Source: Ignavibacteria bacterium (lineage in GTDB: Bacteria > Bacteroidota > Ignavibacteria > Kapaibacteriales > UBA2268). From it: DNA of 64,000 nt. Of this stretch, positions 1-64,000 are shown one piece after another. Below the pieces are notes generated by a model. The model worked only from the letters and a program-made list of their open reading frames with translations. It was not told the origin of the DNA and ran no database searches. The number at the start of each line of letters is the position of its first letter. Within the stretch, counting starts at the first letter, position 1. The DNA is taken from the NCBI GenBank assembly GCA_016844745.1, contig JAERMQ010000002.1:62001-126000 (forward strand). Reading direction: 5' to 3'. Both the position numbers and the translations under genes were made by a program.

Positions 1-160
1 TTTTTCAAATTGACTCATTTTCAAAAAGACTACTTCTTCCTTAGTATAAGCTTATGCTCCCTCAACTTCAAAGAACGCTGCATTTCAAAAATAATAAACG
101 GAAAAGGACTACCAAGAAAACGATTTTAAAATGATTTAAAAAATATGTAGTATGAAAAAT

Positions 161-186
161 CAACCATAGGGTTAACCCTATGGTTG
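161..186. repeat. Perfect 26-bp palindrome
   Basis: The left half CAACCATAGGGTT is followed immediately by its exact reverse complement, with no spacer. It could be a cruciform, an operator-like dyad or the remnant of a terminator. No U-tract follows on either strand, so a terminator role is not supported. Confidence 0.7.
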
Positions 187-200
187 AATAACTATAAAAT

Positions 201-237
201 TGAGATGTCCAACCACCGGCTGATTTTGGACATCTCA
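201..237. repeat. Hairpin, 12-bp stem and 13-nt loop
   Basis: TGAGATGTCCAA at 201-212 pairs exactly with TTGGACATCTCA at 226-237. The GATGTCC/GGACATC core resembles the GACATCC/GGATGTC arms of the palindrome at 27781-27811, so both may belong to one hairpin family. Function is unknown. Confidence 0.6.
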
Positions 238-297
238 TTAATTCAAAAATTATGTAAATCCTGAAATCCTTAAATCTTATAAATCCCTGTTCAGACC

Positions 298-458
298 ATA
301 ATATAATCCCTGACGGGATAAGCTATCCATGCCGTTATTTTATTTCTACAATAATATAATCCCTAACGGGATAATGTAAATAAATATCACTTAGTGATTA
401 TATAATGGTAGCAAAAACATAAATGAGCAAAACCTTATCCCGACAGGGATTATATTAT
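298..458. repeat. Three REP-like 24-mers (two direct, one inverted)
   Basis: Near-identical 24-mers sit at 298-321 (+), 351-374 (+) and 435-458 (-). Each contains ATCCC and GGGAT flanking a variable TGAC, TAAC or TGTC core, so each can fold into a small hairpin. Spacings are unequal and one copy is inverted, which fits a REP-like dispersed repeat rather than a CRISPR. Confidence 0.7.
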
Positions 459-533
459 ACTCCATCAATCCTAAGTTAAAATGAACTTTTAAATGAAGGT
501 AATCTTTAATTTTTAATTCTTAATTCTTAATTC

Positions 534-968
534 TTAATTCGTAATTATATTGTACATGTCAATAACCCATTTACCATCATTTTCCGGATTACCTATTATT
601 TCCTGGTTCTTAGGGTCAACAACCCAGTCCATCGTTTCAAGAACTAAATATCCGATTAAAGCAGGAATATTGTCATCTTTATTTTCCATAACCTGCATTT
701 GAATCGTCCGCTCTTTTATTGTTATTTCTGCAACATTAAAAATTCGCAACTCTAAACTACCATTCCCTGTTTTGACTGGTGTGGATTTTGCGAATTTAAG
801 ACCAAGTTCCTTAATAACTTTAGGAGGCAAGCAAAGATAAGCAGCGCCTGTATCAACTATTGCGTCAATCTCAACTGCACGAATTTCACTCGGTTTGATA
901 TAACCTTCTTCTGCTAAATTTATATCGCTGAAGTTTTTTATGAAAACTCTTTCCAATGTTCTTCCCAA
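534..968 (-). CDS. Retropepsin-like (clan AA) aspartic protease
   Basis: This is a small single-domain aspartic protease-like protein. The active-site motif IVDTGAAYLCLP (Asp-Thr-Gly) is typical of clan AA retropepsin-like bacterial proteins, which work as homodimers. The C-terminal ALIGYLVLETMDWVVDP stretch matches the usual second hydrophobic block before the family's terminal Pro-Glu-Asn segment. No signal peptide is visible, so it is probably cytosolic. The frame extends to a TTG at 995, but I prefer the TTG at 968 because AAGGA lies about 7 nt upstream and the resulting MGRTLE start resembles relatives; no in-frame ATG exists near the N-terminus. It stands alone beside repeats, with no partner gene, and its substrate is unknown. 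Confidence 0.75.
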   Translation of the reverse strand: MGRTLERVFIKNFSDINLAEEGYIKPSEIRAVEIDAIVDTGAAYLCLPPKVIKELGLKFAKSTPVKTGNGSLELRIFNVAEITIKERTIQMQVMENKDDNIPALIGYLVLETMDWVVDPKNQEIIGNPENDGKWVIDMYNIITN

Positions 969-1193
969 TTGTATTTTCCTTAATTTAATTATCAAAAAAC
1001 AATCAAAATTATTTTCTATTTTATACGATAAAAATTATAAATTATTGCATTTAGCGTAACTCCCGAAGTTTACCAAACTTTGGATGTTTAAACTCTATTG
1101 GCGGTTCAGTTCTGCTTTTTTTATCGTAGTCCACCAACTTAGAATCAGTAAACAAAATAAAAGGCAAGTGTTTCCTTTTGATTCTCTGCACAA

Positions 1194-4100
1194 CTAATCC
1201 ATAACAAGACGAACTGAGCACCCAGCCCTTTTATTGTAGCTGTACCTGGTTAAAAATACAGTACTATAGTCAACATTCCTGCGCCATGCACCCAATGAAG
1301 AACTCTCCGAAAAAGACCACCATAATCCAGAAAGTCCTGATCTGCCGAACGTACCATTATTGAGACGCCAGCCACCCGGAAGAGCGGAAAAGCCAGTTGC
1401 ATTGCGTTTTGCAGGATAATCAGTATTTCCGACAGCTCCAGTTGTTGTTGATGATTGCCAGCCATTTGCTGTAGCTAATGCTTTCCCTATTTTGTTTCCG
1501 CTTGTAGTCCCGTCATAATTATAGCCGTTTGCTATCAGGTAATTTTCCATAGTTGTCCACTCAGCATCACTCGGTACATGCCAGCCGGTAGGAGCCAAAC
1601 CTCGCGGGTCATTTACCGCATACCAGTTGTATAATTTGCCGTAAGTTGTACCATTATTTGCATCATTATTATAATAGCACCAGGCGCCCGTAGTCAGATT
1701 TGCCCACTGTGCAGAGTCCGTTACTTGAGGTATTGCGTCGCCGTTGCGATATGTAGTTACATCGAGATTTTTCGTCATCCATATTTGTGTGCCGATTGTA
1801 ACTTCATTTGGATTTGTAGTAGTTATTGTAAAACTAACTTCATTACTTTTATTCCCATTTACCTTTACTGAGAGATTACCACTTGTGGCTCCTGCCGGTA
1901 CTTTTACAACGATTGAAGTAGCGTTCCAGCTTGAGTAATCACTTGCGTTCGTGGTATTGAATGTTACAAAACTTGTACCTTGCGTTGCACCGAAACCCGT
2001 TCCTGTTATTGTAATATTGTCCCCAATACTTGCCGATGTGGGATTTATACCTGAAATATAAGGAAGAACTGTAAAGTCAACTTCATTGCTTTTAGTTCCG
2101 TTAATTGTTACCGACAATTTGCCACTCGCGGCTCCTGCCGGTACTTTAACAACGATTGTGGTGGCGCTCCAGCTTATGTAATTAGTAACCGAAACTGAAC
2201 CAAACATAACAAATCCCGAACCTTGGGTAGAGCCAAATCCTGAACCGGTTATCGTTATGTTATCCCCGATTTTTGCTGATGCCGGATTTATACTTGTTAT
2301 TTCATGTAATACACTGAAATCTACTTCATTACTTTTCTGTCCGTTAACCGATACAGATACCTTCCAATCAGTAACACCGCCCGGTATAATAACTTTAATT
2401 TCCGTATCTGACCAGCTTGTGTAGTTCACTGCATTTGTATTACCAAATGATACAATGCTATTTCCCTGACTTGTGCCAAATCCCGAACCTGCGATTGAAA
2501 TTTCATCTCCGATTTTTGCGGTTGTTGGCGAAATACTGGTTATTTGTGGAATTATTGTAAAATCCAATTCATTGCTTTTATTTCCATTTACCAATACCGA
2601 TATTTTCCCGCTGGATGCTCCGGCAGGTACTTTAACTTTTATTTCTGTTTGACTCCAGCTTGTAAATTGAGTTGCATTTGTTCCGTTAAATGAAACAATG
2701 CTTGTACCCTGGGTTATATCGAAACCATAACCGGATATGGTAACTTCATCTCCGATTTTTGCTGATACCGGTAAAATTGTATTGATATGAGGAGGTATTA
2801 TGAAATCCACTTCATTACTTTTTTCTCCTTTTGCAGTAACAGATACTTTGCCCGTGGAAGCAAGAGCAGGCACTTTTATTGAGATGCTCTTGTTCGTCCA
2901 ATTTATATAATCTCCAGTTTCGGCTATAGCTCCATTAAATAAAACGAAACCAATTCCACGCGTATCACCGAAATTATCACCGGTAATTATAATGGTTTCA
3001 CCTCTTGCGGCTTTGTTAGGAACGATGCTTGTAATTGAAGGTGTGCTGCTGATTATTTTAAAATCGGCTTTATTACTTAAATAACCGCCAACGTTAAGTA
3101 ACAACATATTATTTCCTGCGGGTAGTCCTACAGGAATTTTCACCTGAATTTCCGTATTCGTCCATTTCGGATATTCTGTTGCTTTTGTAATATCTTTCAG
3201 GGAATTTCCGGTTTTAAAGCCGGCATAGCCGGTTCCGCGATTATCTCCGAAGGCAGTACCCTTAATTGTTATTATGTCGCCGGCTTTACCTTCGGAAGGT
3301 GTTACCGAAGTTATCAAATCATTAGCTTGTGCTAACAATTTTTTATATTCAAAGATGTTTGGGAATTCCTTATCAAAATCAAACCATTTGGATGTTACCC
3401 CAACATTACCTTCAACACCGCCATAAAGTTTCCAAAGAGGTTTGTTTATTAAATCCACATCCAATTCGCCAAAGCCAAAAACATTAGCATAAGCATTTAA
3501 TGCATCTTCTTGTCCATATAAACTAACATTCAATTGAGGACCTAAAAATGCCTTCATTTTTCCACCGACACTTAACGAAGGAGGATTATAAGTAAAATTG
3601 TTTGTAACAGATGATATTTTATTCCAATCACCCGAATTGTATTCAATTCCAGCCGTAACGGTATTTTTGAGACTTATACTGCTTGTAACTTCTCCTTGCA
3701 AATCAATATTATATCCAATCTTAAAATCAACATTTGGAGAAACCACTATTGGAAGGCATATCGGACAAACTCCAACCCAAACTAAAAAATTAAATTCAAA
3801 TAAAGGTTTTCCAAGTATTTCATTTAAAGATGTTTGATAATCTTTTTTAAAACCTATGTTTGCATTAGCATTTAATTTAAATTCATTGTTAACACTTAGC
3901 TGTATTATCAAATATTTTACTTTATTGTTTTCAATAACAATTGATGAGCTTAATTCAGGGGAAACCGTTAAAAAACCATCTACTTTAACCTGATCATTTG
4001 TTGTTTGAGAATTACCATCAACATCAAATAACACCTGATTAAATGTTAATTCAAATGGTTCTAGTGATAGAAGTTTATCATTTTTATCTAACCGTAAAAA

Positions 4101-4745
4101 GCCTTTACCGGTATCAGCTGGCGTTAAACTCTTTTGAATAGATATTATTCCGTTTTCGATTACATCCGTGAGTTTCACTTCTTCGGTTACAACAATAACG
4201 CTATCACCTGAAAGTGTTGCAGATTTTACTCTTTTTAAGAAACCATTCGGTGCATTTTTAGAAGGCTCACCTGCGATTATTTCACCGGCTTTAAGTTTTT
4301 TTGCTGCATCCGAACTTGCATTAAACACCAATTTTGTGCTGTCGGCAAATCTTAATTCTTTTGATTTAGCTGAATCAATTACTGACACGTCACTTACTAT
4401 TTTTGTTTCCAGGTAATAAAGGACAATACTGTCTATATCACTAATAAGATAGGACTTTGGATTATTAAAAATAATAGCAGACAAAATTCCATTATTTAAC
4501 GAATCCTTACTAAATTCGATTTTATCAACTGAATTAACTGGGTAAACATCGCTACTTGTTTTGTTTGTAAATATTTTCATCAGTAAATTATCTGATTTGT
4601 TAGCAATGCTGAGGTCACTTATATCCTCAATCTTAAATTGCTTCAGACTTCCATCCTGCAAATAAAATTTAATAACTTGTTCCTGCTGGGCAAAAAGGGA
4701 TAATGCGAAGAAGAGCAACGATAAACAGATTAGAATTTTTTTCAT
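1194..4745 (-). CDS. Exported multidomain protein: six TIG repeats plus C-terminal FISUMP domain
   Basis: The protein has 1183 residues. A Sec signal peptide (about 1-20, ending LSLFAQ) is followed by short strand motifs of the 'V-KI-FS' type and about 450 residues of unrecognised beta-rich sequence. Six tandem TIG/IPT Ig-like repeats of about 82 residues follow (about 480-980), each with an 'I-sI-P-sa-iGd-itI-G-gFG' opening and a 'SNEvdF' close. The last 200 residues match FISUMP (Fibrobacter succinogenes major paralogous domain), with IGTQIWMTKNLDV and a W/G/Y-rich C-terminus. It is probably a surface or secreted adhesin-like or carbohydrate-related protein. No T9SS tail follows FISUMP. It lies 12 bp downstream of a T9SS-tail mini-protein with a similar N-terminal motif, so the two are probably co-transcribed. 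Ligand unknown. Confidence 0.85.
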   Translation of the reverse strand: MKKILICLSLLFFALSLFAQQEQVIKFYLQDGSLKQFKIEDISDLSIANKSDNLLMKIFTNKTSSDVYPVNSVDKIEFSKDSLNNGILSAIIFNNPKSYLISDIDSIVLYYLETKIVSDVSVIDSAKSKELRFADSTKLVFNASSDAAKKLKAGEIIAGEPSKNAPNGFLKRVKSATLSGDSVIVVTEEVKLTDVIENGIISIQKSLTPADTGKGFLRLDKNDKLLSLEPFELTFNQVLFDVDGNSQTTNDQVKVDGFLTVSPELSSSIVIENNKVKYLIIQLSVNNEFKLNANANIGFKKDYQTSLNEILGKPLFEFNFLVWVGVCPICLPIVVSPNVDFKIGYNIDLQGEVTSSISLKNTVTAGIEYNSGDWNKISSVTNNFTYNPPSLSVGGKMKAFLGPQLNVSLYGQEDALNAYANVFGFGELDVDLINKPLWKLYGGVEGNVGVTSKWFDFDKEFPNIFEYKKLLAQANDLITSVTPSEGKAGDIITIKGTAFGDNRGTGYAGFKTGNSLKDITKATEYPKWTNTEIQVKIPVGLPAGNNMLLLNVGGYLSNKADFKIISSTPSITSIVPNKAARGETIIITGDNFGDTRGIGFVLFNGAIAETGDYINWTNKSISIKVPALASTGKVSVTAKGEKSNEVDFIIPPHINTILPVSAKIGDEVTISGYGFDITQGTSIVSFNGTNATQFTSWSQTEIKVKVPAGASSGKISVLVNGNKSNELDFTIIPQITSISPTTAKIGDEISIAGSGFGTSQGNSIVSFGNTNAVNYTSWSDTEIKVIIPGGVTDWKVSVSVNGQKSNEVDFSVLHEITSINPASAKIGDNITITGSGFGSTQGSGFVMFGSVSVTNYISWSATTIVVKVPAGAASGKLSVTINGTKSNEVDFTVLPYISGINPTSASIGDNITITGTGFGATQGTSFVTFNTTNASDYSSWNATSIVVKVPAGATSGNLSVKVNGNKSNEVSFTITTTNPNEVTIGTQIWMTKNLDVTTYRNGDAIPQVTDSAQWANLTTGAWCYYNNDANNGTTYGKLYNWYAVNDPRGLAPTGWHVPSDAEWTTMENYLIANGYNYDGTTSGNKIGKALATANGWQSSTTTGAVGNTDYPAKRNATGFSALPGGWRLNNGTFGRSGLSGLWWSFSESSSLGAWRRNVDYSTVFLTRYSYNKRAGCSVRLVMD

Positions 4746-4757
4746 ATTTTCTCCTTT

Positions 4758-5216
4758 TTATTTGACTAATATCATTTTTTTGGATTGAATTTCATTTTTG
4801 AATTGTATTTCGTAGTAGTAAACTCCGCTATTCACCTTGTTATTGTTTTTATCTAAGCAGTTCCATTGAATGGAATTCTTTCCTGCCTGGCAGTTTTGAC
4901 ATTCAAGTTGGTGTATTTGATTCCCGGAATTATCGTAGATAATTATTTCTACATTGCCTGACAAGCTGATTTCAAATTCAATGCTGGTCATCTCTGCAAA
5001 AGGATTCGGATAATTTCCTTTCGCAACAAGGGAGCATGCTCCATTGTTACTTTCAACAACGGAGGTAATATTCTCAAATTTAATCTTTTGTATTTGAGAG
5101 ACAGCAATTTTTTCGACCTGATTATTTTTCATCTTAATTAGCAAAGTGTCGCTTGCAGCTTTACAATAAAAATGTATTAAGATAAAAAGAAAAAGAAGAA
5201 TTAGGGCATTTTTCAT
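4758..5216 (-). CDS. Small exported protein with T9SS type A C-terminal sorting domain
   Basis: This protein has 152 residues. A signal peptide (about 1-20) is followed by a short segment with the 'IKMKNNQVEKIAVSQI-KI-F' pattern, also seen at the N-terminus of the downstream giant protein. About 85 residues of T9SS type A tail follow, with GNYPNPF, an EF-IS strand pair, IYD-SGN, GVYYYEI and a terminal KKMILVK. It is nearly all signal and sorting tail with almost no cargo, which is unusual. It could be a truncated cargo, a shuttle partner for its neighbour, or a real minimal surface protein. It is probably the first gene of an operon with the 1183-aa gene. Confidence 0.8.
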   Translation of the reverse strand: MKNALILLFLFILIHFYCKAASDTLLIKMKNNQVEKIAVSQIQKIKFENITSVVESNNGACSLVAKGNYPNPFAEMTSIEFEISLSGNVEIIIYDNSGNQIHQLECQNCQAGKNSIQWNCLDKNNNKVNSGVYYYEIQFKNEIQSKKMILVK

Positions 5217-5272
5217 TTCAACTCCTTGGTAAATAATTTCAAAATTACAAAAATTTATTAATAAATAATCAT

Positions 5273-5812
5273 TTATCTTACTATTCTATCAGGATTTTTC
5301 TTGATGAAATCTGCCCAGGATTTGTTGCTTTTAGATGAAATAGGATTCTTAAGGAAATGGCACAATGCTACTGCCAATGCATCCGAAGTATCGAGATTTT
5401 CTTTTGGCAGTGAAATTTTCAGAAGGTTATTTACCATAAATAATACTTGCTCTTTGCCGGCGCTGCCCTTGCCGGTTACGGATTTTTTTATTTCACGGGG
5501 GGAATATTCGAATACAGGTATATTTTGCATCACAATTGCAAGAATTGCGGCTGCCCTTGCTTGCGACAGTTTGACAGTGGATTGAACATTTTTTGAGAAG
5601 AAAACGGATTCGAAAACAGATGCATCGGGGTTGGTTCGTTCTACTATTTTGCCGATCGTTAGAAAAATTTCTTTGAGACGCTCCGGCATTGAATTAGTAA
5701 GTTTTTTAACTTTGATAGACCCACATTCAATTAGAACGAAGTTTTGCTGCTGCTTTTCAATTACTCCGTATCCACAAATAACAGAGCCTGGGTCTATTCC
5801 GATAATTCTCAC
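5273..5812 (-). CDS. ruvC: Holliday junction resolvase RuvC
   Basis: RuvC is a homodimeric endonuclease that cuts Holliday junctions symmetrically with RuvAB during recombination repair. The 179-residue length is normal. The RNase H-like acidic residues are all visible: Asp7 in GIDPGS, Glu68 in VFESVFFSKN, and Asp141/Asp144 in LDTSDALAVALCH. The GKGSAGKEQV segment that follows the central region is also typical. The next upstream gene is a hypothetical GIY-YIG-like protein; no ruvA or ruvB is nearby. Confidence 0.95.
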   Translation of the reverse strand: MRIIGIDPGSVICGYGVIEKQQQNFVLIECGSIKVKKLTNSMPERLKEIFLTIGKIVERTNPDASVFESVFFSKNVQSTVKLSQARAAAILAIVMQNIPVFEYSPREIKKSVTGKGSAGKEQVLFMVNNLLKISLPKENLDTSDALAVALCHFLKNPISSKSNKSWADFIKKNPDRIVR

Positions 5813-5836
5813 ATTTGAATCATTTTTACTTTTAAA

Positions 5837-6190
5837 TTACCAGGGTAAATTAACATCGATATGGCTTGCCTGCACGTTCTTTTCGACAAACTTCGGCTTC
5901 AATTGGTCGATTAAATAAGATGCAACACCTTTTCGTTTGAAGGATGATACATCTGCCCATGTTACGAAAATACCGTAATTGGAGAACGCCATCAGGGACA
6001 AATCTTCCTTGTCGCGCTTCAATTCTGTACGGATACTACCGAAGGATACTTTCAAAATGTTTCTCTTTCCTTCAGGCTGGCTCCAGATAATATAAACACC
6101 TTCGAGACCTTTCAAATATTTATGTTCAAGGTCAATTTTATCTAATTCGCACCATACGTCACCTTTGCATTTGTACCAATCAACTTCCAC
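5837..6190 (-). CDS. Hypothetical protein, possibly GIY-YIG-like
   Basis: This protein of 117 residues was not firmly recognised. A central LEGVYIIW strand, a later charged RTELKRDKED segment, and a C-terminal helix ending YLIDQLKPKF loosely recall the GIY-YIG nuclease layout, in which the last helix carries a conserved 'LI..LKP'. The canonical catalytic Tyr and Arg/Glu arrangement is not clear, so a nuclease function should not be assumed. No signal peptide or membrane segment is present. It lies 24 bp upstream of ruvC on the same strand and could be co-transcribed with it. Confidence 0.55.
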   Translation of the reverse strand: MEVDWYKCKGDVWCELDKIDLEHKYLKGLEGVYIIWSQPEGKRNILKVSFGSIRTELKRDKEDLSLMAFSNYGIFVTWADVSSFKRKGVASYLIDQLKPKFVEKNVQASHIDVNLPW

Positions 6191-6296
6191 GCTAATTCCC
6201 TAATTTATTTTTAAATTATAAATTTCCTTTTTTGATTAAACAACAAATTTAATGAATTTGAGAAAATAAAACAAATTTATAAATTAACTGTATTTA

Positions 6297-6998
6297 TTAA
6301 TCAGTAGAAGTATCCATAGTAATCACAGACATTATTCCAACAGCAGCAGTTTCCGTACGAAGTCGCCTTGGTGCAAGTTTGCAAAACTCTATATTTTTTT
6401 TACTTTTTAGGAATTTTAATTCGTTACTTGAGAATCCGCCTTCTGGCCCTACCAAAGCCAAAATAGAATCAGTATTACTTTTTGGATAAAATTGAGAACC
6501 TTCTGCATCAGCAACGACGATTCTAAAAAATTCTTGTAAACGGATAAGTTCTTCAATTGTTAACGGCGGATGTATAACAGGAAGCCGACTGCGGCAACAC
6601 TGCTTCATAGCAGCAATAGCTTTGGCTTCAAGGCGAATGATATTTACATTTTTTCTTTGGGAAAAATCACAGATTAATGGGTAGTAATCAGTTAGTCCAA
6701 ATTCGATTGCTTTTTCAAATGCAAATTCCTGGCGCTCGGAGCTGTCCATAATACCTAATCCAAGAGCTATTCTGCCCGCGGGTTCACCAAGGTTATTATA
6801 AAATTTCTCAGGATGAAGTTCATGGCTTTGTTTATCAATGGAAATAATTTTACATTCTGCAGTCAAACCGGAACCATTAGTAATTAAAATGCGTACGCCA
6901 ATATCACATCGGAGGGCGCGTAAATGCTTTGATTCAGCATCATGTAGAATGATTCCTTTTGTTGTCGGTTCTAAGTTCTTATAGTAGAAACAATCCAT
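6297..6998 (-). CDS. rsmE: 16S rRNA (uracil1498-N3)-methyltransferase RsmE
   Basis: RsmE methylates N3 of U1498 in 16S rRNA using S-adenosylmethionine. The 233-residue protein shows the N-terminal PUA-like domain (HLRALRCDIGVRI) and the C-terminal SPOUT knot motifs: ALVGPEGGFS, and APRRLRTETAAVG near the C-terminus. EFAFEKAIEFGL and QRKNVN also match the family. It is transcribed away from the PgpH-like gene, with about 65 bp between the two starts. Confidence 0.93.
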   Translation of the reverse strand: MDCFYYKNLEPTTKGIILHDAESKHLRALRCDIGVRILITNGSGLTAECKIISIDKQSHELHPEKFYNNLGEPAGRIALGLGIMDSSERQEFAFEKAIEFGLTDYYPLICDFSQRKNVNIIRLEAKAIAAMKQCCRSRLPVIHPPLTIEELIRLQEFFRIVVADAEGSQFYPKSNTDSILALVGPEGGFSSNELKFLKSKKNIEFCKLAPRRLRTETAAVGIMSVITMDTSTD

Positions 6999-7065
6999 TT
7001 GATTGAAATATTGGAAAATTTGTTAATTTGAACTAAATAAATATTACAAATAATAATTGTTCGAT

Positions 7066-9294
7066 ATGGCGATCAACGGTACGACACTATTCCACAAACT
7101 TCTTGCTCGAAGAGCGCACGATTTCGAACGAGATAATAAAAGCATTCGCTTTTCCTACAAATTTAAATATATTTTACTGACTTTAACAATCTTTGTTTGT
7201 ACTTTTTTCTTTGCGATAAGGCTGGATTGGTCTGCTAAAAATGAAAGCGAGTATAATGTTGCGCCAGGTTATATTTGGTGGGGACAAACCATAACAGCTA
7301 ACTACACATATCCGGTGTATAAACAGAAATTATTATACCTTGAAGAAGTCAAAACAGCAAGGAAAAGAACCCCCACTGTGTTTGTTTATCAGTCTTCTGC
7401 TTCTTTTGACGCTGATAAAAAGTTGAACTCATTCCTGTCTGGCTTGAGCGACCCTAACGGTATATCCAATACTTCGTTAGCTGATATTCTTTCTGATAAG
7501 GTGATTACTGCTTACAGTGAGCTTCCTTCCAATATTAAAAAACGGGATGAAAATGTTATCCGGATTGAATTACGGAAATATTTATCGAATATTTATCAGC
7601 ATGGATTTATCAGTATTCCTTTGGAGTTGGTAGAACATACGGATATTTGCGTTAGATTAAATAAACTTGAAGAAAAATATTTACAAAAACAATTTTTAAC
7701 AGACTCTATTCGATTTGTTGAAAATGCCAAGAAGGTTTTGTCAGGAAAGTTATCACATGCATCATTTTTAATTTCACAGGAAATTATTTCGCGAATATTA
7801 GTTCCAAATCTGATATATTCAAAAGAGATGACTGATAAAGCTCATGAAAATGCAGAACATTCTGTCGCTAAAACTTCAGGGATTGTACGCAAAGGCGAAA
7901 AAATTGTCGAAAAAGGTGAGGTCGTAACGCGTGATATTTTAGTAAAGCTGCGTTCTTATGAGGAATCCCAGTTTGTTCGTGCAGAGAAAAAATTCTCGAT
8001 TTGGATGTTCATAGGAAGCCTGGGACATGCAACAATTATATATTCGATATTATTACTTTATTTAATGCTTATCAGGCGTCGTATTTTCTATGATAATCTT
8101 CAATTAGGCATTATAAGCGGTATGTTGATTTTTATATCGCTTCAGGCATGGCTATCAGTGCATATTATCAGTTCATTTCCTTTTGAATTTTTAATTTTAC
8201 TACCAGCCTTTTCTATGCTGGCTGCAATTGTTTTCGATTCAAGAACAGCATTCTATATTACGGTTACAATGTCTTTGATGGTTGCCGGTATTCGCGGAAA
8301 TGATTATGAAACCGGAACCACTATGATGTTTGCCGGTATATTAGCAGCATATACGGTGCGGGATATTCAGAGCAGAACACAGATGTTTCAATCTATATTC
8401 TATATTTTTCTTGGATTTGCGTTTGCCCAGGTAGCATTTACATTCGAAAGAACTACAGAGCTAAGTTTAAATCTCAATAAATTTTTAATTTTACTTCTAA
8501 ATTCGGCTATCTCGCCTATGATTACATTCGGCGTGCTTTTTATAATCGAACGGGTTTCGAATATATCTACAGATTTGAGGATAAAAGAATACGATAATTT
8601 GAAGCATCCGTTATTATTGAAAATGTCTGAAATTGCTCCGGGAACTTATCAGCATACATTATCCCTTGCAACTCTTGCCGAACGTTGCGCAATAGCAATA
8701 AATGGCAATCCGCTGTTAGTCAAGGTCGGGACATATTTCCATGATATTGGTAAAATTGCCAAACCCGAATATTTTGCAGAAAATCAACTCGATTTCGAAA
8801 ATAAACATGATTCATTAACTCCAAAGAAAAGTGCTGCTGCTATTCGGGAGCATGTTACGAACGGAATGGAACTCGCCAATCAATATAAGCTCCCAAATAG
8901 AATTTCGGATTTTATTCCAATGCATCATGGAACAACTAAAATCAAACATTTTCTTGCTAAAGCTCTTGAGGAAGCACATGGCGCTCCGATTGACGAAAAA
9001 GATTACCGTTATCCGGGACCAAAACCGAATAATAAAGATACTGCTATAGTCATGATATGTGATTCTGCCGAAGCATTGACTCATGTTGTGGATAAGAACT
9101 CGCAAGATTACGAAAAATCAATCGAAAAGCTGATTCAGGAGCGCATTTTGGATGGTCAGTTCAATGAATGTAATATTACTTTATCTGAACTTAATGTAAT
9201 TAAGGATGTATGCATCAAGCATTTCTTAGGTATTTCACATTCCAGGATAAAATATAAAGATATACCCCAGGATGAAGAAATTGAAGATAATTAA
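7066..9294 (+). CDS. 7TM-HD family hydrolase, PgpH-like (probable c-di-AMP phosphodiesterase)
   Basis: This large membrane protein has the family architecture in order: a short cytosolic N-terminus, one transmembrane segment (about residues 32-50), an extracytoplasmic 7TMR-HDED region, about seven transmembrane helices (about 310-505) and a cytosolic HD domain. The HD domain carries YQHTLSLA, the metal-binding YFHDIGKI (HDIG) and a later MHHGT. Characterised relatives such as Listeria PgpH hydrolyse c-di-AMP; that activity here is inferred. The frame is open from a TTG at 7057, but I prefer the ATG at 7066. Its stop overlaps the start of xerD (TAATG), so the two are translationally coupled. 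Confidence 0.87.
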   Translation: MAINGTTLFHKLLARRAHDFERDNKSIRFSYKFKYILLTLTIFVCTFFFAIRLDWSAKNESEYNVAPGYIWWGQTITANYTYPVYKQKLLYLEEVKTARKRTPTVFVYQSSASFDADKKLNSFLSGLSDPNGISNTSLADILSDKVITAYSELPSNIKKRDENVIRIELRKYLSNIYQHGFISIPLELVEHTDICVRLNKLEEKYLQKQFLTDSIRFVENAKKVLSGKLSHASFLISQEIISRILVPNLIYSKEMTDKAHENAEHSVAKTSGIVRKGEKIVEKGEVVTRDILVKLRSYEESQFVRAEKKFSIWMFIGSLGHATIIYSILLLYLMLIRRRIFYDNLQLGIISGMLIFISLQAWLSVHIISSFPFEFLILLPAFSMLAAIVFDSRTAFYITVTMSLMVAGIRGNDYETGTTMMFAGILAAYTVRDIQSRTQMFQSIFYIFLGFAFAQVAFTFERTTELSLNLNKFLILLLNSAISPMITFGVLFIIERVSNISTDLRIKEYDNLKHPLLLKMSEIAPGTYQHTLSLATLAERCAIAINGNPLLVKVGTYFHDIGKIAKPEYFAENQLDFENKHDSLTPKKSAAAIREHVTNGMELANQYKLPNRISDFIPMHHGTTKIKHFLAKALEEAHGAPIDEKDYRYPGPKPNNKDTAIVMICDSAEALTHVVDKNSQDYEKSIEKLIQERILDGQFNECNITLSELNVIKDVCIKHFLGISHSRIKYKDIPQDEEIEDN

Positions 9295-10223
9295 TGAATG
9301 AACACCTTGAAAAAATAGAATTGCCCAAGGATTTCACAAGAGAAATATCGAATTTTCTTCATTATCTTGAATTGGAAAAAGGACTTTCGCAAAATACTAA
9401 AATCTCATATAAACAAGATTTAATGCGCTATGCGGAGTTTCTTAATTCCTTAAATATACTTAAATTTTCTTTATCATCACAATCCGATATAAGTGAATTT
9501 TTATCATTACTTTCTAAATTAGGTTTGTCGACTTCGAGCCGGACCCGTTATTTATCCTCTATCCGGAATTTTCATAAATTTCTTCTATCTACTGGAAAAT
9601 CAAACAGGGACCCTTCTGAAGCCGTGGATTTACCTAAGCCATCAAGAAAATTACCTGATACTTTGTCAATAGAGGAAATAAATAAAATCATTGAACAGCC
9701 GGATATTTCCAAACCTTCCGGAGTACGGGATAGAGCTATCCTTGAAACACTATATGCGTGCGGACTCCGGGTATCCGAACTCACCGGTTTGAAGCAGCGG
9801 GATTTGTTATTCGATGCTGAAATAATCAGGGTTTTTGGAAAAGGGAGCAAGGAGAGGATTGTACCAATCGGTCATTCGGCAATGGATTGGCTCAGAAATT
9901 ATATTGTCTCGGTTCGCCACATTTTCGCAAAAGGGACGGTTAGTGAAGATGCTTTATTCCTGAGCCAAAAGGGTAAGCAGCTAACCCGCATGGCAATCTG
10001 GAAATTCGTAGATGCTTATTCACGAATGGCAAATCCCAATAGAAAGATACATCCTCATATATTCAGGCATTCCTTTGCAACGCATTTGCTGGAAGGAGGC
10101 GCTGACTTGCGGGCAGTTCAGGAAATGTTAGGACATTCGGATATTTCGACAACGCAGATATATACTCATATCGACCGTGATTACATCAAGGAAGTTCATC
10201 GCACATTCCATCCGAGAGCATGA
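9294..10223 (+). CDS. xerD: Site-specific tyrosine recombinase XerD/XerC
   Basis: The 309-residue enzyme resolves chromosome dimers at dif during division. The N-terminal SAM-like core-binding domain (about 15-105) precedes the catalytic domain. The catalytic set is complete: Arg159 (CGLRVSEL), Lys183 or Lys186 (GKGSKER), His255 and Arg258 (HIFRHSFATHLL), His281 (LGHSDISTT) and Tyr290 (QIYTHID). XerC and XerD are hard to tell apart by eye; the C-terminus favours XerD. It sits in a housekeeping run with no phage or integron genes, so it is probably not a mobile-element integrase. Confidence 0.9.
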   Translation: MNEHLEKIELPKDFTREISNFLHYLELEKGLSQNTKISYKQDLMRYAEFLNSLNILKFSLSSQSDISEFLSLLSKLGLSTSSRTRYLSSIRNFHKFLLSTGKSNRDPSEAVDLPKPSRKLPDTLSIEEINKIIEQPDISKPSGVRDRAILETLYACGLRVSELTGLKQRDLLFDAEIIRVFGKGSKERIVPIGHSAMDWLRNYIVSVRHIFAKGTVSEDALFLSQKGKQLTRMAIWKFVDAYSRMANPNRKIHPHIFRHSFATHLLEGGADLRAVQEMLGHSDISTTQIYTHIDRDYIKEVHRTFHPRA

Positions 10224-10224
10224 T

Positions 10225-11733
10225 ATGAAATGGAATAAACCAGGGAAAATAATTTTTACTTCTTCCTTTTGTTTTGGTGTTATAATTGCGTTAGTTCTTT
10301 TTCTCATTGACCCAAATATATTTACTTACTTTGGCGATGCAACCTCAAGATTAGTTCAGTCAAGATATTTCGGAACTTCAGAAAAATTTTGGGGAGAGGT
10401 TCATCAGCTTACATGGCTACCATTGCCGTATATATTAATATTTCCGTTTACACAAATTGATATTCTATTATTCACAGGATTAGCTGGTAGCATTATAGGA
10501 CTGACCTGCCACAGTCTATCGAGTGTTTATATATATAAATCAACTTCCGGATTGAGTTTCAAAAAGTCAACAAGTGTTACCATTACGCTTCTATTTGCAC
10601 TTAATCCTGCGCTGCTATATATCAGTATGACTGCAATGTCCGAAGCGCCTGCAATTTTATTTTTAATATTGACGATTTTCAATTTTAATCAATACCTGTT
10701 ATATAGAAACAAAAGCCAATTAATGTTTATATCTATCTTCGCAATGCTTGGTTCATTATGCCGCTATGAGCTTTGGGTGCTGGCAGTTATTTTTTCATTA
10801 TTCAATTTATTCGTATCCAATGACAAAATTTTTAAACGAACTTTAGTATCATTCTTAGCTATATCAGGTATATTCGCCTGGCTTATATGGAACCAATGCA
10901 TTTTCAGTGATTATCTATATTTTCTACATGCCGATTATTACTCATCAGGTTGGCAGGCTATTTACCAGCCTTCCGGCTCACTCGTCAAGTACGATTTAAT
11001 TGCATCAGTCAAATTGTTTTATATAGCCATTGTTTCAAATAATGGTATTTTCTTAATATTGATTTCAATTGCCGGATTATTTTTTTTTAGAAAATGTAAT
11101 TTTTATTTTCTTTTATTTCTATTAATACTACCTCTAACTATTTTCCTATTGATGTTTTCAGGTAAAGCTGAAGTATCTTTTTACGGGATGAATTTCAGGT
11201 ATTTTTTACTTTCATTCCCGGCAATTTTAATCTTTGCAGGTTTGGCTATTGATGCGGCGTTCCGAACAAAATTTCATATACCTGTATTAGTAATTGTTTG
11301 TTTGTTATTTTTCGACAATTATATTTATTTCCTTGTTAAACCCGTACCAAGAGTGACTTCATTCCATGAAGCTTCAGCAAGCTATTTCAGTACAAGATAT
11401 AATAGTTCTATGGAGATTTGCTCAGCTTTGAAAGGAATTGTAACTAAGGAAAATATTCTGTTTCTCACACCATCGGGAGTTGCTCATCGTTTAATATTAA
11501 TTTCAAAAATTCAACCGGAGCGAAGCGAAATAGGCAATATTCATAATTCCAAATATCAGGATATATCTTTTATCAAAAAATTTGATATATTAATTATTTT
11601 TAAAAAGAGCTTAAGTGACGGTAGTTTTTTTTCATCCGGAAAAGATGTGTATTTATCAGCCATGAAAAACAGTTTTGAAGAAGTATTAAACAACGAACAT
11701 TATCTTCTTTTGAAAAAGAAAGCAGAAAAATGA
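10225..11733 (+). CDS. Multipass membrane protein, GT-C glycosyltransferase-like
   Basis: The protein has about 500 residues and ten or more hydrophobic helices. The layout recalls GT-C (ArnT/PMT-like) lipid-linked-sugar glycosyltransferases: an acidic residue early in the first extracytoplasmic loop (YFGDATSRL), a helix-rich middle (ALNPALLYISMTAMSEAPA, then SLCRYELWVL) and a soluble C-terminus. No specific family was recognised, so the substrate is unknown. The ATG at 10225 was chosen because it lies one base after the xerD stop; the longer frame from 10177 would overlap xerD. The TGA stop overlaps the start of hpnC. Confidence 0.7.
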   Translation: MKWNKPGKIIFTSSFCFGVIIALVLFLIDPNIFTYFGDATSRLVQSRYFGTSEKFWGEVHQLTWLPLPYILIFPFTQIDILLFTGLAGSIIGLTCHSLSSVYIYKSTSGLSFKKSTSVTITLLFALNPALLYISMTAMSEAPAILFLILTIFNFNQYLLYRNKSQLMFISIFAMLGSLCRYELWVLAVIFSLFNLFVSNDKIFKRTLVSFLAISGIFAWLIWNQCIFSDYLYFLHADYYSSGWQAIYQPSGSLVKYDLIASVKLFYIAIVSNNGIFLILISIAGLFFFRKCNFYFLLFLLILPLTIFLLMFSGKAEVSFYGMNFRYFLLSFPAILIFAGLAIDAAFRTKFHIPVLVIVCLLFFDNYIYFLVKPVPRVTSFHEASASYFSTRYNSSMEICSALKGIVTKENILFLTPSGVAHRLILISKIQPERSEIGNIHNSKYQDISFIKKFDILIIFKKSLSDGSFFSSGKDVYLSAMKNSFEEVLNNEHYLLLKKKAEK

Positions 11734-12641
11734 AATTCAATGCTGAGGAATTATTCGACCTTACAACAGATAGTCCGCAATTCTTCAAGGTTACAGGCTT
11801 GGATGAATCTTATGCTTTCTGTAGAAAAGTTGCATTTTCCCATTATGAAAACTTCCCTGTCGCTTCGATTCTACTGCCTAAGCAACAAAGAGATTACATA
11901 GCTGCAATTTATACTTTTGCCCGTATTGCAGACGATATTGCCGATGAATTAACAGAAATCCCGATTGAAAGAAGATTAGATGCCCTCGCACGAATGGAAG
12001 CCCTTTTACGAATAAAAACACATAATCCTGTTTTTATGGCTATTGCGGCAACTATGGCTGCATTTTCAATTCCATCACTACCTTTTCAAAAACTGTTAGA
12101 AGCATTCCGAAGAGATGTAGGTTTTGTCCAACCTGAAAATTTCGATTCAATTAAAAATTATTGCGAGCATTCAGCCAATCCCGTTGGAGAGCTTGTACTG
12201 CGGATTTTCGGATTGTATTCGGCAGAAACTGCTCCTTTGTCGGATGCAATTTGTACCGGGTTGCAATTAGTAAATTTCTGGCAGGATTTAACTGTTGATT
12301 TGAAAAAAGAACGGTGCTATATACCCAAAGATTATTTGATAAAATATGAACTTTCAAAAGAAAATTTGCAGGATGAAAAAAAAAGCATTAAATTGGAGTT
12401 ATGTTTAAGTGAATTATATGACTTAACGGAATCTTTTTTTACTCTTGGAAGAGGACTCATTCCGCTGCTGAAGCATTTTAAATTAAAACTTGAAATCGCA
12501 GCTACAATAGCAGGAGGCTCATTCGTCTTAGATAAGGTCAGGATGCTGGGAACGGATATTTTGAACAAAAGACCTGCAATTTCAGGTAAAATAGATGTGT
12601 TACGAGTGATTTTTCGAACCATAACTAGGGAATTAATTTAA
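11730..12641 (+). CDS. hpnC: Squalene/phytoene synthase family protein HpnC (hydroxysqualene synthase)
   Basis: In hopanoid producers HpnC converts presqualene diphosphate to hydroxysqualene. The 303-residue all-helical protein has the two Asp-rich motifs of the family: ARIADDIADE in the first half, and NFWQDLTVDLKKERCYIP further on. FPVASILLPKQQR near the N-terminus is HpnC-like. It is followed 7 bp later by hpnD, the usual pair. HpnE, the FAD reductase that finishes squalene synthesis, was not seen in this window. Confidence 0.85.
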   Translation: MKFNAEELFDLTTDSPQFFKVTGLDESYAFCRKVAFSHYENFPVASILLPKQQRDYIAAIYTFARIADDIADELTEIPIERRLDALARMEALLRIKTHNPVFMAIAATMAAFSIPSLPFQKLLEAFRRDVGFVQPENFDSIKNYCEHSANPVGELVLRIFGLYSAETAPLSDAICTGLQLVNFWQDLTVDLKKERCYIPKDYLIKYELSKENLQDEKKSIKLELCLSELYDLTESFFTLGRGLIPLLKHFKLKLEIAATIAGGSFVLDKVRMLGTDILNKRPAISGKIDVLRVIFRTITRELI

Positions 12642-12648
12642 TATTACG

Positions 12649-13554
12649 ATGGAAGTTATTTCATATACGGATTTGGCAGCACACGAAAGGGTAGAGGCAC
12701 GGAAACCGGAGCGCTCGAACTTTTACTACTCTTTTTCTTTTCTACCAAGAGAAGAGCGTAATGCAATCAATTCCATTCATGCCTTTTGCAGCTACATCGA
12801 TGATATAGTCGATTTGGATGCCAATCCCGAAGACAAGCATAAACAGATTAAATTGGATAGACTTTCATGGTGGGAGCGCGAAATTGATAAAATTTATTCC
12901 GATAATGTTTCAGGTCCTTTAATAACTCCATTAGTAGCTGTTATAAAGCGTTTCGGTATTCCCAAACAATATTTCCTTACATTAATTAACGGCTGTCGAC
13001 GTGATTTGATACAATTCCGTTACTCCACTTTTGAAGAATTAAAGGAATATTGTTATTCGGTTGCTTCGATTGTGGGTTTAATCAGCATCGAAATATTCGG
13101 TTATAAATACGAGGAAACCAAGAACTACGCTACATATTTAGGATATGCTTTGCAACTTACCAATATTCTACGCGATATAAAATTCGATAAGGATAGAGGA
13201 TATATCTACCTTCCTAAAGAGGATATGGACAAATTCGGATATTCTGAGGAAGACGTTATTGGTGAAGTTTACGATGAGCGATTTGTTGAATTGATGAGGT
13301 TCGAGGTAAACCGTGTTCGTGAATTCTATCACAAAGCCAGGACATATCTGCATCCCGACGAACGCGTCACGGTATTTGCAGCCGAAATCATGGATGCCAT
13401 TTATTATCGATTACTTGAAAAAATCGAATTAGAGGATTTCAATGTTTACAAGGAGAAAATCCGGGTTGCCAATTCGCATAAATTTTTGATAGCAATCAAG
13501 CACTGGCTTTCGATTCGAATGTTCGTAAAAAGAATTAAAGTGAGAAATGAATAA
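12649..13554 (+). CDS. hpnD: Presqualene diphosphate synthase HpnD
   Basis: HpnD joins two farnesyl diphosphates to presqualene diphosphate. The 301-residue protein carries both substrate-binding Asp motifs: HAFCSYIDDIVD and LQLTNILRDIKFDKDRG (the family 'NILRD...D.RGR.YLP'). YSFSFLPREERNAI is the conserved N-terminal element. It directly follows hpnC. A phytoene synthase role is possible in principle, but the paired paralogues favour squalene or hopanoid synthesis. Confidence 0.87.
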   Translation: MEVISYTDLAAHERVEARKPERSNFYYSFSFLPREERNAINSIHAFCSYIDDIVDLDANPEDKHKQIKLDRLSWWEREIDKIYSDNVSGPLITPLVAVIKRFGIPKQYFLTLINGCRRDLIQFRYSTFEELKEYCYSVASIVGLISIEIFGYKYEETKNYATYLGYALQLTNILRDIKFDKDRGYIYLPKEDMDKFGYSEEDVIGEVYDERFVELMRFEVNRVREFYHKARTYLHPDERVTVFAAEIMDAIYYRLLEKIELEDFNVYKEKIRVANSHKFLIAIKHWLSIRMFVKRIKVRNE

Positions 13555-13673
13555 AATAATTAAATATTTTTCATATATAGCCGATTAATTATGAAAAATA
13601 ATTCATTTTGTTAAAATTATTTTTTAAAATTGATAATAAATGAAAAAAAAAAGGTTTTAAATCGGAGGAAAAT

Positions 13674-13901
13674 ATGAATTTTGGTCAGGATAAAAGACGA
13701 GACAGTAACAGGGTTAATAACCGCCCAGGTTATTTCAAATTGGATGTTGATAAGCAAATAAAGTTAGAACATATTGTTTCCACCAGTACAACAAACCAAA
13801 TCAATAAAGTATTAAAAGAATGGATTGACGAAAAGGAAGTGAATAAAATAAATAATCTTAAAGCCCTAATAGAGGAATATAGAAAAAAAGCTAAGAGTTA
13901 G
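13674..13901 (+). CDS. Small charged hypothetical protein
   Basis: This 75-residue protein is rich in Lys, Asp, Glu and Asn. It has a predicted C-terminal helix (IDEKEVNKINNLKALIEEYR) and no signal peptide or membrane segment. The gene is supported by a strong Shine-Dalgarno site (GGAGG about 5 nt before the ATG), which many genes in this window lack. The family was not recognised. Confidence 0.6.
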   Translation: MNFGQDKRRDSNRVNNRPGYFKLDVDKQIKLEHIVSTSTTNQINKVLKEWIDEKEVNKINNLKALIEEYRKKAKS

Positions 13902-14075
13902 ATCAGTTCATAAAGTTCATAAAGAAGAAAAGCAGCAACTACCTAATAAAAAGAAAAATTTGAATTCAATAGGAATCATTGATGGTAAAAAAAAACTTTT
14001 CGAAGGGTTTGTTTATGGATAATTTATCGTTTACCATTGAAAATTGAGACCGCGCGCCATCAACTTCATTGATAC

Positions 14076-14099
14076 TCATCCGAATAGATGATTTTTTTT
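14076..14099 (+). terminator. Weak intrinsic terminator candidate
   Basis: TCATC and GATGA form a 5-bp stem around a 6-nt loop, followed by eight T residues. It lies between the small gene ending at 13901 (+) and the convergent protease gene ending at 14127 (-). The stem is short, so support is modest. Confidence 0.35.
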
Positions 14100-14126
14100 G
14101 ACAAAGCCACACACAAAAAACGATTA

Positions 14127-15212
14127 TCAAATTAAATAAATCCCATTAAAAGAGAAGCAAAATACGAGTATAATAATAGCGAGCCATCCGAGTAACTTCC
14201 TTTTTGAGCTAAGTTGCTCAGAATCTTCGATAGGAGGATGGTCAAGTTTGATAATGAATTTTCCAATACCAGCCCAAATCAGCCATCCTACCCATCCATC
14301 GAACCAAATACTAAAATGAATTTTAAGCCAGGTAATAATTGGCATAAGGTTATTTTGCAAGAATATATAAGGTTTGAAAGCATAATCGATCTGGAATTGC
14401 CGGAATAAAATTTCAAGTATTCCTCCGAACCCAATAAAGATGATAAACCATAAAAAAATTCTTGCTATCCGCTTTTGATTATTGCCGAACATTGCATAAA
14501 CAATATGACCGCCATCTAACTGCCCGAATGGAAGCAAATTCAGCATAGTTACAAACATTCCAAACCACCCGACACATAAAAACGGATAATGATAAATCTC
14601 ATTCATAGGAGGGACAAATCCGCCGAAATTAGCCGCAACCTTTGCAAGCATTGAATATAATAAGGTATCTCCGAAAAATATCCCGAATGGTGGGATCTTG
14701 CCCTTGAAGTTAATGATATACTCAGGATGAATAGAGTAAATATAATCAATCGTGGGTAGTGTTGCAAGTCCGTAAATAATAAATCCAAGGCAAACAATAA
14801 ATCCTGCTAATGGACCAGCTACGCCAATATCAAAAAGGGCTTTCCGTGATAGAATCGGAGTTCGTGTACGTATGACAGCCCCGAAAGTGCCGAAATTAGG
14901 TGTCACCGGAATAGGCATAGGAATGTAGTAGGGAAGAGTAGCATCTACTTTATGCCGGCGGGCTGCGAAATAATGACCGAATTCATGAGCAGAAAGGAAC
15001 AGCATGATTAAAATGGAGTAGGTCAAACCGTAATGCCAGTTGAGTGCTTCAGTGAAATCCTTGTTCATCCAGGCAGATCCATAAATGGTCGTTGTAAGAA
15101 AGGTAGAACAAAATAGAATGAGAGGAACCTTCCATTTAATTTTACCAAATGTAGGTTTTGGTTGAAATTGTTGGCTTAAAGATAGAGTATCTAAATTATT
15201 TTCATCCTGCAT
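14127..15212 (-). CDS. Site-2 protease family (M50) membrane metalloprotease
   Basis: This 361-residue integral membrane protein has about six or more hydrophobic segments. The zinc-binding HEFGH motif is at residues 76-80 within a transmembrane helix (LFLSAHEFGHYFAARRH), and the second motif LDGGHI is further downstream in LLPFGQLDGGHIVYAM. Both are hallmarks of S2P-like intramembrane metalloproteases. No PDZ domain is evident, so it differs from RseP. The substrate is unknown; roles in regulated proteolysis are typical for the family. The 136-aa membrane protein gene upstream on the same strand lies 9 bp away. Confidence 0.87.
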   Translation of the reverse strand: MQDENNLDTLSLSQQFQPKPTFGKIKWKVPLILFCSTFLTTTIYGSAWMNKDFTEALNWHYGLTYSILIMLFLSAHEFGHYFAARRHKVDATLPYYIPMPIPVTPNFGTFGAVIRTRTPILSRKALFDIGVAGPLAGFIVCLGFIIYGLATLPTIDYIYSIHPEYIINFKGKIPPFGIFFGDTLLYSMLAKVAANFGGFVPPMNEIYHYPFLCVGWFGMFVTMLNLLPFGQLDGGHIVYAMFGNNQKRIARIFLWFIIFIGFGGILEILFRQFQIDYAFKPYIFLQNNLMPIITWLKIHFSIWFDGWVGWLIWAGIGKFIIKLDHPPIEDSEQLSSKRKLLGWLAIIILVFCFSFNGIYLI

Positions 15213-15221
15213 TATTTTGCT

Positions 15222-15632
15222 CTATTTCTTTTTCTTATTTATTGATTTATCAAAATATACAATATTTGCATTATTGTCCATAGTTAATTTACCGTTGAAT
15301 TTTTTTATTTTAAGACCAAGGAAAACCTTGACTCTTGAGAGTTCCAAGCCGGATTTCATAGCAAAGGCTGCTATTGGTATTCTTAGGGAATTATACCTCA
15401 ACATATCAATAAATATCTTATTTAATCTCTTTTTCGAAGGTCTTCTCTTACTTTGGGTGGCAGAATGAATAAAGATAATACCTGCAACCATACAACCAAA
15501 AAACATATAGGTCAAACCATCCGGAACATTTTGCAATAATTTAGGTAATGATTTGATGGATACTCGAATTGCAAAGAAGATACTTCCAAAGAAAATCCAA
15601 ATCATTCCTGTAATTAAAATAATTAAGTACAT
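15222..15632 (-). CDS. Small membrane protein of unknown function
   Basis: This 136-residue protein has two hydrophobic segments, about 1-23 and 40-60, followed by a basic cytosolic region (SKRRPSKKRLNK) and a Lys-rich C-terminus (SINKKKK). The family was not recognised. It lies 9 bp upstream of the site-2 protease gene on the same strand, so co-transcription is likely; whether it is a substrate or partner of that protease is unknown. Confidence 0.6.
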   Translation of the reverse strand: MYLIILITGMIWIFFGSIFFAIRVSIKSLPKLLQNVPDGLTYMFFGCMVAGIIFIHSATQSKRRPSKKRLNKIFIDMLRYNSLRIPIAAFAMKSGLELSRVKVFLGLKIKKFNGKLTMDNNANIVYFDKSINKKKK

Positions 15633-15773
15633 TATTTATTTAAATATTTCATGATAAATCAACATTCTATAAGACTTTATTTCAAGTTATTGGTTACCCG
15701 GTTATTTTCGAAAAAACGACAGATTAAAATGGTAAACAAAACTCTTAATTCATAACTAATAACTCATAATTAA

Positions 15774-17666
15774 TTATGTTCTTTTAAATTGCTTATCAAA
15801 ATCCGCAAGTGGTTGCTCGAGTGCTACAGGTCTGCCGTGTGGGCAAACATAAGGCATAGAACAATTAAATAATTGTTCAAAAAGCGAAACCATTTCTTCT
15901 TTTGTAAGTTTATCCCCGGTCTTTATTGCAGCCTTGCAGGAATAAGATGCAGCCAAGCTATCACGATTATCGGAAATACGGATTTTCTTTTCTTCCTCGA
16001 ATTGCGTCAAAATCTCTAAGAGAGCATTTTCTTCCGAGCCGCTTTTAACATCCTGTGGCACTGTTCGCAGTTCAATATCAGTCTCACCTATAATAGTAAA
16101 AGTAAAACCTAATGCAAATAAATCATTTTCAAGGATTTTCAGAATTGAAAGTTCGGGACTTGAAAACTTCAATCTGATTGGAAAAAGCAAATTCTGTGCA
16201 TAGGCAAATTCACGGTTCATGGCTTTCAGAGCCCGCTCATAAAGAACCCGTTCGTGTGCGGCATGCTGGTCAATTATTAATAATCCCAAGTCTGTTTGAG
16301 CAAAAATATATTTATTATGGAGTTGCCAGATACTTGTATCACTATTAACAGGGCTTGAAGTAAAATCATGGGAACGACTATCGCTAACATTTTCATTCTT
16401 TCCGAAAAGCGCATCGAAAGCAGATACTTCAGGAATTTTCTCCTGAAATGGTTGCTGTTGTGTCGATTTCCAATTTCCTGATTGATGTTGATAATTAAAA
16501 TTTGAAGAATAATTTTGTTGACTACGCTTTGGAAAATCAAGAATTTCTCCGGTAGTTTTGTCAACAATGATTTTATCAGAATCCTTTATGCCCGGAGGAT
16601 GACTTTCGAAAGGTTGTCGCTGCAGATGTTCCGAAAGCTTGATTGACGGCATAAGATTATTTCGGCTGAGCGCTTCTGCTACGGCTTTGTTTATTGAACT
16701 GAAAACGAAGCGTTCGTCGTCAAATTTAACTTCATGCTTTTGGGGATGTACGTTAACATCTATATGTTCCGGATTGATTTCAAGAAAAATTACGAATACC
16801 GGCTGATAATTTTTTTCCAAAAGATGCTCGAACGCTGAAAAAACGGAATATGCAAGTGAACGGCTTTGTATTGACCGTCCGTTCAGAAAAAAGTACTGAC
16901 CTGTGCGTGATTGCTTAGCTAAATGAGGCTTGCCTATATAGCCGCGAATTTTAATAAAATCCGTGTCATATCCAACTTCCATAAGAGATAACGCAACCTT
17001 TTCACCAAGTGTATTACTGATGCGTGTAATAAGAGGTTCAGGCTTTAAATTGAAGATAAGTGAGTTGCCATCGTAATAAGTAAAACTTTTATCAGAAAAT
17101 GATAGGGCAAATTTAAGCATAGTCTCTGATATATGTCGGAATTCGGTTAGATTGGAATGTAAAAACTTTCGGCGTGCCGGAACGTTATAAAAAAGATTTT
17201 TAACGAATACCTGAGTGCCTTTTTCTGTTGCAAAAGGTTCGATTTCAATTTCATTTAATGGTTCGGACATTAAACGCCATCCTACCTGTTCATCATTGCG
17301 CCGGGTACGAATTTCAAGTTGGGAAATGGCTGTTATGGATGCGAGAGCTTCACCCCGGAAGCCGAGAGTCATTATTTTTTCCAAATCTTCTGAAGTGTAA
17401 ATTTTACTTGTAGCATGACGTTTGACTGAGAGTTCCAAATCCGGCTTTGACATACCATCCCCATTGTCGACAATATGAATCAGGGATTTACCGGCATCCC
17501 GTACAACAACTGCAACTGAATCGGCGCCAGCGTCGATAGAATTTTCAACTAACTCTTTAACGACGGATTCAGGTCTCTGTACTACTTCACCAGCCGCAAT
17601 CTGATTAGCTATGAAATCGGGAAGAATATTAATTATGGATGTCGGCAGGATATATTTTTGATTCAT
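15774..17666 (-). CDS. mutL: DNA mismatch repair protein MutL
   Basis: MutL couples MutS mismatch recognition to downstream repair. The 630-residue protein has the N-terminal GHKL ATPase domain, with IAAGEVVQRPESVVKEL, the DNGDGM ATP-lid motif and TLGFRGEAL. A variable Gln/Ser/His-rich linker occupies about 340-440. The C-terminal dimerisation domain carries the DQHAAHERVLYE endonuclease motif together with ACKAAIK and CPHGRP. The endonuclease motif implies the nicking type of MutL, as in bacteria without MutH. Confidence 0.95.
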   Translation of the reverse strand: MNQKYILPTSIINILPDFIANQIAAGEVVQRPESVVKELVENSIDAGADSVAVVVRDAGKSLIHIVDNGDGMSKPDLELSVKRHATSKIYTSEDLEKIMTLGFRGEALASITAISQLEIRTRRNDEQVGWRLMSEPLNEIEIEPFATEKGTQVFVKNLFYNVPARRKFLHSNLTEFRHISETMLKFALSFSDKSFTYYDGNSLIFNLKPEPLITRISNTLGEKVALSLMEVGYDTDFIKIRGYIGKPHLAKQSRTGQYFFLNGRSIQSRSLAYSVFSAFEHLLEKNYQPVFVIFLEINPEHIDVNVHPQKHEVKFDDERFVFSSINKAVAEALSRNNLMPSIKLSEHLQRQPFESHPPGIKDSDKIIVDKTTGEILDFPKRSQQNYSSNFNYQHQSGNWKSTQQQPFQEKIPEVSAFDALFGKNENVSDSRSHDFTSSPVNSDTSIWQLHNKYIFAQTDLGLLIIDQHAAHERVLYERALKAMNREFAYAQNLLFPIRLKFSSPELSILKILENDLFALGFTFTIIGETDIELRTVPQDVKSGSEENALLEILTQFEEEKKIRISDNRDSLAASYSCKAAIKTGDKLTKEEMVSLFEQLFNCSMPYVCPHGRPVALEQPLADFDKQFKRT

Positions 17667-17688
17667 ATATTGTAAACAATTAAAATTA

Positions 17689-18732
17689 TCAGAGCCATTT
17701 CTTTTTCTTAAAATAAAAAAGCATCATACTACCAATTAAGGTCATAATAAATAAAATAATGAAATATCCAATACGCCACTCTAACTCAGGCATAAACCTG
17801 AAATTCATTCCGTAAACTCCGGCTATAAATGTCAGTGGGATGAAGATAGTTGAAATAATTGTCAGGAGTTTCATTATTTCATTAAGTTTGATACTTGCCT
17901 GGGATAAATAAATATCAAGTATGGAAGATGCTATTTCACGCATGGCTTCTAAGTTCTCAACAACGTGGACAGTGTGCTCGCTCAAATCTTTATAATATAT
18001 ATTTGCCTTATCTTTAATCCATTCCGAATCTTCGTTATTAAGCTTGGTTGTTATCTCGCGAAGGGGCCAAACCAATCTATGAGCATTGATTAGTAATCTT
18101 CTTAATTTATGAATTCTGTCCAATGTATTTTTCTTTTGATTATCGGTAATTTCCTCTTCGAGTAATTCAACTGTATCATTTATCCGGTCTATAGTTTCAA
18201 AGTAATTGTCCACAATAAAATCGAGAAGAAGGTACAATATATAATCGGGACCAATCTCATTAATTTTTTTATTACTATTGAATTTTGGTTTGACGGCATC
18301 AAATATATTTATATCGCAATCGGTGAATGATATAAGAAAATTTTTTTTTAGGATAAAACTGATATGTTTCGATGATAAATCCAGAGCATCAGTTGATAGA
18401 ACTATGGATTTAATGGTAACAAAAATATATTCATCATAGAAAACGATAGTAGGACGAGATGATTCATTGCATATATCCTTAATATCGACCGAGTGTATGC
18501 CGAATTGGGAAGATAGTTGTTTTATAATCTCATTATTCGAATGATAAGCGATAGAAAGCCATTGAACTGACAAGTCACTACTCAAATCGGGAATGGAATC
18601 TATTGAACTGTATTCCTCTTCAATAAAACCACCATTTATAAATTTAGTTAATTTTATTTCCACACAATCCTTAATTCCCTCCTGGGAGAGAATAAAAGTG
18701 TGAAAGGTATCTTCATTTGATTCAGGATTCAT
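17689..18732 (-). CDS. corA: CorA-type magnesium/cobalt transporter
   Basis: CorA is a homopentameric inner-membrane Mg2+/Co2+ channel. The 347-residue protein has a long soluble N-terminal domain with extended helices (about 150-280). Two C-terminal transmembrane helices follow; the first ends with the family signature YGMNF, and the second ends in a basic FKKKKWL tail. Length and motif placement are normal. Its start lies 22 bp upstream of the mutL start on the same strand. Confidence 0.92.
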   Translation of the reverse strand: MNPESNEDTFHTFILSQEGIKDCVEIKLTKFINGGFIEEEYSSIDSIPDLSSDLSVQWLSIAYHSNNEIIKQLSSQFGIHSVDIKDICNESSRPTIVFYDEYIFVTIKSIVLSTDALDLSSKHISFILKKNFLISFTDCDINIFDAVKPKFNSNKKINEIGPDYILYLLLDFIVDNYFETIDRINDTVELLEEEITDNQKKNTLDRIHKLRRLLINAHRLVWPLREITTKLNNEDSEWIKDKANIYYKDLSEHTVHVVENLEAMREIASSILDIYLSQASIKLNEIMKLLTIISTIFIPLTFIAGVYGMNFRFMPELEWRIGYFIILFIMTLIGSMMLFYFKKKKWL

Positions 18733-18782
18733 ATAAAAGAATAATTATTAGATTATTAATTATGAGTATTTAAATGAATTAT

Positions 18783-18896
18783 AGGTGGTTTTAAAAACTG
18801 AAGATACTGTCATTCCTTCGAACTTAGGAATCCCCCTACTGAAGTGGTTCGGGAGATTCCTTAAATAGTATGAATGATAGTATTAAAACTACCCGT
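18783..18896. repeat. Imperfect long inverted repeat (GTCATTC family, MITE-like)
   Basis: GGTGGTTTTA...ATACTGTCATTC on the left pairs with GAATGATAGTAT...TAAAACTACC on the right, with inner TAGGAATC and GATTCCTTA arms. The arms have scattered mismatches. It lies in the gap between corA and the FKBP gene and shares the GTCATTC end motif with the hairpins at 22467 and 45729. It may also act as a transcript-end hairpin. Confidence 0.6.
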
Positions 18897-18903
18897 ATTT
18901 CAA

Positions 18904-19683
18904 TTATGGCATTGAAGGTCTGTTTGGATTACCTTTAATAGAAAGCAACTCAATTTCAAAAATAGTCAAAGTATTACCGGGTATTGTAGGAGGAGCGCCT
19001 TTTTCTCCCCAACCCAAATGCGGAGGCATAACTAAACGCCATTTAGCACCGGGTTTCATTAATGAAAAAGCTTCAATCCAACCGGGGACCATATTAGCCG
19101 GGTCAATTTTCAAAGTGACCGGAGTTGGGACAGGACCACGAGTATAGGTATTATCGAATTCCTTACCATCAATAAATGAACCCTTAATATGAACTATTAT
19201 GCTGTCACCAGGCATTGGGGGGCGGCCTGAACCTTGCTTTAGAATTTCGTATTGTAATCCGCTTGCCGAAACTTTTACTCCAGGTTTCTTCTGATTTTGT
19301 TCTAAAAATTTCGGACCTTCTATTTTGTTTTGTTCACCTTTTTGAACAAACTGCATGCTATCTTGGGCAGATCTGTTGTCCTTTTTAGCATTTAATTTTT
19401 TCTGTAATTCGTTGAAGACCCTATCTATTTCAAGATTAGTCATAAGTTGTTTCGATGTATCACCTGCAATGCCATGTTTGAGCCCTGCAACCAAATAGGT
19501 AACATTCGGAATCAAGGTATCCGCCTTCATTCTTAATCCCATCTGGACACCAACCATATAGCTGAATTTATCGTTGAATTCATTTGGTTTGGGTAGGTTG
19601 GAATCTACATTGTCAAGATTTACCTTTTCTTTACAAGCTGTTACAACAAACACTGCAAGTAAAATTAATGTTATTCTTTTCAT
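18904..19683 (-). CDS. FKBP-type peptidyl-prolyl isomerase, lipoprotein
   Basis: This protein speeds cis-trans isomerisation of prolyl bonds in exported proteins. The N-terminal lipoprotein signal MKRITLILLAVFVVTAC ends at lipid-anchored Cys17. An N-terminal helical domain (FKBP_N-like, with FSYMVGVQMG) is followed by the FKBP domain (about 145-250), with GSGRPPMPGDSIIVH, PANMVPGWIEAFSLMKPG and a C-terminal FEIELLSI. The longer frame to 19713 was shortened to the ATG at 19683, which has AGGA about 8 nt upstream and gives a clean lipobox. It probably acts in the periplasm as a folding helper. Confidence 0.9.
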   Translation of the reverse strand: MKRITLILLAVFVVTACKEKVNLDNVDSNLPKPNEFNDKFSYMVGVQMGLRMKADTLIPNVTYLVAGLKHGIAGDTSKQLMTNLEIDRVFNELQKKLNAKKDNRSAQDSMQFVQKGEQNKIEGPKFLEQNQKKPGVKVSASGLQYEILKQGSGRPPMPGDSIIVHIKGSFIDGKEFDNTYTRGPVPTPVTLKIDPANMVPGWIEAFSLMKPGAKWRLVMPPHLGWGEKGAPPTIPGNTLTIFEIELLSIKGNPNRPSMP

Positions 19684-19825
19684 TTTTTTCCTAAAAATAT
19701 TAATAAAAGTCAAGTATTTTATTCATTATTATTACAAAATTTTCTGAAACATGATTACAGGGCTTAAGAGATTGATTTTAAAATCTTTATTTGTTATGAA
19801 ATAATCACCAAACCTTTTTCATCTG

Positions 19826-20440
19826 TTAATCAAAAAATATTTTAGTTGACGGAAGGCTCGATTTGATATTATTTTTTTCCGATTCGGAGAAGGTATTACC
19901 CTCTAAATAAAGCTCCCTTAAAAAAGTTAATTTTGAAATATTTTGTGGTAATTCAGTTAAGTCATTACTGCCGAGGTTAAGGATTTGGAGCTGTTTCATA
20001 CGGGCAATAACTTCAACAGTTCTGGAATGAATTAATTGTGGATTGCCGGATATATCGAGCTTTTCCAACAAAACCAGGTTTTCGAATCCTGTGGGAAGGA
20101 CTTTCAAATCATTTGAAGAAAGATTCAGTTCAATTAAATTTTTCAGAGATGAGAAGCCATTAGGTAAAGTAGTTAAACTATTCTGCGTGACATTTAATTC
20201 CAGAAGATTTTTGAGTAATTCAATATCGGGTGGAATAGTTCCTAAGGATTGTCCTCCAAGGCATAGTTTATATACTTTGAGCGGTTCTTTTAAGGCATCC
20301 GTTAAAGACAAATACAATTTTTGCCCAATAGACGAAAGGGAATCATTTGACTGAATTGAATTTCCCAAGGCAGAATTTAGCTGAAAGAACAACCCAATAA
20401 AAATCAGGATATAATTAAATGGTATTAATTTAATAAGCAT
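19826..20440 (-). CDS. Exported leucine-rich repeat protein
   Basis: The protein has 204 residues: an N-terminal signal peptide (about 1-26, ending SALG), a short spacer and then about five LRRs of 22-23 residues with the bacterial 'LP.gf..L..L..LnLs.N.L' pattern (NSLTTLPNGF, NDLKVLPTGF, NDLTELPQNI). It is likely a surface-exposed or periplasmic binding protein; the ligand is unknown. No T9SS tail or lipobox is visible. It is transcribed divergently from the barrel-like gene at 20547. Confidence 0.75.
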   Translation of the reverse strand: MLIKLIPFNYILIFIGLFFQLNSALGNSIQSNDSLSSIGQKLYLSLTDALKEPLKVYKLCLGGQSLGTIPPDIELLKNLLELNVTQNSLTTLPNGFSSLKNLIELNLSSNDLKVLPTGFENLVLLEKLDISGNPQLIHSRTVEVIARMKQLQILNLGSNDLTELPQNISKLTFLRELYLEGNTFSESEKNNIKSSLPSTKIFFD

Positions 20441-20546
20441 AAAAATTTCTATAAATATTAAAACTACAAAATTAACAAATCTAAGAATATAGATGAAAAA
20501 ATACTTGAATAATAAAATAGTATTTTGTATTATTACATTTTAGATT

Positions 20547-21185
20547 ATGGTTAATTTTATTACAATTATGAAGCAAAATAATTTTCTCCAATATGCCTCT
20601 TATACGTGCCTAATGATGGGATTAAGGAAATTAATGATGCTATCACTTTTGTTTTATTTATCCTTTTTTTCGCAACCTTCCCTTAAGGCTCAGATTTTCA
20701 TATCCGCCGTTGTTGATTATTCACTACCAATGGGCAAATTCAAAACTGTAAATGATAATGGTACCGGTTATGGTGTAACAGTCGAATCCCGTAAATATTG
20801 CGAGCTATGGTATGGACTGACAATTGAGAAATACAAGTATGATACTATTTCAGGAAAACCAACCATACACTATAATGAAATTGTCCAAATATCTCCCCAT
20901 TTAAAATATGTATTCGTACCGGCTTCGTGTGCTAAATTTGCAATTCAGCCATATATCATTGGAGCGCTGATTTTCAGCACCATTGAAGGGAATGATACAG
21001 AATCAATTTTGGGCTGCGGAGCATCACTCGGAGGAGGTATTTGCATGCCTTTCAAGCTTTTTAAATTTTGCTGGTCACTGGAAATAAATGCACAATATTC
21101 TGCTCCTAATTTTATCCTGAGAGCCGACGGAAGACCATCTTTAGAGGCAGTAAATATCGGAGCATTAATAAGTATCGGATTATAA
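20547..21185 (+). CDS. Exported beta-rich protein, probably a small outer-membrane barrel
   Basis: This 212-residue protein carries a signal peptide ending in SLKAQ (about 49), then alternating beta-strand patterns that suggest an 8-strand outer membrane barrel (ISAVVDYSLPMGKF, CGASLGGGICMPFKLF, IGALISIGL at the very C-terminus). Several in-frame ATGs exist; one at 20613 would give a compact signal peptide, so the first 22 residues may not be translated. It is the first of four consecutive exported-protein genes. Specific function not recognised. Confidence 0.6.
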   Translation: MVNFITIMKQNNFLQYASYTCLMMGLRKLMMLSLLFYLSFFSQPSLKAQIFISAVVDYSLPMGKFKTVNDNGTGYGVTVESRKYCELWYGLTIEKYKYDTISGKPTIHYNEIVQISPHLKYVFVPASCAKFAIQPYIIGALIFSTIEGNDTESILGCGASLGGGICMPFKLFKFCWSLEINAQYSAPNFILRADGRPSLEAVNIGALISIGL

Positions 21186-21225
21186 TTTTTTCATTGATTT
21201 CATAAGATAAATTTGAATATGATTG

Positions 21226-22398
21226 ATGTTAAGAATTTTAAAAATTAATAGTAAATCGAATTACTCAAGGAAATGTCATTTAAGAATTAATTTTAAATTA
21301 TATTTGATACCTTGTTTTTTCCTCTTAATATGCTGCTCTGTTACCAAGAGATTCGATGATGCAATCAGAATAAAGGAAAAGTTTGAAAATCAATACACTA
21401 TGAGACCCGGGTCAAATGAGAGTCGAAATGGAAAAACTTTGCGTGGCACAGCAGTAAAGATTCAGGTTATTTCACGTCCTGATTCTTGTCCTGTAACAGT
21501 GACTACTAAGTACAGCAGCCAGGTTGTATTAGTTTTTTTGGATGAGAATTCTGTGGATAAATCAGAGAATTTTGAAACCATACCAATTGAAAATATTGAA
21601 TTAGTCAACTCTTTCGTTAATTTACCAGATAGTCAAAATAAAAAAATCAATGTTTTCGAAGTTTACAATAATCCAAATGAAGTACGTTCACTTCGTGAAA
21701 TACCAGTCGATACTATTATTATCGATACTTGCTGCCCTTGCCGCTGCCAGCCATTGAGTTTAGAGCTTGATATAAGTTGCCCAAAGCGGACATATTCAAG
21801 TTTCTTCTCGGAACTTCGCGCCGGATATGCCATTTATAATGATAAAATTAACCTGTTTTCTGAAAAAGTACGTCAGGGCTGGATGTTCGAAGGTGTTGGC
21901 GGTATGAGGTTTGGAGCTGAAAAAGAATGGGGAATAGGTCTGGCTTTATCAACCGGTATAATGGCACGTAATTCTTTTAAATTGGAAGATGCTATGCGTT
22001 ATACAGTTATGCTGCACGGCAGGTACCAATCAACAAAAGAGAAGTTTTTAGGATTATGTATGCGTCCTTTTATTTACGGACAATTCGGGCTTACAGTAGA
22101 TGATTTGTCATTGAAACTTATGGATTTTAATTTCGGCTCCGGATGCGAAGATTGTAAAAAGTATTTAAAAGACCTCCAGGCAAATAATTTAATTCCTGGA
22201 ATTGATTTTTCTCTGCCAATATCCTTTGGCTTTGGAGTTGGGTTCGATATACCGGTAGTTTCATTTTTTGATTTATCGGTTGATATTGGATTCCGCTCTC
22301 TTGGATTCGGAGAATCAGCCCAGATTGCAGGATTTGAAAATGTTCCGTCACTACGAAGGATAAATATGTTTCTTATGCGCTTTGGCATTACTTATTAG
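21226..22398 (+). CDS. Exported barrel-like protein of unknown family
   Basis: This protein of about 390 residues has a hydrophobic N-terminal segment ending FLLICCSVTK, which could be a lipobox or a signal anchor. The middle contains a Cys-rich stretch (DTCCPCRCQPLSLELDISCP). The C-terminal half has alternating Gly/aromatic strands and ends with MFLMRFGITY, consistent with an outer-membrane barrel. A TTG precedes the ATG used here (21226). The family was not recognised. It probably functions with its neighbours at the cell envelope. Confidence 0.55.
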   Translation: MLRILKINSKSNYSRKCHLRINFKLYLIPCFFLLICCSVTKRFDDAIRIKEKFENQYTMRPGSNESRNGKTLRGTAVKIQVISRPDSCPVTVTTKYSSQVVLVFLDENSVDKSENFETIPIENIELVNSFVNLPDSQNKKINVFEVYNNPNEVRSLREIPVDTIIIDTCCPCRCQPLSLELDISCPKRTYSSFFSELRAGYAIYNDKINLFSEKVRQGWMFEGVGGMRFGAEKEWGIGLALSTGIMARNSFKLEDAMRYTVMLHGRYQSTKEKFLGLCMRPFIYGQFGLTVDDLSLKLMDFNFGSGCEDCKKYLKDLQANNLIPGIDFSLPISFGFGVGFDIPVVSFFDLSVDIGFRSLGFGESAQIAGFENVPSLRRINMFLMRFGITY

Positions 22399-22466
22399 AA
22401 ATTATTTTATGAGATATTAATGAGAAATACAAATATTAAATATAAAAACAATTTCAAAAGTCCGGT

Positions 22467-22546
22467 AGAATGTCATTCTGAACGAAGTGAAGAATCCACT
22501 CCCAATATTACTTCTGGATTCTTCACTTCGTTCAGAATGACATTCT
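22467..22546. repeat. Perfect 32-bp inverted repeat, GAATGTCATTCTGA family
   Basis: Two exactly complementary 32-bp arms (22467-22498 and 22515-22546) flank a 16-nt spacer. Translated forward, the left arm gives CHSERSEES, a familiar spurious peptide from this dispersed repeat in environmental genomes. It sits just upstream of a lipoprotein gene and reads through as an artificial N-terminal extension of it. A relative is at 45729-45804. Confidence 0.9.
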
Positions 22547-22581
22547 TCCACTTTTTTGAATTATCTAAAAAACTCTTTAGC

Positions 22582-23511
22582 ATGGAAGTTGTCCAATTTG
22601 AATTGAACACTAAATTTAATCTATATATAATTAGAAATATTTTATTTCTATGTATGTTAATTCTCTTCTCTTGCGGAGATTGCAATTTAATCACTGCAGA
22701 TTATCCCTGCCAGATTCGCGAAGCAACGATTACATTATTCGACCCGCGAGTCAATATCATTAACGATTCTGTTATTGTGCCTGTTCCTACATACTCCAAT
22801 CATACATTCCAGTTCCCAAATGATAATGCCAGTTCCGGTTTACTGACTAATGATAATCGTTTCGATGTAAAGGATGTGAAAAAGCAGTTCATTGTTCTGG
22901 ATAATATTGAATATACTCCTTCCGGCAGCAACGAGACTCACACCGTTCAGCTTGTAAGTATCAATCCCTCAAATACAAATATGATAGGTGATTTAATGGT
23001 CGTCGATGTAAATATGAATTCTACTCCTAATTCGGCATTACTTCGCTTCTATGGCTATTTAGCACGCTTTCCGAATGATTTCTTTTCGGAGGATGCATAT
23101 AAATTCTGCCAGCAATATCTTGAAGGGTATCGAAAGAGTGATATTAACTATGGGAAAATTCGTCAACAATCAACCTCGAATGGCTCAGGACTTCCCAATT
23201 CAGTTCAAAAGCTATACAATATTAATAATATTAGAGTATTGGACTCCAAAGGAAATGATGTTAGTGATATTTATAAAAGTTCAATACCTTCAAATATATT
23301 ATCCGGCATATATTCAAGCAATAAATCAACTGCAATCGATATCCAGGTGAAAGCCGGTCAGGTTTATTATTACAAAGCAAGGAACGGTAAAGAATTCGCT
23401 GTCGTAATAGTTGATATTAGACAGGGCACTTTCGAACCTTTCATGAAGCGTGTAACAATCAAGTTTTCCGAGTTGGTAGGAACAAAAACTACTGAATGTC
23501 CAACTCAATAA
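22582..23511 (+). CDS. Putative lipoprotein of unknown function
   Basis: This protein has about 309 residues. Its hydrophobic N-terminus NILFLCMLILFSC ends in a plausible lipobox Cys, followed by GDCNLITADYPC. The rest is mixed alpha/beta with no recognised domain. The frame is open from 22420, but that upstream part translates a dispersed inverted repeat, so the ATG at 22582 is preferred. The protein has several Cys residues (Cys in the lipobox, in ADYPCQ, KFCQ and the C-terminal TECPTQ). It is part of a run of exported-protein genes. Confidence 0.6.
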   Translation: MEVVQFELNTKFNLYIIRNILFLCMLILFSCGDCNLITADYPCQIREATITLFDPRVNIINDSVIVPVPTYSNHTFQFPNDNASSGLLTNDNRFDVKDVKKQFIVLDNIEYTPSGSNETHTVQLVSINPSNTNMIGDLMVVDVNMNSTPNSALLRFYGYLARFPNDFFSEDAYKFCQQYLEGYRKSDINYGKIRQQSTSNGSGLPNSVQKLYNINNIRVLDSKGNDVSDIYKSSIPSNILSGIYSSNKSTAIDIQVKAGQVYYYKARNGKEFAVVIVDIRQGTFEPFMKRVTIKFSELVGTKTTECPTQ

Positions 23512-23549
23512 TTGGATTTAGAAAATTGAAAAGACAAAATACATATAAC

Positions 23550-26258
23550 ATGAAAACAGCTCTGAATAAGGGATTTCATAGACGGAATTCTGATTCTTTA
23601 ATTAATGAATTTTGTTTTTGTGATTTGTCATTTATTCGAAATTCTAAAATCATTTTATTGATATTCAGTTCTTTCTTACTAATTCAATTTACTTCATGCA
23701 AAACCACACAACAACAAGTATTACCGCCTAATAATGTATCTGCTATTAATACAAAATCGGATAATTTCGCACCTGCTCGAAGACCCATTGCGGGCTCACA
23801 GCTTAATCCATGCGCTGAAAATATAGTTACTGATTCCTTAAACCAACAACTCAATGTCAATCCATCTAAAGAATTTATCAAAAAATTATTCGGTCATGAA
23901 CAGGCAAAATTTGCTGATGCAATCACGTTTTTGAGCGATAACTCAGGTTTTTTATCCATTTCTTATTCAACCATTTCTGAAGCAAGTTCTTCAATTACTA
24001 ATAAAGTTGGTGGCACCGATATTTTCGAATTCTCTGAACTTAATGGAAAATACTCTTTATCCTGCCATGAGCCTCCTATTAATACCAAAACATGGGACTC
24101 TCATCCGTTTGCTGTTGCCGATGGAAAAGGGAATATCCTTTTGATTTGGTCATCGGACAGGGAAGATAATCTCGGAGGTTATTCCTTACCTTTTGTGAAT
24201 TTCATAAGTCTCGATAATAAGGTAAATCCAACAAAAGGCAACTCCGATTTGTACTTTGCATTTCGCATAGGTGGCAAGTGGAGAGAAGTTTGGAATTTTT
24301 CTTCTATATCAACCGATATTAATTCCACTTTCAATGATGAAACTCCTTTTCTTTACTGTATATGCCATACTTCAATTATATATTTTGCATCTAACCGCAA
24401 CGGCTCAACTCCTACGGACTTTGATATTTTCTCTTTGAAAATCCATATTGATTTCGATAAACAGCAAATCACTGCATTGTCCCATCCGGAGTCGCTCCCG
24501 AAAGGAAATAATGAAATTAATTCTAAATCGAAGGAATTTTATCCAATTGTTTTGAAATCAAATAACACTCAGGATTCAGCCAAATCGTACTTATATTTCT
24601 CATCCGACAGATATAAGGAACCAGTGAGGATTAATCAGGACACAATCATGCAATGCGTAGGTGGATTTGATATTTACCGTTATCCCATCGATGTAGATTG
24701 CAGGAATCCTATTATTACTTATAATATAGTCTTAAAAAATGCCGAAAACCCCTCTGAGAAAGTTAAATCGCCTGTTATTGAGATTCGAAGGCAAGATGGA
24801 AGTATATTTCAAAGAACGGAAGAAATTTCCGAATCATTCAAATTGAATTACGGCGAGAAGTACTCTGCTTCTGGCGGTTCCCATTGGAATCAAATTGAAT
24901 GTGAAGGTTCGGACAGAACAATTAGCCATTATATGGGAAGAAGAATCCTGAATCTTGAACCTCAAATTAATGAACGAAAAGTGGAAATCGAGTATGATTC
25001 TATCGTTCGGAGCAAAAGAATAGTTGAGTACGACACTACTTATCCTATCAATAAATTTAAACTCTCTGCCTTTTCCGGCGCTTCTTCGGATACACTTCCT
25101 ATCCTGAATATAAATTATGCTAACGACTCTATTTTTGTCAAATACCTTCAAATCACTGAAAGAGTGAGGATTGAAGACCCTTTGCATAAGACATTTAAAA
25201 GAAAAATTCCTGTTTATGATACTATTCCGCAATATGACACAACATTCTATAAAACCTTTGATACCTTAGCTCAATCGAAACTATCGTTACTTGGTAATTT
25301 CCCATCGTTACTGCCTTTGCAGGACACAACTATTTTCGATACGATAAATATATATCCCAAATATTATTACTTCCCGCCCTGCCATTGGGATTTCATTACT
25401 CATTTGGATGAATACCGCAGGAACGTTCCTTATTTCCAGACTGGTTTTTGGGAGGTCAATACATCCTCCAATTTGAAGCAGCACTTGCAGCAGATTACCT
25501 CCAAGTTATTTCATGATGCTACCTTTATTGAATTACATCCTGAAAACCAGTATTTCGGCGTCAGTACTAAGTCTAAAGGAGACACATTAAAGAAAGAAGC
25601 TCAGAAAAACAGGCGGAATAACCGAATTGCTGAATACATCCAATATGCTAAGGATGTTGACAAGAATTTGAATATTATGAGGGAAGAAATCGCAGAAAAG
25701 ATTCTTCCGACTTATAATGAATTAATTACCCGAATCCCCACTTCAAACAGTAAATTAATCATCCAGATTGAAGGCTACAGCGATTTGCGACCCATTCTGC
25801 GCGGTCATTATATCGGTCAACAGGTTAAATACGTTAGCGGAGATTATGATTCCATCACTCGTAGAATTGCAACAAAACTCATTACTATCAAACCGAACGA
25901 ATCTTTAGTTGGCAAAGACAACGAGGATTTATCCCTGCTTCGGGCGTATTACGGGTATCTGGAAATCCTGAAAAAGCTCGAAGAGAATGAATTATTCAGG
26001 CAGTTCGAAGAGAGTGGAGAAGTGCTGATGCCGCATAAGGTACTCGACCCGCATGAATTCGAAAAAGCCTTTGAAAAAAGCAAAATCATTTTTCTTGTCG
26101 TTGGCAAAGGTGTTGATGTTGAGGGAACAGTTAAAATCAAAGACTCGGGTAAAGATTATTATTCATTAGACCCCGTGCGCCGTATAAATATTATTATATC
26201 CCGCATTGAATATGTCAATGGAACAATGCTGGACGCTCCTTGCTGCAAACCAAAATAA
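23550..26258 (+). CDS. PD40 beta-propeller lipoprotein with OmpA-like C-terminal region
   Basis: This protein has about 900 residues. The signal segment KIILLIFSSFLLIQFTSC ends in a lipobox Cys. The N-terminal half contains PD40/WD40-like strand motifs (IYFASNRNGS, LYFSSDRYK, GGFDIYRY, LIWSSDRE), as in TolB and T9SS-associated PorE-like proteins. The C-terminal 170 residues have an OmpA-like layout: a 'IEGYSD' strand, a 'LSLLRAYYGYL' helix and an 'RRINIIIS' strand. This combination suggests an outer-membrane-anchored, peptidoglycan-contacting protein. A start at 23496 would overlap the preceding gene, so 23550 was chosen. Confidence 0.65.
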   Translation: MKTALNKGFHRRNSDSLINEFCFCDLSFIRNSKIILLIFSSFLLIQFTSCKTTQQQVLPPNNVSAINTKSDNFAPARRPIAGSQLNPCAENIVTDSLNQQLNVNPSKEFIKKLFGHEQAKFADAITFLSDNSGFLSISYSTISEASSSITNKVGGTDIFEFSELNGKYSLSCHEPPINTKTWDSHPFAVADGKGNILLIWSSDREDNLGGYSLPFVNFISLDNKVNPTKGNSDLYFAFRIGGKWREVWNFSSISTDINSTFNDETPFLYCICHTSIIYFASNRNGSTPTDFDIFSLKIHIDFDKQQITALSHPESLPKGNNEINSKSKEFYPIVLKSNNTQDSAKSYLYFSSDRYKEPVRINQDTIMQCVGGFDIYRYPIDVDCRNPIITYNIVLKNAENPSEKVKSPVIEIRRQDGSIFQRTEEISESFKLNYGEKYSASGGSHWNQIECEGSDRTISHYMGRRILNLEPQINERKVEIEYDSIVRSKRIVEYDTTYPINKFKLSAFSGASSDTLPILNINYANDSIFVKYLQITERVRIEDPLHKTFKRKIPVYDTIPQYDTTFYKTFDTLAQSKLSLLGNFPSLLPLQDTTIFDTINIYPKYYYFPPCHWDFITHLDEYRRNVPYFQTGFWEVNTSSNLKQHLQQITSKLFHDATFIELHPENQYFGVSTKSKGDTLKKEAQKNRRNNRIAEYIQYAKDVDKNLNIMREEIAEKILPTYNELITRIPTSNSKLIIQIEGYSDLRPILRGHYIGQQVKYVSGDYDSITRRIATKLITIKPNESLVGKDNEDLSLLRAYYGYLEILKKLEENELFRQFEESGEVLMPHKVLDPHEFEKAFEKSKIIFLVVGKGVDVEGTVKIKDSGKDYYSLDPVRRINIIISRIEYVNGTMLDAPCCKPK

Positions 26259-26789
26259 TTGTTAATGGTTAATGGTCAATGGTTAATGAAAAAATTAAAA
26301 TTATAAGTTCTGAAATCCTATAATCATTAAATCCAATTAATCCTAATTCAGACACTTCATATCCTTTTACCGCTTTTCTATGCTTTTGTACACATTTCTA
26401 CGGTTTTCTACGATTTTTCAAATTCGACTTATTGAGATTCGTTGTCATCCGATTACTGTGAGTCATCGGATGACTAAATTTCAAAATTTGTGAACAAATT
26501 GAATAATCTTGGTAAAGTATTTACGCATTTTTTTTTATTCATTTCCTTTGTGTCCTTTGTGAAAATTTCTTTGTGTCCTTTGTGTTAAAATACTTCACTT
26601 AATTACAGAAAATATTTTACCACAAAGGTCACGAAGGTAAGCACAAAGGGCTCAAAGATATTCTGCCAAACTTTCAAAGAACGTTGCTATGCAAAAATAA
26701 TAAGTCAAAAAGTAATACCAAGAAAAGGATGTAGAAATAATTTTAAAATGATTTTTATAATAAATACTTTTTCATTCGTTATTGAAAAT
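26259..26789. other. Gene-free region with dispersed repeats
   Basis: No gene was recognised. It contains short 'gttaatgg' tandem repeats (about 26260-26290), a second copy of the 'tgaaatcc...ttcagac' repeat (26306-26353), paired 'tttgtgtcctttgtg' units near 26550-26585 with reverse-oriented 'cacaaagg' relatives near 26622-26650, and a second copy (about 26672-26754) of the repeat at 65-140. Confidence 0.6.
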
Positions 26790-27263
26790 ATGAAAGCGAA
26801 AGTTTATATTGAAACGAGCATTATCAGCTACCTTGCCGCAAAGCAAAGCAGGGATTTGATTGTAGCGGCAAATCAACAGATTACTCATGAATGGTGGGAT
26901 AATAGAAGAAACCTGTTTGATTTGTTTTCATCTTCACTTGTAATTGAGGAAGCAAGCAAAGGTGATTCTGATGCTGCTAACAAAAGACTTGCAATATTAA
27001 ATAATATAAATATTATTGGTTTAAACCCTGAAATAATGAAGTTTGCCGGTATGATAATTAATGGCAGGATTTTGCCAACAAAGGCAAGTGATGATGCCAT
27101 TCATATATCTGTAGCAATTATTTATAGCTTTGATTATCTTTTGACATGGAATTGTAAACACATAGCTAATGCAGAGATCCAGAAACAAATATTAAAACTG
27201 GCTAACAAATTTGGTTATGAAATGCCGGTTATTTGTACACCTTATGAATTATTAGGAGAATAG
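26790..27263 (+). CDS. PIN-domain protein, probable toxin (VapC-like)
   Basis: This protein of about 157 residues has PIN-fold features: the N-terminal strand VYIETSIISYLAA, a mid helix with conserved Glu (LVIEEASKGD), the motif KASDDAIHISVA and the C-terminal TWNCKHIAN. In the first motif Glu replaces the usual Asp, a variant known in this subfamily. PIN toxins are ribonucleases; activity here is inferred. The ATG at 26790 was preferred over the longer frame because it puts the strand at the N-terminus. The next gene starts 3 bp downstream and is the likely antitoxin. Confidence 0.75.
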   Translation: MKAKVYIETSIISYLAAKQSRDLIVAANQQITHEWWDNRRNLFDLFSSSLVIEEASKGDSDAANKRLAILNNINIIGLNPEIMKFAGMIINGRILPTKASDDAIHISVAIIYSFDYLLTWNCKHIANAEIQKQILKLANKFGYEMPVICTPYELLGE

Positions 27264-27266
27264 AAA

Positions 27267-27464
27267 ATGCGGAATGACCCAATAATTGAAGAACTCCATA
27301 AAATCCGGGAGGAACATGCTGCGGAATTTGATTTCGACTTGAATAAAATCTATCAAGACCTTAAATCAAAAGAAAAAAGCATGAAATTTAAAATTCTCGA
27401 TTTACCAACAATAAATCATGCAGATAGAATGGTTATTGCAGAGGATTCAACGGAATATCATTAA
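27267..27464 (+). CDS. Small protein, probable partner (antitoxin) of the PIN protein
   Basis: This 65-residue protein begins MRNDPIIEELHKIREEHAAE, a pattern often seen in small proteins paired with PIN-domain genes ('DPIIEE.RKIREEHA..F..Dl..I..DL'). The C-terminal part is short and polar, with no DNA-binding domain obvious by eye. It lies 3 bp downstream of the PIN gene. Family membership is inferred from this N-terminal pattern and the context. Confidence 0.65.
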   Translation: MRNDPIIEELHKIREEHAAEFDFDLNKIYQDLKSKEKSMKFKILDLPTINHADRMVIAEDSTEYH

Positions 27465-27488
27465 AAATTTAGAATTTAATTGGTAGTT

Positions 27489-27680
27489 ATGAAATATAAA
27501 TCATCGTTCGAAGAAATATGGGAAGCTCGTCAACAGATATACAATGACTGCAACAACAATCCCAAAGACTTGATTGAATATTATATTTCATTGCAGAATG
27601 AAAAAAAATCTTATAATGATAATGACAAAATTCAATCAATCAAGAAGAGTAAATCAAGAATTCGGAAATCCTTTTTATGA
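27489..27680 (+). CDS. Small hypothetical protein
   Basis: A 64-residue polar protein with a Lys/Arg/Ser-rich C-terminus (IKKSKSRIRKS). No domain was recognised. It lies 24 bp after the preceding small gene and may belong to the same transcript. The frame also has a TTG at 27480; ATG at 27489 was preferred. It may not be a real gene. Confidence 0.4.
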   Translation: MKYKSSFEEIWEARQQIYNDCNNNPKDLIEYYISLQNEKKSYNDNDKIQSIKKSKSRIRKSFL

Positions 27681-27780
27681 AATAAAACAGAACAGAAATT
27701 ATCTACAATTCAATGATAATGAATAAGTATTAAGTTGGATTTTTAGTAGTTAATAGATGTTTAAAAAATAATCTAAAATA

Positions 27781-27811
27781 GACATCCAATGTTTGCCAAA
27801 CATTGGATGTC
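27781..27811. terminator. 31-nt palindrome between convergent genes (bidirectional terminator candidate)
   Basis: Two exactly complementary 15-nt arms (GACATCCAATGTTTG and CAAACATTGGATGTC) flank a single central C. It lies between a gene ending at 27680 (+) and one ending at 27857 (-), where a bidirectional terminator would be expected. No clear U-tract follows. The GACATCC/GGATGTC ends resemble the hairpin at 201-237, so it may instead be a dispersed repeat. Confidence 0.45.
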
Positions 27812-27856
27812 TTGTACAAATTTGATATAATCTAACTTAAATTATATAAATTTCGT

Positions 27857-28126
27857 CTAACTATTAACGCTTGCTATCAGTTCTTTATTATAAGAATCGA
27901 CTGCTTTTAATCCCCAAACAATGGTAATTATATGGATAATTGGTAATAAGAAAAATCCAATTACCAAAAAGCACAAAAATAGGTTGATTACTTCGACTAT
28001 CGTCATAATTATTCCCCCCTTTGTAGTTGCATATAATAGACCTAATCCACCAAAAAAAATCGTCAACAACACGCTTGCACCTCTGCTTTTCATGGGCAAA
28101 TTCACATTAATCCGAGTTTCAGCCAT
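27857..28126 (-). CDS. Small two-helix membrane protein
   Basis: This 89-residue protein has two hydrophobic segments, about 15-42 and 45-70. The first contains GGLGLLYATTKGGIIM, a Gly-rich pattern also seen in TM2-like or DUF-type small membrane proteins. Upstream, AGGAGG lies about 6 nt before the ATG, a strong Shine-Dalgarno site. No firm family assignment. Confidence 0.6.
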   Translation of the reverse strand: MAETRINVNLPMKSRGASVLLTIFFGGLGLLYATTKGGIIMTIVEVINLFLCFLVIGFFLLPIIHIITIVWGLKAVDSYNKELIASVNS

Positions 28127-28205
28127 AAAAGTCCTCCTAAATTTGGTTAAATTTAATAATATTAAATGAATAATAAAATTTATGAAACATATGAATTTTG
28201 AATTA

Positions 28206-29411
28206 CTATTCTACTTTTCGCCCAATTAAAATCAATGGTTCAGAACCTTTCAAAAAATCAATCATTATCTTGCTTGATTCCTCACCATTAATGTTATAAG
28301 GTAATACTTTTACTATTTTTCCCTGATATTCAACAATTATTGGGTATTCTTTTGATTCAAAAGTAAGCCAATTAACAAATTTACTACTAAATCCAATTTC
28401 TTTATAATTTTCTGTTTTGGGGTCCATTAAACTGATTTTAGCTCCTAAAGGATTTGTATTGATTAATACTGTCCATCCTGACCAAGTTTCGGCTTTTAAA
28501 ACTGGTGGTCGAGGTGATAAAGGATATTCAATCAATCCTTTACCAGAGCAGGTATAACACATATTCTCGACATTTACTTCTCCAGTACCTCCACAATTTA
28601 TGCATCTATATTTTTTTCCTTCTTTATTTGTTAAAACACCCCTTCCTTCACAAAGATAACATTGTTGTTTACTAACAAATTTGCCTAAACCTGAACATGC
28701 TTGACATTGTTGTCGGTTAATTGCTTCCTGCACATAAGTAAATACGAATTTGTCGGGCTGCTTAATTTCTTTTTCTTTAGTTTGAAAAGTCCATTCAAAA
28801 TTATCTTTTCTTAATACATTACCAGCTTTATCATATTGTATTGGTACATCATGAACAGCGATGTATAACTGTTTTGGAATATTTTGTAGATTAAGTTTTG
28901 GACCTGGTATTAAATATTCTTTTTCAAAACCTTTAATTATTAGACCTGTTTTCCATTCTGTTAATAATTCAGATGGAATCGAAGTTTGTATTCCGTCAAC
29001 AATCAAGATTATCGGAACTTCATATAACTTAATTACTCTATCCTGGTTATTTCTAATTCTTATTTTGAATTGAAATTCGAGTGGTTTGATATTATATACA
29101 GGAATTTTCATCACTTCATATTGATCATAATTTGGAATATTAGGATCAGCAAAGGTAATATTTCTGGTTTGATATTCTGATCTTTCAATATCAAACTGAA
29201 CTATCTCACAGGAAACTGTTACATCCCCTTTCTTTTGCATTTGTTTTGTTTGAGATGAAAGTTGAACTTGAGGTATAGAAATAACAATACTCGTATCTAT
29301 TGATTTCTTTTTATAATCAACATAAGTTCTTTTGATTACAGAAACCCTTTCAACACCACAACTTAAAACAAATAAAAAAATAATACAAAATAGTAAATTG
29401 TTTTTCTTCAT
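28206..29411 (-). CDS. Lipoprotein with four DnaJ-type CxxC zinc-finger repeats
   Basis: This 401-residue protein has an N-terminal lipoprotein signal (MKKNNLLFCIIFLFVLSC; lipobox Cys18). A beta-rich region of about 200 residues precedes a DnaJ-like Cys-rich region: CQAC (236-239), CYLC (251-254), CINC (270-273) and CYTC (285-288), each followed by G-G pairs (CxxCxGxG). The C-terminal 100 residues are beta-rich with no recognised domain. It has no J domain. A DnaJ-type zinc finger on a lipid-anchored exported protein is unusual. AGGAG lies 7 nt upstream of the ATG. The transcript leader carries a terminator and a long hairpin (29434-29574). Confidence 0.7.
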   Translation of the reverse strand: MKKNNLLFCIIFLFVLSCGVERVSVIKRTYVDYKKKSIDTSIVISIPQVQLSSQTKQMQKKGDVTVSCEIVQFDIERSEYQTRNITFADPNIPNYDQYEVMKIPVYNIKPLEFQFKIRIRNNQDRVIKLYEVPIILIVDGIQTSIPSELLTEWKTGLIIKGFEKEYLIPGPKLNLQNIPKQLYIAVHDVPIQYDKAGNVLRKDNFEWTFQTKEKEIKQPDKFVFTYVQEAINRQQCQACSGLGKFVSKQQCYLCEGRGVLTNKEGKKYRCINCGGTGEVNVENMCYTCSGKGLIEYPLSPRPPVLKAETWSGWTVLINTNPLGAKISLMDPKTENYKEIGFSSKFVNWLTFESKEYPIIVEYQGKIVKVLPYNINGEESSKIMIDFLKGSEPLILIGRKVE

Positions 29412-29433
29412 AACATTTCTCCTATAATAAATA

Positions 29434-29462
29434 AAAAAAGGGCATTTTCACTTTAAATGCCC
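29434..29462 (-). terminator. Strong intrinsic terminator (minus strand)
   Basis: On the minus strand GGGCATTT pairs with AAATGCCC around a short loop and is followed by seven U residues. It lies just upstream of the lipoprotein gene starting at 29411, so it would either end the RNA transcribed from 29574 or act as an attenuator of that gene. Confidence 0.75.
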
Positions 29463-29574
29463 AGTATTGAGGTATCGCCAAACACCTTTCTAAGAAGCAA
29501 TAAGGAAAACGCCCCAGCCGGGGCGTGTCCTTACTTTGTTCCTTAGATTTCGAAAATTGGCGATTTTCAATACT
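29463..29574 (-). ncRNA. Structured RNA candidate: 112-nt rod-like hairpin before a terminator
   Basis: On the minus strand AGTATTGA pairs with TCAATACT, then ATCGCCAA with TTGGCGAT. A purine-rich internal bubble follows, then CTAAG...CAA/TTG...CTTAG, TAAGGA/TCCTTA and an apical ACGCCCC/GGGGCGT stem with a GGCT loop. Almost the whole length is paired, with one large internal loop about a third of the way up. The intrinsic terminator at 29434-29462 follows immediately. This layout is compatible with a 6S-like RNA or a leader attenuator/riboswitch; a MITE-like repeat is also possible. No sequence signature of a known RNA family was recognised. Confidence 0.45.
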
Positions 29575-29670
29575 GAACGAAAGTAAGACAACGCTTACAT
29601 TTATTTCAAATTAATAATACTTTTTCAGCTATAATAAATCCTTAAAATTCATAAATTTAATATATAAAAA

Positions 29671-30072
29671 TTATTCGGCTCCGTTATTAGAATAGGGTTT
29701 CAGAGCTGAGATTACCCCCAAAGCATTATCAAAACCAGCTTCGATTACTTTCACATTATTTTCACCTCGATAATATCCTTCCAAATGAAGAACATTATAG
29801 GCACTATTCAAATAATTAAGAAGTTTTTTGTCTAAGTTTGATAAATTACCTTGATAATATTCAATAGATTTTTTACCACGTTTTTTTGGAATTTGTTTTA
29901 TATCAAATAGGAAATCCAATGCCTTCAAAATACCTAAATATGCAATTCCGCAGGCAGACTTGACATATTTCTCATCGATATAGAATTTTCCGTCTTTTCC
30001 CGCTTTTTTCAATGTTTCTTCGGCATTTTCAATATACCTCATTGCCTCTTGGTATGGATTTTCGTATTTCAA
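29671..30072 (-). CDS. DUF5618 family protein
   Basis: This 133-residue helical protein matches the Bacteroidota family DUF5618: 'EAMRYIENAEETLKKAG' near the N-terminus, then 'YVKSACGIAYLGILKALD', 'KKSIEYYQ' and 'NSAYNVLHLEGYYRG'. Its function is unknown; such small all-helical proteins (HEPN-like) often occur in accessory regions beside toxin genes. No signal peptide is seen. It lies near two toxin-antitoxin-like pairs. Confidence 0.75.
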   Translation of the reverse strand: MKYENPYQEAMRYIENAEETLKKAGKDGKFYIDEKYVKSACGIAYLGILKALDFLFDIKQIPKKRGKKSIEYYQGNLSNLDKKLLNYLNSAYNVLHLEGYYRGENNVKVIEAGFDNALGVISALKPYSNNGAE

Positions 30073-30475
30073 TTTTTACTCAAAATTCTTTTAAAATATT
30101 ACAAAATAAGTTACGAATATATATCAATATTATTTCATTGCAAATTTGTTTTCATATTTAATTTTATGATTCAGATGATTTATATTTTTTAAATCAGAGA
30201 AATCCTTAAATCAGTTTAATCAGTGGTTCAGACATCATTGATTGCATGCCGCTTTTTTTCTTTCTATAAAACTATTTTAAAATGAATTAATTTCGACTTT
30301 AAAAAATAAGAAATAATTTTAAGTACGGCAAATTTTATTTTATTGCAAACTAATAAATTTGATTAATGTGTTTATGATGTTGTTGTTTCAACAGGGGATT
30401 CCTAAATCTGCAGGAATGACATTCTGTAATTTTTTAAACTTACTTTAAGTTAATTTCAGAATAAATTAATTGTAA
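30073..30475. other. Gene-free region with dispersed repeats
   Basis: No gene was recognised. It includes a third 'aatccttaaatcag...gttcagac' repeat (30191-30233) and a degenerate 'ggggattcctaaatctgcaggaatgaca' half-element near 30396-30423 that resembles the right side of the hairpin near 18804. The rest is AT-rich. Confidence 0.5.
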
Positions 30476-30757
30476 TTACAATGAAGGTGTAGCTTTTCTT
30501 CCTGATTTAGGAATAGCGCTTATTATTGCTCTTAATGCATTATTGATTTCTTCTGAAGATTGGAAATATTTATGAACATCCTTATCAATTTTAAAATAAT
30601 TTGCTTTATCAGATGTTTGCTTATCTATTGCGTTCTTATTAGGTGAATAGACTGTTACTGTATATCCTTCGGTAAATTGTTTATGGTGTTTGCCTCTGAT
30701 ACCTTTTGAAAAATCATATTCTGGGGCGATTTCTTTTATTTTATTATTTTTTTTCAT
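30476..30757 (-). CDS. Probable antitoxin partner of the BrnT-like gene
   Basis: This 93-residue protein begins with a Lys-rich stretch and contains EYDFSKGIRGKHHKQF, a pattern seen in antitoxins paired with DUF497/BrnT-like toxins ('YDFSKG.RGKY...'). The C-terminal third (DKDVHKYFQSSEEINNALRAI) reads 'FK.DxDVhkyF.sseeiN.aLR.li', a short DNA-binding module like BrnA/RHH. Its start overlaps the toxin gene by 14 nt, typical for toxin-antitoxin pairs. Confidence 0.75.
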   Translation of the reverse strand: MKKNNKIKEIAPEYDFSKGIRGKHHKQFTEGYTVTVYSPNKNAIDKQTSDKANYFKIDKDVHKYFQSSEEINNALRAIISAIPKSGRKATPSL

Positions 30758-31022
30758 AGTTCCTTATTTCCATTTTTGTAGCTAATCTTGAACTTATTAT
30801 TCTAATCTTTTCTTGTCTTTCAGTATAAACGACGACAATATATCTGTTTTTATTTGATAAACCGATATCAATAAATCTATCTTCTATAATAGAATGCTCT
30901 GTGTCGTTAATGGTCAATGATAATTCATCATCAAAAACAGATATTGCCTCATCAAAGGTAATTCCATGCTTAATGAAATTTAGCTCAGCTTTATCTTCAT
31001 CCCATTCAAAATTGAGTAACAT
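30744..31022 (-). CDS. BrnT/DUF497 family toxin
   Basis: This 92-residue protein has the DUF497 signature at the N-terminus (FEWDEDKAELNFIKHGITF-EA) and later FIDIGLSNKNRYIVVVYTER and a terminal RLATKMEIRNYEK. BrnT toxins are RelE-fold ribonucleases. Its 3' end overlaps the antitoxin gene by 14 nt, with toxin first as in Brucella brnTA. It lies directly downstream of the catabolic operon ending at 31097, separated by a strong hairpin. Confidence 0.85.
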   Translation of the reverse strand: MLLNFEWDEDKAELNFIKHGITFDEAISVFDDELSLTINDTEHSIIEDRFIDIGLSNKNRYIVVVYTERQEKIRIISSRLATKMEIRNYEKK

Positions 31023-31042
31023 AAATTGTTTAGTTATCTCTT

Positions 31043-31077
31043 CGGGCTTTACGAGAAAAATTTTCCCGTAAAGCCCG
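31043..31077 (-). terminator. Long hairpin at the end of the oah-dch-thiolase operon
   Basis: CGGGCTTTACG at 31043-31053 pairs exactly with CGTAAAGCCCG at 31067-31077, and the inner GAAAA/TTTTC lengthens the helix. It lies between the stop of the operon's last gene (31097, minus) and the start of the BrnT gene (31022, minus). No U-tract is clear on the minus strand, so a transcript-end hairpin is plausible but not certain. Confidence 0.5.
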
Positions 31078-31096
31078 CAAAGTATTTCATTTTCAA

Positions 31097-33187
31097 TTAT
31101 ACAGATAATGTCTTATTACATTCAGTACCGATAAATCCGTTCTTACAATATTTCGAAGTCATGAAATCGCCCGAAATCTTTGCCTGCAGCGTTAATGCAG
31201 CGTTATAATCCACCGAGCATGAACTTTTCACTGCATCGAAAATTGCTTTTCTTGATGCATTGATTACTTCATTTTCAGTATCAGGTAAACCTGTAACAAA
31301 GTCTGTTAGATTAGTTATTGGTGTTTCTGTAAGCTGCCTTCTTTGAATTGCAGCATCACCATCGGAAGCAAGTTGCCATGCCATTTTCAAAGCTTCTTCC
31401 ATATTCCCTGAATAATCAATTAACCATCCCGAAGCCTCCCGTGCTTTAATGGAACGCCCATCTAACAAGAGTTTCAGAAGCTTCTGCCAGTTTTCTTTCG
31501 TAGTTTTTCTGAATGGCAAATGGCACATTTCCATTCCGGGTATAACGGGAAGAGTCACTTCAGGAGCGCCCAAATCTGCATCTTCGATTGCAACAACATA
31601 ATGACAATGTGACATCAATTCAAGCATACCGCCCAAGCAGCGTTTTCCGCCAATAAAGCCAACCGAATTACGGAATTCCGAGTGAAGTCTGCGTGCTGTT
31701 TTCGACCATTCAAAGGCAATATTGAATCCTTTTTCTGCATCGGTTACAGCCGGGAAGAACTCATTAGTATCGGCGCCAACTAACTGTGATGACAAATGGA
31801 AATCTCCACTAAGAATCACTCGTTCTATTTTTGCTGCCTTCAGCCAATCTATTGCTCGGTTCAGTTCATCATTAACATCTTGATTATAACTTTCGCGGGC
31901 AATAGAAATAACTCCCACAGTACCGTCATGTTCAGCATTAACGTAGAGCTGCTGCCATTCTGTAGATTCAATCTGGTCAAATACATCAGGATACCATGCA
32001 CCGTTTGATACTTGCGGATAGAGCTTATGATATGATTCAACAAGTTCCATTGCTGAATTAGCGCCAATAGAACGAATATATGCTAACATTCCATTCCTGA
32101 ACTGGGCGCACATTTCGCCGATAGAATTCATTATCGTAAAATGCGCCCTCTTCTCATGAACGAGCAATGAAGTCATTTGAATCATTATTCCAAGTACAAT
32201 GTTTTCAAATTCCTTTATTTCATCATCCCCCAAAGACCAATTAATAAGCGGTCTGAGATGATTCAGGGGATACCAATTTGCACCGCTGTTCTTTTGTTCG
32301 GTTAATTTTGCCGTAGGGCGGAATAAATCGCCGTAATGCTCGGATAAATGATGCAGGCATGACCAGGTAAGAAAATTCGCGCCTTTAGCGCCAATCACGT
32401 CATGTGCACGATATGGATTAGGACCTAACCATTTCCTGATAAATTTATCCAATTTCCAGAACGGCATGTTGGATACATCATGATAGCGGCATCCGGCAAG
32501 CATTAGTCCGCAGAATAAAACATCCAATACGAATGACCAATTATCCCCAACCGTCATCGGAATCATGCCGAGAGCCCAGAGCATTTTAGTTATATCGGAA
32601 GGCTGAGCCTCGACTATTTCCCATATTTTATTTATTTGATGTGGGAATGCAGGATGAGCAATGCCTACACCGAGTTCCGAACTTGGGAAACCTGAAGTAA
32701 CGGAACGAATTTCGATACCTGGAAATGCTTCACGAAATATTTTGTAATGTGCTTTTTTAATTTCTAAAATTTCCGGAATAGCTTCTAATAAAAATTTAGG
32801 ATTGAGTGATTTCAAATATGAAGGGAGCTTGGCTCCATCATAATTAAAACGAATCACACCGGACATAATATCATCGGCTTTTCCTTTGCCGAATGATGAA
32901 ACCAAGCCCTGGTACTGTCCTCCAATTCCATCGGGAGCATTGGCAAAATCAATTGCAACCATTGGAATGTTGTATGATTGCAGCCTGACACCAAATTGCA
33001 TTAATTTCCCTGCACCAACTATACCATTTGCGCCGGAAATTACCAATGAACCTCTATTTGAAGCAGGTCCGAATACCCGGTCAATCATTTCATCAGGATT
33101 TACAGGTAACTTGCCTTTTGTAAAAATATCAATCGTAGTACCTAATCCGAGTGTTTCGAGCGTCGTTTGTCTCATTGATGTGCTCAT
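31097..33187 (-). CDS. 3-hydroxyacyl-CoA dehydrogenase / enoyl-CoA hydratase-like fusion
   Basis: This protein of about 696 residues has a Rossmann-like N-terminal half (SGANGIVGAGKLMQFG) followed by a helical dehydrogenase-like region. A crotonase-like C-terminal half carries GFIGGKRCLGGMLELMSHC, then APEVTLPVIPGMEM. The order is dehydrogenase then crotonase, as in FadN/archaeal enzymes and opposite to FadB. Likely role: oxidation of 3-hydroxypimeloyl-CoA or a later intermediate (inferred). The frame is open to 33343, but that 52-residue N-terminal part is the antisense-frame overlap with the thiolase gene. The ATG at 33187 has AAGGAGG about 7 nt upstream and overlaps the thiolase stop (TAATG), so it is translationally coupled. 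Confidence 0.75.
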   Translation of the reverse strand: MSTSMRQTTLETLGLGTTIDIFTKGKLPVNPDEMIDRVFGPASNRGSLVISGANGIVGAGKLMQFGVRLQSYNIPMVAIDFANAPDGIGGQYQGLVSSFGKGKADDIMSGVIRFNYDGAKLPSYLKSLNPKFLLEAIPEILEIKKAHYKIFREAFPGIEIRSVTSGFPSSELGVGIAHPAFPHQINKIWEIVEAQPSDITKMLWALGMIPMTVGDNWSFVLDVLFCGLMLAGCRYHDVSNMPFWKLDKFIRKWLGPNPYRAHDVIGAKGANFLTWSCLHHLSEHYGDLFRPTAKLTEQKNSGANWYPLNHLRPLINWSLGDDEIKEFENIVLGIMIQMTSLLVHEKRAHFTIMNSIGEMCAQFRNGMLAYIRSIGANSAMELVESYHKLYPQVSNGAWYPDVFDQIESTEWQQLYVNAEHDGTVGVISIARESYNQDVNDELNRAIDWLKAAKIERVILSGDFHLSSQLVGADTNEFFPAVTDAEKGFNIAFEWSKTARRLHSEFRNSVGFIGGKRCLGGMLELMSHCHYVVAIEDADLGAPEVTLPVIPGMEMCHLPFRKTTKENWQKLLKLLLDGRSIKAREASGWLIDYSGNMEEALKMAWQLASDGDAAIQRRQLTETPITNLTDFVTGLPDTENEVINASRKAIFDAVKSSCSVDYNAALTLQAKISGDFMTSKYCKNGFIGTECNKTLSV

Positions 33188-34395
33188 TATTTGCCTCCTT
33201 CCGAAACTTTGAAAATTGCCGCAATCCCAACGTCGCCTGCCGCACAACCGAATATCATAACGTATCCACCACCTAAAGAAACCGCTTCTTCCAATCCTTC
33301 CATCGTTACTCTTGTTAAAGTCGGACCTTGCGGATGTCCCCATACGAGCGGGCAGCCGGTATTATTCATATTATGCCAATCGCAATTCAATACTTTAGCA
33401 AATATTGCATCGTTAACGGCAAAGGGGTTGTGGCTCTTCATTACAGCAATATCAGTGATTTTCAATCCGGTCATTGTTAGCAGCTTTTGTACTGCCAAAG
33501 CCGGAGCTTCAGGCATTAAACCGGGAAGTGTTCTTATTTCGCATTTTGCTACGAGACAAATATCGATTTCAGGCTTTTGGCTTAATTCTTTTGCTTTGGA
33601 TTTCGTTGTAACTAAAAGTGTTGCCATACCGTCGGAAGCGTGTGTCTGTGTGCCTGAAGTAATGCAAGTATCCAATTCCCTCATGGAACGAAGGCTGTCC
33701 AATGATATCTGCCTGACGCCGGCATCGGAATCAATTGTTCCGAGATGTTTGCCCTGAATATTCAAAACTTCCAGTGGAACTAATACTTTATCTAAAAATC
33801 CGGAGTTCTTGGCGTGGAAATATTGTTTATATCTGTGGAAGGTTAATTCATCCACTTCACGTTTATCAATTTTATACTTTCGTGCAGCAATTCCGGCTGT
33901 CGAAAGCATTGCTCCTCCTGTTGCCGGGTCGAAGCCGAAATTATCCCAAACATCACTTAAAGCCATAGTTCGTTCGTAAGCTCGCCTTTCGGGAAAAACA
34001 CCGACGGGGGAATCGCTTGTTCTATCGAAAGTCAGTACTCCGACTACTTCGCTGTCTCCGGATTGAACTTCGGCAGCGGCTGATAAAATTGATTTAAGAC
34101 CGGTTGCGCATGCCTGTTCGATATGATGACCGGGAATGCGATGCCCCATACAGCTTGCTACGAATGGTGCTGTCCAGAATTTCCAATGCCAGGGAACCGT
34201 CGAGCCAATAACTAAAAAATCAAGCGCCGTTTGAGGTACTTTTCTTAAGCTTAATATTCGTCCCATTGCCTCTCCGGCAAATTGTCCGATGTTTACTTCC
34301 GATAACGCCGACATCTGCCATGCAGGGAAATAACTGCTTCCCCAGGTGCCATAAGGGATGCGGGCATCGGAATATATTGATTCGATTACTTTCAT
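33187..34395 (-). CDS. Atypical thiolase
   Basis: This 402-residue thiolase-family protein has nucleophile Cys96 in HIEQACATGLKS. The usual NEAFA loop is replaced by HNPFAVND, the GHP motif occurs as VWGHPQG and the C-terminal CGGG is replaced by FGCAAGDVG. Such variants occur in thiolases acting on unusual 3-oxoacyl-CoA substrates. Its place between dch and the dehydrogenase-crotonase fusion suggests thiolytic cleavage of 3-oxopimeloyl-CoA to glutaryl-CoA and acetyl-CoA (inferred). Its stop overlaps the next start. A second, canonical thiolase lies on the plus strand at 37393. Confidence 0.75.
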   Translation of the reverse strand: MKVIESIYSDARIPYGTWGSSYFPAWQMSALSEVNIGQFAGEAMGRILSLRKVPQTALDFLVIGSTVPWHWKFWTAPFVASCMGHRIPGHHIEQACATGLKSILSAAAEVQSGDSEVVGVLTFDRTSDSPVGVFPERRAYERTMALSDVWDNFGFDPATGGAMLSTAGIAARKYKIDKREVDELTFHRYKQYFHAKNSGFLDKVLVPLEVLNIQGKHLGTIDSDAGVRQISLDSLRSMRELDTCITSGTQTHASDGMATLLVTTKSKAKELSQKPEIDICLVAKCEIRTLPGLMPEAPALAVQKLLTMTGLKITDIAVMKSHNPFAVNDAIFAKVLNCDWHNMNNTGCPLVWGHPQGPTLTRVTMEGLEEAVSLGGGYVMIFGCAAGDVGIAAIFKVSEGGK

Positions 34396-34416
34396 AATTT
34401 TCCTTAATTAATTAAA

Positions 34417-35190
34417 TTATTTATTCTTCCATTCGGGTTTTCTTTTCTCTAAGAACGCTGCTATACCTTCGTTCGCATCATCTGTATTCATAAGCTGTTC
34501 GACGTATATACGTTCCAGAACCTGAAGGTTATTTCGTAAGACAGTATTAAAAACGAGCCTGGCAGCCATGTTTGCAAATCTCAAAGATGAAGCGCTTTTG
34601 GGCAGGAAATGTGTTTCGAACCATGTATTCATTGCTGATTCCATCTCATCCTTAGATTCATAAACTTCGTTCACCAAACCAATTGATTTTGCTTCATCAG
34701 CATTAATTGTTTTACCTGTTATCAACAAGTCTTCAGCACGGGCATTTCCCAACTTCAATGGTAATAGTATTGATGCGGGCGGAGGGAATACTCCAAGAAC
34801 AACTTCCGGTTGACCTAAGTTAGCAGTTCGAACAGCAAACAGGAAATTGCATATCAAGGCAAGCTCCATGCCGCCTCCCAGACACTGACCGGAAATTTTG
34901 GCAGCAGTCGGAATATTCAAATCAATTAAATCATAAAACAACTGATGAAATCCTGTCAGCATGCACCCGGCTTTGTCTTTAGTATGCTCAGGGACACTTG
35001 CACCGAAAGAAAAGTGCTTACCGGCTCCTTCGAAGGTGATTAATTTAATATCAGGTTGAGACTTGAATGATTCAAATAACTCATGTAATTCGGCTGTCAT
35101 AACCGAATCCAACACATTTCCTTTACCGTCATCCAAAATAATCCGTGCAAGAGAATTATTGTGAAGATATTCTATTTTTACTTTTTCCAT
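34417..35190 (-). CDS. dch: Cyclohexa-1,5-diene-1-carbonyl-CoA hydratase
   Basis: This enzyme adds water to the dienoyl-CoA made by benzoyl-CoA reductase, giving 6-hydroxycyclohex-1-ene-1-carbonyl-CoA. The 257-residue crotonase-family protein has the oxyanion-hole segment GKHFSFGASVPEH (58-69), characteristic of Dch, and the second element GGGMELALIC. It lies 15 bp after oah on the same strand. Called bzdW or bamR in other systems. Assignment is from motif and context. Confidence 0.88.
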   Translation of the reverse strand: MEKVKIEYLHNNSLARIILDDGKGNVLDSVMTAELHELFESFKSQPDIKLITFEGAGKHFSFGASVPEHTKDKAGCMLTGFHQLFYDLIDLNIPTAAKISGQCLGGGMELALICNFLFAVRTANLGQPEVVLGVFPPPASILLPLKLGNARAEDLLITGKTINADEAKSIGLVNEVYESKDEMESAMNTWFETHFLPKSASSLRFANMAARLVFNTVLRNNLQVLERIYVEQLMNTDDANEGIAAFLEKRKPEWKNK

Positions 35191-35205
35191 ATTATAATCT
35201 TCCGT

Positions 35206-36291
35206 TTACCTGAATTGTGGCGAAATTGCCTGAATCAGTTCATCGTTCCATTCATGACCTTCGGCTAACAACTGACGTAATTTAATAAAGTCACATTCAC
35301 GCTGGTCTTTCGGTCCTTCATTGAATGCACGGAAACCTGCTTTACCTTCGGTCATCATATTGAGAGCTAACCAATCCCGGTTGCTTTCTTTGTTCTTATC
35401 CCAATGTTCCAGCTTATGCTTTCTTACGGAATTTAATGTTTTGCTAAGGCAATTCGGCATAGTAAGCATCAGACGAGTACAGAACTCTTCGACTGTTTGG
35501 TCTAATAAAGATAAATCGACTGTTCCTGATTTTAATTTTTCTTTTCCTTTGGCAAGGTCTTCACCGGTCTTCATTTTACCATAAATAAGGTCACCGGATT
35601 CATTTACCCAAAGGTCGGTATAAACGAGTGGATTTGGAACCCACTTCCCATCAACACGCAAGGCTGGGACTATTTTTGTAACAAGTCCGTAACGCATTGC
35701 TTCATGTGCAGACCAGGGTTCGCAAACAGTGCAGGAGTACATGGCATTTTCCACACCCACAAATAATGGTAAGAAGTCGGTCGAGCCGCCGTCCGGAGCG
35801 CTGCCATGTTTGGGTCCTGCCTGACCGAAACGTGCTAAATCGGAAGAAATTGTAAAATCACAAGCCATCCCGATTTCCTGTCCTCCTGCAATCCTCATAC
35901 CGTTTACACGGCAGATTACAGGTTTATCATTCATTAAAATTGCAGAAACCATATCGTTAAAAAGCCGCATGTATTGCTTGTATTCCTGCGGATTGCCGGC
36001 ATAATATTCGGCATATTCTTTTGTATTGCCGCCGGTACAGAATGCTTTATCACCAACGGCTGTGAATACTATGGCAACGACACTTCTATCGTTCGATGCG
36101 CGGCGCATGGCAAGGATTACTTCCTTAACCATATCCGTTGTATAGGAATTAAATTGGGATGGATTATTAAGAATTATCCACGCATTGTAGATGCCTTCGC
36201 AGGGCTGTCCCTTAGCGTCGAGACATGGTCGCTTTTCGAAGATAATTCCGGTATAATCAGTTTGTTCTACTAAGTTGTGAGATGCTAACAT
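35206..36291 (-). CDS. oah: 6-oxocyclohex-1-ene-1-carbonyl-CoA hydrolase
   Basis: Oah (BamA in obligate anaerobes, BzdY in Azoarcus) adds water and opens the ring to 3-hydroxypimeloyl-CoA. The 361-residue length and the long inserts relative to other crotonases fit. The segment GPKHGSAPDGGSTDFLPLFV is diagnostic for this family and is a common target of bamA surveys. Also visible are GGNTKEYAEYYAGNP and RIAGGQEIGMACDF. It is first in a minus-strand operon and diverges from the SDR gene at 36622. Confidence 0.93.
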   Translation of the reverse strand: MLASHNLVEQTDYTGIIFEKRPCLDAKGQPCEGIYNAWIILNNPSQFNSYTTDMVKEVILAMRRASNDRSVVAIVFTAVGDKAFCTGGNTKEYAEYYAGNPQEYKQYMRLFNDMVSAILMNDKPVICRVNGMRIAGGQEIGMACDFTISSDLARFGQAGPKHGSAPDGGSTDFLPLFVGVENAMYSCTVCEPWSAHEAMRYGLVTKIVPALRVDGKWVPNPLVYTDLWVNESGDLIYGKMKTGEDLAKGKEKLKSGTVDLSLLDQTVEEFCTRLMLTMPNCLSKTLNSVRKHKLEHWDKNKESNRDWLALNMMTEGKAGFRAFNEGPKDQRECDFIKLRQLLAEGHEWNDELIQAISPQFR

Positions 36292-36621
36292 TTGAAACCT
36301 AAAAATTGTTGAAACAATATATTTATCAAATTACGATTCAGTGCCGATATTCAAAGAAATTTAATATAATAAATTTTAACAACAATACCAATTATAGAGC
36401 TAAAACCATTAAAAATAACAAATTTCATAGCAACAAATACAATACATAATAAGTATTTTTTAACACTTTGATTCTTAATTGACTGCATAAAAATATTATT
36501 AAAATACAACATTGTTGTTACAGAAAAAGCCATTCAAAACTTTTTTTTTAGTTGTCGGTAATAAAATATTTTAGTAATTTTTATTTTCTAAGTTGCTTTT
36601 TTCATTTAAAGGAGTGATGAA
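36292..36621. promoter_or_regulatory. Divergent promoter region of the aromatic-degradation island
   Basis: These 330 bp separate the minus operon (oah) from the plus genes (SDR). They hold two TTGTT-type dyads: ATTGTT-GA-AACAAT at 36305-36318 and ACAACA-T-TGTTGT at 36506-36518, with a CAACAAT half-site at 36380-36386. Each dyad lies near the start of one divergent unit, as operators for a shared regulator could. No regulator gene is present in the window, and no clear -10/-35 pair was picked out. Confidence 0.4.
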
Positions 36622-37365
36622 TTGAATCTTGAAGGAAAGACTGCAATAGTTACCGGAGCAAGCCTTGGAATAGGCAATGCAATCCTTTTTAAATTAGCTG
36701 AGAGTGGTGCAAATGTCGCGTTCAATTACCGGAAACATAAAACTGAAGCCGACGAAACAGTAGGTAAAATAGAAGCTATGGGCAGGCAATGCCTTGCTGT
36801 ACAGGCTGATGTTTCCAACTTTACCGATGCCGATAATATGGTCAAAGAAGTAGTTGCCAAATTCGGTCGGGTTGATATTTTGGTAAATAATGCCGGAATT
36901 AACTGGGACGGCGTTATCTGGAAAATGACCGAAGAGCAATGGGACACAGTGATTGACATTAATCTGAAAGGATATTTCAATTATATTCGTGCTGTAGCGC
37001 CGCTTTTCCGCGAGCAACAGTACGGAAAAATTGTTAATGTATCTTCAATTAATGGTTTGCGCGGTAAGTTCGGGCAATCAAATTACTCTGCATCCAAAGC
37101 TGGTATCATAGGTTTGACCAAAGCAGTTGCAAAGGAATTAGGAAAATATTCCGTAAATGTTAATTCCGTAGCACCCGGCTTAATTGAGACCGATATGATG
37201 AAAGATGCACCGGAAAACGTTCGTACGGCAGCATTGCAGGAAATAACCATCAATCGCATCGGTCAACCTGAAGAAGTTGCCAACGTTGTTGTGTTCTTGT
37301 GCAGCGAGCTGGCACGCCACATAACAGGTGAAGTAATCAAGGTTGATGGCGGTCAATATATTTAA
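36622..37365 (+). CDS. Short-chain dehydrogenase, 3-oxoacyl reductase type
   Basis: This 247-residue classical SDR has the TGASLGIG NAD(P) loop (residues 11-18), NNAG, and the catalytic Ser and Tyr-x-x-x-Lys (VSSINGLRG and YSASK). It ends with GGQYI as in FabG/PhaB enzymes. The start is TTG, fixed by AAAGGAG about 7 nt upstream; the nearby ATG at 36617 is out of frame and stops at once. Next to a canonical thiolase it may act as a 3-hydroxypimeloyl-CoA or 3-hydroxybutyryl-CoA dehydrogenase/reductase (inferred). PHB synthesis is an alternative. Confidence 0.82.
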   Translation: MNLEGKTAIVTGASLGIGNAILFKLAESGANVAFNYRKHKTEADETVGKIEAMGRQCLAVQADVSNFTDADNMVKEVVAKFGRVDILVNNAGINWDGVIWKMTEEQWDTVIDINLKGYFNYIRAVAPLFREQQYGKIVNVSSINGLRGKFGQSNYSASKAGIIGLTKAVAKELGKYSVNVNSVAPGLIETDMMKDAPENVRTAALQEITINRIGQPEEVANVVVFLCSELARHITGEVIKVDGGQYI

Positions 37366-37392
37366 ATTAAAAAATAATCTGAAGAGAAAAAA

Positions 37393-38583
37393 ATGGAACT
37401 AAATGAAATAGTAGCAATATCGGCTTGCAGAACGCCGATGGGTAAGTTTGGTGGCTCGCTTAAAGGAATTGCTTCCTATGATTTGGGAGCGGTTTCAATT
37501 CGTGAAGCATTGAAGAGAGCCAATCTCGATGGTTCAGGAGTAGATGAAGTTATACTCGGAAGTTGCCGTCAAGCCGGCAATGGTCCAAATCCTGCAAGAA
37601 GCGCATCAGTTAAAGGAGGAGTCGATATGTCCGTTCCGGCAGTTACGCTGAATATGGCATGTCCTTCCGGAATGAAGGCTTTGTTATTTGCTTCCCAGGC
37701 AATAAGGCTTGGGCAGGCAAATGCCGTATTGGTGGGTGGTTTCGACAGTATGAGTACCATTCCTTATTTGCTTAAAAATGCACGCTGGGATGGATTTAAA
37801 ATGGGAAATAAGACTCTCGAAGACGGTTGGAGCGATAGTATTGACCCACTAATCGGGCAGGGGATGGGCGAAACAGCAGAAAATTTATACGATAAATACA
37901 AAATTCCTCGTCAGGACCAGGATGAATTTGCTGTTAGCAGTCACTTGAAAGCCGCTGCTGCCCAGAAGAACGGATGGTTTGATGATGAAATCGTTTCTGT
38001 AGAAATTCCGGGAGCCGGGAAAAATCCACCAATTATTTTCGCCCAGGATGAAACAATCCGTTATGAAGTTGACCGTGAAAAAATGGCAAAGATTCAACCG
38101 GCATTCCGCAAAGACGGGACAGTCACAGCCGGCAATTCATGCGGCTTGAGCGATGGTTCTACTGCTCTTGTAATTACACACAGAAAACATGCTGAAATGC
38201 TTGGAGCAAGACCACTTTTTTCATTTGTATCTTTTGGTCAAATAGCAGTCGAGCCTTCGATAATGGGCGAAGGACCTGCCTTTTCAATTCCTGCTGCTCT
38301 CAGAAATGCAAATATGACATTGCAGGATATGGATTTAATCGAAGTCAACGAAGCATTTGCCATACAGGTATTAGCCAATGAACATGTGCTGGGTTGGGAT
38401 AGAGACAAGCTGAATGTTCATGGCGGGGCAATTGCTTTGGGACATCCGACAGGAATTAGTGGTGCAAGGATAATCGTAACTTTATATCATGCTTTAAAGA
38501 GATGTGATAAAACATTTGGAATCGCCGGAATCTGCGGTGGTGGCGGAGTTTCGCTTGCCGTGGTTATAAAAAGAGAATTGTGA
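37393..38583 (+). CDS. Acetyl-CoA acetyltransferase (canonical thiolase)
   Basis: This 396-residue thiolase has all catalytic elements: Cys90 (NMACPSGMKA), NEAFA, the His of GGAIALGHPTG and the C-terminal Cys in GICGGGG. It lies 27 bp after the SDR gene and upstream of the reductase genes. In this setting it could cleave 3-oxopimeloyl-CoA or acetoacetyl-CoA; which cannot be told by eye. It is much closer to AtoB/PhaA-type enzymes than the atypical thiolase at 33187. Confidence 0.85.
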   Translation: MELNEIVAISACRTPMGKFGGSLKGIASYDLGAVSIREALKRANLDGSGVDEVILGSCRQAGNGPNPARSASVKGGVDMSVPAVTLNMACPSGMKALLFASQAIRLGQANAVLVGGFDSMSTIPYLLKNARWDGFKMGNKTLEDGWSDSIDPLIGQGMGETAENLYDKYKIPRQDQDEFAVSSHLKAAAAQKNGWFDDEIVSVEIPGAGKNPPIIFAQDETIRYEVDREKMAKIQPAFRKDGTVTAGNSCGLSDGSTALVITHRKHAEMLGARPLFSFVSFGQIAVEPSIMGEGPAFSIPAALRNANMTLQDMDLIEVNEAFAIQVLANEHVLGWDRDKLNVHGGAIALGHPTGISGARIIVTLYHALKRCDKTFGIAGICGGGGVSLAVVIKREL

Positions 38584-38665
38584 TTGTAATACGAAATAAT
38601 TAAGTATAAATTCGAAAAGAATGAATAAATAAAGTAACACTTTTTATAAATAAAACGGAGATTAC

Positions 38666-39790
38666 ATGATTACTCAATTCCGGGACTGGGAGCAGAACCG
38701 ACACACTTATGCCAAGGCATGGAAAGAAAAAACCGGAGGGAAAGTCATGGGGTATTTTTGTACTTATGTGCCTGAAGAAATTCTTTATGCAGCTAATATC
38801 CTGCCTGTTAGAATTCTCGGAAGCCACGAGCCCCACGACGTTACAGAAGCCCATATTTTCGGTATGTTTTGCCCTTTCTGCCGCGATTGCCTGGCACAAG
38901 GATTAAAAGGAAAATATAATTATTTGGACGGAGTCATGATATCCCAGTCCTGCCTGCATATTCGACAGGCATACACAAGCTGGATAAAGCATGTTCCGAT
39001 AGATTTTTCTTATTACCTGCCAATGCCAAACAACATTCAAAGTACTCATGCAGTTAAATATCTTGCAGGCGAATTGGCTCAGTTCAAAGTCGCTGTCGAG
39101 AAATGGATTGGCAAAGAGCTGACAGATGAAGATATTAAGCATGGTATCGAAATTATGAATGAAAACCGGGGATTGATGCAGCAGCTATACAGTTATAAAA
39201 AGAATGAAAACCCGCTAATATCGGGCGAAGAAACCATGGAAGTTGCAATCTCCGAACAGATGGTTGATAAACGTGAGCATACTCCCGTTTTGAAGGAATT
39301 AATAGATAAGATAGCCGGGGGAGCAGGTTCTAAGAATAATGGAACACGTCTTATGGTGCTTGGCAGCGAAGACGATGATATTGCCTTCATAAGAATGGTA
39401 GAATCAGTCGGCGCTACTGTAGTGACTGATGACCACTGCGTTGGTACACGTTATTTCTGGAATAATGTCGAGAATAACGATGATTATCTCGAAGCTATTG
39501 CTCGTCGATATTGCGAGCGTCCTGCTTGCCCGAGCAAGGACTGGATTGAGAGGAGTCGAATTCCTCATATTCTTTCACTTGCAAAGGATTTCGATGTGAA
39601 GGGAGCAATAGTCATTCAGCAAAAGTTCTGCGACCCGCATGAATTGGACATCCCTGCAATAATCAAAGCATTGAACGCAATCGATGTCAAAACTTTGTTT
39701 TTGGAATTCGATGTTACGGTTCCATTAGGCCAGTTCAAAATCCGCGTGGAAGCCTTTTTGGAAATGCTTCAAGAAGATGATTTATTTTAA
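38666..39790 (+). CDS. bzdN: Benzoyl-CoA reductase subunit, BzdN/BcrC-like
   Basis: This 374-residue protein belongs to the HgdB/BcrC family and is a core [4Fe-4S] subunit of ATP-dependent class I benzoyl-CoA reductase. Cys residues in FCPFCRDCL and QSCLHIRQ fit cluster and active-site ligation. It begins the run BzdN-O-P-Q. ACGGAG precedes the ATG by about 7 nt. It ends in an acidic EMLQEDDLF tail, echoed in the BzdV-like protein. Assignment to bzdN is by order and size. Confidence 0.87.
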   Translation: MITQFRDWEQNRHTYAKAWKEKTGGKVMGYFCTYVPEEILYAANILPVRILGSHEPHDVTEAHIFGMFCPFCRDCLAQGLKGKYNYLDGVMISQSCLHIRQAYTSWIKHVPIDFSYYLPMPNNIQSTHAVKYLAGELAQFKVAVEKWIGKELTDEDIKHGIEIMNENRGLMQQLYSYKKNENPLISGEETMEVAISEQMVDKREHTPVLKELIDKIAGGAGSKNNGTRLMVLGSEDDDIAFIRMVESVGATVVTDDHCVGTRYFWNNVENNDDYLEAIARRYCERPACPSKDWIERSRIPHILSLAKDFDVKGAIVIQQKFCDPHELDIPAIIKALNAIDVKTLFLEFDVTVPLGQFKIRVEAFLEMLQEDDLF

Positions 39791-39805
39791 TAATTAGGAA
39801 AAATA

Positions 39806-41116
39806 ATGGCTACTCAAAAATATAAAACCGAAACATTAAAATGCTGGAATAAAGCAAAAGAGATTCGAATGAATTTCTATAAAAAATACGTTGATGCTCA
39901 TGATAACGGCGGTCTGCGCTGGGCTGGCGGTGCATGGAGTTTTGGCGCAATACCTGCAGGACTTGGTAATGATATATTTCCAATTACCGGTGAACCTTAT
40001 GGAGCAAGCATTGCATTCAACAAGGAATTTTCACTTAGATGCCTCGAAGCAACTGAAAGAAAGGGCTATGCACGTGATTTATGTTCTTATATGCGCTCCT
40101 ATTGGGGTTCGATAATATTAGATGAATTTTTATTTGGCGGTAAATTTCCTAAACCGGATTTTATGTGGCAGGACCATATTTGCTGCAGCCATGCTAAATG
40201 GTACCAGGTGGCTAATGAGCTTGAAGGCGGCGGTATTCCAACATATAGTATTGATGTTGCGGTTGGACCATATCAGGATGTTACCGACAATAAAATTGAT
40301 TATATCGTCAATCAAATGCATGATGGTATCACATGGCTTGAGAAAATAACCGGCAGAAGATACAATGATGAATTGTTGATAGAGGCTGTGAATCAGGAAT
40401 GTCGCGCTACTTCACTCTGGGCTGAAATCTGCGCTTTGAACAAAGGAATACCGGCAGCATTGGATGAAAAGAGTATGTACTCCCTTTACGTGTTAGGCAC
40501 ACTTGAAAAGCACTCAAAGGTAGTTGCAGACTTCTATGCCGAACTTTTAGATGAAATGAAATATCGCGTTGAAAATCAAATAGCAGCTACACCGAACGAA
40601 AGATGCCGCTTAATGTCCGATACACAGCCGCCCTGGGGATTCTTAAATGTATTCAGATACCTCGAACAATTCGGCGCAGTATCCGTTGGCTCCCTCTATA
40701 CTTTCGGACTTATCGGAGTGTGGGAAGATAAACCGGACGGTTCATGGGGACCGCGCGAAACACCGCAGCAGAAGGGAATCGAAATCAAAACCCGTGACCA
40801 GGCATTGCGTATTCTTACCGATTGGAATCTTTCCAAACCTGAATGGCAGCACTTCTATTCGCCACACATCAAAAGTGATATGATGATTCGCATTGCAAAA
40901 GAATGGCATTTGGACGGCATAATGCTACATTATAACCGAGGCTGCGAGGGACTATCGCTTGGAATAGCGGAAAACAGGTTAGCTTTGATTGAAGCCGGTT
41001 ATCCGGTAATGACTTTCGAAGGTAATATGGGTGACGAGCGGGAATTTGACGAAGCAAAAACTATGTCCCGAATTGACTCCTTCATGGAAACTTTAGGTAT
41101 GAAAAATATTGTTTAA
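39806..41116 (+). CDS. bzdO: Benzoyl-CoA reductase subunit, BzdO/BcrB-like
   Basis: This 436-residue protein is the second large HgdB-family subunit of the class I reductase and, with BzdN, holds the site where the aromatic ring is reduced. The segment [13 protein letters not shown] is typical of BcrB/BzdO, as are [15 protein letters not shown] near the N-terminus and [11 protein letters not shown] towards the C-terminus, which carries another conserved Cys. Length matches BzdO rather than shorter HgdB proteins. It starts 15 bp after bzdN. Confidence 0.88.
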
Positions 41117-41132
41117 TTACTATGGAGAAAAA

Positions 41133-41894
41133 ATGTATAAAGTTGGTATAGATGTCGGTGCAAAAAATATAAAAATCGTTGTAATGAAAGATGGTGAGGT
41201 AATAGCGAAAGACCAGTGCCTTGCCGGATTTGAAACTAAAGAGAATACACTTTCTTTGTATCAGAAAATCCTGGAATCAGCTAATATTTCCGAAAGCGAT
41301 GTTTCTAAAATTACAGCCACGGGAAGCGGCAAGAAAGCTGCATACTTTGCTCAAAACAGCATAACAGAGGTAACTGCTGCAGCAAAAGGTGCAACTTCTC
41401 TTTATCCGAGCGCTCATTCAATAATTGATGTCGGAGCAGAAGAGGGCAAATCTATTCGCTGCGATGGGAACGGTAAAATTGTTGATTTTGCTTTGAATGA
41501 AAAATGCGCAGCCGGAGCAGGTGCATTTATCGAATCGATGGGACGTGCATTGGAATTACCTATCGAGCAATTCGGGGAATTATCAATGCAATCGGATAAA
41601 GAAATCCCGATGAATGCTCAATGTGCGGTATTTGCGGAATCGGAAGTTGTATCGCTGATGCATGCAAAAACAGAAAAGAAAGATATCGCCAAAGCAGTCA
41701 ATGATGCAGTTGCATCACGCATTACATCAATGACTCGTAAAGTCGGGTTTGAAAAAGATATTGTACTAATCGGTGGAATGGCTAAAAATACCGGATTTGT
41801 ACAAGCGCTCAAAAAAGGTTTGGAAACGGATATTATTTTAGCGAAAGACCCGGAATATATTTCTGCGATAGGTGCGGCAATTTATAATGATTAA
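41133..41894 (+). CDS. bzdP: Benzoyl-CoA reductase activase subunit, BzdP-like
   Basis: This ASKHA-family ATPase is one of two Fe-S activase subunits that hydrolyse ATP and pass low-potential electrons to BzdN/O. About 253 residues. Visible elements: the phosphate loop GIDVGAKNIK, cluster Cys125 in EKCAAGAG and Cys164 in NAQCAVFAESE, and the C-terminal VLIGGMAKNTG. It differs from close relatives: CAAGTG is CAAGAG, and the usual GGQD is GAEEGK. The frame opens at a TTG at 41109 inside bzdO, but the ATG at 41133 has GGAG 6 nt upstream. P versus Q is assigned by gene order. Confidence 0.82.
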   Translation: MYKVGIDVGAKNIKIVVMKDGEVIAKDQCLAGFETKENTLSLYQKILESANISESDVSKITATGSGKKAAYFAQNSITEVTAAAKGATSLYPSAHSIIDVGAEEGKSIRCDGNGKIVDFALNEKCAAGAGAFIESMGRALELPIEQFGELSMQSDKEIPMNAQCAVFAESEVVSLMHAKTEKKDIAKAVNDAVASRITSMTRKVGFEKDIVLIGGMAKNTGFVQALKKGLETDIILAKDPEYISAIGAAIYND

Positions 41895-41930
41895 TTTAAT
41901 TTTTAAAGTTTAACAAACAAGGAGAACTAA

Positions 41931-42794
41931 ATGGCAAAAGAGTTCTGGAGATGGAAAGAATATAATTGGAAGAGTGAAAATATTAATTGGAACAATGGCG
42001 CTATCATAACCGGCGGTGTTGATGTCGGCTCGGTTAGCTCACAGGCAGTCGTGCTTGTTGGTGGGGAATTATTTGCATACTCAAGTATGAGAACCGGCTC
42101 TGATAGCCCGATGAGCGCTGTAAATTCAATGAATTGGGCGCTTGAAGGCACAGGTATGACTCTTGAAAACATAAAATACGTTGTTGGCACCGGTTATGGT
42201 CGCGTTAATGTTCCGTTTGCAAACAAAACAATAACTGAAATAGCATGTCACGCTCGCGGAGCAAATTTGATGTACGGCAATAGCGTTCGAACAATACTCG
42301 ATATGGGAGGTCAGGACTGCAAAGCAATCCGTTGCGATGAAAAGGGAAAAGTGACGAACTTTTTAATGAACGATAAGTGTGCCGCAGGAACAGGAAGGGG
42401 TATGGAAGTATTTGCAGACCTACTCTCAGTGCCGATTGAAGATGTAGGGGAATTATCATTTTACGTAGAAGAAGAACCACCGCCGGTAAGCAGCACTTGC
42501 GTAGTATTTGCTAAAACCGAAGCTACGGGATTATTACGCGAGGGCTGGCACAAGAATAAAGTAATTGCAGCCTATTGCTCTGCAATGGCTCACCGCGTAG
42601 TGTCATTACTTGAAAGAATCGGTGTTGAAGATGATTTCGTTATTACCGGTGGAATTGCAAAAAATGTTGGAGTTGTCAGGCGAATTGCAAAAGAAATCGG
42701 AATAAAAACACTTGAAACGGAATATGATTCCCAAATAGCCGGAGCATTAGGCGCAGCCTTGTTTGCACGCTCTTTGGCAGAGAAGGGAAAATAG
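41931..42794 (+). CDS. bzdQ: Benzoyl-CoA reductase activase subunit, BzdQ-like
   Basis: This 287-residue ASKHA ATPase is the second activase subunit. It has an N-terminal FWRWKEYNW stretch, the phosphate loop GVDVGSVSSQ, the MGGQDCKAIR motif, cluster Cys150 (KCAAGTGRGMEV) and Cys190 (SSTCVVFAKTE), and TGGIAKNVGVV. Size favours the bzd type over bcr, where BcrA is far longer. It lies 36 bp after bzdP. BzdP and BzdQ probably share a bridging [4Fe-4S] cluster. Confidence 0.87.
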   Translation: MAKEFWRWKEYNWKSENINWNNGAIITGGVDVGSVSSQAVVLVGGELFAYSSMRTGSDSPMSAVNSMNWALEGTGMTLENIKYVVGTGYGRVNVPFANKTITEIACHARGANLMYGNSVRTILDMGGQDCKAIRCDEKGKVTNFLMNDKCAAGTGRGMEVFADLLSVPIEDVGELSFYVEEEPPPVSSTCVVFAKTEATGLLREGWHKNKVIAAYCSAMAHRVVSLLERIGVEDDFVITGGIAKNVGVVRRIAKEIGIKTLETEYDSQIAGALGAALFARSLAEKGK

Positions 42795-42819
42795 ATTTTA
42801 GAAAATAAATAATTGAAAT

Positions 42820-43107
42820 ATGATAGCAAATTTCGGATATAAAGACGGTTCAGGTGATTTTTATATCATAATCGATACCGATAAATGCAATGGCTGCGGT
42901 GATTGTGTGCCGGTCTGCCCTGCCGGGATTTTAGAAGTACGTGATAATGAATATGACCCAATGGCAGATGACTTAATGGCAGCGGTAAAGGAAGAATTCA
43001 GGAAGAAAATTAAATATTCCTGCTCTCCCTGCAAGCCCGATAATATTGATTATACTTTGCCATGTGTAAAGGCATGCCAGTTTGATGCAATCACACATTC
43101 CTGGTAA
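42820..43107 (+). CDS. bzdM: 2[4Fe-4S] ferredoxin, BzdM-like
   Basis: This 95-residue ferredoxin is the likely electron donor to benzoyl-CoA reductase. The first cluster motif is CNGCGDCVPVCP. The second is spaced C-x2-C-x10-C-x3-C (CSPC...CVKAC), the widened form of Chromatium-type ferredoxins, the class found with the Thauera enzyme. It lies 25 bp after bzdQ and 25 bp before the BzdV-like gene. Confidence 0.85.
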   Translation: MIANFGYKDGSGDFYIIIDTDKCNGCGDCVPVCPAGILEVRDNEYDPMADDLMAAVKEEFRKKIKYSCSPCKPDNIDYTLPCVKACQFDAITHSW

Positions 43108-43132
43108 TATTGTGTTAACTTCGTTTTAGGTT

Positions 43133-45688
43133 ATGGAAAAAATTAATCTAAAAATAAACAATATCGATATATCAGTCGAAAGCGGTACTACTATATTGAA
43201 TGCTGCCGCAGAAGCAGGTATTTATATTCCCGTAATGTGCAGCCATCCGGATGTCCTACCATTCCATTCTATTGAACTTTCCGATTTTATTTATCAGGGA
43301 AATAATAAAATCGAAAACGACCCTGATGCTAAAATTGAATCCGTTCGTGGGTGCGGTATTTGCCTCGTTTATAATGAAAACACTTCTGAATTTCTTCCGT
43401 CATGCAAAGCCCATGTTGAAAATGGAATGTCAATTCAAACCGAGACGGAATCAGTAAAGAAGAGGCGTCAGGAAAATATGTCGAAAATCCTGGCAACTCA
43501 TCCACATTCATGTTTATCATGCAGCCAGCATGAAGGCTGCATTCCAATGACCGACATCTGCCCTGGTAATGTCGTTTTCAATGAAAGATGCTGTTCTTTA
43601 TTGAATAATTGCGAGTTCCAACGGGTTGTTGATTATGTTGGAATAGCGCCGGAAACACAACGATACCAATATGCCGGTTTGCCAATAATTACCGATGACC
43701 CTCTATTTAAGCGTGATTACAATTTATGTATATCTTGCGGACGATGCGTTCGAGTATGCCAGCAGGTCAAGGGAGTTTATGCATTGGGAGCTGTCATACA
43801 TGATGGCAAGCTGACAATCGGCACAGTTAACGGACCAATGTTAGATGATGCTGAATGCAAGTTCTGCGGCTCTTGCGTTGAAGTATGCCCAACCGGCGCT
43901 TTAATGGATAAGAATGGACCACGTCTGAAAAGTAAAGCGAATTTTGTTCCCTGTAAATCGGGCTGCCCCGGAGAGGTTGATATCCCGCAATACCTGCGAC
44001 TTGTTGCGATGGGAAAAACCCAGGAAGCTGCAGAAGTGATAGCTTCTAAACTTCCCCTTCCATCTGTTTTAGGTAAAGTATGTTTTCATCCATGCGAAAC
44101 AGATTGCAAGCATCGCGAGGTTTCGGAAATCCTGCATAAGACCAATGAAGCACTTAGTATCAGGCTCGTTAAAGATTATGCTATGTCAAACAGCAATCTT
44201 CCCGAAAGAAGGAAGTCAGCGCCAACATCCAAGCATGTTTCAATTATTGGTGCCGGTCCTGCCGGGCTTTCCGCAGCATTTTTCCTTAGTTCAAAGGGGC
44301 ATAAAATAACGGTATATGAGAAGGAGCCTGAGATAGGAGGAATGCTACGTTATGGTATTCCGCGATACAGGCTGCCGCTCGACGTATTGGAAAAAGATTT
44401 GAATTGGATTGCTGATGCAGAAATTGATTTCAAAACAAATGTTACATTCGGCAAAGATATTTCATTACAAACTCTCAAAGAAAGTTCAGATGCTATCTTC
44501 ATTGCAGTGGGATTATCAGAAAGCCGACGCCTTCCCACTCCTGGAGCCAATGACGAAAACATTCATGATGGTATTGGTTTCCTCAATAAAGTAGCGAAAG
44601 ATGGAATTGTTCATAACGCTTTTTCCGGGAAATCAGTAGTAATAGTCGGTGGCGGGAACGTAGCTACCGATGCTGCACGTTGTTCGGTAAGATTAGGCGC
44701 CGGATTAGTAACAATTGTTTGCCTCGAACAATATGATGAAATGCCGGCATATAAAGATGAAATTCGTGAATCGGAAGAAGAAGGAATTATCTTCAAGAAT
44801 GGCTGGGGAATTGAAGAGATTCAAGAAGGTGAAATTAGTAAAAAGAAAATCCGATTAATAAAATGTTCGAGTGTCTTCAATTCAAACGGGGCTTTTGCTC
44901 CGCAATTTGATGAATCCGAAAAAGAAGAAATTAATTGCAATATAGTTATTTCATGTATTGGTCAAAAAGCTGAATCAGCTATGGAAACCGGCAGCGACAT
45001 TGAAAGATTCTTCTCAAAAGGTCTAATTAAAATTAACAGGGATACCTGCGAAACAGAAATAAGAGGTATCTATGCAGGAGGTGATATCGCTTCCGGTCCG
45101 GCTTCAGTAATAGATGCAGTCGGAGCAGGTCGAAAGGCTGCCCGTTCGATTGATAGATTTCTTGGAGGCGACGGCAACATTGATTTCGATGATGAGTTAA
45201 GCGATGATTTTAATATGAAGTTAGGCAGGCAGGAAAGTTTCTGCATGTTAAAGCGAATCGAGCCGGATTTATTGGATGCCGGTTTGAGGAAAAATAATTT
45301 TGACGGAGTAGAGATTACTTATTCCCAAGAAACTGCCATTGCGGAATCTATGCGATGTTTGCAATGCGATTTACGATTGAAGTTGAGGCATAATCCGTCT
45401 CCTCCCGAAAAGTATTTCAAATTTACTCCTGAAATTATTTCTAAATTGCCGGAAATTGAAGGAGTAATTCAATTATTAGATGAAAATAAGGAAATATTTG
45501 CTATCAAAGGATGTGATAATTTACGCCGGACAGCCTTAGAGATGTTCAATGAAGGAAAAGCGGCTGCTTACTTATTATACGATGAAGATGCAATGTTTAC
45601 AAAACGCGAAAGTGAGCTATTGCAGCAATACTTGCAAAAGCATGGAAAGATGCCCGATAGCGGCGATGATTTGGATGATTTATTTTAA
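43133..45688 (+). CDS. bzdV: NAD(P)H:ferredoxin oxidoreductase-like, BzdV-like
   Basis: This 851-residue multidomain protein probably links pyridine nucleotide and ferredoxin pools. In order: a [2Fe-2S] ferredoxin-like domain (about 1-90), a NuoG/FdhA-type Cys-His region (HPHSCLSCSQHEGC), two [4Fe-4S] motifs (CISCGRCVRVC and CKFCGSCVEVCP), a GltD-like domain with FAD (GAGPAGLSAA) and NAD(P) (VGGGNVATDA) sites, and a C-terminal domain of about 110 residues. The family was named bzdV in Azoarcus bzd clusters, where its role is still presumed. The C-terminal tail DDLDDLF resembles that of BzdN. Confidence 0.82.
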   Translation: MEKINLKINNIDISVESGTTILNAAAEAGIYIPVMCSHPDVLPFHSIELSDFIYQGNNKIENDPDAKIESVRGCGICLVYNENTSEFLPSCKAHVENGMSIQTETESVKKRRQENMSKILATHPHSCLSCSQHEGCIPMTDICPGNVVFNERCCSLLNNCEFQRVVDYVGIAPETQRYQYAGLPIITDDPLFKRDYNLCISCGRCVRVCQQVKGVYALGAVIHDGKLTIGTVNGPMLDDAECKFCGSCVEVCPTGALMDKNGPRLKSKANFVPCKSGCPGEVDIPQYLRLVAMGKTQEAAEVIASKLPLPSVLGKVCFHPCETDCKHREVSEILHKTNEALSIRLVKDYAMSNSNLPERRKSAPTSKHVSIIGAGPAGLSAAFFLSSKGHKITVYEKEPEIGGMLRYGIPRYRLPLDVLEKDLNWIADAEIDFKTNVTFGKDISLQTLKESSDAIFIAVGLSESRRLPTPGANDENIHDGIGFLNKVAKDGIVHNAFSGKSVVIVGGGNVATDAARCSVRLGAGLVTIVCLEQYDEMPAYKDEIRESEEEGIIFKNGWGIEEIQEGEISKKKIRLIKCSSVFNSNGAFAPQFDESEKEEINCNIVISCIGQKAESAMETGSDIERFFSKGLIKINRDTCETEIRGIYAGGDIASGPASVIDAVGAGRKAARSIDRFLGGDGNIDFDDELSDDFNMKLGRQESFCMLKRIEPDLLDAGLRKNNFDGVEITYSQETAIAESMRCLQCDLRLKLRHNPSPPEKYFKFTPEIISKLPEIEGVIQLLDENKEIFAIKGCDNLRRTALEMFNEGKAAAYLLYDEDAMFTKRESELLQQYLQKHGKMPDSGDDLDDLF

Positions 45689-45728
45689 AAATATAATTTA
45701 GGTTTTGGAAAATTATGATAAACTTAAT

Positions 45729-45804
45729 AGAATGTCATTCTGAGCGAAGCGAAGAATCTTCTTAAATTCGAGAAGATTCTTCGCTTCGTTCAGAATGACA
45801 TTCT
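45729..45804. repeat. 34-bp inverted repeat, GAATGTCATTCTGA family
   Basis: Arms 45729-45762 and 45771-45804 are complementary over 34 bp with one mismatch (a possible G-U pair) around an 8-nt loop. The ends match the 22467-22546 element. It lies in the gap between the BzdV-like gene and the 70-aa gene and would form a strong hairpin in their transcript, so it could reduce or separate expression of the downstream genes. Confidence 0.9.
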
Positions 45805-45863
45805 TCTCGACTTTTAAGATTACCTATAATAATTAGGAAATTATTGAGGAACTAAAAAATAAT

Positions 45864-46076
45864 ATGAATGAAGAAATAAATAAAAATGTTTGGGAAAAAA
45901 GGACTGTTGCCGAAGAACCAAGATTGAGCGAACTTGTGGAACTCTACCGGGAACTTGGTTTCGAAGTCAGGTTGGATGATTATAAGTTAGACCCTGACTG
46001 TCCCGATGAATGTACTTCTTGCATGATGCAGACGCCGGAAAAATACAAAGTAATATATACGCGACATATTAATTAG
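45864..46076 (+). CDS. Small Cys-rich protein in the benzoyl-CoA operon
   Basis: This 70-residue protein has an amphipathic helix (RLSELVELYRELGFEVR), then a DPDCPDECTSCM motif (C-x3-C-x2-C) and a YKVIYTR strand. The three close Cys residues suggest metal or cluster binding or a redox role. It lies after a hairpin, between the BzdV-like and acyl-CoA synthetase genes on the same strand. The family was not recognised; small uncharacterised genes occur in other bzd and bam clusters, but no homology is claimed. Confidence 0.65.
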   Translation: MNEEINKNVWEKRTVAEEPRLSELVELYRELGFEVRLDDYKLDPDCPDECTSCMMQTPEKYKVIYTRHIN

Positions 46077-46099
46077 AAATAAGTTAAGAGTTAGTAAAC

Positions 46100-48184
46100 A
46101 TGCTGGATTCACTTTTCAAACCGAAATCGGTTGCTTTGATAGGAGCTTCAACCAAAGAGTTATCAATTGGTAATGTTATAATAAAAAATTTGCAGAAATA
46201 CGGATTCGTCGGACCTATTTATCCTATTAATCCGAAAGCGCCGGAAATTCGTGGAATCAAAGCCTATCCTACAATTAATGATGTCCCTGGAGAAATCGAC
46301 GTAGCCCATATCGTTATTCCACCGCAGCAGGTGCCGGAAGCAGTAGAAGCTTGTGGAAAAAAAGGTGTCAAGAATGTAATCATAAATACTGCAGGCTTCA
46401 AGGAAATGGGCGCAGAAGGCGAAGCCCTGCAGAATGATTTCGTTACAAAGGGAAAGAAATACGGCGTCCGGATGTTTGGACCGAATTGCCAGGGTATCAT
46501 TAATTCAGACCCGGCAATCAAAGCCTACTGCGATTTTACATTTACTTATCCTAAACCCGGGCATATTTCAATCGTAGCTCAAAGCGGCGGTGTTGGGGCT
46601 GTGATTATGCAGAATTTCTTTGACCTCGATGTCGGTATGCGCATGTATGCTTCAAACGGTAATGCATGCGATATTTCGATACCTGAAATTATCCGTTATT
46701 GGGGCAATGACGATGAAACGCGTGTTATTGTACTTTATGTTGAAAGTTTGGACGACCCGAAATATTTTATGGAAGTAGCTAAAGAGGTTGCAGCAAAGAA
46801 ACCGATATTGGCTATGAATGCGGGTAGAACAGAGGAAGGTTCTAAAGCAGCAACATCGCATACCGGCGGATTAGCAGGAGGAATCGCCACTGATTTAATT
46901 TTCAGGAAAACGGGTATTATCGGATTTCAGGATGCACAGGAAATGTGCCAGGCAGCGGTTGCTTTCGCTGCACAGCCCATTCCAAAAGGCAATAGAATCG
47001 GAATGATAACCAATACCGGTGGTCCGGCAATAATTGCAACTGATGAATTAGTCGAAGGTGGTTGCGAAATTCCACCGATTACAGAACGTGCAGAGAAGAT
47101 TTTGAAAGGAACTATGTTTCCCGCGGCTTCGATAAGTAATCCAATCGATGTTGTTGCCACAGCAGGAGCGCCACAATTCAGAAGCGCACTGGACGTAATG
47201 ATGGATGAAGAACAAATCGATGCCGTATATATTAATTTCGTTACTCCGCCATTTGTGGATTGCGAAAGTGTTGCCAAAGAATTTGCAGAAGTTAGCCGCC
47301 AGCGCCGTAAACCAATCGTCTGTAATTATATGACCGATAAAGCCCAATGGACTGAAACTACCCGGATTCTTCAGGATGGCTCGATACCCTGCTACGATTT
47401 CCCCGGAACTGCAGCAAAAGCAATGACTTCTCTCTGCAGATATGGTAAATTAAAATCACGTGAGACTGGTACAGTTAGGAATTTTTCAGGAATCGATGTA
47501 AGCAAGGCTGAATCTATTATTCAAGATGCCAAAGCGATGGGCAACAAGATGCTCGGCGCTAAAGATGTTTATGAACTTTTTGAGATTTATGGAATATCCG
47601 TTGCCGGATGGGCATTAGCCGACAGCCCGGAAGAAGCTGCAGCAGTTGCTTCACGGATTGGTTACCCCGTCGTACTGAAGGCTGAATCCGATGCAATTAT
47701 CCATAAAAGCGATGTTGGTGGGGTTGCACTCAATCTTCAGGATGCAGAATCAGTATTTTCGGAAGCAGGAAAAATGCGCCAAAAGTTTAATGGAAAGAAT
47801 ATTAGGTTCTTTATTCAAAAATTTATTCAAAACGGTAGGGAACTTATCATCGGCGCTAAAGCAGAAACCGGACTTGGGCATATTGTCATGTTCGGAATGG
47901 GTGGAATTTATGTTGAGGTATTGAAGGATGTTGCTTTTGAATTGACTCCCGTAACCAACTTTGAAGCAAGGCAAATGATTAATTCCCTTAAAATGTCGCC
48001 ATTACTCAAAGGAATTCGCGGTCAAATGGGAATTAATCTTGATTTAGCCGCCGAATATATCGAGCGTGTATCTATGTTTGTTTCAAATCATCCTGAAATT
48101 GAAGAGTTAGACCTGAATCCACTAATTGCTTATGATGATAGAATTATTGCTGTGGATGGAAGGTTAAAATTAATTACGAATTAA
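46100..48184 (+). CDS. ADP-forming acyl-CoA synthetase, fused alpha/beta subunits
   Basis: This 694-residue enzyme converts an acyl-CoA, ADP and phosphate to acid and ATP, or the reverse. The alpha-type region (about 1-450) has the CoA-binding fold and phosphorylated His254 in TSHTGGLAG. The beta-type ATP-grasp region (about 470-694) carries a second His535 in IIHKSDVGG. Both His are needed for the family's phosphate relay. Substrate is unknown; acetyl-CoA is common, but aryl or dicarboxyl acids are possible. It is the only CoA-activating enzyme seen in the island, so it could activate benzoate or recover ATP from a product (inferred). Confidence 0.85.
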   Translation: MLDSLFKPKSVALIGASTKELSIGNVIIKNLQKYGFVGPIYPINPKAPEIRGIKAYPTINDVPGEIDVAHIVIPPQQVPEAVEACGKKGVKNVIINTAGFKEMGAEGEALQNDFVTKGKKYGVRMFGPNCQGIINSDPAIKAYCDFTFTYPKPGHISIVAQSGGVGAVIMQNFFDLDVGMRMYASNGNACDISIPEIIRYWGNDDETRVIVLYVESLDDPKYFMEVAKEVAAKKPILAMNAGRTEEGSKAATSHTGGLAGGIATDLIFRKTGIIGFQDAQEMCQAAVAFAAQPIPKGNRIGMITNTGGPAIIATDELVEGGCEIPPITERAEKILKGTMFPAASISNPIDVVATAGAPQFRSALDVMMDEEQIDAVYINFVTPPFVDCESVAKEFAEVSRQRRKPIVCNYMTDKAQWTETTRILQDGSIPCYDFPGTAAKAMTSLCRYGKLKSRETGTVRNFSGIDVSKAESIIQDAKAMGNKMLGAKDVYELFEIYGISVAGWALADSPEEAAAVASRIGYPVVLKAESDAIIHKSDVGGVALNLQDAESVFSEAGKMRQKFNGKNIRFFIQKFIQNGRELIIGAKAETGLGHIVMFGMGGIYVEVLKDVAFELTPVTNFEARQMINSLKMSPLLKGIRGQMGINLDLAAEYIERVSMFVSNHPEIEELDLNPLIAYDDRIIAVDGRLKLITN

Positions 48185-48443
48185 GAATTACGAATTAAGA
48201 ATTAAAAGTTATAAATTATAAATTATAAATTATGAGTTATAAGTTATAAGTTATAATAATTACAATATAATTGATTTAACATTTTAACAGTATGATATTT
48301 ATAGAAATAGAAAGATTAGTTGATTTATTCATTTGTGTTAATTACTATGTTAAATTCTTTATAATGAGTAATTTATAATGATAATATGACAATATTCTTA
48401 AATAATATTTATAATTAATAAATAAATATATAAATTATCAAAT
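48185..48443. repeat. AT-rich gap with short tandem motifs
   Basis: Directly after the synthetase stop, 'gaattaagaatta' and 'ataaattataaatta' motifs repeat several times (about 48183-48260). The rest is very AT-rich with no gene and no clear terminator. The change from short gaps to a 259-bp gap suggests a transcription-unit break before the orphan HgdB-like gene. Confidence 0.55.
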
Positions 48444-49643
48444 ATGCATAAGATTGAATCATCGAAGAAATTAAAAGAAATTATGTCCGACTATTTCGTT
48501 GGTATGGGTGTTCCCGGTAAAAAATTCGCATGGTGTACCAGCGTTGGTCCGGCGGAATTATTGCGCAGCTTCGGTTTCGAGGTTTATTTTCCCGAGAATC
48601 ACGGCGCTTTATTAGGTACAACAAGAACTTGCCATGATTTTATCCCGGTTGCAGCGGAAATCGGTTATTCAAGCGATATATGCTCATATTTGACAAGCGA
48701 TATCGGCTCGTATATCAGTAAAAATACTCCTTTAATGAAACATTACGGTTTGGAGGGAGTTCCGAAGCCGGATATACTCGTTTATAATACCAATCAATGT
48801 CGTGAAGTCCAGGACTGGTTTACTTACTTTGCCCGTGAGTTCAATTGTCCAATCGTAGGTATTCAATCGCCACGTTATCTTGATCTTGTTAAAAAAGAAG
48901 ATATAGAAAATGTAACTTCTCAATTTAAAGCCCTCATCCCTTATTGCGAGGAAACATCCGGTACGAAATTCGATATCGACAGTTTTCGTGAAACATTAAA
49001 ACTGAGCCGCGAAGCAACAAATTTATGGAAAAAATCACTCGAAACAGCTAAGCATATTCCTGCCCCGATTTCGTTTTTCGATAGCACTATTCACATGGGT
49101 CCAATAGTTGTTTTGAGAGGAACCCAGGTTGCAAAAGATTATTACGCTGAATTATCAAACGAATTGGATGGATACGTAGCCCGTGGCTCAGGAATAATTG
49201 AAAAAGAGCAAATAAGAGTTTATTGGGAAGGTATGCCTATCTGGGGTAAATTGCGTTATATGTCTGATTTGTTCTCAAATAATAATGCAGCAGTCGTTGC
49301 GTCGACATATTGCAATAGCTGGGTTTTCGATGCCTTCGACGAAACTAATCCGTTTGAATCATCTGCCTTAGCATATTCTTCGATTTTCATTAACCGAAGT
49401 GAAAATGTGAAAACTGAAATGATGATAAAGCTGATAGAGGAATACAAAATAGATGGAGTTGTTTTCCATGATTCCAAAACTTGTTTTAATAATACAAATT
49501 CCCGGTTCGGAATGCCTCAAAGACTGAAGGAATCTACTTCGGTAGATACTTTGATTATCGAAGGCGACCTATGCGATTTAAGATTTTTTTCCGAAGCACA
49601 GACGACTACTAAAATCGAAACTTTTATTGAGCAAATGAAATAA
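48444..49643 (+). CDS. Orphan HgdB/BcrB-family Fe-S protein (2-hydroxyacyl-CoA dehydratase-like)
   Basis: This 399-residue protein belongs to the HgdB/BcrB/BcrC fold family but lies apart from bzdNO. Family-like Cys contexts include FAWCTSVGPAELL, RTCHDF, NTNQCREVQDW, STYCNSW and KTCFNN. No second large subunit is adjacent; normally two such subunits form the catalytic core. Orphan HgdB-like proteins paired with one activase include E. coli YjiM/YjiL and the Carboxydothermus double-cubane-cluster protein, a homodimer. The third activase at 60728 may be its partner (inferred). Substrate unknown. Confidence 0.8.
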   Translation: MHKIESSKKLKEIMSDYFVGMGVPGKKFAWCTSVGPAELLRSFGFEVYFPENHGALLGTTRTCHDFIPVAAEIGYSSDICSYLTSDIGSYISKNTPLMKHYGLEGVPKPDILVYNTNQCREVQDWFTYFAREFNCPIVGIQSPRYLDLVKKEDIENVTSQFKALIPYCEETSGTKFDIDSFRETLKLSREATNLWKKSLETAKHIPAPISFFDSTIHMGPIVVLRGTQVAKDYYAELSNELDGYVARGSGIIEKEQIRVYWEGMPIWGKLRYMSDLFSNNNAAVVASTYCNSWVFDAFDETNPFESSALAYSSIFINRSENVKTEMMIKLIEEYKIDGVVFHDSKTCFNNTNSRFGMPQRLKESTSVDTLIIEGDLCDLRFFSEAQTTTKIETFIEQMK

Positions 49644-49646
49644 TTT

Positions 49647-50603
49647 ATGAAAAAAATTATGAAAGAACAAAAACTCAAAATAGGTATTATAGGCTTAGGT
49701 CCCGTAGGACAAGTACTTGCTGTTCATTTTCATGATGCCGGCTGCGAAGTAGCAATATGTGACAGTGATAAGGATAAAATGAATATGATTCGCAATCATG
49801 GATTGGAGCTTGTAGGCGTCATCAAAAAAACTGCTTTTTTCCCGCATAATTATTCCTCGATGGTCGAGCTTCTTGAGCATGAAATCGATGTTTTGATTAC
49901 AGCAGTAAAATCATACAGAGTCGATAAAATCTTAGACCAGGTTGAAAAATACAAACACAATGATATATATCTGTTATGCGCCCAAAATGGCATTGATATT
50001 GGTCAAAAATACACAAGCCATTTTAACGAATCCCAAATTTTCAGGTACGTTGTTAATTTTGGAGGTATGCTGCACGCACCAAATGTTACCCATATTACTT
50101 TTTTTGACCCTCCGAATTATATCGCTTCATTGAATGATACACATAAAAATATTGTGAATCAGCTTGCTTCCACTCTGACTGATGTTGGACTTGCTACGGA
50201 AAGCATCGATTCCTTCTCCCTTGCAAATCATATTTGGGATAAAACTATACAGGTTTGTGCTATTAGCCCGTTATGCGGCATTGCTAATATGACAATTAAA
50301 GAAGCAATAAACAATCAGGGTACAATGGAAATTGTTGAACAGATTATATTGGAATCTGTTGATGTTGCAAAAGCAGAAGGTATTAAATTGGGAGATAATT
50401 TTGTTAAATTGGCTTTAAGGCACATGAAAGGAGCAGGAAATCACCTCCCTTCACTTGCAATCGATATTATGAATAACCATGAAACAGAAATCGACTTTTT
50501 TAATGGAAAAATAGTGGAATACGGAAAAAAACATTACATTCAAACTCCACTAAATTTAATATTTACAAATCTTGTAAAAGCTATTACCAAAAAAAATGGA
50601 TAA
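49647..50603 (+). CDS. PanE/ApbA-family 2-oxoacid reductase (first paralogue)
   Basis: This 318-residue protein has an NAD(P)-binding N-terminus (GIIGLGPVGQVLA) and the ketopantoate reductase fold. It keeps the AQNG motif and the catalytic pair, Lys199 in HIWDKT and Glu281 in HETEID. PanE proteins reduce ketopantoate; Lactococcus PanE also acts as a D-2-hydroxyacid dehydrogenase on branched-chain and aromatic 2-oxoacids. It starts 3 bp after the HgdB-like gene and overlaps the aminotransferase gene. Its context suggests a dedicated 2-oxoacid/2-hydroxyacid role (inferred). A close paralogue is at 51753. Confidence 0.78.
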   Translation: MKKIMKEQKLKIGIIGLGPVGQVLAVHFHDAGCEVAICDSDKDKMNMIRNHGLELVGVIKKTAFFPHNYSSMVELLEHEIDVLITAVKSYRVDKILDQVEKYKHNDIYLLCAQNGIDIGQKYTSHFNESQIFRYVVNFGGMLHAPNVTHITFFDPPNYIASLNDTHKNIVNQLASTLTDVGLATESIDSFSLANHIWDKTIQVCAISPLCGIANMTIKEAINNQGTMEIVEQIILESVDVAKAEGIKLGDNFVKLALRHMKGAGNHLPSLAIDIMNNHETEIDFFNGKIVEYGKKHYIQTPLNLIFTNLVKAITKKNG

Positions 50604-51705
50604 ATCCAAAAATTTAAATATATTCTCAATTCCCAGGAACATTATCGAACTTGAGCCTTATAAGCCCGGACGTACTATTGAGGAGATAAAAAGAGAATAT
50701 GGATTAAATAAAGTAATCAAATTGGCTTCGAATGAAAATCCTTTAGGCGTTTCTCCTCTTGCCATTCAGGCTATGTTTGCTTCTATAAACCAAATAAACC
50801 GGTATCCTGATATTACAAGTTCATTACTTTGTGCAAAATTATCTGAAGTTTTCAATATCAGTATTGATAATATCATTACTGCACATGGCTCGGAAGCGAT
50901 AATTCAAGTGATTATGCGAACTTTTCTTTTGGAAACCGATGAAGTTATTACTGCATCGGGAACCTTTGTCGGTTTTTACGTAATAGCCCAGGCACGTGGT
51001 GTAAGAATGAAACTTGTTCCATTAAAGGATTACCGGTTCGATTTAAATGCTATTGCTAATGCCATCACAGAAAAAACAAAACTAATCTATCTTGTTAATC
51101 CTAACAGCCCAACGGGTAATTATTTTACTAAAACCGAATTCGGGGAATTCCTGAAATTAGTACCGGAAAATGTGTTGATTATCCTGGATGAAGCCTATTT
51201 TGAATTCGTTAAGGAACGGGATGATTTTCCCGATTCTCTTAACTATTCTCATAATAATATTATTACTTTACGGACATTTTCGAAAGCTTATGGATTGGCA
51301 GGTATGCGTATTGGGTATGGCTTTGCCAATCCGGAATTTATTAAATTAATGATGAAGGTAAAATTACCATTTGAACCCGGAATTCCACAGCAGGCGGCAG
51401 GCGTGGCTGCATTGAGCGATAAGCAATTCCTGGATTATTATTTGGAGATGAACAGAACCGGAAGGGAATATTTTTACGATTGTTATAATAAACTCGGAAT
51501 TGAATATATTAAATCCGATACTAATTTTGTTATGAGTATTTTCGATTCCGAAGATAGAGTAATTAATATTACTGAGAAACTTTTACGAAAAGGTATTATT
51601 GTAAGGCCTCTTAAGGCTTTCAGATTGCCTCATTGTATAAGGGTAACAGTTGGACTTCCTGAAGAAAATGAAATTTATTGCAAAGCATTGCAAAATGTTT
51701 TATAG
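50596..51705 (+). CDS. HisC-like PLP aminotransferase
   Basis: This 369-residue fold-type I aminotransferase resembles histidinol-phosphate aminotransferase (LASNENPLG, NPNSPTG, ILDEAYFEF). The PLP Lys230 is in RTFSKAYGLAGMRIGYG. HisC-like enzymes often act on aromatic or other amino acids, so the substrate is open. No other histidine genes are near. It overlaps the preceding PanE-like gene by 8 nt and is followed by a second PanE-like gene, which suggests an amino acid/2-oxoacid/2-hydroxyacid series. Confidence 0.82.
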   Translation: MDKSKNLNIFSIPRNIIELEPYKPGRTIEEIKREYGLNKVIKLASNENPLGVSPLAIQAMFASINQINRYPDITSSLLCAKLSEVFNISIDNIITAHGSEAIIQVIMRTFLLETDEVITASGTFVGFYVIAQARGVRMKLVPLKDYRFDLNAIANAITEKTKLIYLVNPNSPTGNYFTKTEFGEFLKLVPENVLIILDEAYFEFVKERDDFPDSLNYSHNNIITLRTFSKAYGLAGMRIGYGFANPEFIKLMMKVKLPFEPGIPQQAAGVAALSDKQFLDYYLEMNRTGREYFYDCYNKLGIEYIKSDTNFVMSIFDSEDRVINITEKLLRKGIIVRPLKAFRLPHCIRVTVGLPEENEIYCKALQNVL

Positions 51706-51752
51706 AATTATAAAAATTATTTAAAATTTGAAAATTAAACCGTTGAATTATA

Positions 51753-52706
51753 ATGGATCCAAAGAAATATAAAATCGGTATTGTAGGGCTTGGTCCTGTT
51801 GGGCTAACACTTGCAGTTCATATTAAGGAGGCAGGGTGCGAAATAGCCGTTTGCGATATGGTTAAGGAAAAGATGAATCTTATTTGGAACTCAGGAATAG
51901 AACTAATAGGTGTAATCGAGAAGACCTGTTTCGTAAATTATTCTTATTCCTCATTCGAAGAGCTTTTGAAACACGATATTGATATTCTTATTTGCGCTTC
52001 TAAAGCATATCATGTTGATAATATCTTAGACCAGATCGTATGCCATAGCAATAATCCGAATCTCTTAATAATAAGCGCACAAAATGGAATCGGGGTTGCC
52101 TCAAAGTATGCTAATCGTTTTAACGAATCCCGGGTATTGAGAATGGTTGTTAACTTTGCAGGAAATCTTAATGCACCAAATGTTGTTAATGTTACTTTTT
52201 TTAATCCTCCGAATTTTATTGCATCCAAAGATGATTCCAGATTGGACATTGCCGAATGGTTTTCCGAAGTGCTTAGTTCAGTTAATTTGACAACCGTTGC
52301 TACCGATTCCTTCACCCAGGCTTCGAAAATCTGGGAAAAAACCATATTAAATGCAGCGTTAAGTCCACTTTGTGCCATATCAAAATTAACGATGAAAGAA
52401 GCCATGTCGAACCCTGATACACTCGAAATAGCTGAAAAAATAATTATAGAAGCTATCGAGGTTGCCAAGGCTGAGGAGATAAAACTATCGGATAATTTTG
52501 TTAAATTGGCAATTCGTTATTTGAAAAATGCCGGTGACCATTTCCCATCTCTTGCAGTTGACCTTCTGAATAAGCGGGAAACCGAAATTGATTATATGAA
52601 CGGAAAACTGGTTGAATACGGTAGAAAGCATTATGTTCGCACACCGCTGAATTTGACATTTACTAATTTGGTAAAAGCTATTACCATGAAAAATAAAAAT
52701 GATTGA
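51753..52706 (+). CDS. PanE/ApbA-family 2-oxoacid reductase (second paralogue)
   Basis: This 317-residue protein is a paralogue of the gene at 49647, with near-identical stretches such as ETEID and RTPLNLTFTNLVKAIT against QTPLNLIFTNLVKAIT. It has GIVGLGPVGLTLA, SAQNG, Lys196 (KIWEKT) and Glu278. The catalytic pair is intact, so it should be active. Two copies flanking an aminotransferase imply either two substrates or opposite directions. It overlaps mocA by 8 nt. Confidence 0.78.
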   Translation: MDPKKYKIGIVGLGPVGLTLAVHIKEAGCEIAVCDMVKEKMNLIWNSGIELIGVIEKTCFVNYSYSSFEELLKHDIDILICASKAYHVDNILDQIVCHSNNPNLLIISAQNGIGVASKYANRFNESRVLRMVVNFAGNLNAPNVVNVTFFNPPNFIASKDDSRLDIAEWFSEVLSSVNLTTVATDSFTQASKIWEKTILNAALSPLCAISKLTMKEAMSNPDTLEIAEKIIIEAIEVAKAEEIKLSDNFVKLAIRYLKNAGDHFPSLAVDLLNKRETEIDYMNGKLVEYGRKHYVRTPLNLTFTNLVKAITMKNKND

Positions 52707-53289
52707 AACGGATGATGAGACTTGCCCTGGCGCAATTATTTTAGCCGCCGGATTATCGGAAAGAATGCAAAGTCCTAAACCGTTATTGAAATTTGATTCG
52801 CAAAAAAGATTTATCGATAAAATATTTGATGAATATTTAAAATTTGGCTGTAACGAGGTTATTGTCGTAATAAATCATGCTCTAACCGGACAATTTGAAT
52901 CAATCAGGGGAATTAAATTTGCTGTCAATACAAATCCGGAAAAGGGAAGATTTTCTTCTATTAAAATAGGTGTAGAGTTCCTGGAATCCTCCAATTTTTG
53001 CTTTATTCAAAATATTGATAATCCATTCGTTAATCAGGATGTTCTCAGGATTCTCAATCAAGTTAAGGAACAATCAGATTATATCGTGCCGACATTCGAA
53101 GGCAGGGGAGGTCATCCGATTTTATTAAATAAAAATATTATTGATAATATAAAAAAATGTGAAAAGGATGATTTGAATTTGCGTGAATTATTAGCAAAAT
53201 ATAAGAGTAAGAAGGTAGAATTTAATGATAATTCAATTTTAATAAATATTAATACAAAAGAAGAATATAATTATTATTTTCATTTTTAA
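52699..53289 (+). CDS. mocA: Molybdenum cofactor cytidylyltransferase-like protein (MocA)
   Basis: MocA makes molybdopterin cytosine dinucleotide (MCD), the cofactor of xanthine-oxidase-family hydroxylases. The 196-residue nucleotidyltransferase has the loop IILAAGLSERMQSPKPLL, the metal-site region NIDNPFV and GRGGHPILL. It lies just before xdhC and near the hydroxylase genes, and it overlaps the upstream PanE-like gene, so co-transcription is expected. 4-hydroxybenzoyl-CoA reductase is known to use MCD. Confidence 0.82.
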   Translation: MIETDDETCPGAIILAAGLSERMQSPKPLLKFDSQKRFIDKIFDEYLKFGCNEVIVVINHALTGQFESIRGIKFAVNTNPEKGRFSSIKIGVEFLESSNFCFIQNIDNPFVNQDVLRILNQVKEQSDYIVPTFEGRGGHPILLNKNIIDNIKKCEKDDLNLRELLAKYKSKKVEFNDNSILININTKEEYNYYFHF

Positions 53290-53350
53290 ATATTTTCCTT
53301 TAGAGTTTTAAAAAATAAAATACGAATATATAAATTAAATTGATAGAAAA

Positions 53351-54121
53351 ATGGAAAATCTCTACGAAAAAATAATAGAACTCAGGAAAAATAATCGTAA
53401 ATCCATTTTATGTACGATGACATCACATAGTGGTTCAACCCCACGCAAAACCGGTTCAAAAATGCTCGTAACCGATACGGGTGAGATATTCGGAACCATC
53501 GGTGGTGGCTTGCTTGAGAAAAATATAATTGAAGAATCATTAAAATTAACCAGTAATCCCGAACCAAAATTATTCAGGTATAATTTAACCAAAGACCTTG
53601 GCATGACCTGTGGCGGCTCTGTGGAAGTATTCTGCGAACCGTTATTTTCCAATCTGAATTTATATATTTTCGGTGGCGGTCATATTGGTAAATCTCTTGC
53701 CGGACTTGTTGAAAACCTGAATTTTAATATTACTGTTATAGATGAGAGGACAGAAATATTCGAAACTTATGGAAGAACAAGCGCTGTTCATGTATCAAAG
53801 CAATTTGAAGAATTTATTGAAGAAACGAACTTTGGAGAAACTTCATTCATTGTAATTGTCACAAAGGGGCATGAAACTGATTTTCATGTGATTAAATCCT
53901 GCATCAACAAACAATATGCTTACATGGGAATGATAGGCAGCAAACGAAAAGTGGAAGAAATGAGAAAAAAGTTGATAAATGAAAATATTGCTACATTGGA
54001 ACAATTAAACAACATTGATATGCCGATTGGGATAGATATTATGGCAGAAAGTCCGGATGAGATTGCTATCAGCATTGCAGCTAAACTAATTCTTGAGAAA
54101 AATAAATTGTTGAAAAAATAG
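53351..54121 (+). CDS. xdhC: XdhC-family Mo cofactor sulfuration/insertion factor
   Basis: XdhC proteins bind molybdenum cofactor, protect it and promote its sulfuration before insertion into xanthine-dehydrogenase-like enzymes. The 256-residue protein has the N-terminal XdhC/CoxI domain (SHSGSTPRKTGSKMLV, GTIGGGLLE, MTCGGSVEVFCEPL) and the C-terminal Rossmann domain (YIFGGGHIGKSLAG, MIGSKRKVEEM, PIGIDIMAESPDEIA). It follows mocA and precedes the korDABC genes. Confidence 0.88.
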   Translation: MENLYEKIIELRKNNRKSILCTMTSHSGSTPRKTGSKMLVTDTGEIFGTIGGGLLEKNIIEESLKLTSNPEPKLFRYNLTKDLGMTCGGSVEVFCEPLFSNLNLYIFGGGHIGKSLAGLVENLNFNITVIDERTEIFETYGRTSAVHVSKQFEEFIEETNFGETSFIVIVTKGHETDFHVIKSCINKQYAYMGMIGSKRKVEEMRKKLINENIATLEQLNNIDMPIGIDIMAESPDEIAISIAAKLILEKNKLLKK

Positions 54122-54129
54122 ATTTTGTG

Positions 54130-54378
54130 ATGGGAATTAAAAGAAAAAAAATTGAAATTGAAATTGATGAACGGCTTTGCAAAGGCTGTGATATTTGCGT
54201 TATTCTTTGCTCTGAGAAAGTTTTTACTATAAGCAAAAAAATCAACTCAAACGGATATTATGTACCGATTCCTTCGAATATCGAAAATTGTAACGGATGC
54301 CTGATTTGCGAACTTATATGCCCCGAACTTGCCGTAATTCTTGAAAAAACCGAATTAGATGAATTGGTGGCATTATGA
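54130..54378 (+). CDS. korD: 2-oxoacid:ferredoxin oxidoreductase delta subunit (ferredoxin-like)
   Basis: This 82-residue 2[4Fe-4S] protein has cluster motifs CKGCDICVILC and CNGCLICELICP and is the electron-transfer subunit of the complex encoded downstream. Its TGA overlaps the korA ATG (ATGA). The frame has a GTG one codon earlier (54127), but ATG at 54130 was chosen. Confidence 0.85.
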   Translation: MGIKRKKIEIEIDERLCKGCDICVILCSEKVFTISKKINSNGYYVPIPSNIENCNGCLICELICPELAVILEKTELDELVAL

Positions 54379-55517
54379 ACAATCAAAAATATCTCGATTC
54401 GTTGAAGAACAAAACATTATTTCTTCAGGGTGATGAAGCGGCAGCCTACGGCGCTCTTTTTGCAGGATGTAATTTTTTTGCCGGATATCCTATTACTCCT
54501 GCTTCCGAAATAGCGGAATTAATGTCCCGTGAGCTTCCGAAATCAGGGGGCTATTATATCCAGATGGAAGATGAAATTGCAAGTATCGGTGCGGTTATAG
54601 GAGCGGTTTGGTCCGGTGGGAAATCAATGACTGCTACCTCAGGTCCCGGATTTTCGCTAATGCAGGAAAATATCGGGTATGCCTGCATGACCGAAAGCCC
54701 TTGCGTAATTGTGGATGTTCAGCGTTCCGGACCTTCAACGGGTCAGGCAACAAAAGGCGCTCAGGGTGATGTTTTGCAAGCACGCTGGGGTACGCATGGC
54801 GACCATGAAATGATAGCGTTATCGCCCTGGTCATCGCAGGAATCTTTCGATTTGATGATTGAAGCATTTAATCTATCTGAGAAATACCGAAACCCGGTGA
54901 TATTTCTTCTAGACGGCGAAGTAGGCCACATCAGGGAAAAGGTAGTATTTCCGGATATCAATGAATTAAATATTTATCAAAGAAATATCAGTCTCGAAAA
55001 AATTGATGTATTTGGCGGACAAAGGATTCCGCCAATGATTGAATTTGGAATGGGGCAGAGGATTCATGTAACGGGCTCAACACATAAAAGCAATGGAATG
55101 AGGGATGTATCCTCGATGGAGGCTCATGATACACTGATACGTCGAATATATGATAAAATATCTTCCAACAGGAATGAAATTGCGCATTTCGAAACTCACT
55201 ACATAGATAATATGGATTATCTTGCAGTATCTTATGGCGCTGCTGCAAGACCCACTATGGGAGCGGTTCTCAAGCTGAGGGAAAGGGGTATAAAAATCGG
55301 TTTTTTGCGACTGATTACAATTTGGCCCTTTCCGATTGATATTTGCACGGAATTAGGTAAAAGAACAAAGAAAATATTTGTACCGGAAATGAATCTCGGA
55401 CAAGTATCCCGTGAGATTGAACGCTTTGTTAATTGTCCGGTTGAGAGTGTTTCAAAAATCGGAGGAATTTCGCACACAATAGATGAAATTACAAATTATA
55501 TTTCCGCTAACATTTGA
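54375..55517 (+). CDS. korA: 2-oxoglutarate:ferredoxin oxidoreductase alpha subunit
   Basis: This 380-residue subunit carries the pyrimidine-binding part of the TPP enzyme: QGDEAAAYGALFAGC, GYPITPASEI and TATSGPGFSLMQENIGYA. In Thauera, 2-oxoglutarate:ferredoxin oxidoreductase regenerates the reduced ferredoxin used by benzoyl-CoA reductase; its presence here fits that role. 2-oxoglutarate is preferred by context, but other 2-oxoacids are possible. It overlaps korD by 4 nt. Confidence 0.86.
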   Translation: MNNQKYLDSLKNKTLFLQGDEAAAYGALFAGCNFFAGYPITPASEIAELMSRELPKSGGYYIQMEDEIASIGAVIGAVWSGGKSMTATSGPGFSLMQENIGYACMTESPCVIVDVQRSGPSTGQATKGAQGDVLQARWGTHGDHEMIALSPWSSQESFDLMIEAFNLSEKYRNPVIFLLDGEVGHIREKVVFPDINELNIYQRNISLEKIDVFGGQRIPPMIEFGMGQRIHVTGSTHKSNGMRDVSSMEAHDTLIRRIYDKISSNRNEIAHFETHYIDNMDYLAVSYGAAARPTMGAVLKLRERGIKIGFLRLITIWPFPIDICTELGKRTKKIFVPEMNLGQVSREIERFVNCPVESVSKIGGISHTIDEITNYISANI

Positions 55518-55592
55518 TTAAGTTATTTAAGAAGATAATTTTATTAATAGAATTTTATTATTAGAAAATATTATTACAAAAGTATAAATAAA

Positions 55593-56417
55593 ATGGAAAA
55601 TAAATACGTTAAATATTTAAGAAATGAAACTCTTCCTACGGAATTTTGTGTTGGATGCGGATGCGGAACCGTTCTTAATTTATTCTGTCATGTTATCGAT
55701 GAAATGCAAATAAATCCTGACGATATAATAACAGTAACAGGTATAGGCTGCTCATCATGGATACCATCACCTTACTTTTCAGCCGATACACTGCATACAA
55801 CTCACGGCAGGGCAATTGCCTTCGCTACGGGAGTTAAAGTAATGAAGCCCGGTAAACATGTAATAGTTATAGCAGGAGATGGCGATTTAGCAGGAATAGG
55901 CGGAAATCATTTAATCCACGCTGCAAGAAGAAACATAGGCTTAACAGTATTTCTCGTTAACAATTACATATACGGTATGACCGGCGGACAGGTAAGCCCA
56001 ACAACTCCATCAACGGTCAATACTGCAACAACACCCTACGGAAATGTCGAACAACCTATGCAAATCGCTGAATTGGTTGCTGCTGCAGGGGCATCCTATG
56101 TTGCAAGGTGGACTACTTATCATGTTTTCCATTTAAAAAAAGCAATGAAAGAGGCAATATCCAAGAAGGGATTTTCATTTATCGAAATCTGCTCCCAATG
56201 TCCAACAAGTTATGGTAAGCGAGTAGGAAAGCGCGAAGGCATAGACCAGTTATTGGATTTCAAAGAAAATTCCATGAATATTCAGAATGTTTCAGGAATG
56301 CGGGAAGATGAACTTGAAGGAAAGTACATTGTCGGGAAACTTGTAGAACGCAACAGGTTGGAATTTGTCGATGGACTACTAAATATTAATGCCCAATTTG
56401 CAGAAGGTGTCCGATGA
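55593..56417 (+). CDS. korB: 2-oxoglutarate:ferredoxin oxidoreductase beta subunit
   Basis: This 274-residue TPP-binding subunit has FCVGCGCGTVLN, the TPP motif AGDGDLAGIGG and NNYIYGMTGGQVSPTTP. CPTSYGKR near the C-terminal third is typical. A 75-bp AT-rich gap separates it from korA. Its TGA overlaps the korC start. Confidence 0.87.
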   Translation: MENKYVKYLRNETLPTEFCVGCGCGTVLNLFCHVIDEMQINPDDIITVTGIGCSSWIPSPYFSADTLHTTHGRAIAFATGVKVMKPGKHVIVIAGDGDLAGIGGNHLIHAARRNIGLTVFLVNNYIYGMTGGQVSPTTPSTVNTATTPYGNVEQPMQIAELVAAAGASYVARWTTYHVFHLKKAMKEAISKKGFSFIEICSQCPTSYGKRVGKREGIDQLLDFKENSMNIQNVSGMREDELEGKYIVGKLVERNRLEFVDGLLNINAQFAEGVR

Positions 56418-56932
56418 ATATCAGGTTTTCCGGTTTCGGTGGGCAGGGTATTATTTTATCTGGAGTTATTCTTGGGTGGGCAGCGGTTCTCGATGGTAAG
56501 AATGCAATTCAAACGCAATCTTATGGCAGTTCGGCACGCGGAGGGTCATGCAAATGCGACGTAATAATCCAGGAAAGCGCAATCTATGAATTAGAGCCGG
56601 AACACAACGATATACTTATTACATTTTCGCAGCCTTCGTATAACGCATTTATTAAATCCCTTAAAGAAGGAGGACATTTATTCTACGATAGCGATTTAGT
56701 TACCGTGGATACTAACGAATTTCCCTGCAACTCAATTCCTGCAACAGATATAGCTTTCAAAGAATTTAAGCAAAAAATTTATGCTAATATGCTTATGCTT
56801 GGTTTTTTAGCTGAAAAAATTCGATTTATCGGATTCCGGGCAATTGAAAAAAGTATTTCTCAATATGTACCAACTAAAACTATCGAAATGAATATTGCGG
56901 CATTTCGCATGGGTATTGATTTGGCAAAATAA
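56414..56932 (+). CDS. korC: 2-oxoglutarate:ferredoxin oxidoreductase gamma subunit
   Basis: This 172-residue subunit has the gamma-domain start RFSGFGGQGIILSGVILG and QSYGSSARGGSCKCDVII. It completes the KorDABC set and overlaps korB by 4 nt (ATGA). The electrons from 2-oxoacid oxidation would go to ferredoxin. Confidence 0.86.
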   Translation: MNIRFSGFGGQGIILSGVILGWAAVLDGKNAIQTQSYGSSARGGSCKCDVIIQESAIYELEPEHNDILITFSQPSYNAFIKSLKEGGHLFYDSDLVTVDTNEFPCNSIPATDIAFKEFKQKIYANMLMLGFLAEKIRFIGFRAIEKSISQYVPTKTIEMNIAAFRMGIDLAK

Positions 56933-57003
56933 ATAATATTAGCTAAATTATTTTTTTGATTAATCAAATTAATTAGAATTTATAAAAATTAATCAGATAG
57001 AAT

Positions 57004-57885
57004 ATGTATATTTCCGATTTCAAATATTTCAAACCAACATCGCTCGACGAAGCTGTGAAAACCCTGTCAGGGTGCGTTAATGGAACCGTTCTTGCAGGCG
57101 GCACCGACCTTTTGGTTGAAATTAAAAATGGTCTTCGAAAGGCAGGAGAAATTGTATCCCTGGCTAAAGTATCAGAACTGAAAACCATCTATGTTACCCA
57201 GGAAAAAGTTGAAATAGGTGCATGTATTACACACAACGAATTAATAAAATCTCCTGTAATCAATGAATTTCTTCCGGCATTATCTGAAGCTGCTTCTAAA
57301 ATCGGCTCTCACCAGATTAGAAATGTTGGAACTGTCGGAGGTAATTTATGTACCGGGGCATCATGCGCTGATACCGCTCCTGTACTAATGGCATACGATG
57401 CAGTTGTGGAATTGCTTTCGGTTCATGGAGTCAGGCAGGTTGCTCTGAAAAATTTCTTTTTTAATCATCATAAAACCAATATTAAAAATAATGAGATTAT
57501 GCATAAAATTATTGTTCCAATTAGTAAGAATCAGAGGACAGCTACATTTGAAAAATTCGGATTAAGGGAAGCCGGTTCAATATCGGTTGTATCGGTAGCG
57601 GTTGCCCTGGAATTCAATGAAAATATTTGCACAAAAGCTAATGTTGTGATTGGCGCATGCGCACCGACTCCGGTACTTTGTATATTTGCGGGGAATTTAT
57701 TTGTTGGGAAAAATAAACCGGAAATTTCTGATGACGAATTGTTGGAAACCGCAGCCAAAGCCGCAGTAGAAGCTTCAATTCCGATTGATGATATTCGGGC
57801 AAGTGCGGAATACAGGCGTCGATTGCTTTATGTCCTTACTCAGAAAGCCGCAGCAGAAGCCATAAAACGAGCTAATGTAAATTAA
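57004..57885 (+). CDS. Mo-hydroxylase FAD-binding subunit (medium)
   Basis: This 293-residue protein is the FAD subunit of a xanthine-oxidase-family enzyme: VLAGGTDLLVEIKNG and VGGNLCTGASCADTAP are the two FAD motifs, with the CO_deh_flav C-terminal domain after residue about 185. HcrB of Thauera 4-hydroxybenzoyl-CoA reductase carries an extra Cys-rich [4Fe-4S] loop near residues 120-160; no such insert is seen here, so this is a classic xanthine-dehydrogenase-type subunit. It lies 14 bp before the fused small/large subunit gene. Confidence 0.85.
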   Translation: MYISDFKYFKPTSLDEAVKTLSGCVNGTVLAGGTDLLVEIKNGLRKAGEIVSLAKVSELKTIYVTQEKVEIGACITHNELIKSPVINEFLPALSEAASKIGSHQIRNVGTVGGNLCTGASCADTAPVLMAYDAVVELLSVHGVRQVALKNFFFNHHKTNIKNNEIMHKIIVPISKNQRTATFEKFGLREAGSISVVSVAVALEFNENICTKANVVIGACAPTPVLCIFAGNLFVGKNKPEISDDELLETAAKAAVEASIPIDDIRASAEYRRRLLYVLTQKAAAEAIKRANVN

Positions 57886-57899
57886 TCTATTGGAAAATT

Positions 57900-60698
57900 A
57901 TGAAGCAAATCATAAATATTAATGTAAACGGAACGGATTACGAATTAGCGGTAAAACCCGGTTTAACTCTCCTGGACTTGCTTCGCGAGGAACTGCGTTT
58001 AACCGGGACAAAAAAAGGGTGTGAACTGGGCGATTGCGGAGCATGTACGGTAATTATGGACGGGAAGGCTGTTAATTCCTGTTTAGTGCTTGCATTGCAG
58101 GCTGACGGTTCGAATATTTTAACCATAGAAGGTCTGGCTGAAAACGGAGATATGCACCCAATTCAGAGAGCATTTGTTGAAAAAGGCGCCATACAGTGTG
58201 GGTATTGCACGCCGGGTATGGTAATGCGAACAAAATCATTTTTGGATGAGTATCCCAGTCCTACAAAAGATGAAATCAAGGATGCGTTAAGCGGGAATTT
58301 ATGCCGTTGTACAGGATATACGAAGATAATTGAAGCAGTCGATACGGCTGTCGAATATATGAATGGCAGGGAACCTAAGGAAATCGAGTATCAACCACAA
58401 AAATCAGCAATGAATTTAGCCGTCGTCGGAAAGCGGCTGCCAAAATTGGATGCACCTGATAAAGCTACCGGTAGGGCAGTCTATACTGATGATATCGTAC
58501 TACCGAACATGCTTTATGGGAAATTGCTGCTTAGCCCTTTAGCACATGCTAAGATTATTTCAATCGATACATCGGCTGCCGAAGCTCTCCCCGGCGTAAA
58601 AGCAGTGATGACCGGCAAGGATGTTCCTGATACAACATGGGGAACATCTCCACCGAGATATGATGAGTTTGTTCTTGCTAAAGATAAAGTTCGTTATGTA
58701 GGGGATGTAGTTGCTGCTGTTGCTGCAATAGATGAGGAAATTTGCAAACACGCTCTCGATTTAATTAAAGTGGAATATGAGGAATTGCCTGCGGTTTTCG
58801 ATCCGCTCGAAGCAATGAAAGATGGCGCTCCGCGGCTTTTCGAAGACAAGTACGATAATAATATCAATACTCATGTTGACCATCATTTCGGCGATGTGGA
58901 AAAGGGATTTGCCGAGGCTGATGTGGTCAAAGAAGCAACATTCGTAGGAAACAGGGTTTACCAAAATCCCATGGAGCCTCATTGTGCAATAGCAGAATGG
59001 GACAGGCATGGCAAGGTGACCATCTATACTTCTACCCAGGTTGTGCATTATGTTCATCATCAATTATCCCGGATTTTGGATATTCCACTCGGTAATATAA
59101 GGGTAATAATGACTAACTGTGGCGGTGGATTCGGCTCAAAAGCAGCAACGAATTATCTTGAAATATTATCAATTTTCCTTGCTAAAAAGACCGGCAGACC
59201 AGTAAAAATGAGATATGACCGCAAAGAAATGTATCTTTACGGACGGGGTCGCCACAGACAATTTATTACACTTAAAATGGGTGTGAAAAAGGATGGTACA
59301 ATTTCGGCAGTTCACCAGAAAGCAATACTCGAAGGCGGCGCTTACTCAAGCTTTGGAGTGGTTTCAACATATTATGCAGGATCGATGCTTGCAACATTAT
59401 ATAAATTCCAGAATTATAAATACGAAGGATTCAGGGTTAATACAAATTTACCTCCATGCGGTGCGATGCGTGGGCATGGCACTCCTTTTCCGAGATTTGC
59501 ATTCGAGTCGTTGTTATCTATGCTTGCTGATGAGATTGGAATGGACCATGTGGAAATCCGTTTGAAAAATGCTATGACTCCTGATTATCACACTTGTAAT
59601 GATTTGGATATTGGTTCATGTGAATTAAAAGCCTGTATCGAACGGGTACGCCAGCTTTCGGATTGGGACAATAAAAAAGGCAAACTTCCTGTGGGGAGAG
59701 GTATCGGAATTGGCTGTGGCGGCTTTGTTTCAGGTGCCGGTTACCCCATTTACCGTTCTCAATTTCCTCATTCAAACGCTATTATCAAAGTTGAGGAAGA
59801 TGGCTCAAAGGCAGTTTTATTCATTGGAGATGCAGATATCGGACAAGGTTCCGACACCGTTTTGGCGCAGGCAGCCGCTGAAGCAATGGGAATCACTTTG
59901 GATAAAATCAATGTAGTTTCGGCAGATAGTGATATTACTCCACTTGGATTTGGCGCCTATTCGAGCCGAGTGACTCTTATGGGAGGAAATGCCTCGATGC
60001 GTGCCGGCGATGAAGTCAGGGAAAAGATATTTCCTGTTGCAGCCGCTATGTTGGGAGCCACTGTGGAAGCGCTCGAAGCAAAAAATAATAAAATTTATTT
60101 AAAAGAAGATTCATCTCAATTTATTGCCTGGGATGTAGTAGCAAAAGAATATTTTTCGAAGAATGGTCCATTGACGGGCAAGGGGCATTATGCACCACCC
60201 GAAGGATTAGGAGGGAAATACAAGGGTGCTGCCGTTGGCACTTCACCGGCTTATTCATTTGCTGCAACCGTATGCGCAGTGGAAGTAAATATGGAGACAG
60301 GTAAGGTGAAAGTGTTGAATTTCTGGGATGCTCATGATTGCGGAACAGCTATCAATCCTTTAGCTGTCGAAGGTCAGGCAGAAGGTGCCATAGTTATGGC
60401 GATGAGCGAGGTATTATTCGAAGATGAAGTTTTTAACGAAAAGGGTGAAATGCTCAATCCTGATTTACATAATTATTTAATTGCTACTTCAGCAGATATG
60501 CCCAATATCGATTCATCGGTTGTTGATAGCTACGAACCAGCAGGACCCTTTGGAGCTAAGGAAGTTGGTGAAGGAGCAACTTTACCAATTTTCGGCGCCT
60601 TGGCTAATGCCATTGCAGATGCAATTGGAGTAAGGATATACGATTTACCTATAACTCCAAAAAAAGTATTGGATGCGATTAATTCGAAAAAAATATAA
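57900..60698 (+). CDS. Mo-hydroxylase, fused [2Fe-2S] and Mo-cofactor subunits (4-hydroxybenzoyl-CoA reductase-like)
   Basis: This 932-residue protein joins two subunits that are usually separate. The N-terminal part (about 1-160) holds two [2Fe-2S] clusters: Cys41/46/49/61 and Cys100/103/135/137. After a short linker, the Mo-binding large subunit (about 170-932) has GGGFGSKAA, GAMRGHGTP, GAYSSRVTLMGGNA and the catalytic Glu in GAKEVGEGATLP. Context with benzoyl-CoA genes and the GAYSSRV motif suggests 4-hydroxybenzoyl-CoA reductase, which removes the hydroxyl group to give benzoyl-CoA. The FAD partner lacks the HcrB cluster insert, so the substrate remains open. Confidence 0.82.
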   Translation: MKQIININVNGTDYELAVKPGLTLLDLLREELRLTGTKKGCELGDCGACTVIMDGKAVNSCLVLALQADGSNILTIEGLAENGDMHPIQRAFVEKGAIQCGYCTPGMVMRTKSFLDEYPSPTKDEIKDALSGNLCRCTGYTKIIEAVDTAVEYMNGREPKEIEYQPQKSAMNLAVVGKRLPKLDAPDKATGRAVYTDDIVLPNMLYGKLLLSPLAHAKIISIDTSAAEALPGVKAVMTGKDVPDTTWGTSPPRYDEFVLAKDKVRYVGDVVAAVAAIDEEICKHALDLIKVEYEELPAVFDPLEAMKDGAPRLFEDKYDNNINTHVDHHFGDVEKGFAEADVVKEATFVGNRVYQNPMEPHCAIAEWDRHGKVTIYTSTQVVHYVHHQLSRILDIPLGNIRVIMTNCGGGFGSKAATNYLEILSIFLAKKTGRPVKMRYDRKEMYLYGRGRHRQFITLKMGVKKDGTISAVHQKAILEGGAYSSFGVVSTYYAGSMLATLYKFQNYKYEGFRVNTNLPPCGAMRGHGTPFPRFAFESLLSMLADEIGMDHVEIRLKNAMTPDYHTCNDLDIGSCELKACIERVRQLSDWDNKKGKLPVGRGIGIGCGGFVSGAGYPIYRSQFPHSNAIIKVEEDGSKAVLFIGDADIGQGSDTVLAQAAAEAMGITLDKINVVSADSDITPLGFGAYSSRVTLMGGNASMRAGDEVREKIFPVAAAMLGATVEALEAKNNKIYLKEDSSQFIAWDVVAKEYFSKNGPLTGKGHYAPPEGLGGKYKGAAVGTSPAYSFAATVCAVEVNMETGKVKVLNFWDAHDCGTAINPLAVEGQAEGAIVMAMSEVLFEDEVFNEKGEMLNPDLHNYLIATSADMPNIDSSVVDSYEPAGPFGAKEVGEGATLPIFGALANAIADAIGVRIYDLPITPKKVLDAINSKKI

Positions 60699-60727
60699 AT
60701 TAGAACATAAAATTAAATATAATATAT

Positions 60728-61486
60728 ATGGAACATTTTCTTGGAATAGATGCCGGTTCATCATTTACAAAATTTACAGTAATCGATGAGAATAAAAAAG
60801 AGTTATTTAATACAATTGCCAAAACTCTTACAAGAAACAAAGACGAAATTAAAAAAATATATGAAAATATAAATAAGGAATTTTCGATCCGTGCAATAGG
60901 AGCTACCGGATACGGCAGGCAGATTTATAAAATCGCCGATGTTATTAAAACCGAGCTTTACTGCTCTTCAACCGGTATTACAGAAAAATTCCCAATTGAT
61001 AAAACTATTGTGGATATTGGCGGAGAAGACGTCAAGGTAATAAAAAGCAGTTCCAAGGGGAAAATCATGGATTTCTACCTGAATTCCAAGTGTGCTGCCG
61101 GAACGGGTTCTTTCATTATAGAAATTTCAGAAAGGGCAGAAATACCTGTATCGGAAATGAATGAATTAGCAAGGAAATCACATACGAACAAAGAACTGAA
61201 CAGCTTCTGCACTGTTTTTGCAAAAACTGAAGTGATGCAATGGATTTTCGATGACGTTTCAATCGAGGATATATCAAAGGGTATTTACGTATCTATTGTG
61301 AACAGGATTAAGAAAATACCGATGGATAAATCACTTCCGGTAATTCTAATTGGGGGTGTTGCGCACTACCATCCTTACCTTAGGGAATTGATGGAGGAAA
61401 GCATGGGTATGGAAGTGTTTTTACCGGAAAAACCTCAATATATCAATTCTTATGGCGCAGCAATATTTGCATTTTTAAAAAGATAA
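60728..61486 (+). CDS. Third BcrAD/HgdC-type ASKHA activase
   Basis: This 252-residue ATPase has the phosphate loop GIDAGSSFTK, the GATGYGRQ motif, IGGEDVKVIK, cluster Cys122 (KCAAGTGSF) and Cys161 (SFCTVFAKTE). It would form a homodimer bridged by one [4Fe-4S] cluster, like HgdC. It is separate from bzdPQ and lies between the Mo-hydroxylase and had genes. Its target is not adjacent; the orphan HgdB-like protein at 48444 is the best candidate partner (inferred). IGGVAHYHPYL replaces the usual GGVAKN. Confidence 0.82.
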   Translation: MEHFLGIDAGSSFTKFTVIDENKKELFNTIAKTLTRNKDEIKKIYENINKEFSIRAIGATGYGRQIYKIADVIKTELYCSSTGITEKFPIDKTIVDIGGEDVKVIKSSSKGKIMDFYLNSKCAAGTGSFIIEISERAEIPVSEMNELARKSHTNKELNSFCTVFAKTEVMQWIFDDVSIEDISKGIYVSIVNRIKKIPMDKSLPVILIGGVAHYHPYLRELMEESMGMEVFLPEKPQYINSYGAAIFAFLKR

Positions 61487-61506
61487 ATAATCTGAAAGGT
61501 AAAATT

Positions 61507-62568
61507 ATGAGTAATATTCTTTATTCATGGCAAATGACGGAATTGAATGCGCCATTTCAACCCGTCAAAACATCTCTTCCTGAAATCAATGAAAATGAAG
61601 TTTTGGTCAAAGTTGCCGGTTGTGGAGTTTGTCATACCGACTTAAGCTTCTGGCATTATGGTGTGCCGACAAAAAAGCCCCTGCCGCTTGTTCTGGGGCA
61701 TGAAATCAGTGGAACTGTAGTATCAGGTCCGGCTAATTGGGTTGGGAAAAATGTCATCATTCCGGCAGTTCTACCGTGCGGGGAATGTGAACTATGCAGA
61801 AACTCCAGAAGCAATATTTGCCAAAAGCAACTAATGCCGGGTAATGATTTCGACGGAGGTTTTTCTTCTCATATAAAAGTACCGCATAAATTCCTTTGTA
61901 AAATTTATGATGGTGTCCTTCAAAAATATTCATTAGCGCAGCTTTCCGTCGTAGCTGACGCTATATCCACTCCTTACCAGGTTATTGCAAAATCCAATCT
62001 TCAGGAAGGTGATTTTGCAATTGTTATTGGTGTTGGAGGTGTTGGAATATATGCTGCTTTAATAGCAAAAATCTTCGGAGCAAAAGTATTAGCCTTGGAT
62101 ATTGATGATAATAAATTAGCAATTGCTACCCAGAATGGCATAGATTCAGTTCTGAATATTAAAGAACTTGGTATCAAGGAAATCAAAGGACAAATTAAGA
62201 ATATAACCAAAGAAATTGGAGCTTCGCAGTATATGTGGAAAATTTATGAGATGTCCGGCACTAAATCAGGGCAGGAGCTTGGATTTGCTCTTCTCGGATA
62301 TGCATCTACATTATCGATTGTAGGATTTACATTGGATAAATTGGAAGTACGTCTCAGTAATCTTATGGCATTTGATTCAACTGTAATCGGCACTTGGGGC
62401 TGCAAACCGGAGTTGTATCCGGAAGTTGTGAATCTGGTATCATCGGGAGCGCTCCCAATAGATAGATTTATCCAGACAATACCGATGAGTCAAATTAATG
62501 AAGTTTTCCAAAATACATTGGCTCATAAATATTCAAAGAGAACAGTGCTGGTGCCGGATTTTGAGTAA
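61507..62568 (+). CDS. had: 6-hydroxycyclohex-1-ene-1-carbonyl-CoA dehydrogenase
   Basis: This enzyme oxidises the Dch product to the 6-oxo compound, using NAD+. The 353-residue medium-chain alcohol dehydrogenase has catalytic-zinc residues Cys42 and His65, a structural-zinc set Cys91/94/97/105 and a Rossmann VGGVGIY. GCGVCHTDLSFWHYG is typical of Had (BamQ or BzdX). It completes the set of ring-modifying enzymes with oah and dch, which are on the other strand 25 kb away. It lies 20 bp after the activase gene. Confidence 0.87.
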   Translation: MSNILYSWQMTELNAPFQPVKTSLPEINENEVLVKVAGCGVCHTDLSFWHYGVPTKKPLPLVLGHEISGTVVSGPANWVGKNVIIPAVLPCGECELCRNSRSNICQKQLMPGNDFDGGFSSHIKVPHKFLCKIYDGVLQKYSLAQLSVVADAISTPYQVIAKSNLQEGDFAIVIGVGGVGIYAALIAKIFGAKVLALDIDDNKLAIATQNGIDSVLNIKELGIKEIKGQIKNITKEIGASQYMWKIYEMSGTKSGQELGFALLGYASTLSIVGFTLDKLEVRLSNLMAFDSTVIGTWGCKPELYPEVVNLVSSGALPIDRFIQTIPMSQINEVFQNTLAHKYSKRTVLVPDFE

Positions 62569-62909
62569 TATAATTTTACCGGTTCATCTATTGTTTTGTA
62601 GAATGACATTCTTTTTTATTTAAGTAAAATATTTGAATCCAATATTCATTATATCATTTCCTATATAAAAGGAGATAAAAAACAGACGGTGGCGTCTGTT
62701 CTACCAATACAAATAGTAGCTCAGAGTCCCCCGTCTGAGAAATTTTTGTCTTAAATCAACAAGGAAATGATATTATTTCTAAAATTTTTAATTATTGTCT
62801 TGCATTATTTGCATTACTTTTTTATTATTGTACTCTTAAAACAGGATTATTTTTATGAATATTTTTTCTCCATAGGAATGATTTTTTTAATTTTTTGATA
62901 TCTAATATT
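62569..62909. other. Intergenic region before moeA with a structured element
   Basis: No gene is seen. It contains a short GAATGACATTC palindrome followed by T residues (62600-62616) and the inverted-repeat element described separately (62651-62773). The rest is AT-rich. The moeA start has no clear Shine-Dalgarno site. Confidence 0.55.
62651..62773. repeat. 123-bp element closed by a 12-bp inverted repeat, with two inner hairpins
   Basis: ATATCATTTCCT (62651-62662) pairs with AGGAAATGATAT (62762-62773). Inside are hairpins ACAGACG/CGTCTGT and CTCAGA/TCTGAG, the second with a C-rich loop. The inner 'cagacggtggcgtctgt' type unit resembles dispersed repeats of environmental genomes, so a MITE-like element is likeliest. 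A regulatory leader for the downstream moeA is possible, but it does not look like the Moco RNA motif. Confidence 0.6.
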
Positions 62910-64000
62910 ATGACTAAGTACCGAGAAGCATTGTCTTTAATTGTTGAAGAATTAAAAAAGTTATCAAATGAAACCGAAAGAGTAGGAATACTGCACTCAG
63001 TCGGAAGAGTCTTAAGTCTAGACATAATTTCGGATATTTACTTACCTCCCTTTAATACATCTGAAAAGGATGGAATTTGTATTTCTTATAATCCTCAAAT
63101 TACCGAGTGGGACTTGGTTGGTGAAATTACAGCCGGGAATTATTCGGATATTACGATTAGTTCCAATCAAACCATATCAGTAATGACCGGGGCTAAAATT
63201 CCGGAATCGGCTGATACGGTAATACCTTTCGAGGATTTGAATGTTATAGAAGATGAAGTGTATCTGAAAGAGGGTGCGAAAGTAAAGTCAGGGCAGAATC
63301 TAATTCTTCGGGGTAGTATTATTAAGCAAAATGAAAAAGCCATCAATAAAAATACCTTTATTAAAAACCAGGATATTGCATTAGCGGCGGCTTGCGGAGC
63401 CGATATGATTGAAGTATTCTGCAAAAGAAAGATTGCAATATTATCAACCGGCGATGAATTGGTGGATATTTACAAAACTCCGGCAAATGCTCAAATCAGA
63501 TTGACCAATAATTCTACGGTATTATCGCTGATTAAATCAATCGGAGCCAACGGTATCAATTTAGGAATTGTACGGGATAATCCGGAATTGATTCGCAAAT
63601 CACTCGAGGATGCTTTCGATTCGGAAGCAGATATAGTCATTATTTCAGGTGGTACTTCAAACGGCAAACATGATTTTGTCAAGAAAGTCTTTTATGAAAT
63701 GGGAGTCGAAATAAAATTCAATTGTGTAAAAATAAAACCCGGAGCGCCAACGATTTTTGGGACATATTTGACAAAATCAGGAACTAAACTACTTTTCGGT
63801 TTTCCGGGCAATCCGATTTCAACATTCTTATGTTTTTTGATTTTTATAAGAGAAGCATTTTCTATGGCTCAATTATGTCAACCGCCAAGCAGAATTGATG
63901 CTGTATTGAAAAATAAGATTCGTAAAAAAGGAAATAACAGGACTTTTCTTTTAGGAAGAATCATTTACAATCGAAAAATAAAACAATATTGCGTATTTCC
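62910..64000 (+). CDS. moeA: Molybdopterin molybdotransferase MoeA (partial, cut by the window end)
   Basis: MoeA inserts molybdate into adenylylated molybdopterin. The 363 visible residues cover most of the protein. Family motifs: MTGAKIPESADTVIPFED, STGDELV, SGGTSNGKHDFV, KIKPGAPTIFG and FGFPGNPISTF. The usual 'DNSAMDGYA' element is replaced by NTSEKDGICIS, so this is a divergent paralogue. Starting at ATG 62910 gives a normal N-terminus; no stop is reached by 64000. It supports the Mo-hydroxylase upstream. Confidence 0.87.
   Translation, partial: MTKYREALSLIVEELKKLSNETERVGILHSVGRVLSLDIISDIYLPPFNTSEKDGICISYNPQITEWDLVGEITAGNYSDITISSNQTISVMTGAKIPESADTVIPFEDLNVIEDEVYLKEGAKVKSGQNLILRGSIIKQNEKAINKNTFIKNQDIALAAACGADMIEVFCKRKIAILSTGDELVDIYKTPANAQIRLTNNSTVLSLIKSIGANGINLGIVRDNPELIRKSLEDAFDSEADIVIISGGTSNGKHDFVKKVFYEMGVEIKFNCVKIKPGAPTIFGTYLTKSGTKLLFGFPGNPISTFLCFLIFIREAFSMAQLCQPPSRIDAVLKNKIRKKGNNRTFLLGRIIYNRKIKQYCVF

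Follow-up and report, generated by a model that had tools for sequence, protein, structure and literature searches.

A gene module of a HadB-like dehydratase subunit, a PanE-type reductase and a BadF-type activase, with a putative role in anaerobic aryllactate conversion

A HadB-like dehydratase subunit, a PanE-type reductase and a BadF-type activase, in some cases with a CoA ligase, form a widespread gene module, versions of which may be found in Bacteroidota, Ignavibacteria, and Asgard and Thermoplasmata-type archaea, some of them with PanE and activase fused. This module is apparently undescribed so far: no account of a PanE-activase-HgdB module was found in the literature searched, with subscription journals mostly outside that search. 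The version analyzed here lies in a 64,000-nt stretch (the window) of Ignavibacteria bacterium contig JAERMQ010000002.1 (positions 62,001 to 126,000, GCA_016844745.1). It is fairly probable that the module serves the anaerobic conversion of aromatic amino acids or keto-acids, via arylpyruvate, (R)-aryllactate, aryllactyl-CoA and a cinnamoyl-type enoyl-CoA, into benzoyl-CoA. We report the genes and their conserved co-location, a natural fusion, the folds predicted for the proteins and the cysteines conserved at the cluster site; the linkage is strong, and we infer the substrates, the direction of the reactions, the use of NADH and the role of the HisC-like enzyme.

In the window, the HgdB-like, PanE1, HisC-like and PanE2 genes form a tight run on the + strand with gaps of 3, -8 and 47 nt, and PanE2 in turn overlaps a MobA-like gene by 8 nt (Table 1). 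The initial annotation, that two PanE/ApbA paralogues bracket an aminotransferase, agrees with these coordinates, strands, the 8-nt overlap and the 47-nt gap; the paralogues are 57% identical. This run of four genes is embedded in a benzoyl-CoA island with bzdNOPQ, had, oah, dch and a 4-hydroxybenzoyl-CoA reductase, which is probably served by the MobA-like and XdhC-like genes, and the KorABG-type oxidoreductase is a probable source of ferredoxin. The HgdB-like gene had been called an orphan, a description that hardly fits, as a probable activase is present downstream of the reductase genes. It is 56% identical to the activase of a related cluster (G294), and its Cys122 and Cys161 are placed in the usual motifs.

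Table 1. Genes of the module and of the surrounding benzoyl-CoA island, with positions in the window
Feature	Position	Strand	Evidence
dch-like hydratase	34417-35190	-	60-64% similarity to oah-adjoining gene in loci L019/L020
oah ring-opening hydrolase	35206-36291	-	TIGR03200 599.5 bits, above cut-off
bzdN, bzdO, bzdP, bzdQ, ferredoxin, bzdV: ATP-dependent benzoyl-CoA reductase and electron supply	38666-45688	+	TIGR03190, TIGR03191, TIGR03192 above cut-off
ADP-forming acyl-CoA synthetase (ACD type), probable CoA-activating enzyme	46100-48184	+	Pfam ATP-grasp_5, Succ_CoA_lig, CoA_binding_2; best NCBIfam HydDutCoALig, 510 bits, under cut-off
HgdB/HadB-like subunit (PF06050), probable (R)-2-hydroxyacyl-CoA dehydratase	48444-49643	+	best PDB match HadB
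PanE1, KPR-fold 2-oxoacid reductase paralogue	49647-50603	+	318 aa; TIGR00745 163 bits
HisC-like aminotransferase, probably for aromatic amino acids	50596-51705	+	369 aa; TIGR01141 (hisC) 325.8 bits, cut-off 276.6
PanE2, KPR-fold 2-oxoacid reductase, canonical module member	51753-52706	+	317 aa; TIGR00745 152 bits
MobA-like and XdhC-like molybdenum cofactor maturation genes	52699-54121	+	
2-oxoacid:acceptor oxidoreductase alpha, beta, gamma (KorABG type)	54375-56932	+	NF006412 529.5 bits, cut-off 411
4-hydroxybenzoyl-CoA reductase-like FAD subunit	57004-57885	+	
4-hydroxybenzoyl-CoA reductase-like fused FeS+Mo subunit	57900-60698	+	TIGR03194 948 bits, slightly below cut-off 994.6; TIGR03193 on N-terminal part
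BadF/HgdC-type activase, probable ATP-driven electron donor to HgdB-like protein	60728-61486	+	TIGR00241 179 bits, above cut-off
had, 6-hydroxycyclohex-1-ene-1-carbonyl-CoA dehydrogenase	61507-62568	+	TIGR03201 432.7 bits, above cut-off

The module was followed in relatives through 84 loci seeded with PanE (60 Bacteroidota-type and 24 other) and 39 Desulfobacterota loci seeded with HgdB. Neighbourhoods were counted by tblastn, antisense ORFs hiding PanE in GC-rich Desulfobacterota, and distant KPR-like genes (26-28% identity, four loci) were counted separately from the PanE of the module. With PanE as the only seed, an HgdB-like gene turned up in 51 of the 60 Bacteroidota-type loci and in 17 of the 24 others; some PanE-seeded loci had none within the DNA examined, which counts against our preferred explanation. 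The activase appears to be dedicated, as it lies within 2 kb in 38 of the 39 HgdB-seeded loci and is fused in frame to PanE in 35 of the 84 PanE-seeded loci (Pfam was run on one fusion). Homologues of the ACD synthetase are present in 24/60 Bacteroidota-type and 13/39 Desulfobacterota loci. In the 395 genomes surveyed across the phylum, four carry this PanE subfamily, and exactly these four carry Oah (Fisher p 1e-9). Of the HgdB-seeded Desulfobacterota loci, 8 carry PanE and 13 a GlcD/F-type FAD-FeS dehydrogenase recognized by Pfam, and none carries both. Counting against our preferred explanation, this mutual exclusion has only p = 0.035, and in 5 of the 13 the GlcD/F gene is 5 kb off and on the opposite strand. 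Many module loci of the Desulfobacterota further contain IorAB (indolepyruvate oxidoreductase), a PaaK-like (phenylacetate-CoA) ligase, an AMP ligase and a thiolase.

The HgdB-like protein combines a HadB-type fold with a three-cysteine cluster site. Its best PDB match is the HadB alpha subunit of 2-hydroxyisocaproyl-CoA dehydratase (3o3m, 4.2e-55), and its AlphaFold model (pLDDT 93.4) superimposes on HadB with TM 0.91-0.93 and on MbdO and BzdO with TM 0.87-0.90. In an alignment of 45 rows, the cluster cysteines Cys80, Cys119 and Cys347, as well as Cys31 and Cys290, are invariant, and the HgdB-like proteins of the module group apart from BcrB/BzdO. The BzdO His131 column was considered as a marker of reductases against dehydratases and set aside as weak, MbdO and Bacteroidota BcrB carrying Phe; all that we retain from it is Val, shared with HadB. 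The module appears to manage with one subunit of this kind: tblastn for a second HGD-D subunit (HadC/FldC type) in the Desulfobacterota loci checked, which very distant subunits could escape, found one only in locus L177, and the other HGD-D genes of the window's island are bzdN and bzdO only. Known 2-hydroxyacyl-CoA dehydratases are heterodimers, and the lone subunit counts against our preferred explanation.

In the proposed pathway, an aromatic amino acid would lose its amino group via the HisC-like enzyme, and PanE, as a KPR-fold D-2-hydroxyacid dehydrogenase, would use NADH to turn the arylpyruvate into (R)-aryllactate, which a ligase, here ADP-forming, would convert into aryllactyl-CoA. 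Spending ATP, the activase would donate a single electron of low potential to the HgdB-like protein, which would remove water and yield cinnamoyl-CoA or 4-coumaroyl-CoA. Beta-oxidation would then produce benzoyl-CoA or 4-hydroxybenzoyl-CoA for degradation by the neighbouring reductases. That the module pairs a 2-oxoacid and a 2-hydroxyacid with an HgdB-type dehydratase had been suggested initially, and is strongly supported on comparative grounds by conserved gene adjacency, the PanE-activase fusions, the GlcD/F genes near modules that lack PanE, the HadB-type fold and the often adjoining ADP-forming ligase, but the suggestion needs narrowing to aromatic substrates. The 2-hydroxyacid is probably aryllactate because the island is one for benzoyl-CoA and 4-hydroxybenzoyl-CoA degradation.

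The same surroundings permit another reading, which we regard as unlikely, in which the HgdB-like protein, activase and PanE act in the benzoyl-CoA ring pathway itself, with, for instance, a ring-hydroxylated aryl-CoA or a cyclic hydroxyacyl-CoA as substrate, and not on the aryllactate side chain. A role closer to ring degradation is possible because the Bacteroidota modules sit in benzoate operons without IorAB, with the ligase on one side and the thiolase/had/oah/dch genes on the other; the complete co-occurrence with Oah in the phylum sample and the proximity of the HgdB-like fold to MbdO and BzdO are also consistent with it. However, in most Desulfobacterota loci the module occurs without bcr, oah or had, often with IorAB, the PaaK-like ligase and thiolase and sometimes with the GlcD/F-type 2-hydroxyacid dehydrogenase, the nearest relative of the HgdB-like protein is HadB and not a benzoyl-CoA reductase subunit, and the window carries benzoyl-CoA reductase genes of its own, separate from the module. 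It is quite improbable that the module works as in the amino acid fermentation of clostridia, on a non-aromatic 2-hydroxyacid such as 2-hydroxyisocaproate or 2-hydroxyglutarate. The nearest characterized dehydratase acts on 2-hydroxyisocaproyl-CoA and Lactococcus PanE accepts branched-chain 2-oxoacids, but the neighbouring genes all point to aromatic compounds (benzoyl-CoA and 4-hydroxybenzoyl-CoA reductases, IorAB, PaaK-like ligase). The Desulfococcus multivorans cluster, moreover, answers to phenylacetate and phenylpyruvate (PMC5109826).

The PanEs are probably something other than the pantothenate enzyme. Both proteins pass TIGR00745 and Pfam ApbA/ApbA_C and have the KPR fold, with the catalytic Lys and Glu intact as initially noted (K199/E281 in PanE1, K196/E278 in PanE2). 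In sequence, PanE is nearest to D-mandelate dehydrogenases (3wfi, 1.4e-19; 8wl1, 3.6e-18), compared with 9e-4 for E. coli KPR. The PanE2 model (pLDDT 95.8) also has D-mandelate dehydrogenases as its top PDB matches, together with KPR structures, in a fold search that tells the two poorly apart. The Asn pair of the pantoate site, which belongs to the substrate site in KPR, is not conserved, the second Asn being Ser in both PanEs and the first Val in PanE1; the loss in PanE1, which counts against our preferred explanation, is matched only by its orthologue in one relative (G160). Beta-2 ends in an invariant Asp35, a feature of NAD(H)-type enzymes that hints at NAD(H) use. PanE2 is 56-71% identical to PanEs within the bcr clusters of relatives.

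The HisC-like protein is a member of the hisC family, and a putative phenylalanine aminotransferase (4r2n, 5.9e-43) ranks below two HisC structures among its matches. A histidine enzyme is nevertheless unlikely, as neither an IGPD (hisB) nor a histidinol dehydrogenase (hisD) gene was found in the genome (93% complete); hisD is likewise absent from G160 (100% complete), the only other genome with the PanE1-HisC pair, a rarity that counts against our preferred explanation. Gene order in relatives is partly kept: HgdB-PanE(-activase) is widespread and PanE1-HisC recurs in G160, but the complete PanE-HisC-PanE trio has no second instance among them, and the HisC part of the cluster is lineage-specific. 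It is very improbable that the PanEs serve this genome as its ketopantoate reductases, that the HisC-like gene is an ordinary hisC and that the clustering is incidental. In favour of this are a panB found in the genome, the hisC cut-off passed by the aminotransferase, and the PanEs being the sole PF02558/PF08546 genes found above cut-off, with no ilvC found. Against it, panB lies on a separate contig without pan neighbours, hisB and hisD were not found, PF08546 is absent from 105/118 phylum genomes, presence of the PanE subfamily follows benzoyl-CoA genes, and a DUF2520 (PanG-like) gene occurs in 31/31 genomes of the order, the source genome included. The initial concern that one PanE might be the only ketopantoate reductase, in a pan operon, is partly eased by their position outside such an operon and by the PanG-like gene elsewhere; as the only PanE-family genes in a genome in which no ilvC was found, they could conceivably have a side role in pantothenate synthesis, whereas a housekeeping one is unlikely.

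The module bears on two published questions. A genome taken to be that of D. multivorans (G573) has the module at 2.791-2.795 Mb, adjoining genes reported as phenylacetate/phenylpyruvate-specific, its genes being paired with D. multivorans locus tags by order and position. That specificity was established by proteomics, and that D. multivorans strain grows on phenyllactate; how phenylacetate and phenylpyruvate reach benzoyl-CoA without Pad enzymes was termed unclear, the authors proposing oxidation to phenylglyoxylate and leaving the last step open (PMC5109826). The text of that paper is silent on detection of the HgdB-like protein, activase or PanE (PMC5109826). A HAD-hydratase gene of this cluster shares 99.8% DNA identity with a counterpart in the neighbouring group of cinnamate-type genes. 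In a 2026 paper on an anaerobic benzene degrader, the cinnamoyl-CoA route that is drawn includes a "yet unassigned dehydratase" (PMC13416013). The module supplies specific candidate genes as well as a naturally occurring fusion, and both the D. multivorans and the cinnamoyl-CoA dehydratase questions are therefore testable. It suggests a one-gene HGD-D protein as dehydratase and provides candidate enzymes for a step to which the published work on sulfate reducers gave no answer. It also calls for caution, as "panE" and "hisC" labels in such genomes need not mean vitamin and histidine genes.

Several known systems resemble parts of this arrangement. The D. multivorans cluster has the HgdB-like protein, activase, PanE, AMP ligase, IorA-like and IorB-like proteins, thiolase and HAD-hydratase, but, unlike the window, no HisC-like gene and, according to the paper, no bcr genes (PMC5109826). 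D-mandelate dehydrogenases of the ketopantoate reductase family (3wfi, 5x20, 8wl1) are closest to the PanEs in sequence and share the fold, the Lys/Glu pair and the Asp ending beta-2, but are only ~21-24% identical, and one substrate-site Asn is Ser in the PanEs. Class I benzoyl-CoA reductases (BzdNOPQ, BcrABCD, MbdONPQ), of which the window has a separate bzd set, have a catalytic subunit and activase of the same superfamily, but the HgdB-like proteins of the module form a separate group, marked by Cys31, Trp261 and Cys290 and, in the column of BzdO His131, by Val (Ile in one). The clostridial HadABC/HadI and FldABC/FldI systems likewise combine a 2-oxoacid reductase, CoA activation, a three-Cys HGD-D subunit and a BadF/HgdC-family activase, whereas the module has one HGD-D subunit instead of two, a CoA ligase instead of a CoA-transferase and a KPR-type dehydrogenase that is often fused to the activase, and is set in benzoyl-CoA oxidation and not in fermentation.

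The four consecutive genes from the HgdB-like gene to PanE2 are all real, closely packed and carried on the + strand, and both PanE paralogues, which share 57% identity, retain the catalytic Lys and Glu, as the initial annotation had described. PanE2 is followed directly by a MobA-like gene with an 8-nt overlap. The benzoyl-CoA degradation island around them spans 34 to 62.6 kb of the window and holds bzdNOPQ, ferredoxin, bzdV, had, oah and dch, together with a 4-hydroxybenzoyl-CoA reductase whose FeS and Mo subunits are fused, helper genes for the molybdenum cofactor, KorABG and an ADP-forming CoA ligase. Because an additional activase of the BadF/HgdC family is encoded in the same island, the HgdB-like gene is not the orphan it had been taken for.

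Genes of the putative dehydratase module in the window
Feature	Position	Strand	Family model
HgdB-like	48444-49643	+	
PanE1	49647-50603	+	TIGR00745 passed
HisC-like aminotransferase	50596-51705	+	TIGR01141 passed
PanE2	51753-52706	+	TIGR00745 passed
Activase, BadF/HgdC family	60728-61486		

Other features of the region deserve mention. One fused ORF (57900-60698) encodes both the FeS and the molybdenum subunit of the 4-hydroxybenzoyl-CoA reductase, and the related genome G294 has an equally long, full-length homologue of it (79% identity). The window's bzdN, bzdO and bzdQ (38666-42794) are 63-70% identical to genes of the Heimdall/Hodarchaeota loci L078 and L079, whereas Bacteroidota relatives carry a different, Bcr/Mbd-like reductase set with 22-44% identity to the window's genes, which suggests that the benzoyl-CoA reductase moved between distant lineages. 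Two - strand ORFs of 748 and 402 aa at 31097-34395 overlap by ~157 nt, and the start of the 748-aa ORF is therefore probably wrong. By eye, a pair of neighbouring genes at 11730-13554 resembles squalene/phytoene synthases of the HpnC/HpnD type, and a similar-looking pair seemingly adjoins PanE2 in the related genome G160 (L017:10952-12760).

The window's PanE subfamily occurs in 4 of 395 genomes of the phylum, and when Oah, the hydrolase that opens the benzoyl-CoA ring, was searched for independently, the same four and no others came up (Fisher p 1e-9, related genomes not being independent). In the PanE tree, the nearest named relatives of the host are Ignavibacteria and Bacteroidota. Scanning the PanE alignment over 84,980 species genomes yielded 80 loci, to which four loci of G160, G294 and G059 (a further relative) were added. 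Carriers include Bacteroidota, Ignavibacteria, KSB1, Marinimicrobia, Desulfobacterota, and Asgard and Thermoplasmata-type archaea. The order HgdB-PanE recurs in relatives: G294 and G059 have an HgdB-like gene (65-70% identity) and then PanE within a benzoyl-CoA cluster. The module HgdB is found in 51 of 60 Bacteroidota-type loci (had in 48, oah in 44) and 17 of the other 24. These counts, like those below, come from loci that are frequently incomplete, and related genomes among them are not independent. The PanE1-HisC arrangement was found solely in the window and G160. PanE and activase are fused in 35 of the 84 loci, in frame in G059. An ACT-domain-pair protein (e.g. L095:6764-7213, L150:12221-12673; PF19571 assignment in L150) may sense an aromatic amino acid. 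Of the 24 non-Bacteroidota PanE-seeded loci, 10 have it next to PanE, as do 8 of the 39 seeded with HgdB that are described next.

With the HgdB-like alignment as the sole query, 64 of 395 Desulfobacterota genomes proved to be carriers. In 38 of the 39 loci read out, an activase lies within 2 kb of HgdB. Eight of them have PanE and 13 a GlcD/F-type FAD-linked dehydrogenase (by Pfam), which in 8 of the 13 shares the strand of HgdB and lies no more than 2.7 kb from it; PanE and this dehydrogenase never occur together (0/39, Fisher p 0.035), and in four more loci a distant KPR-like gene takes their place. Since PanE and GlcD/F belong to unrelated families that have the interconversion of 2-oxoacid and 2-hydroxyacid in common, PanE is read here as a 2-hydroxyacid dehydrogenase. 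The same loci contain AMP ligase (24), thiolase (16), ACD (13), IorA (12) and PaaK-like ligase (7). Known 2-hydroxyacyl-CoA dehydratases of this family are heterodimers; among the Desulfobacterota loci examined by tblastn, a single one showed a second subunit gene near the module.

A role of the PanEs as ketopantoate reductases in pantothenate synthesis was worth testing, because they are the host's sole PanE-family genes above cut-off and ilvC was not found in its draft genome (5.0 Mb, 93% complete). However, panB lies isolated on a separate contig, which speaks against the pan operon considered in the initial annotation. Moreover, of 118 genomes in the phylum just 13 have a PF08546 gene, whereas all 31 genomes in the order, host included, carry a DUF2520 gene, of the family to which PanG presumably belongs. 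PanG is an alternative ketopantoate reductase (Miller et al. 2013, as cited in PMC4207893). PanE1 and PanE2 are thus probably not housekeeping enzymes. Similarly, the HisC-like aminotransferase is probably not a histidine enzyme, as neither hisB nor hisD was found in the host genome, and hisD was not found in G160 either (100% complete, same PanE1-HisC pair).

PanE2 (model pLDDT 95.8) is nearest by sequence to D-mandelate dehydrogenases, with KPRs about equally close by fold. Beta-2 ends in an invariant Asp35, which suggests that PanE uses NAD(H). The substrate-site Asn is replaced by Val or Ile only in PanE1 and its G160 orthologue, and the substrate of PanE1 may therefore be changed. Each paralogue pairs with a different G160 gene in the tree; the duplication is therefore older than the split of the two genera. 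The HgdB-like protein matches HadB most closely (4.2e-55), followed by MbdO (5.5e-42) and BzdO (6.1e-25), and its model (pLDDT 93.4) is again closest to HadB (TM 0.91-0.93). In BzdO the cluster is held by Cys95, 128 and 380 (PMC11971306), which correspond to Cys80, 119 and 347. Two further cysteines of the module HgdB-like proteins, Cys31 and Cys290, do not vary across the 45 alignment rows either. The latter shares an alignment column with a Cys of the double-cubane subunit BzdN, although this column is uncertain at ~20% identity. In a quickly built tree with one long row, a single branch (SH-aLRT 97) separates module proteins from BcrB/BzdO.

The proposal that these genes supply or use a 2-hydroxyacid can be phrased as a candidate route. 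The HisC-like enzyme would convert an aromatic amino acid to arylpyruvate, which PanE, given the family it belongs to and the GlcD/F genes of loci that lack PanE, would reduce to (R)-aryllactate. By its position, the ADP-forming ligase would yield aryllactyl-CoA, and the HgdB-like protein with its activase, given its fold and cysteines, would dehydrate this to cinnamoyl- or coumaroyl-CoA. Beta-oxidation would then lead to benzoyl-CoA or, for tyrosine, 4-hydroxybenzoyl-CoA, the reductases for both being at hand. In phenylacetate users, the circuit would be completed by an IOR operating towards carboxylation; photosynthetic bacteria are known to make phenylpyruvate in a ferredoxin-dependent manner.

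A comparable arrangement is found in genome G573, which appears to be that of Desulfococcus multivorans, as its gene order agrees with PMC5109826. HgdB-like, activase, PanE, ACT protein and IorB genes lie at 2.791-2.795 Mb and adjoin thiolase, response regulator, two histidine kinases, a TRAP system and CoA ligases; the names of the final few in this list come from matching gene order to that paper. The neighbouring gene group is, by order and position, the cinnamate/3-phenylpropanoate operon. Two HAD-hydratase fusion genes, ~4.4 kb apart in these two adjacent aromatic clusters (L149:8112-10154, 14549-16591), are 99.8% identical in DNA and 99.7% in protein. This near-identity points to cinnamoyl-CoA as an intermediate common to both clusters, although recent duplication alone could also account for it. 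The phenylacetate/phenylpyruvate-specific cluster of D. multivorans is Dmul_C24740-24870, and the order described for it (PMC5109826) is that found at the G573 module.
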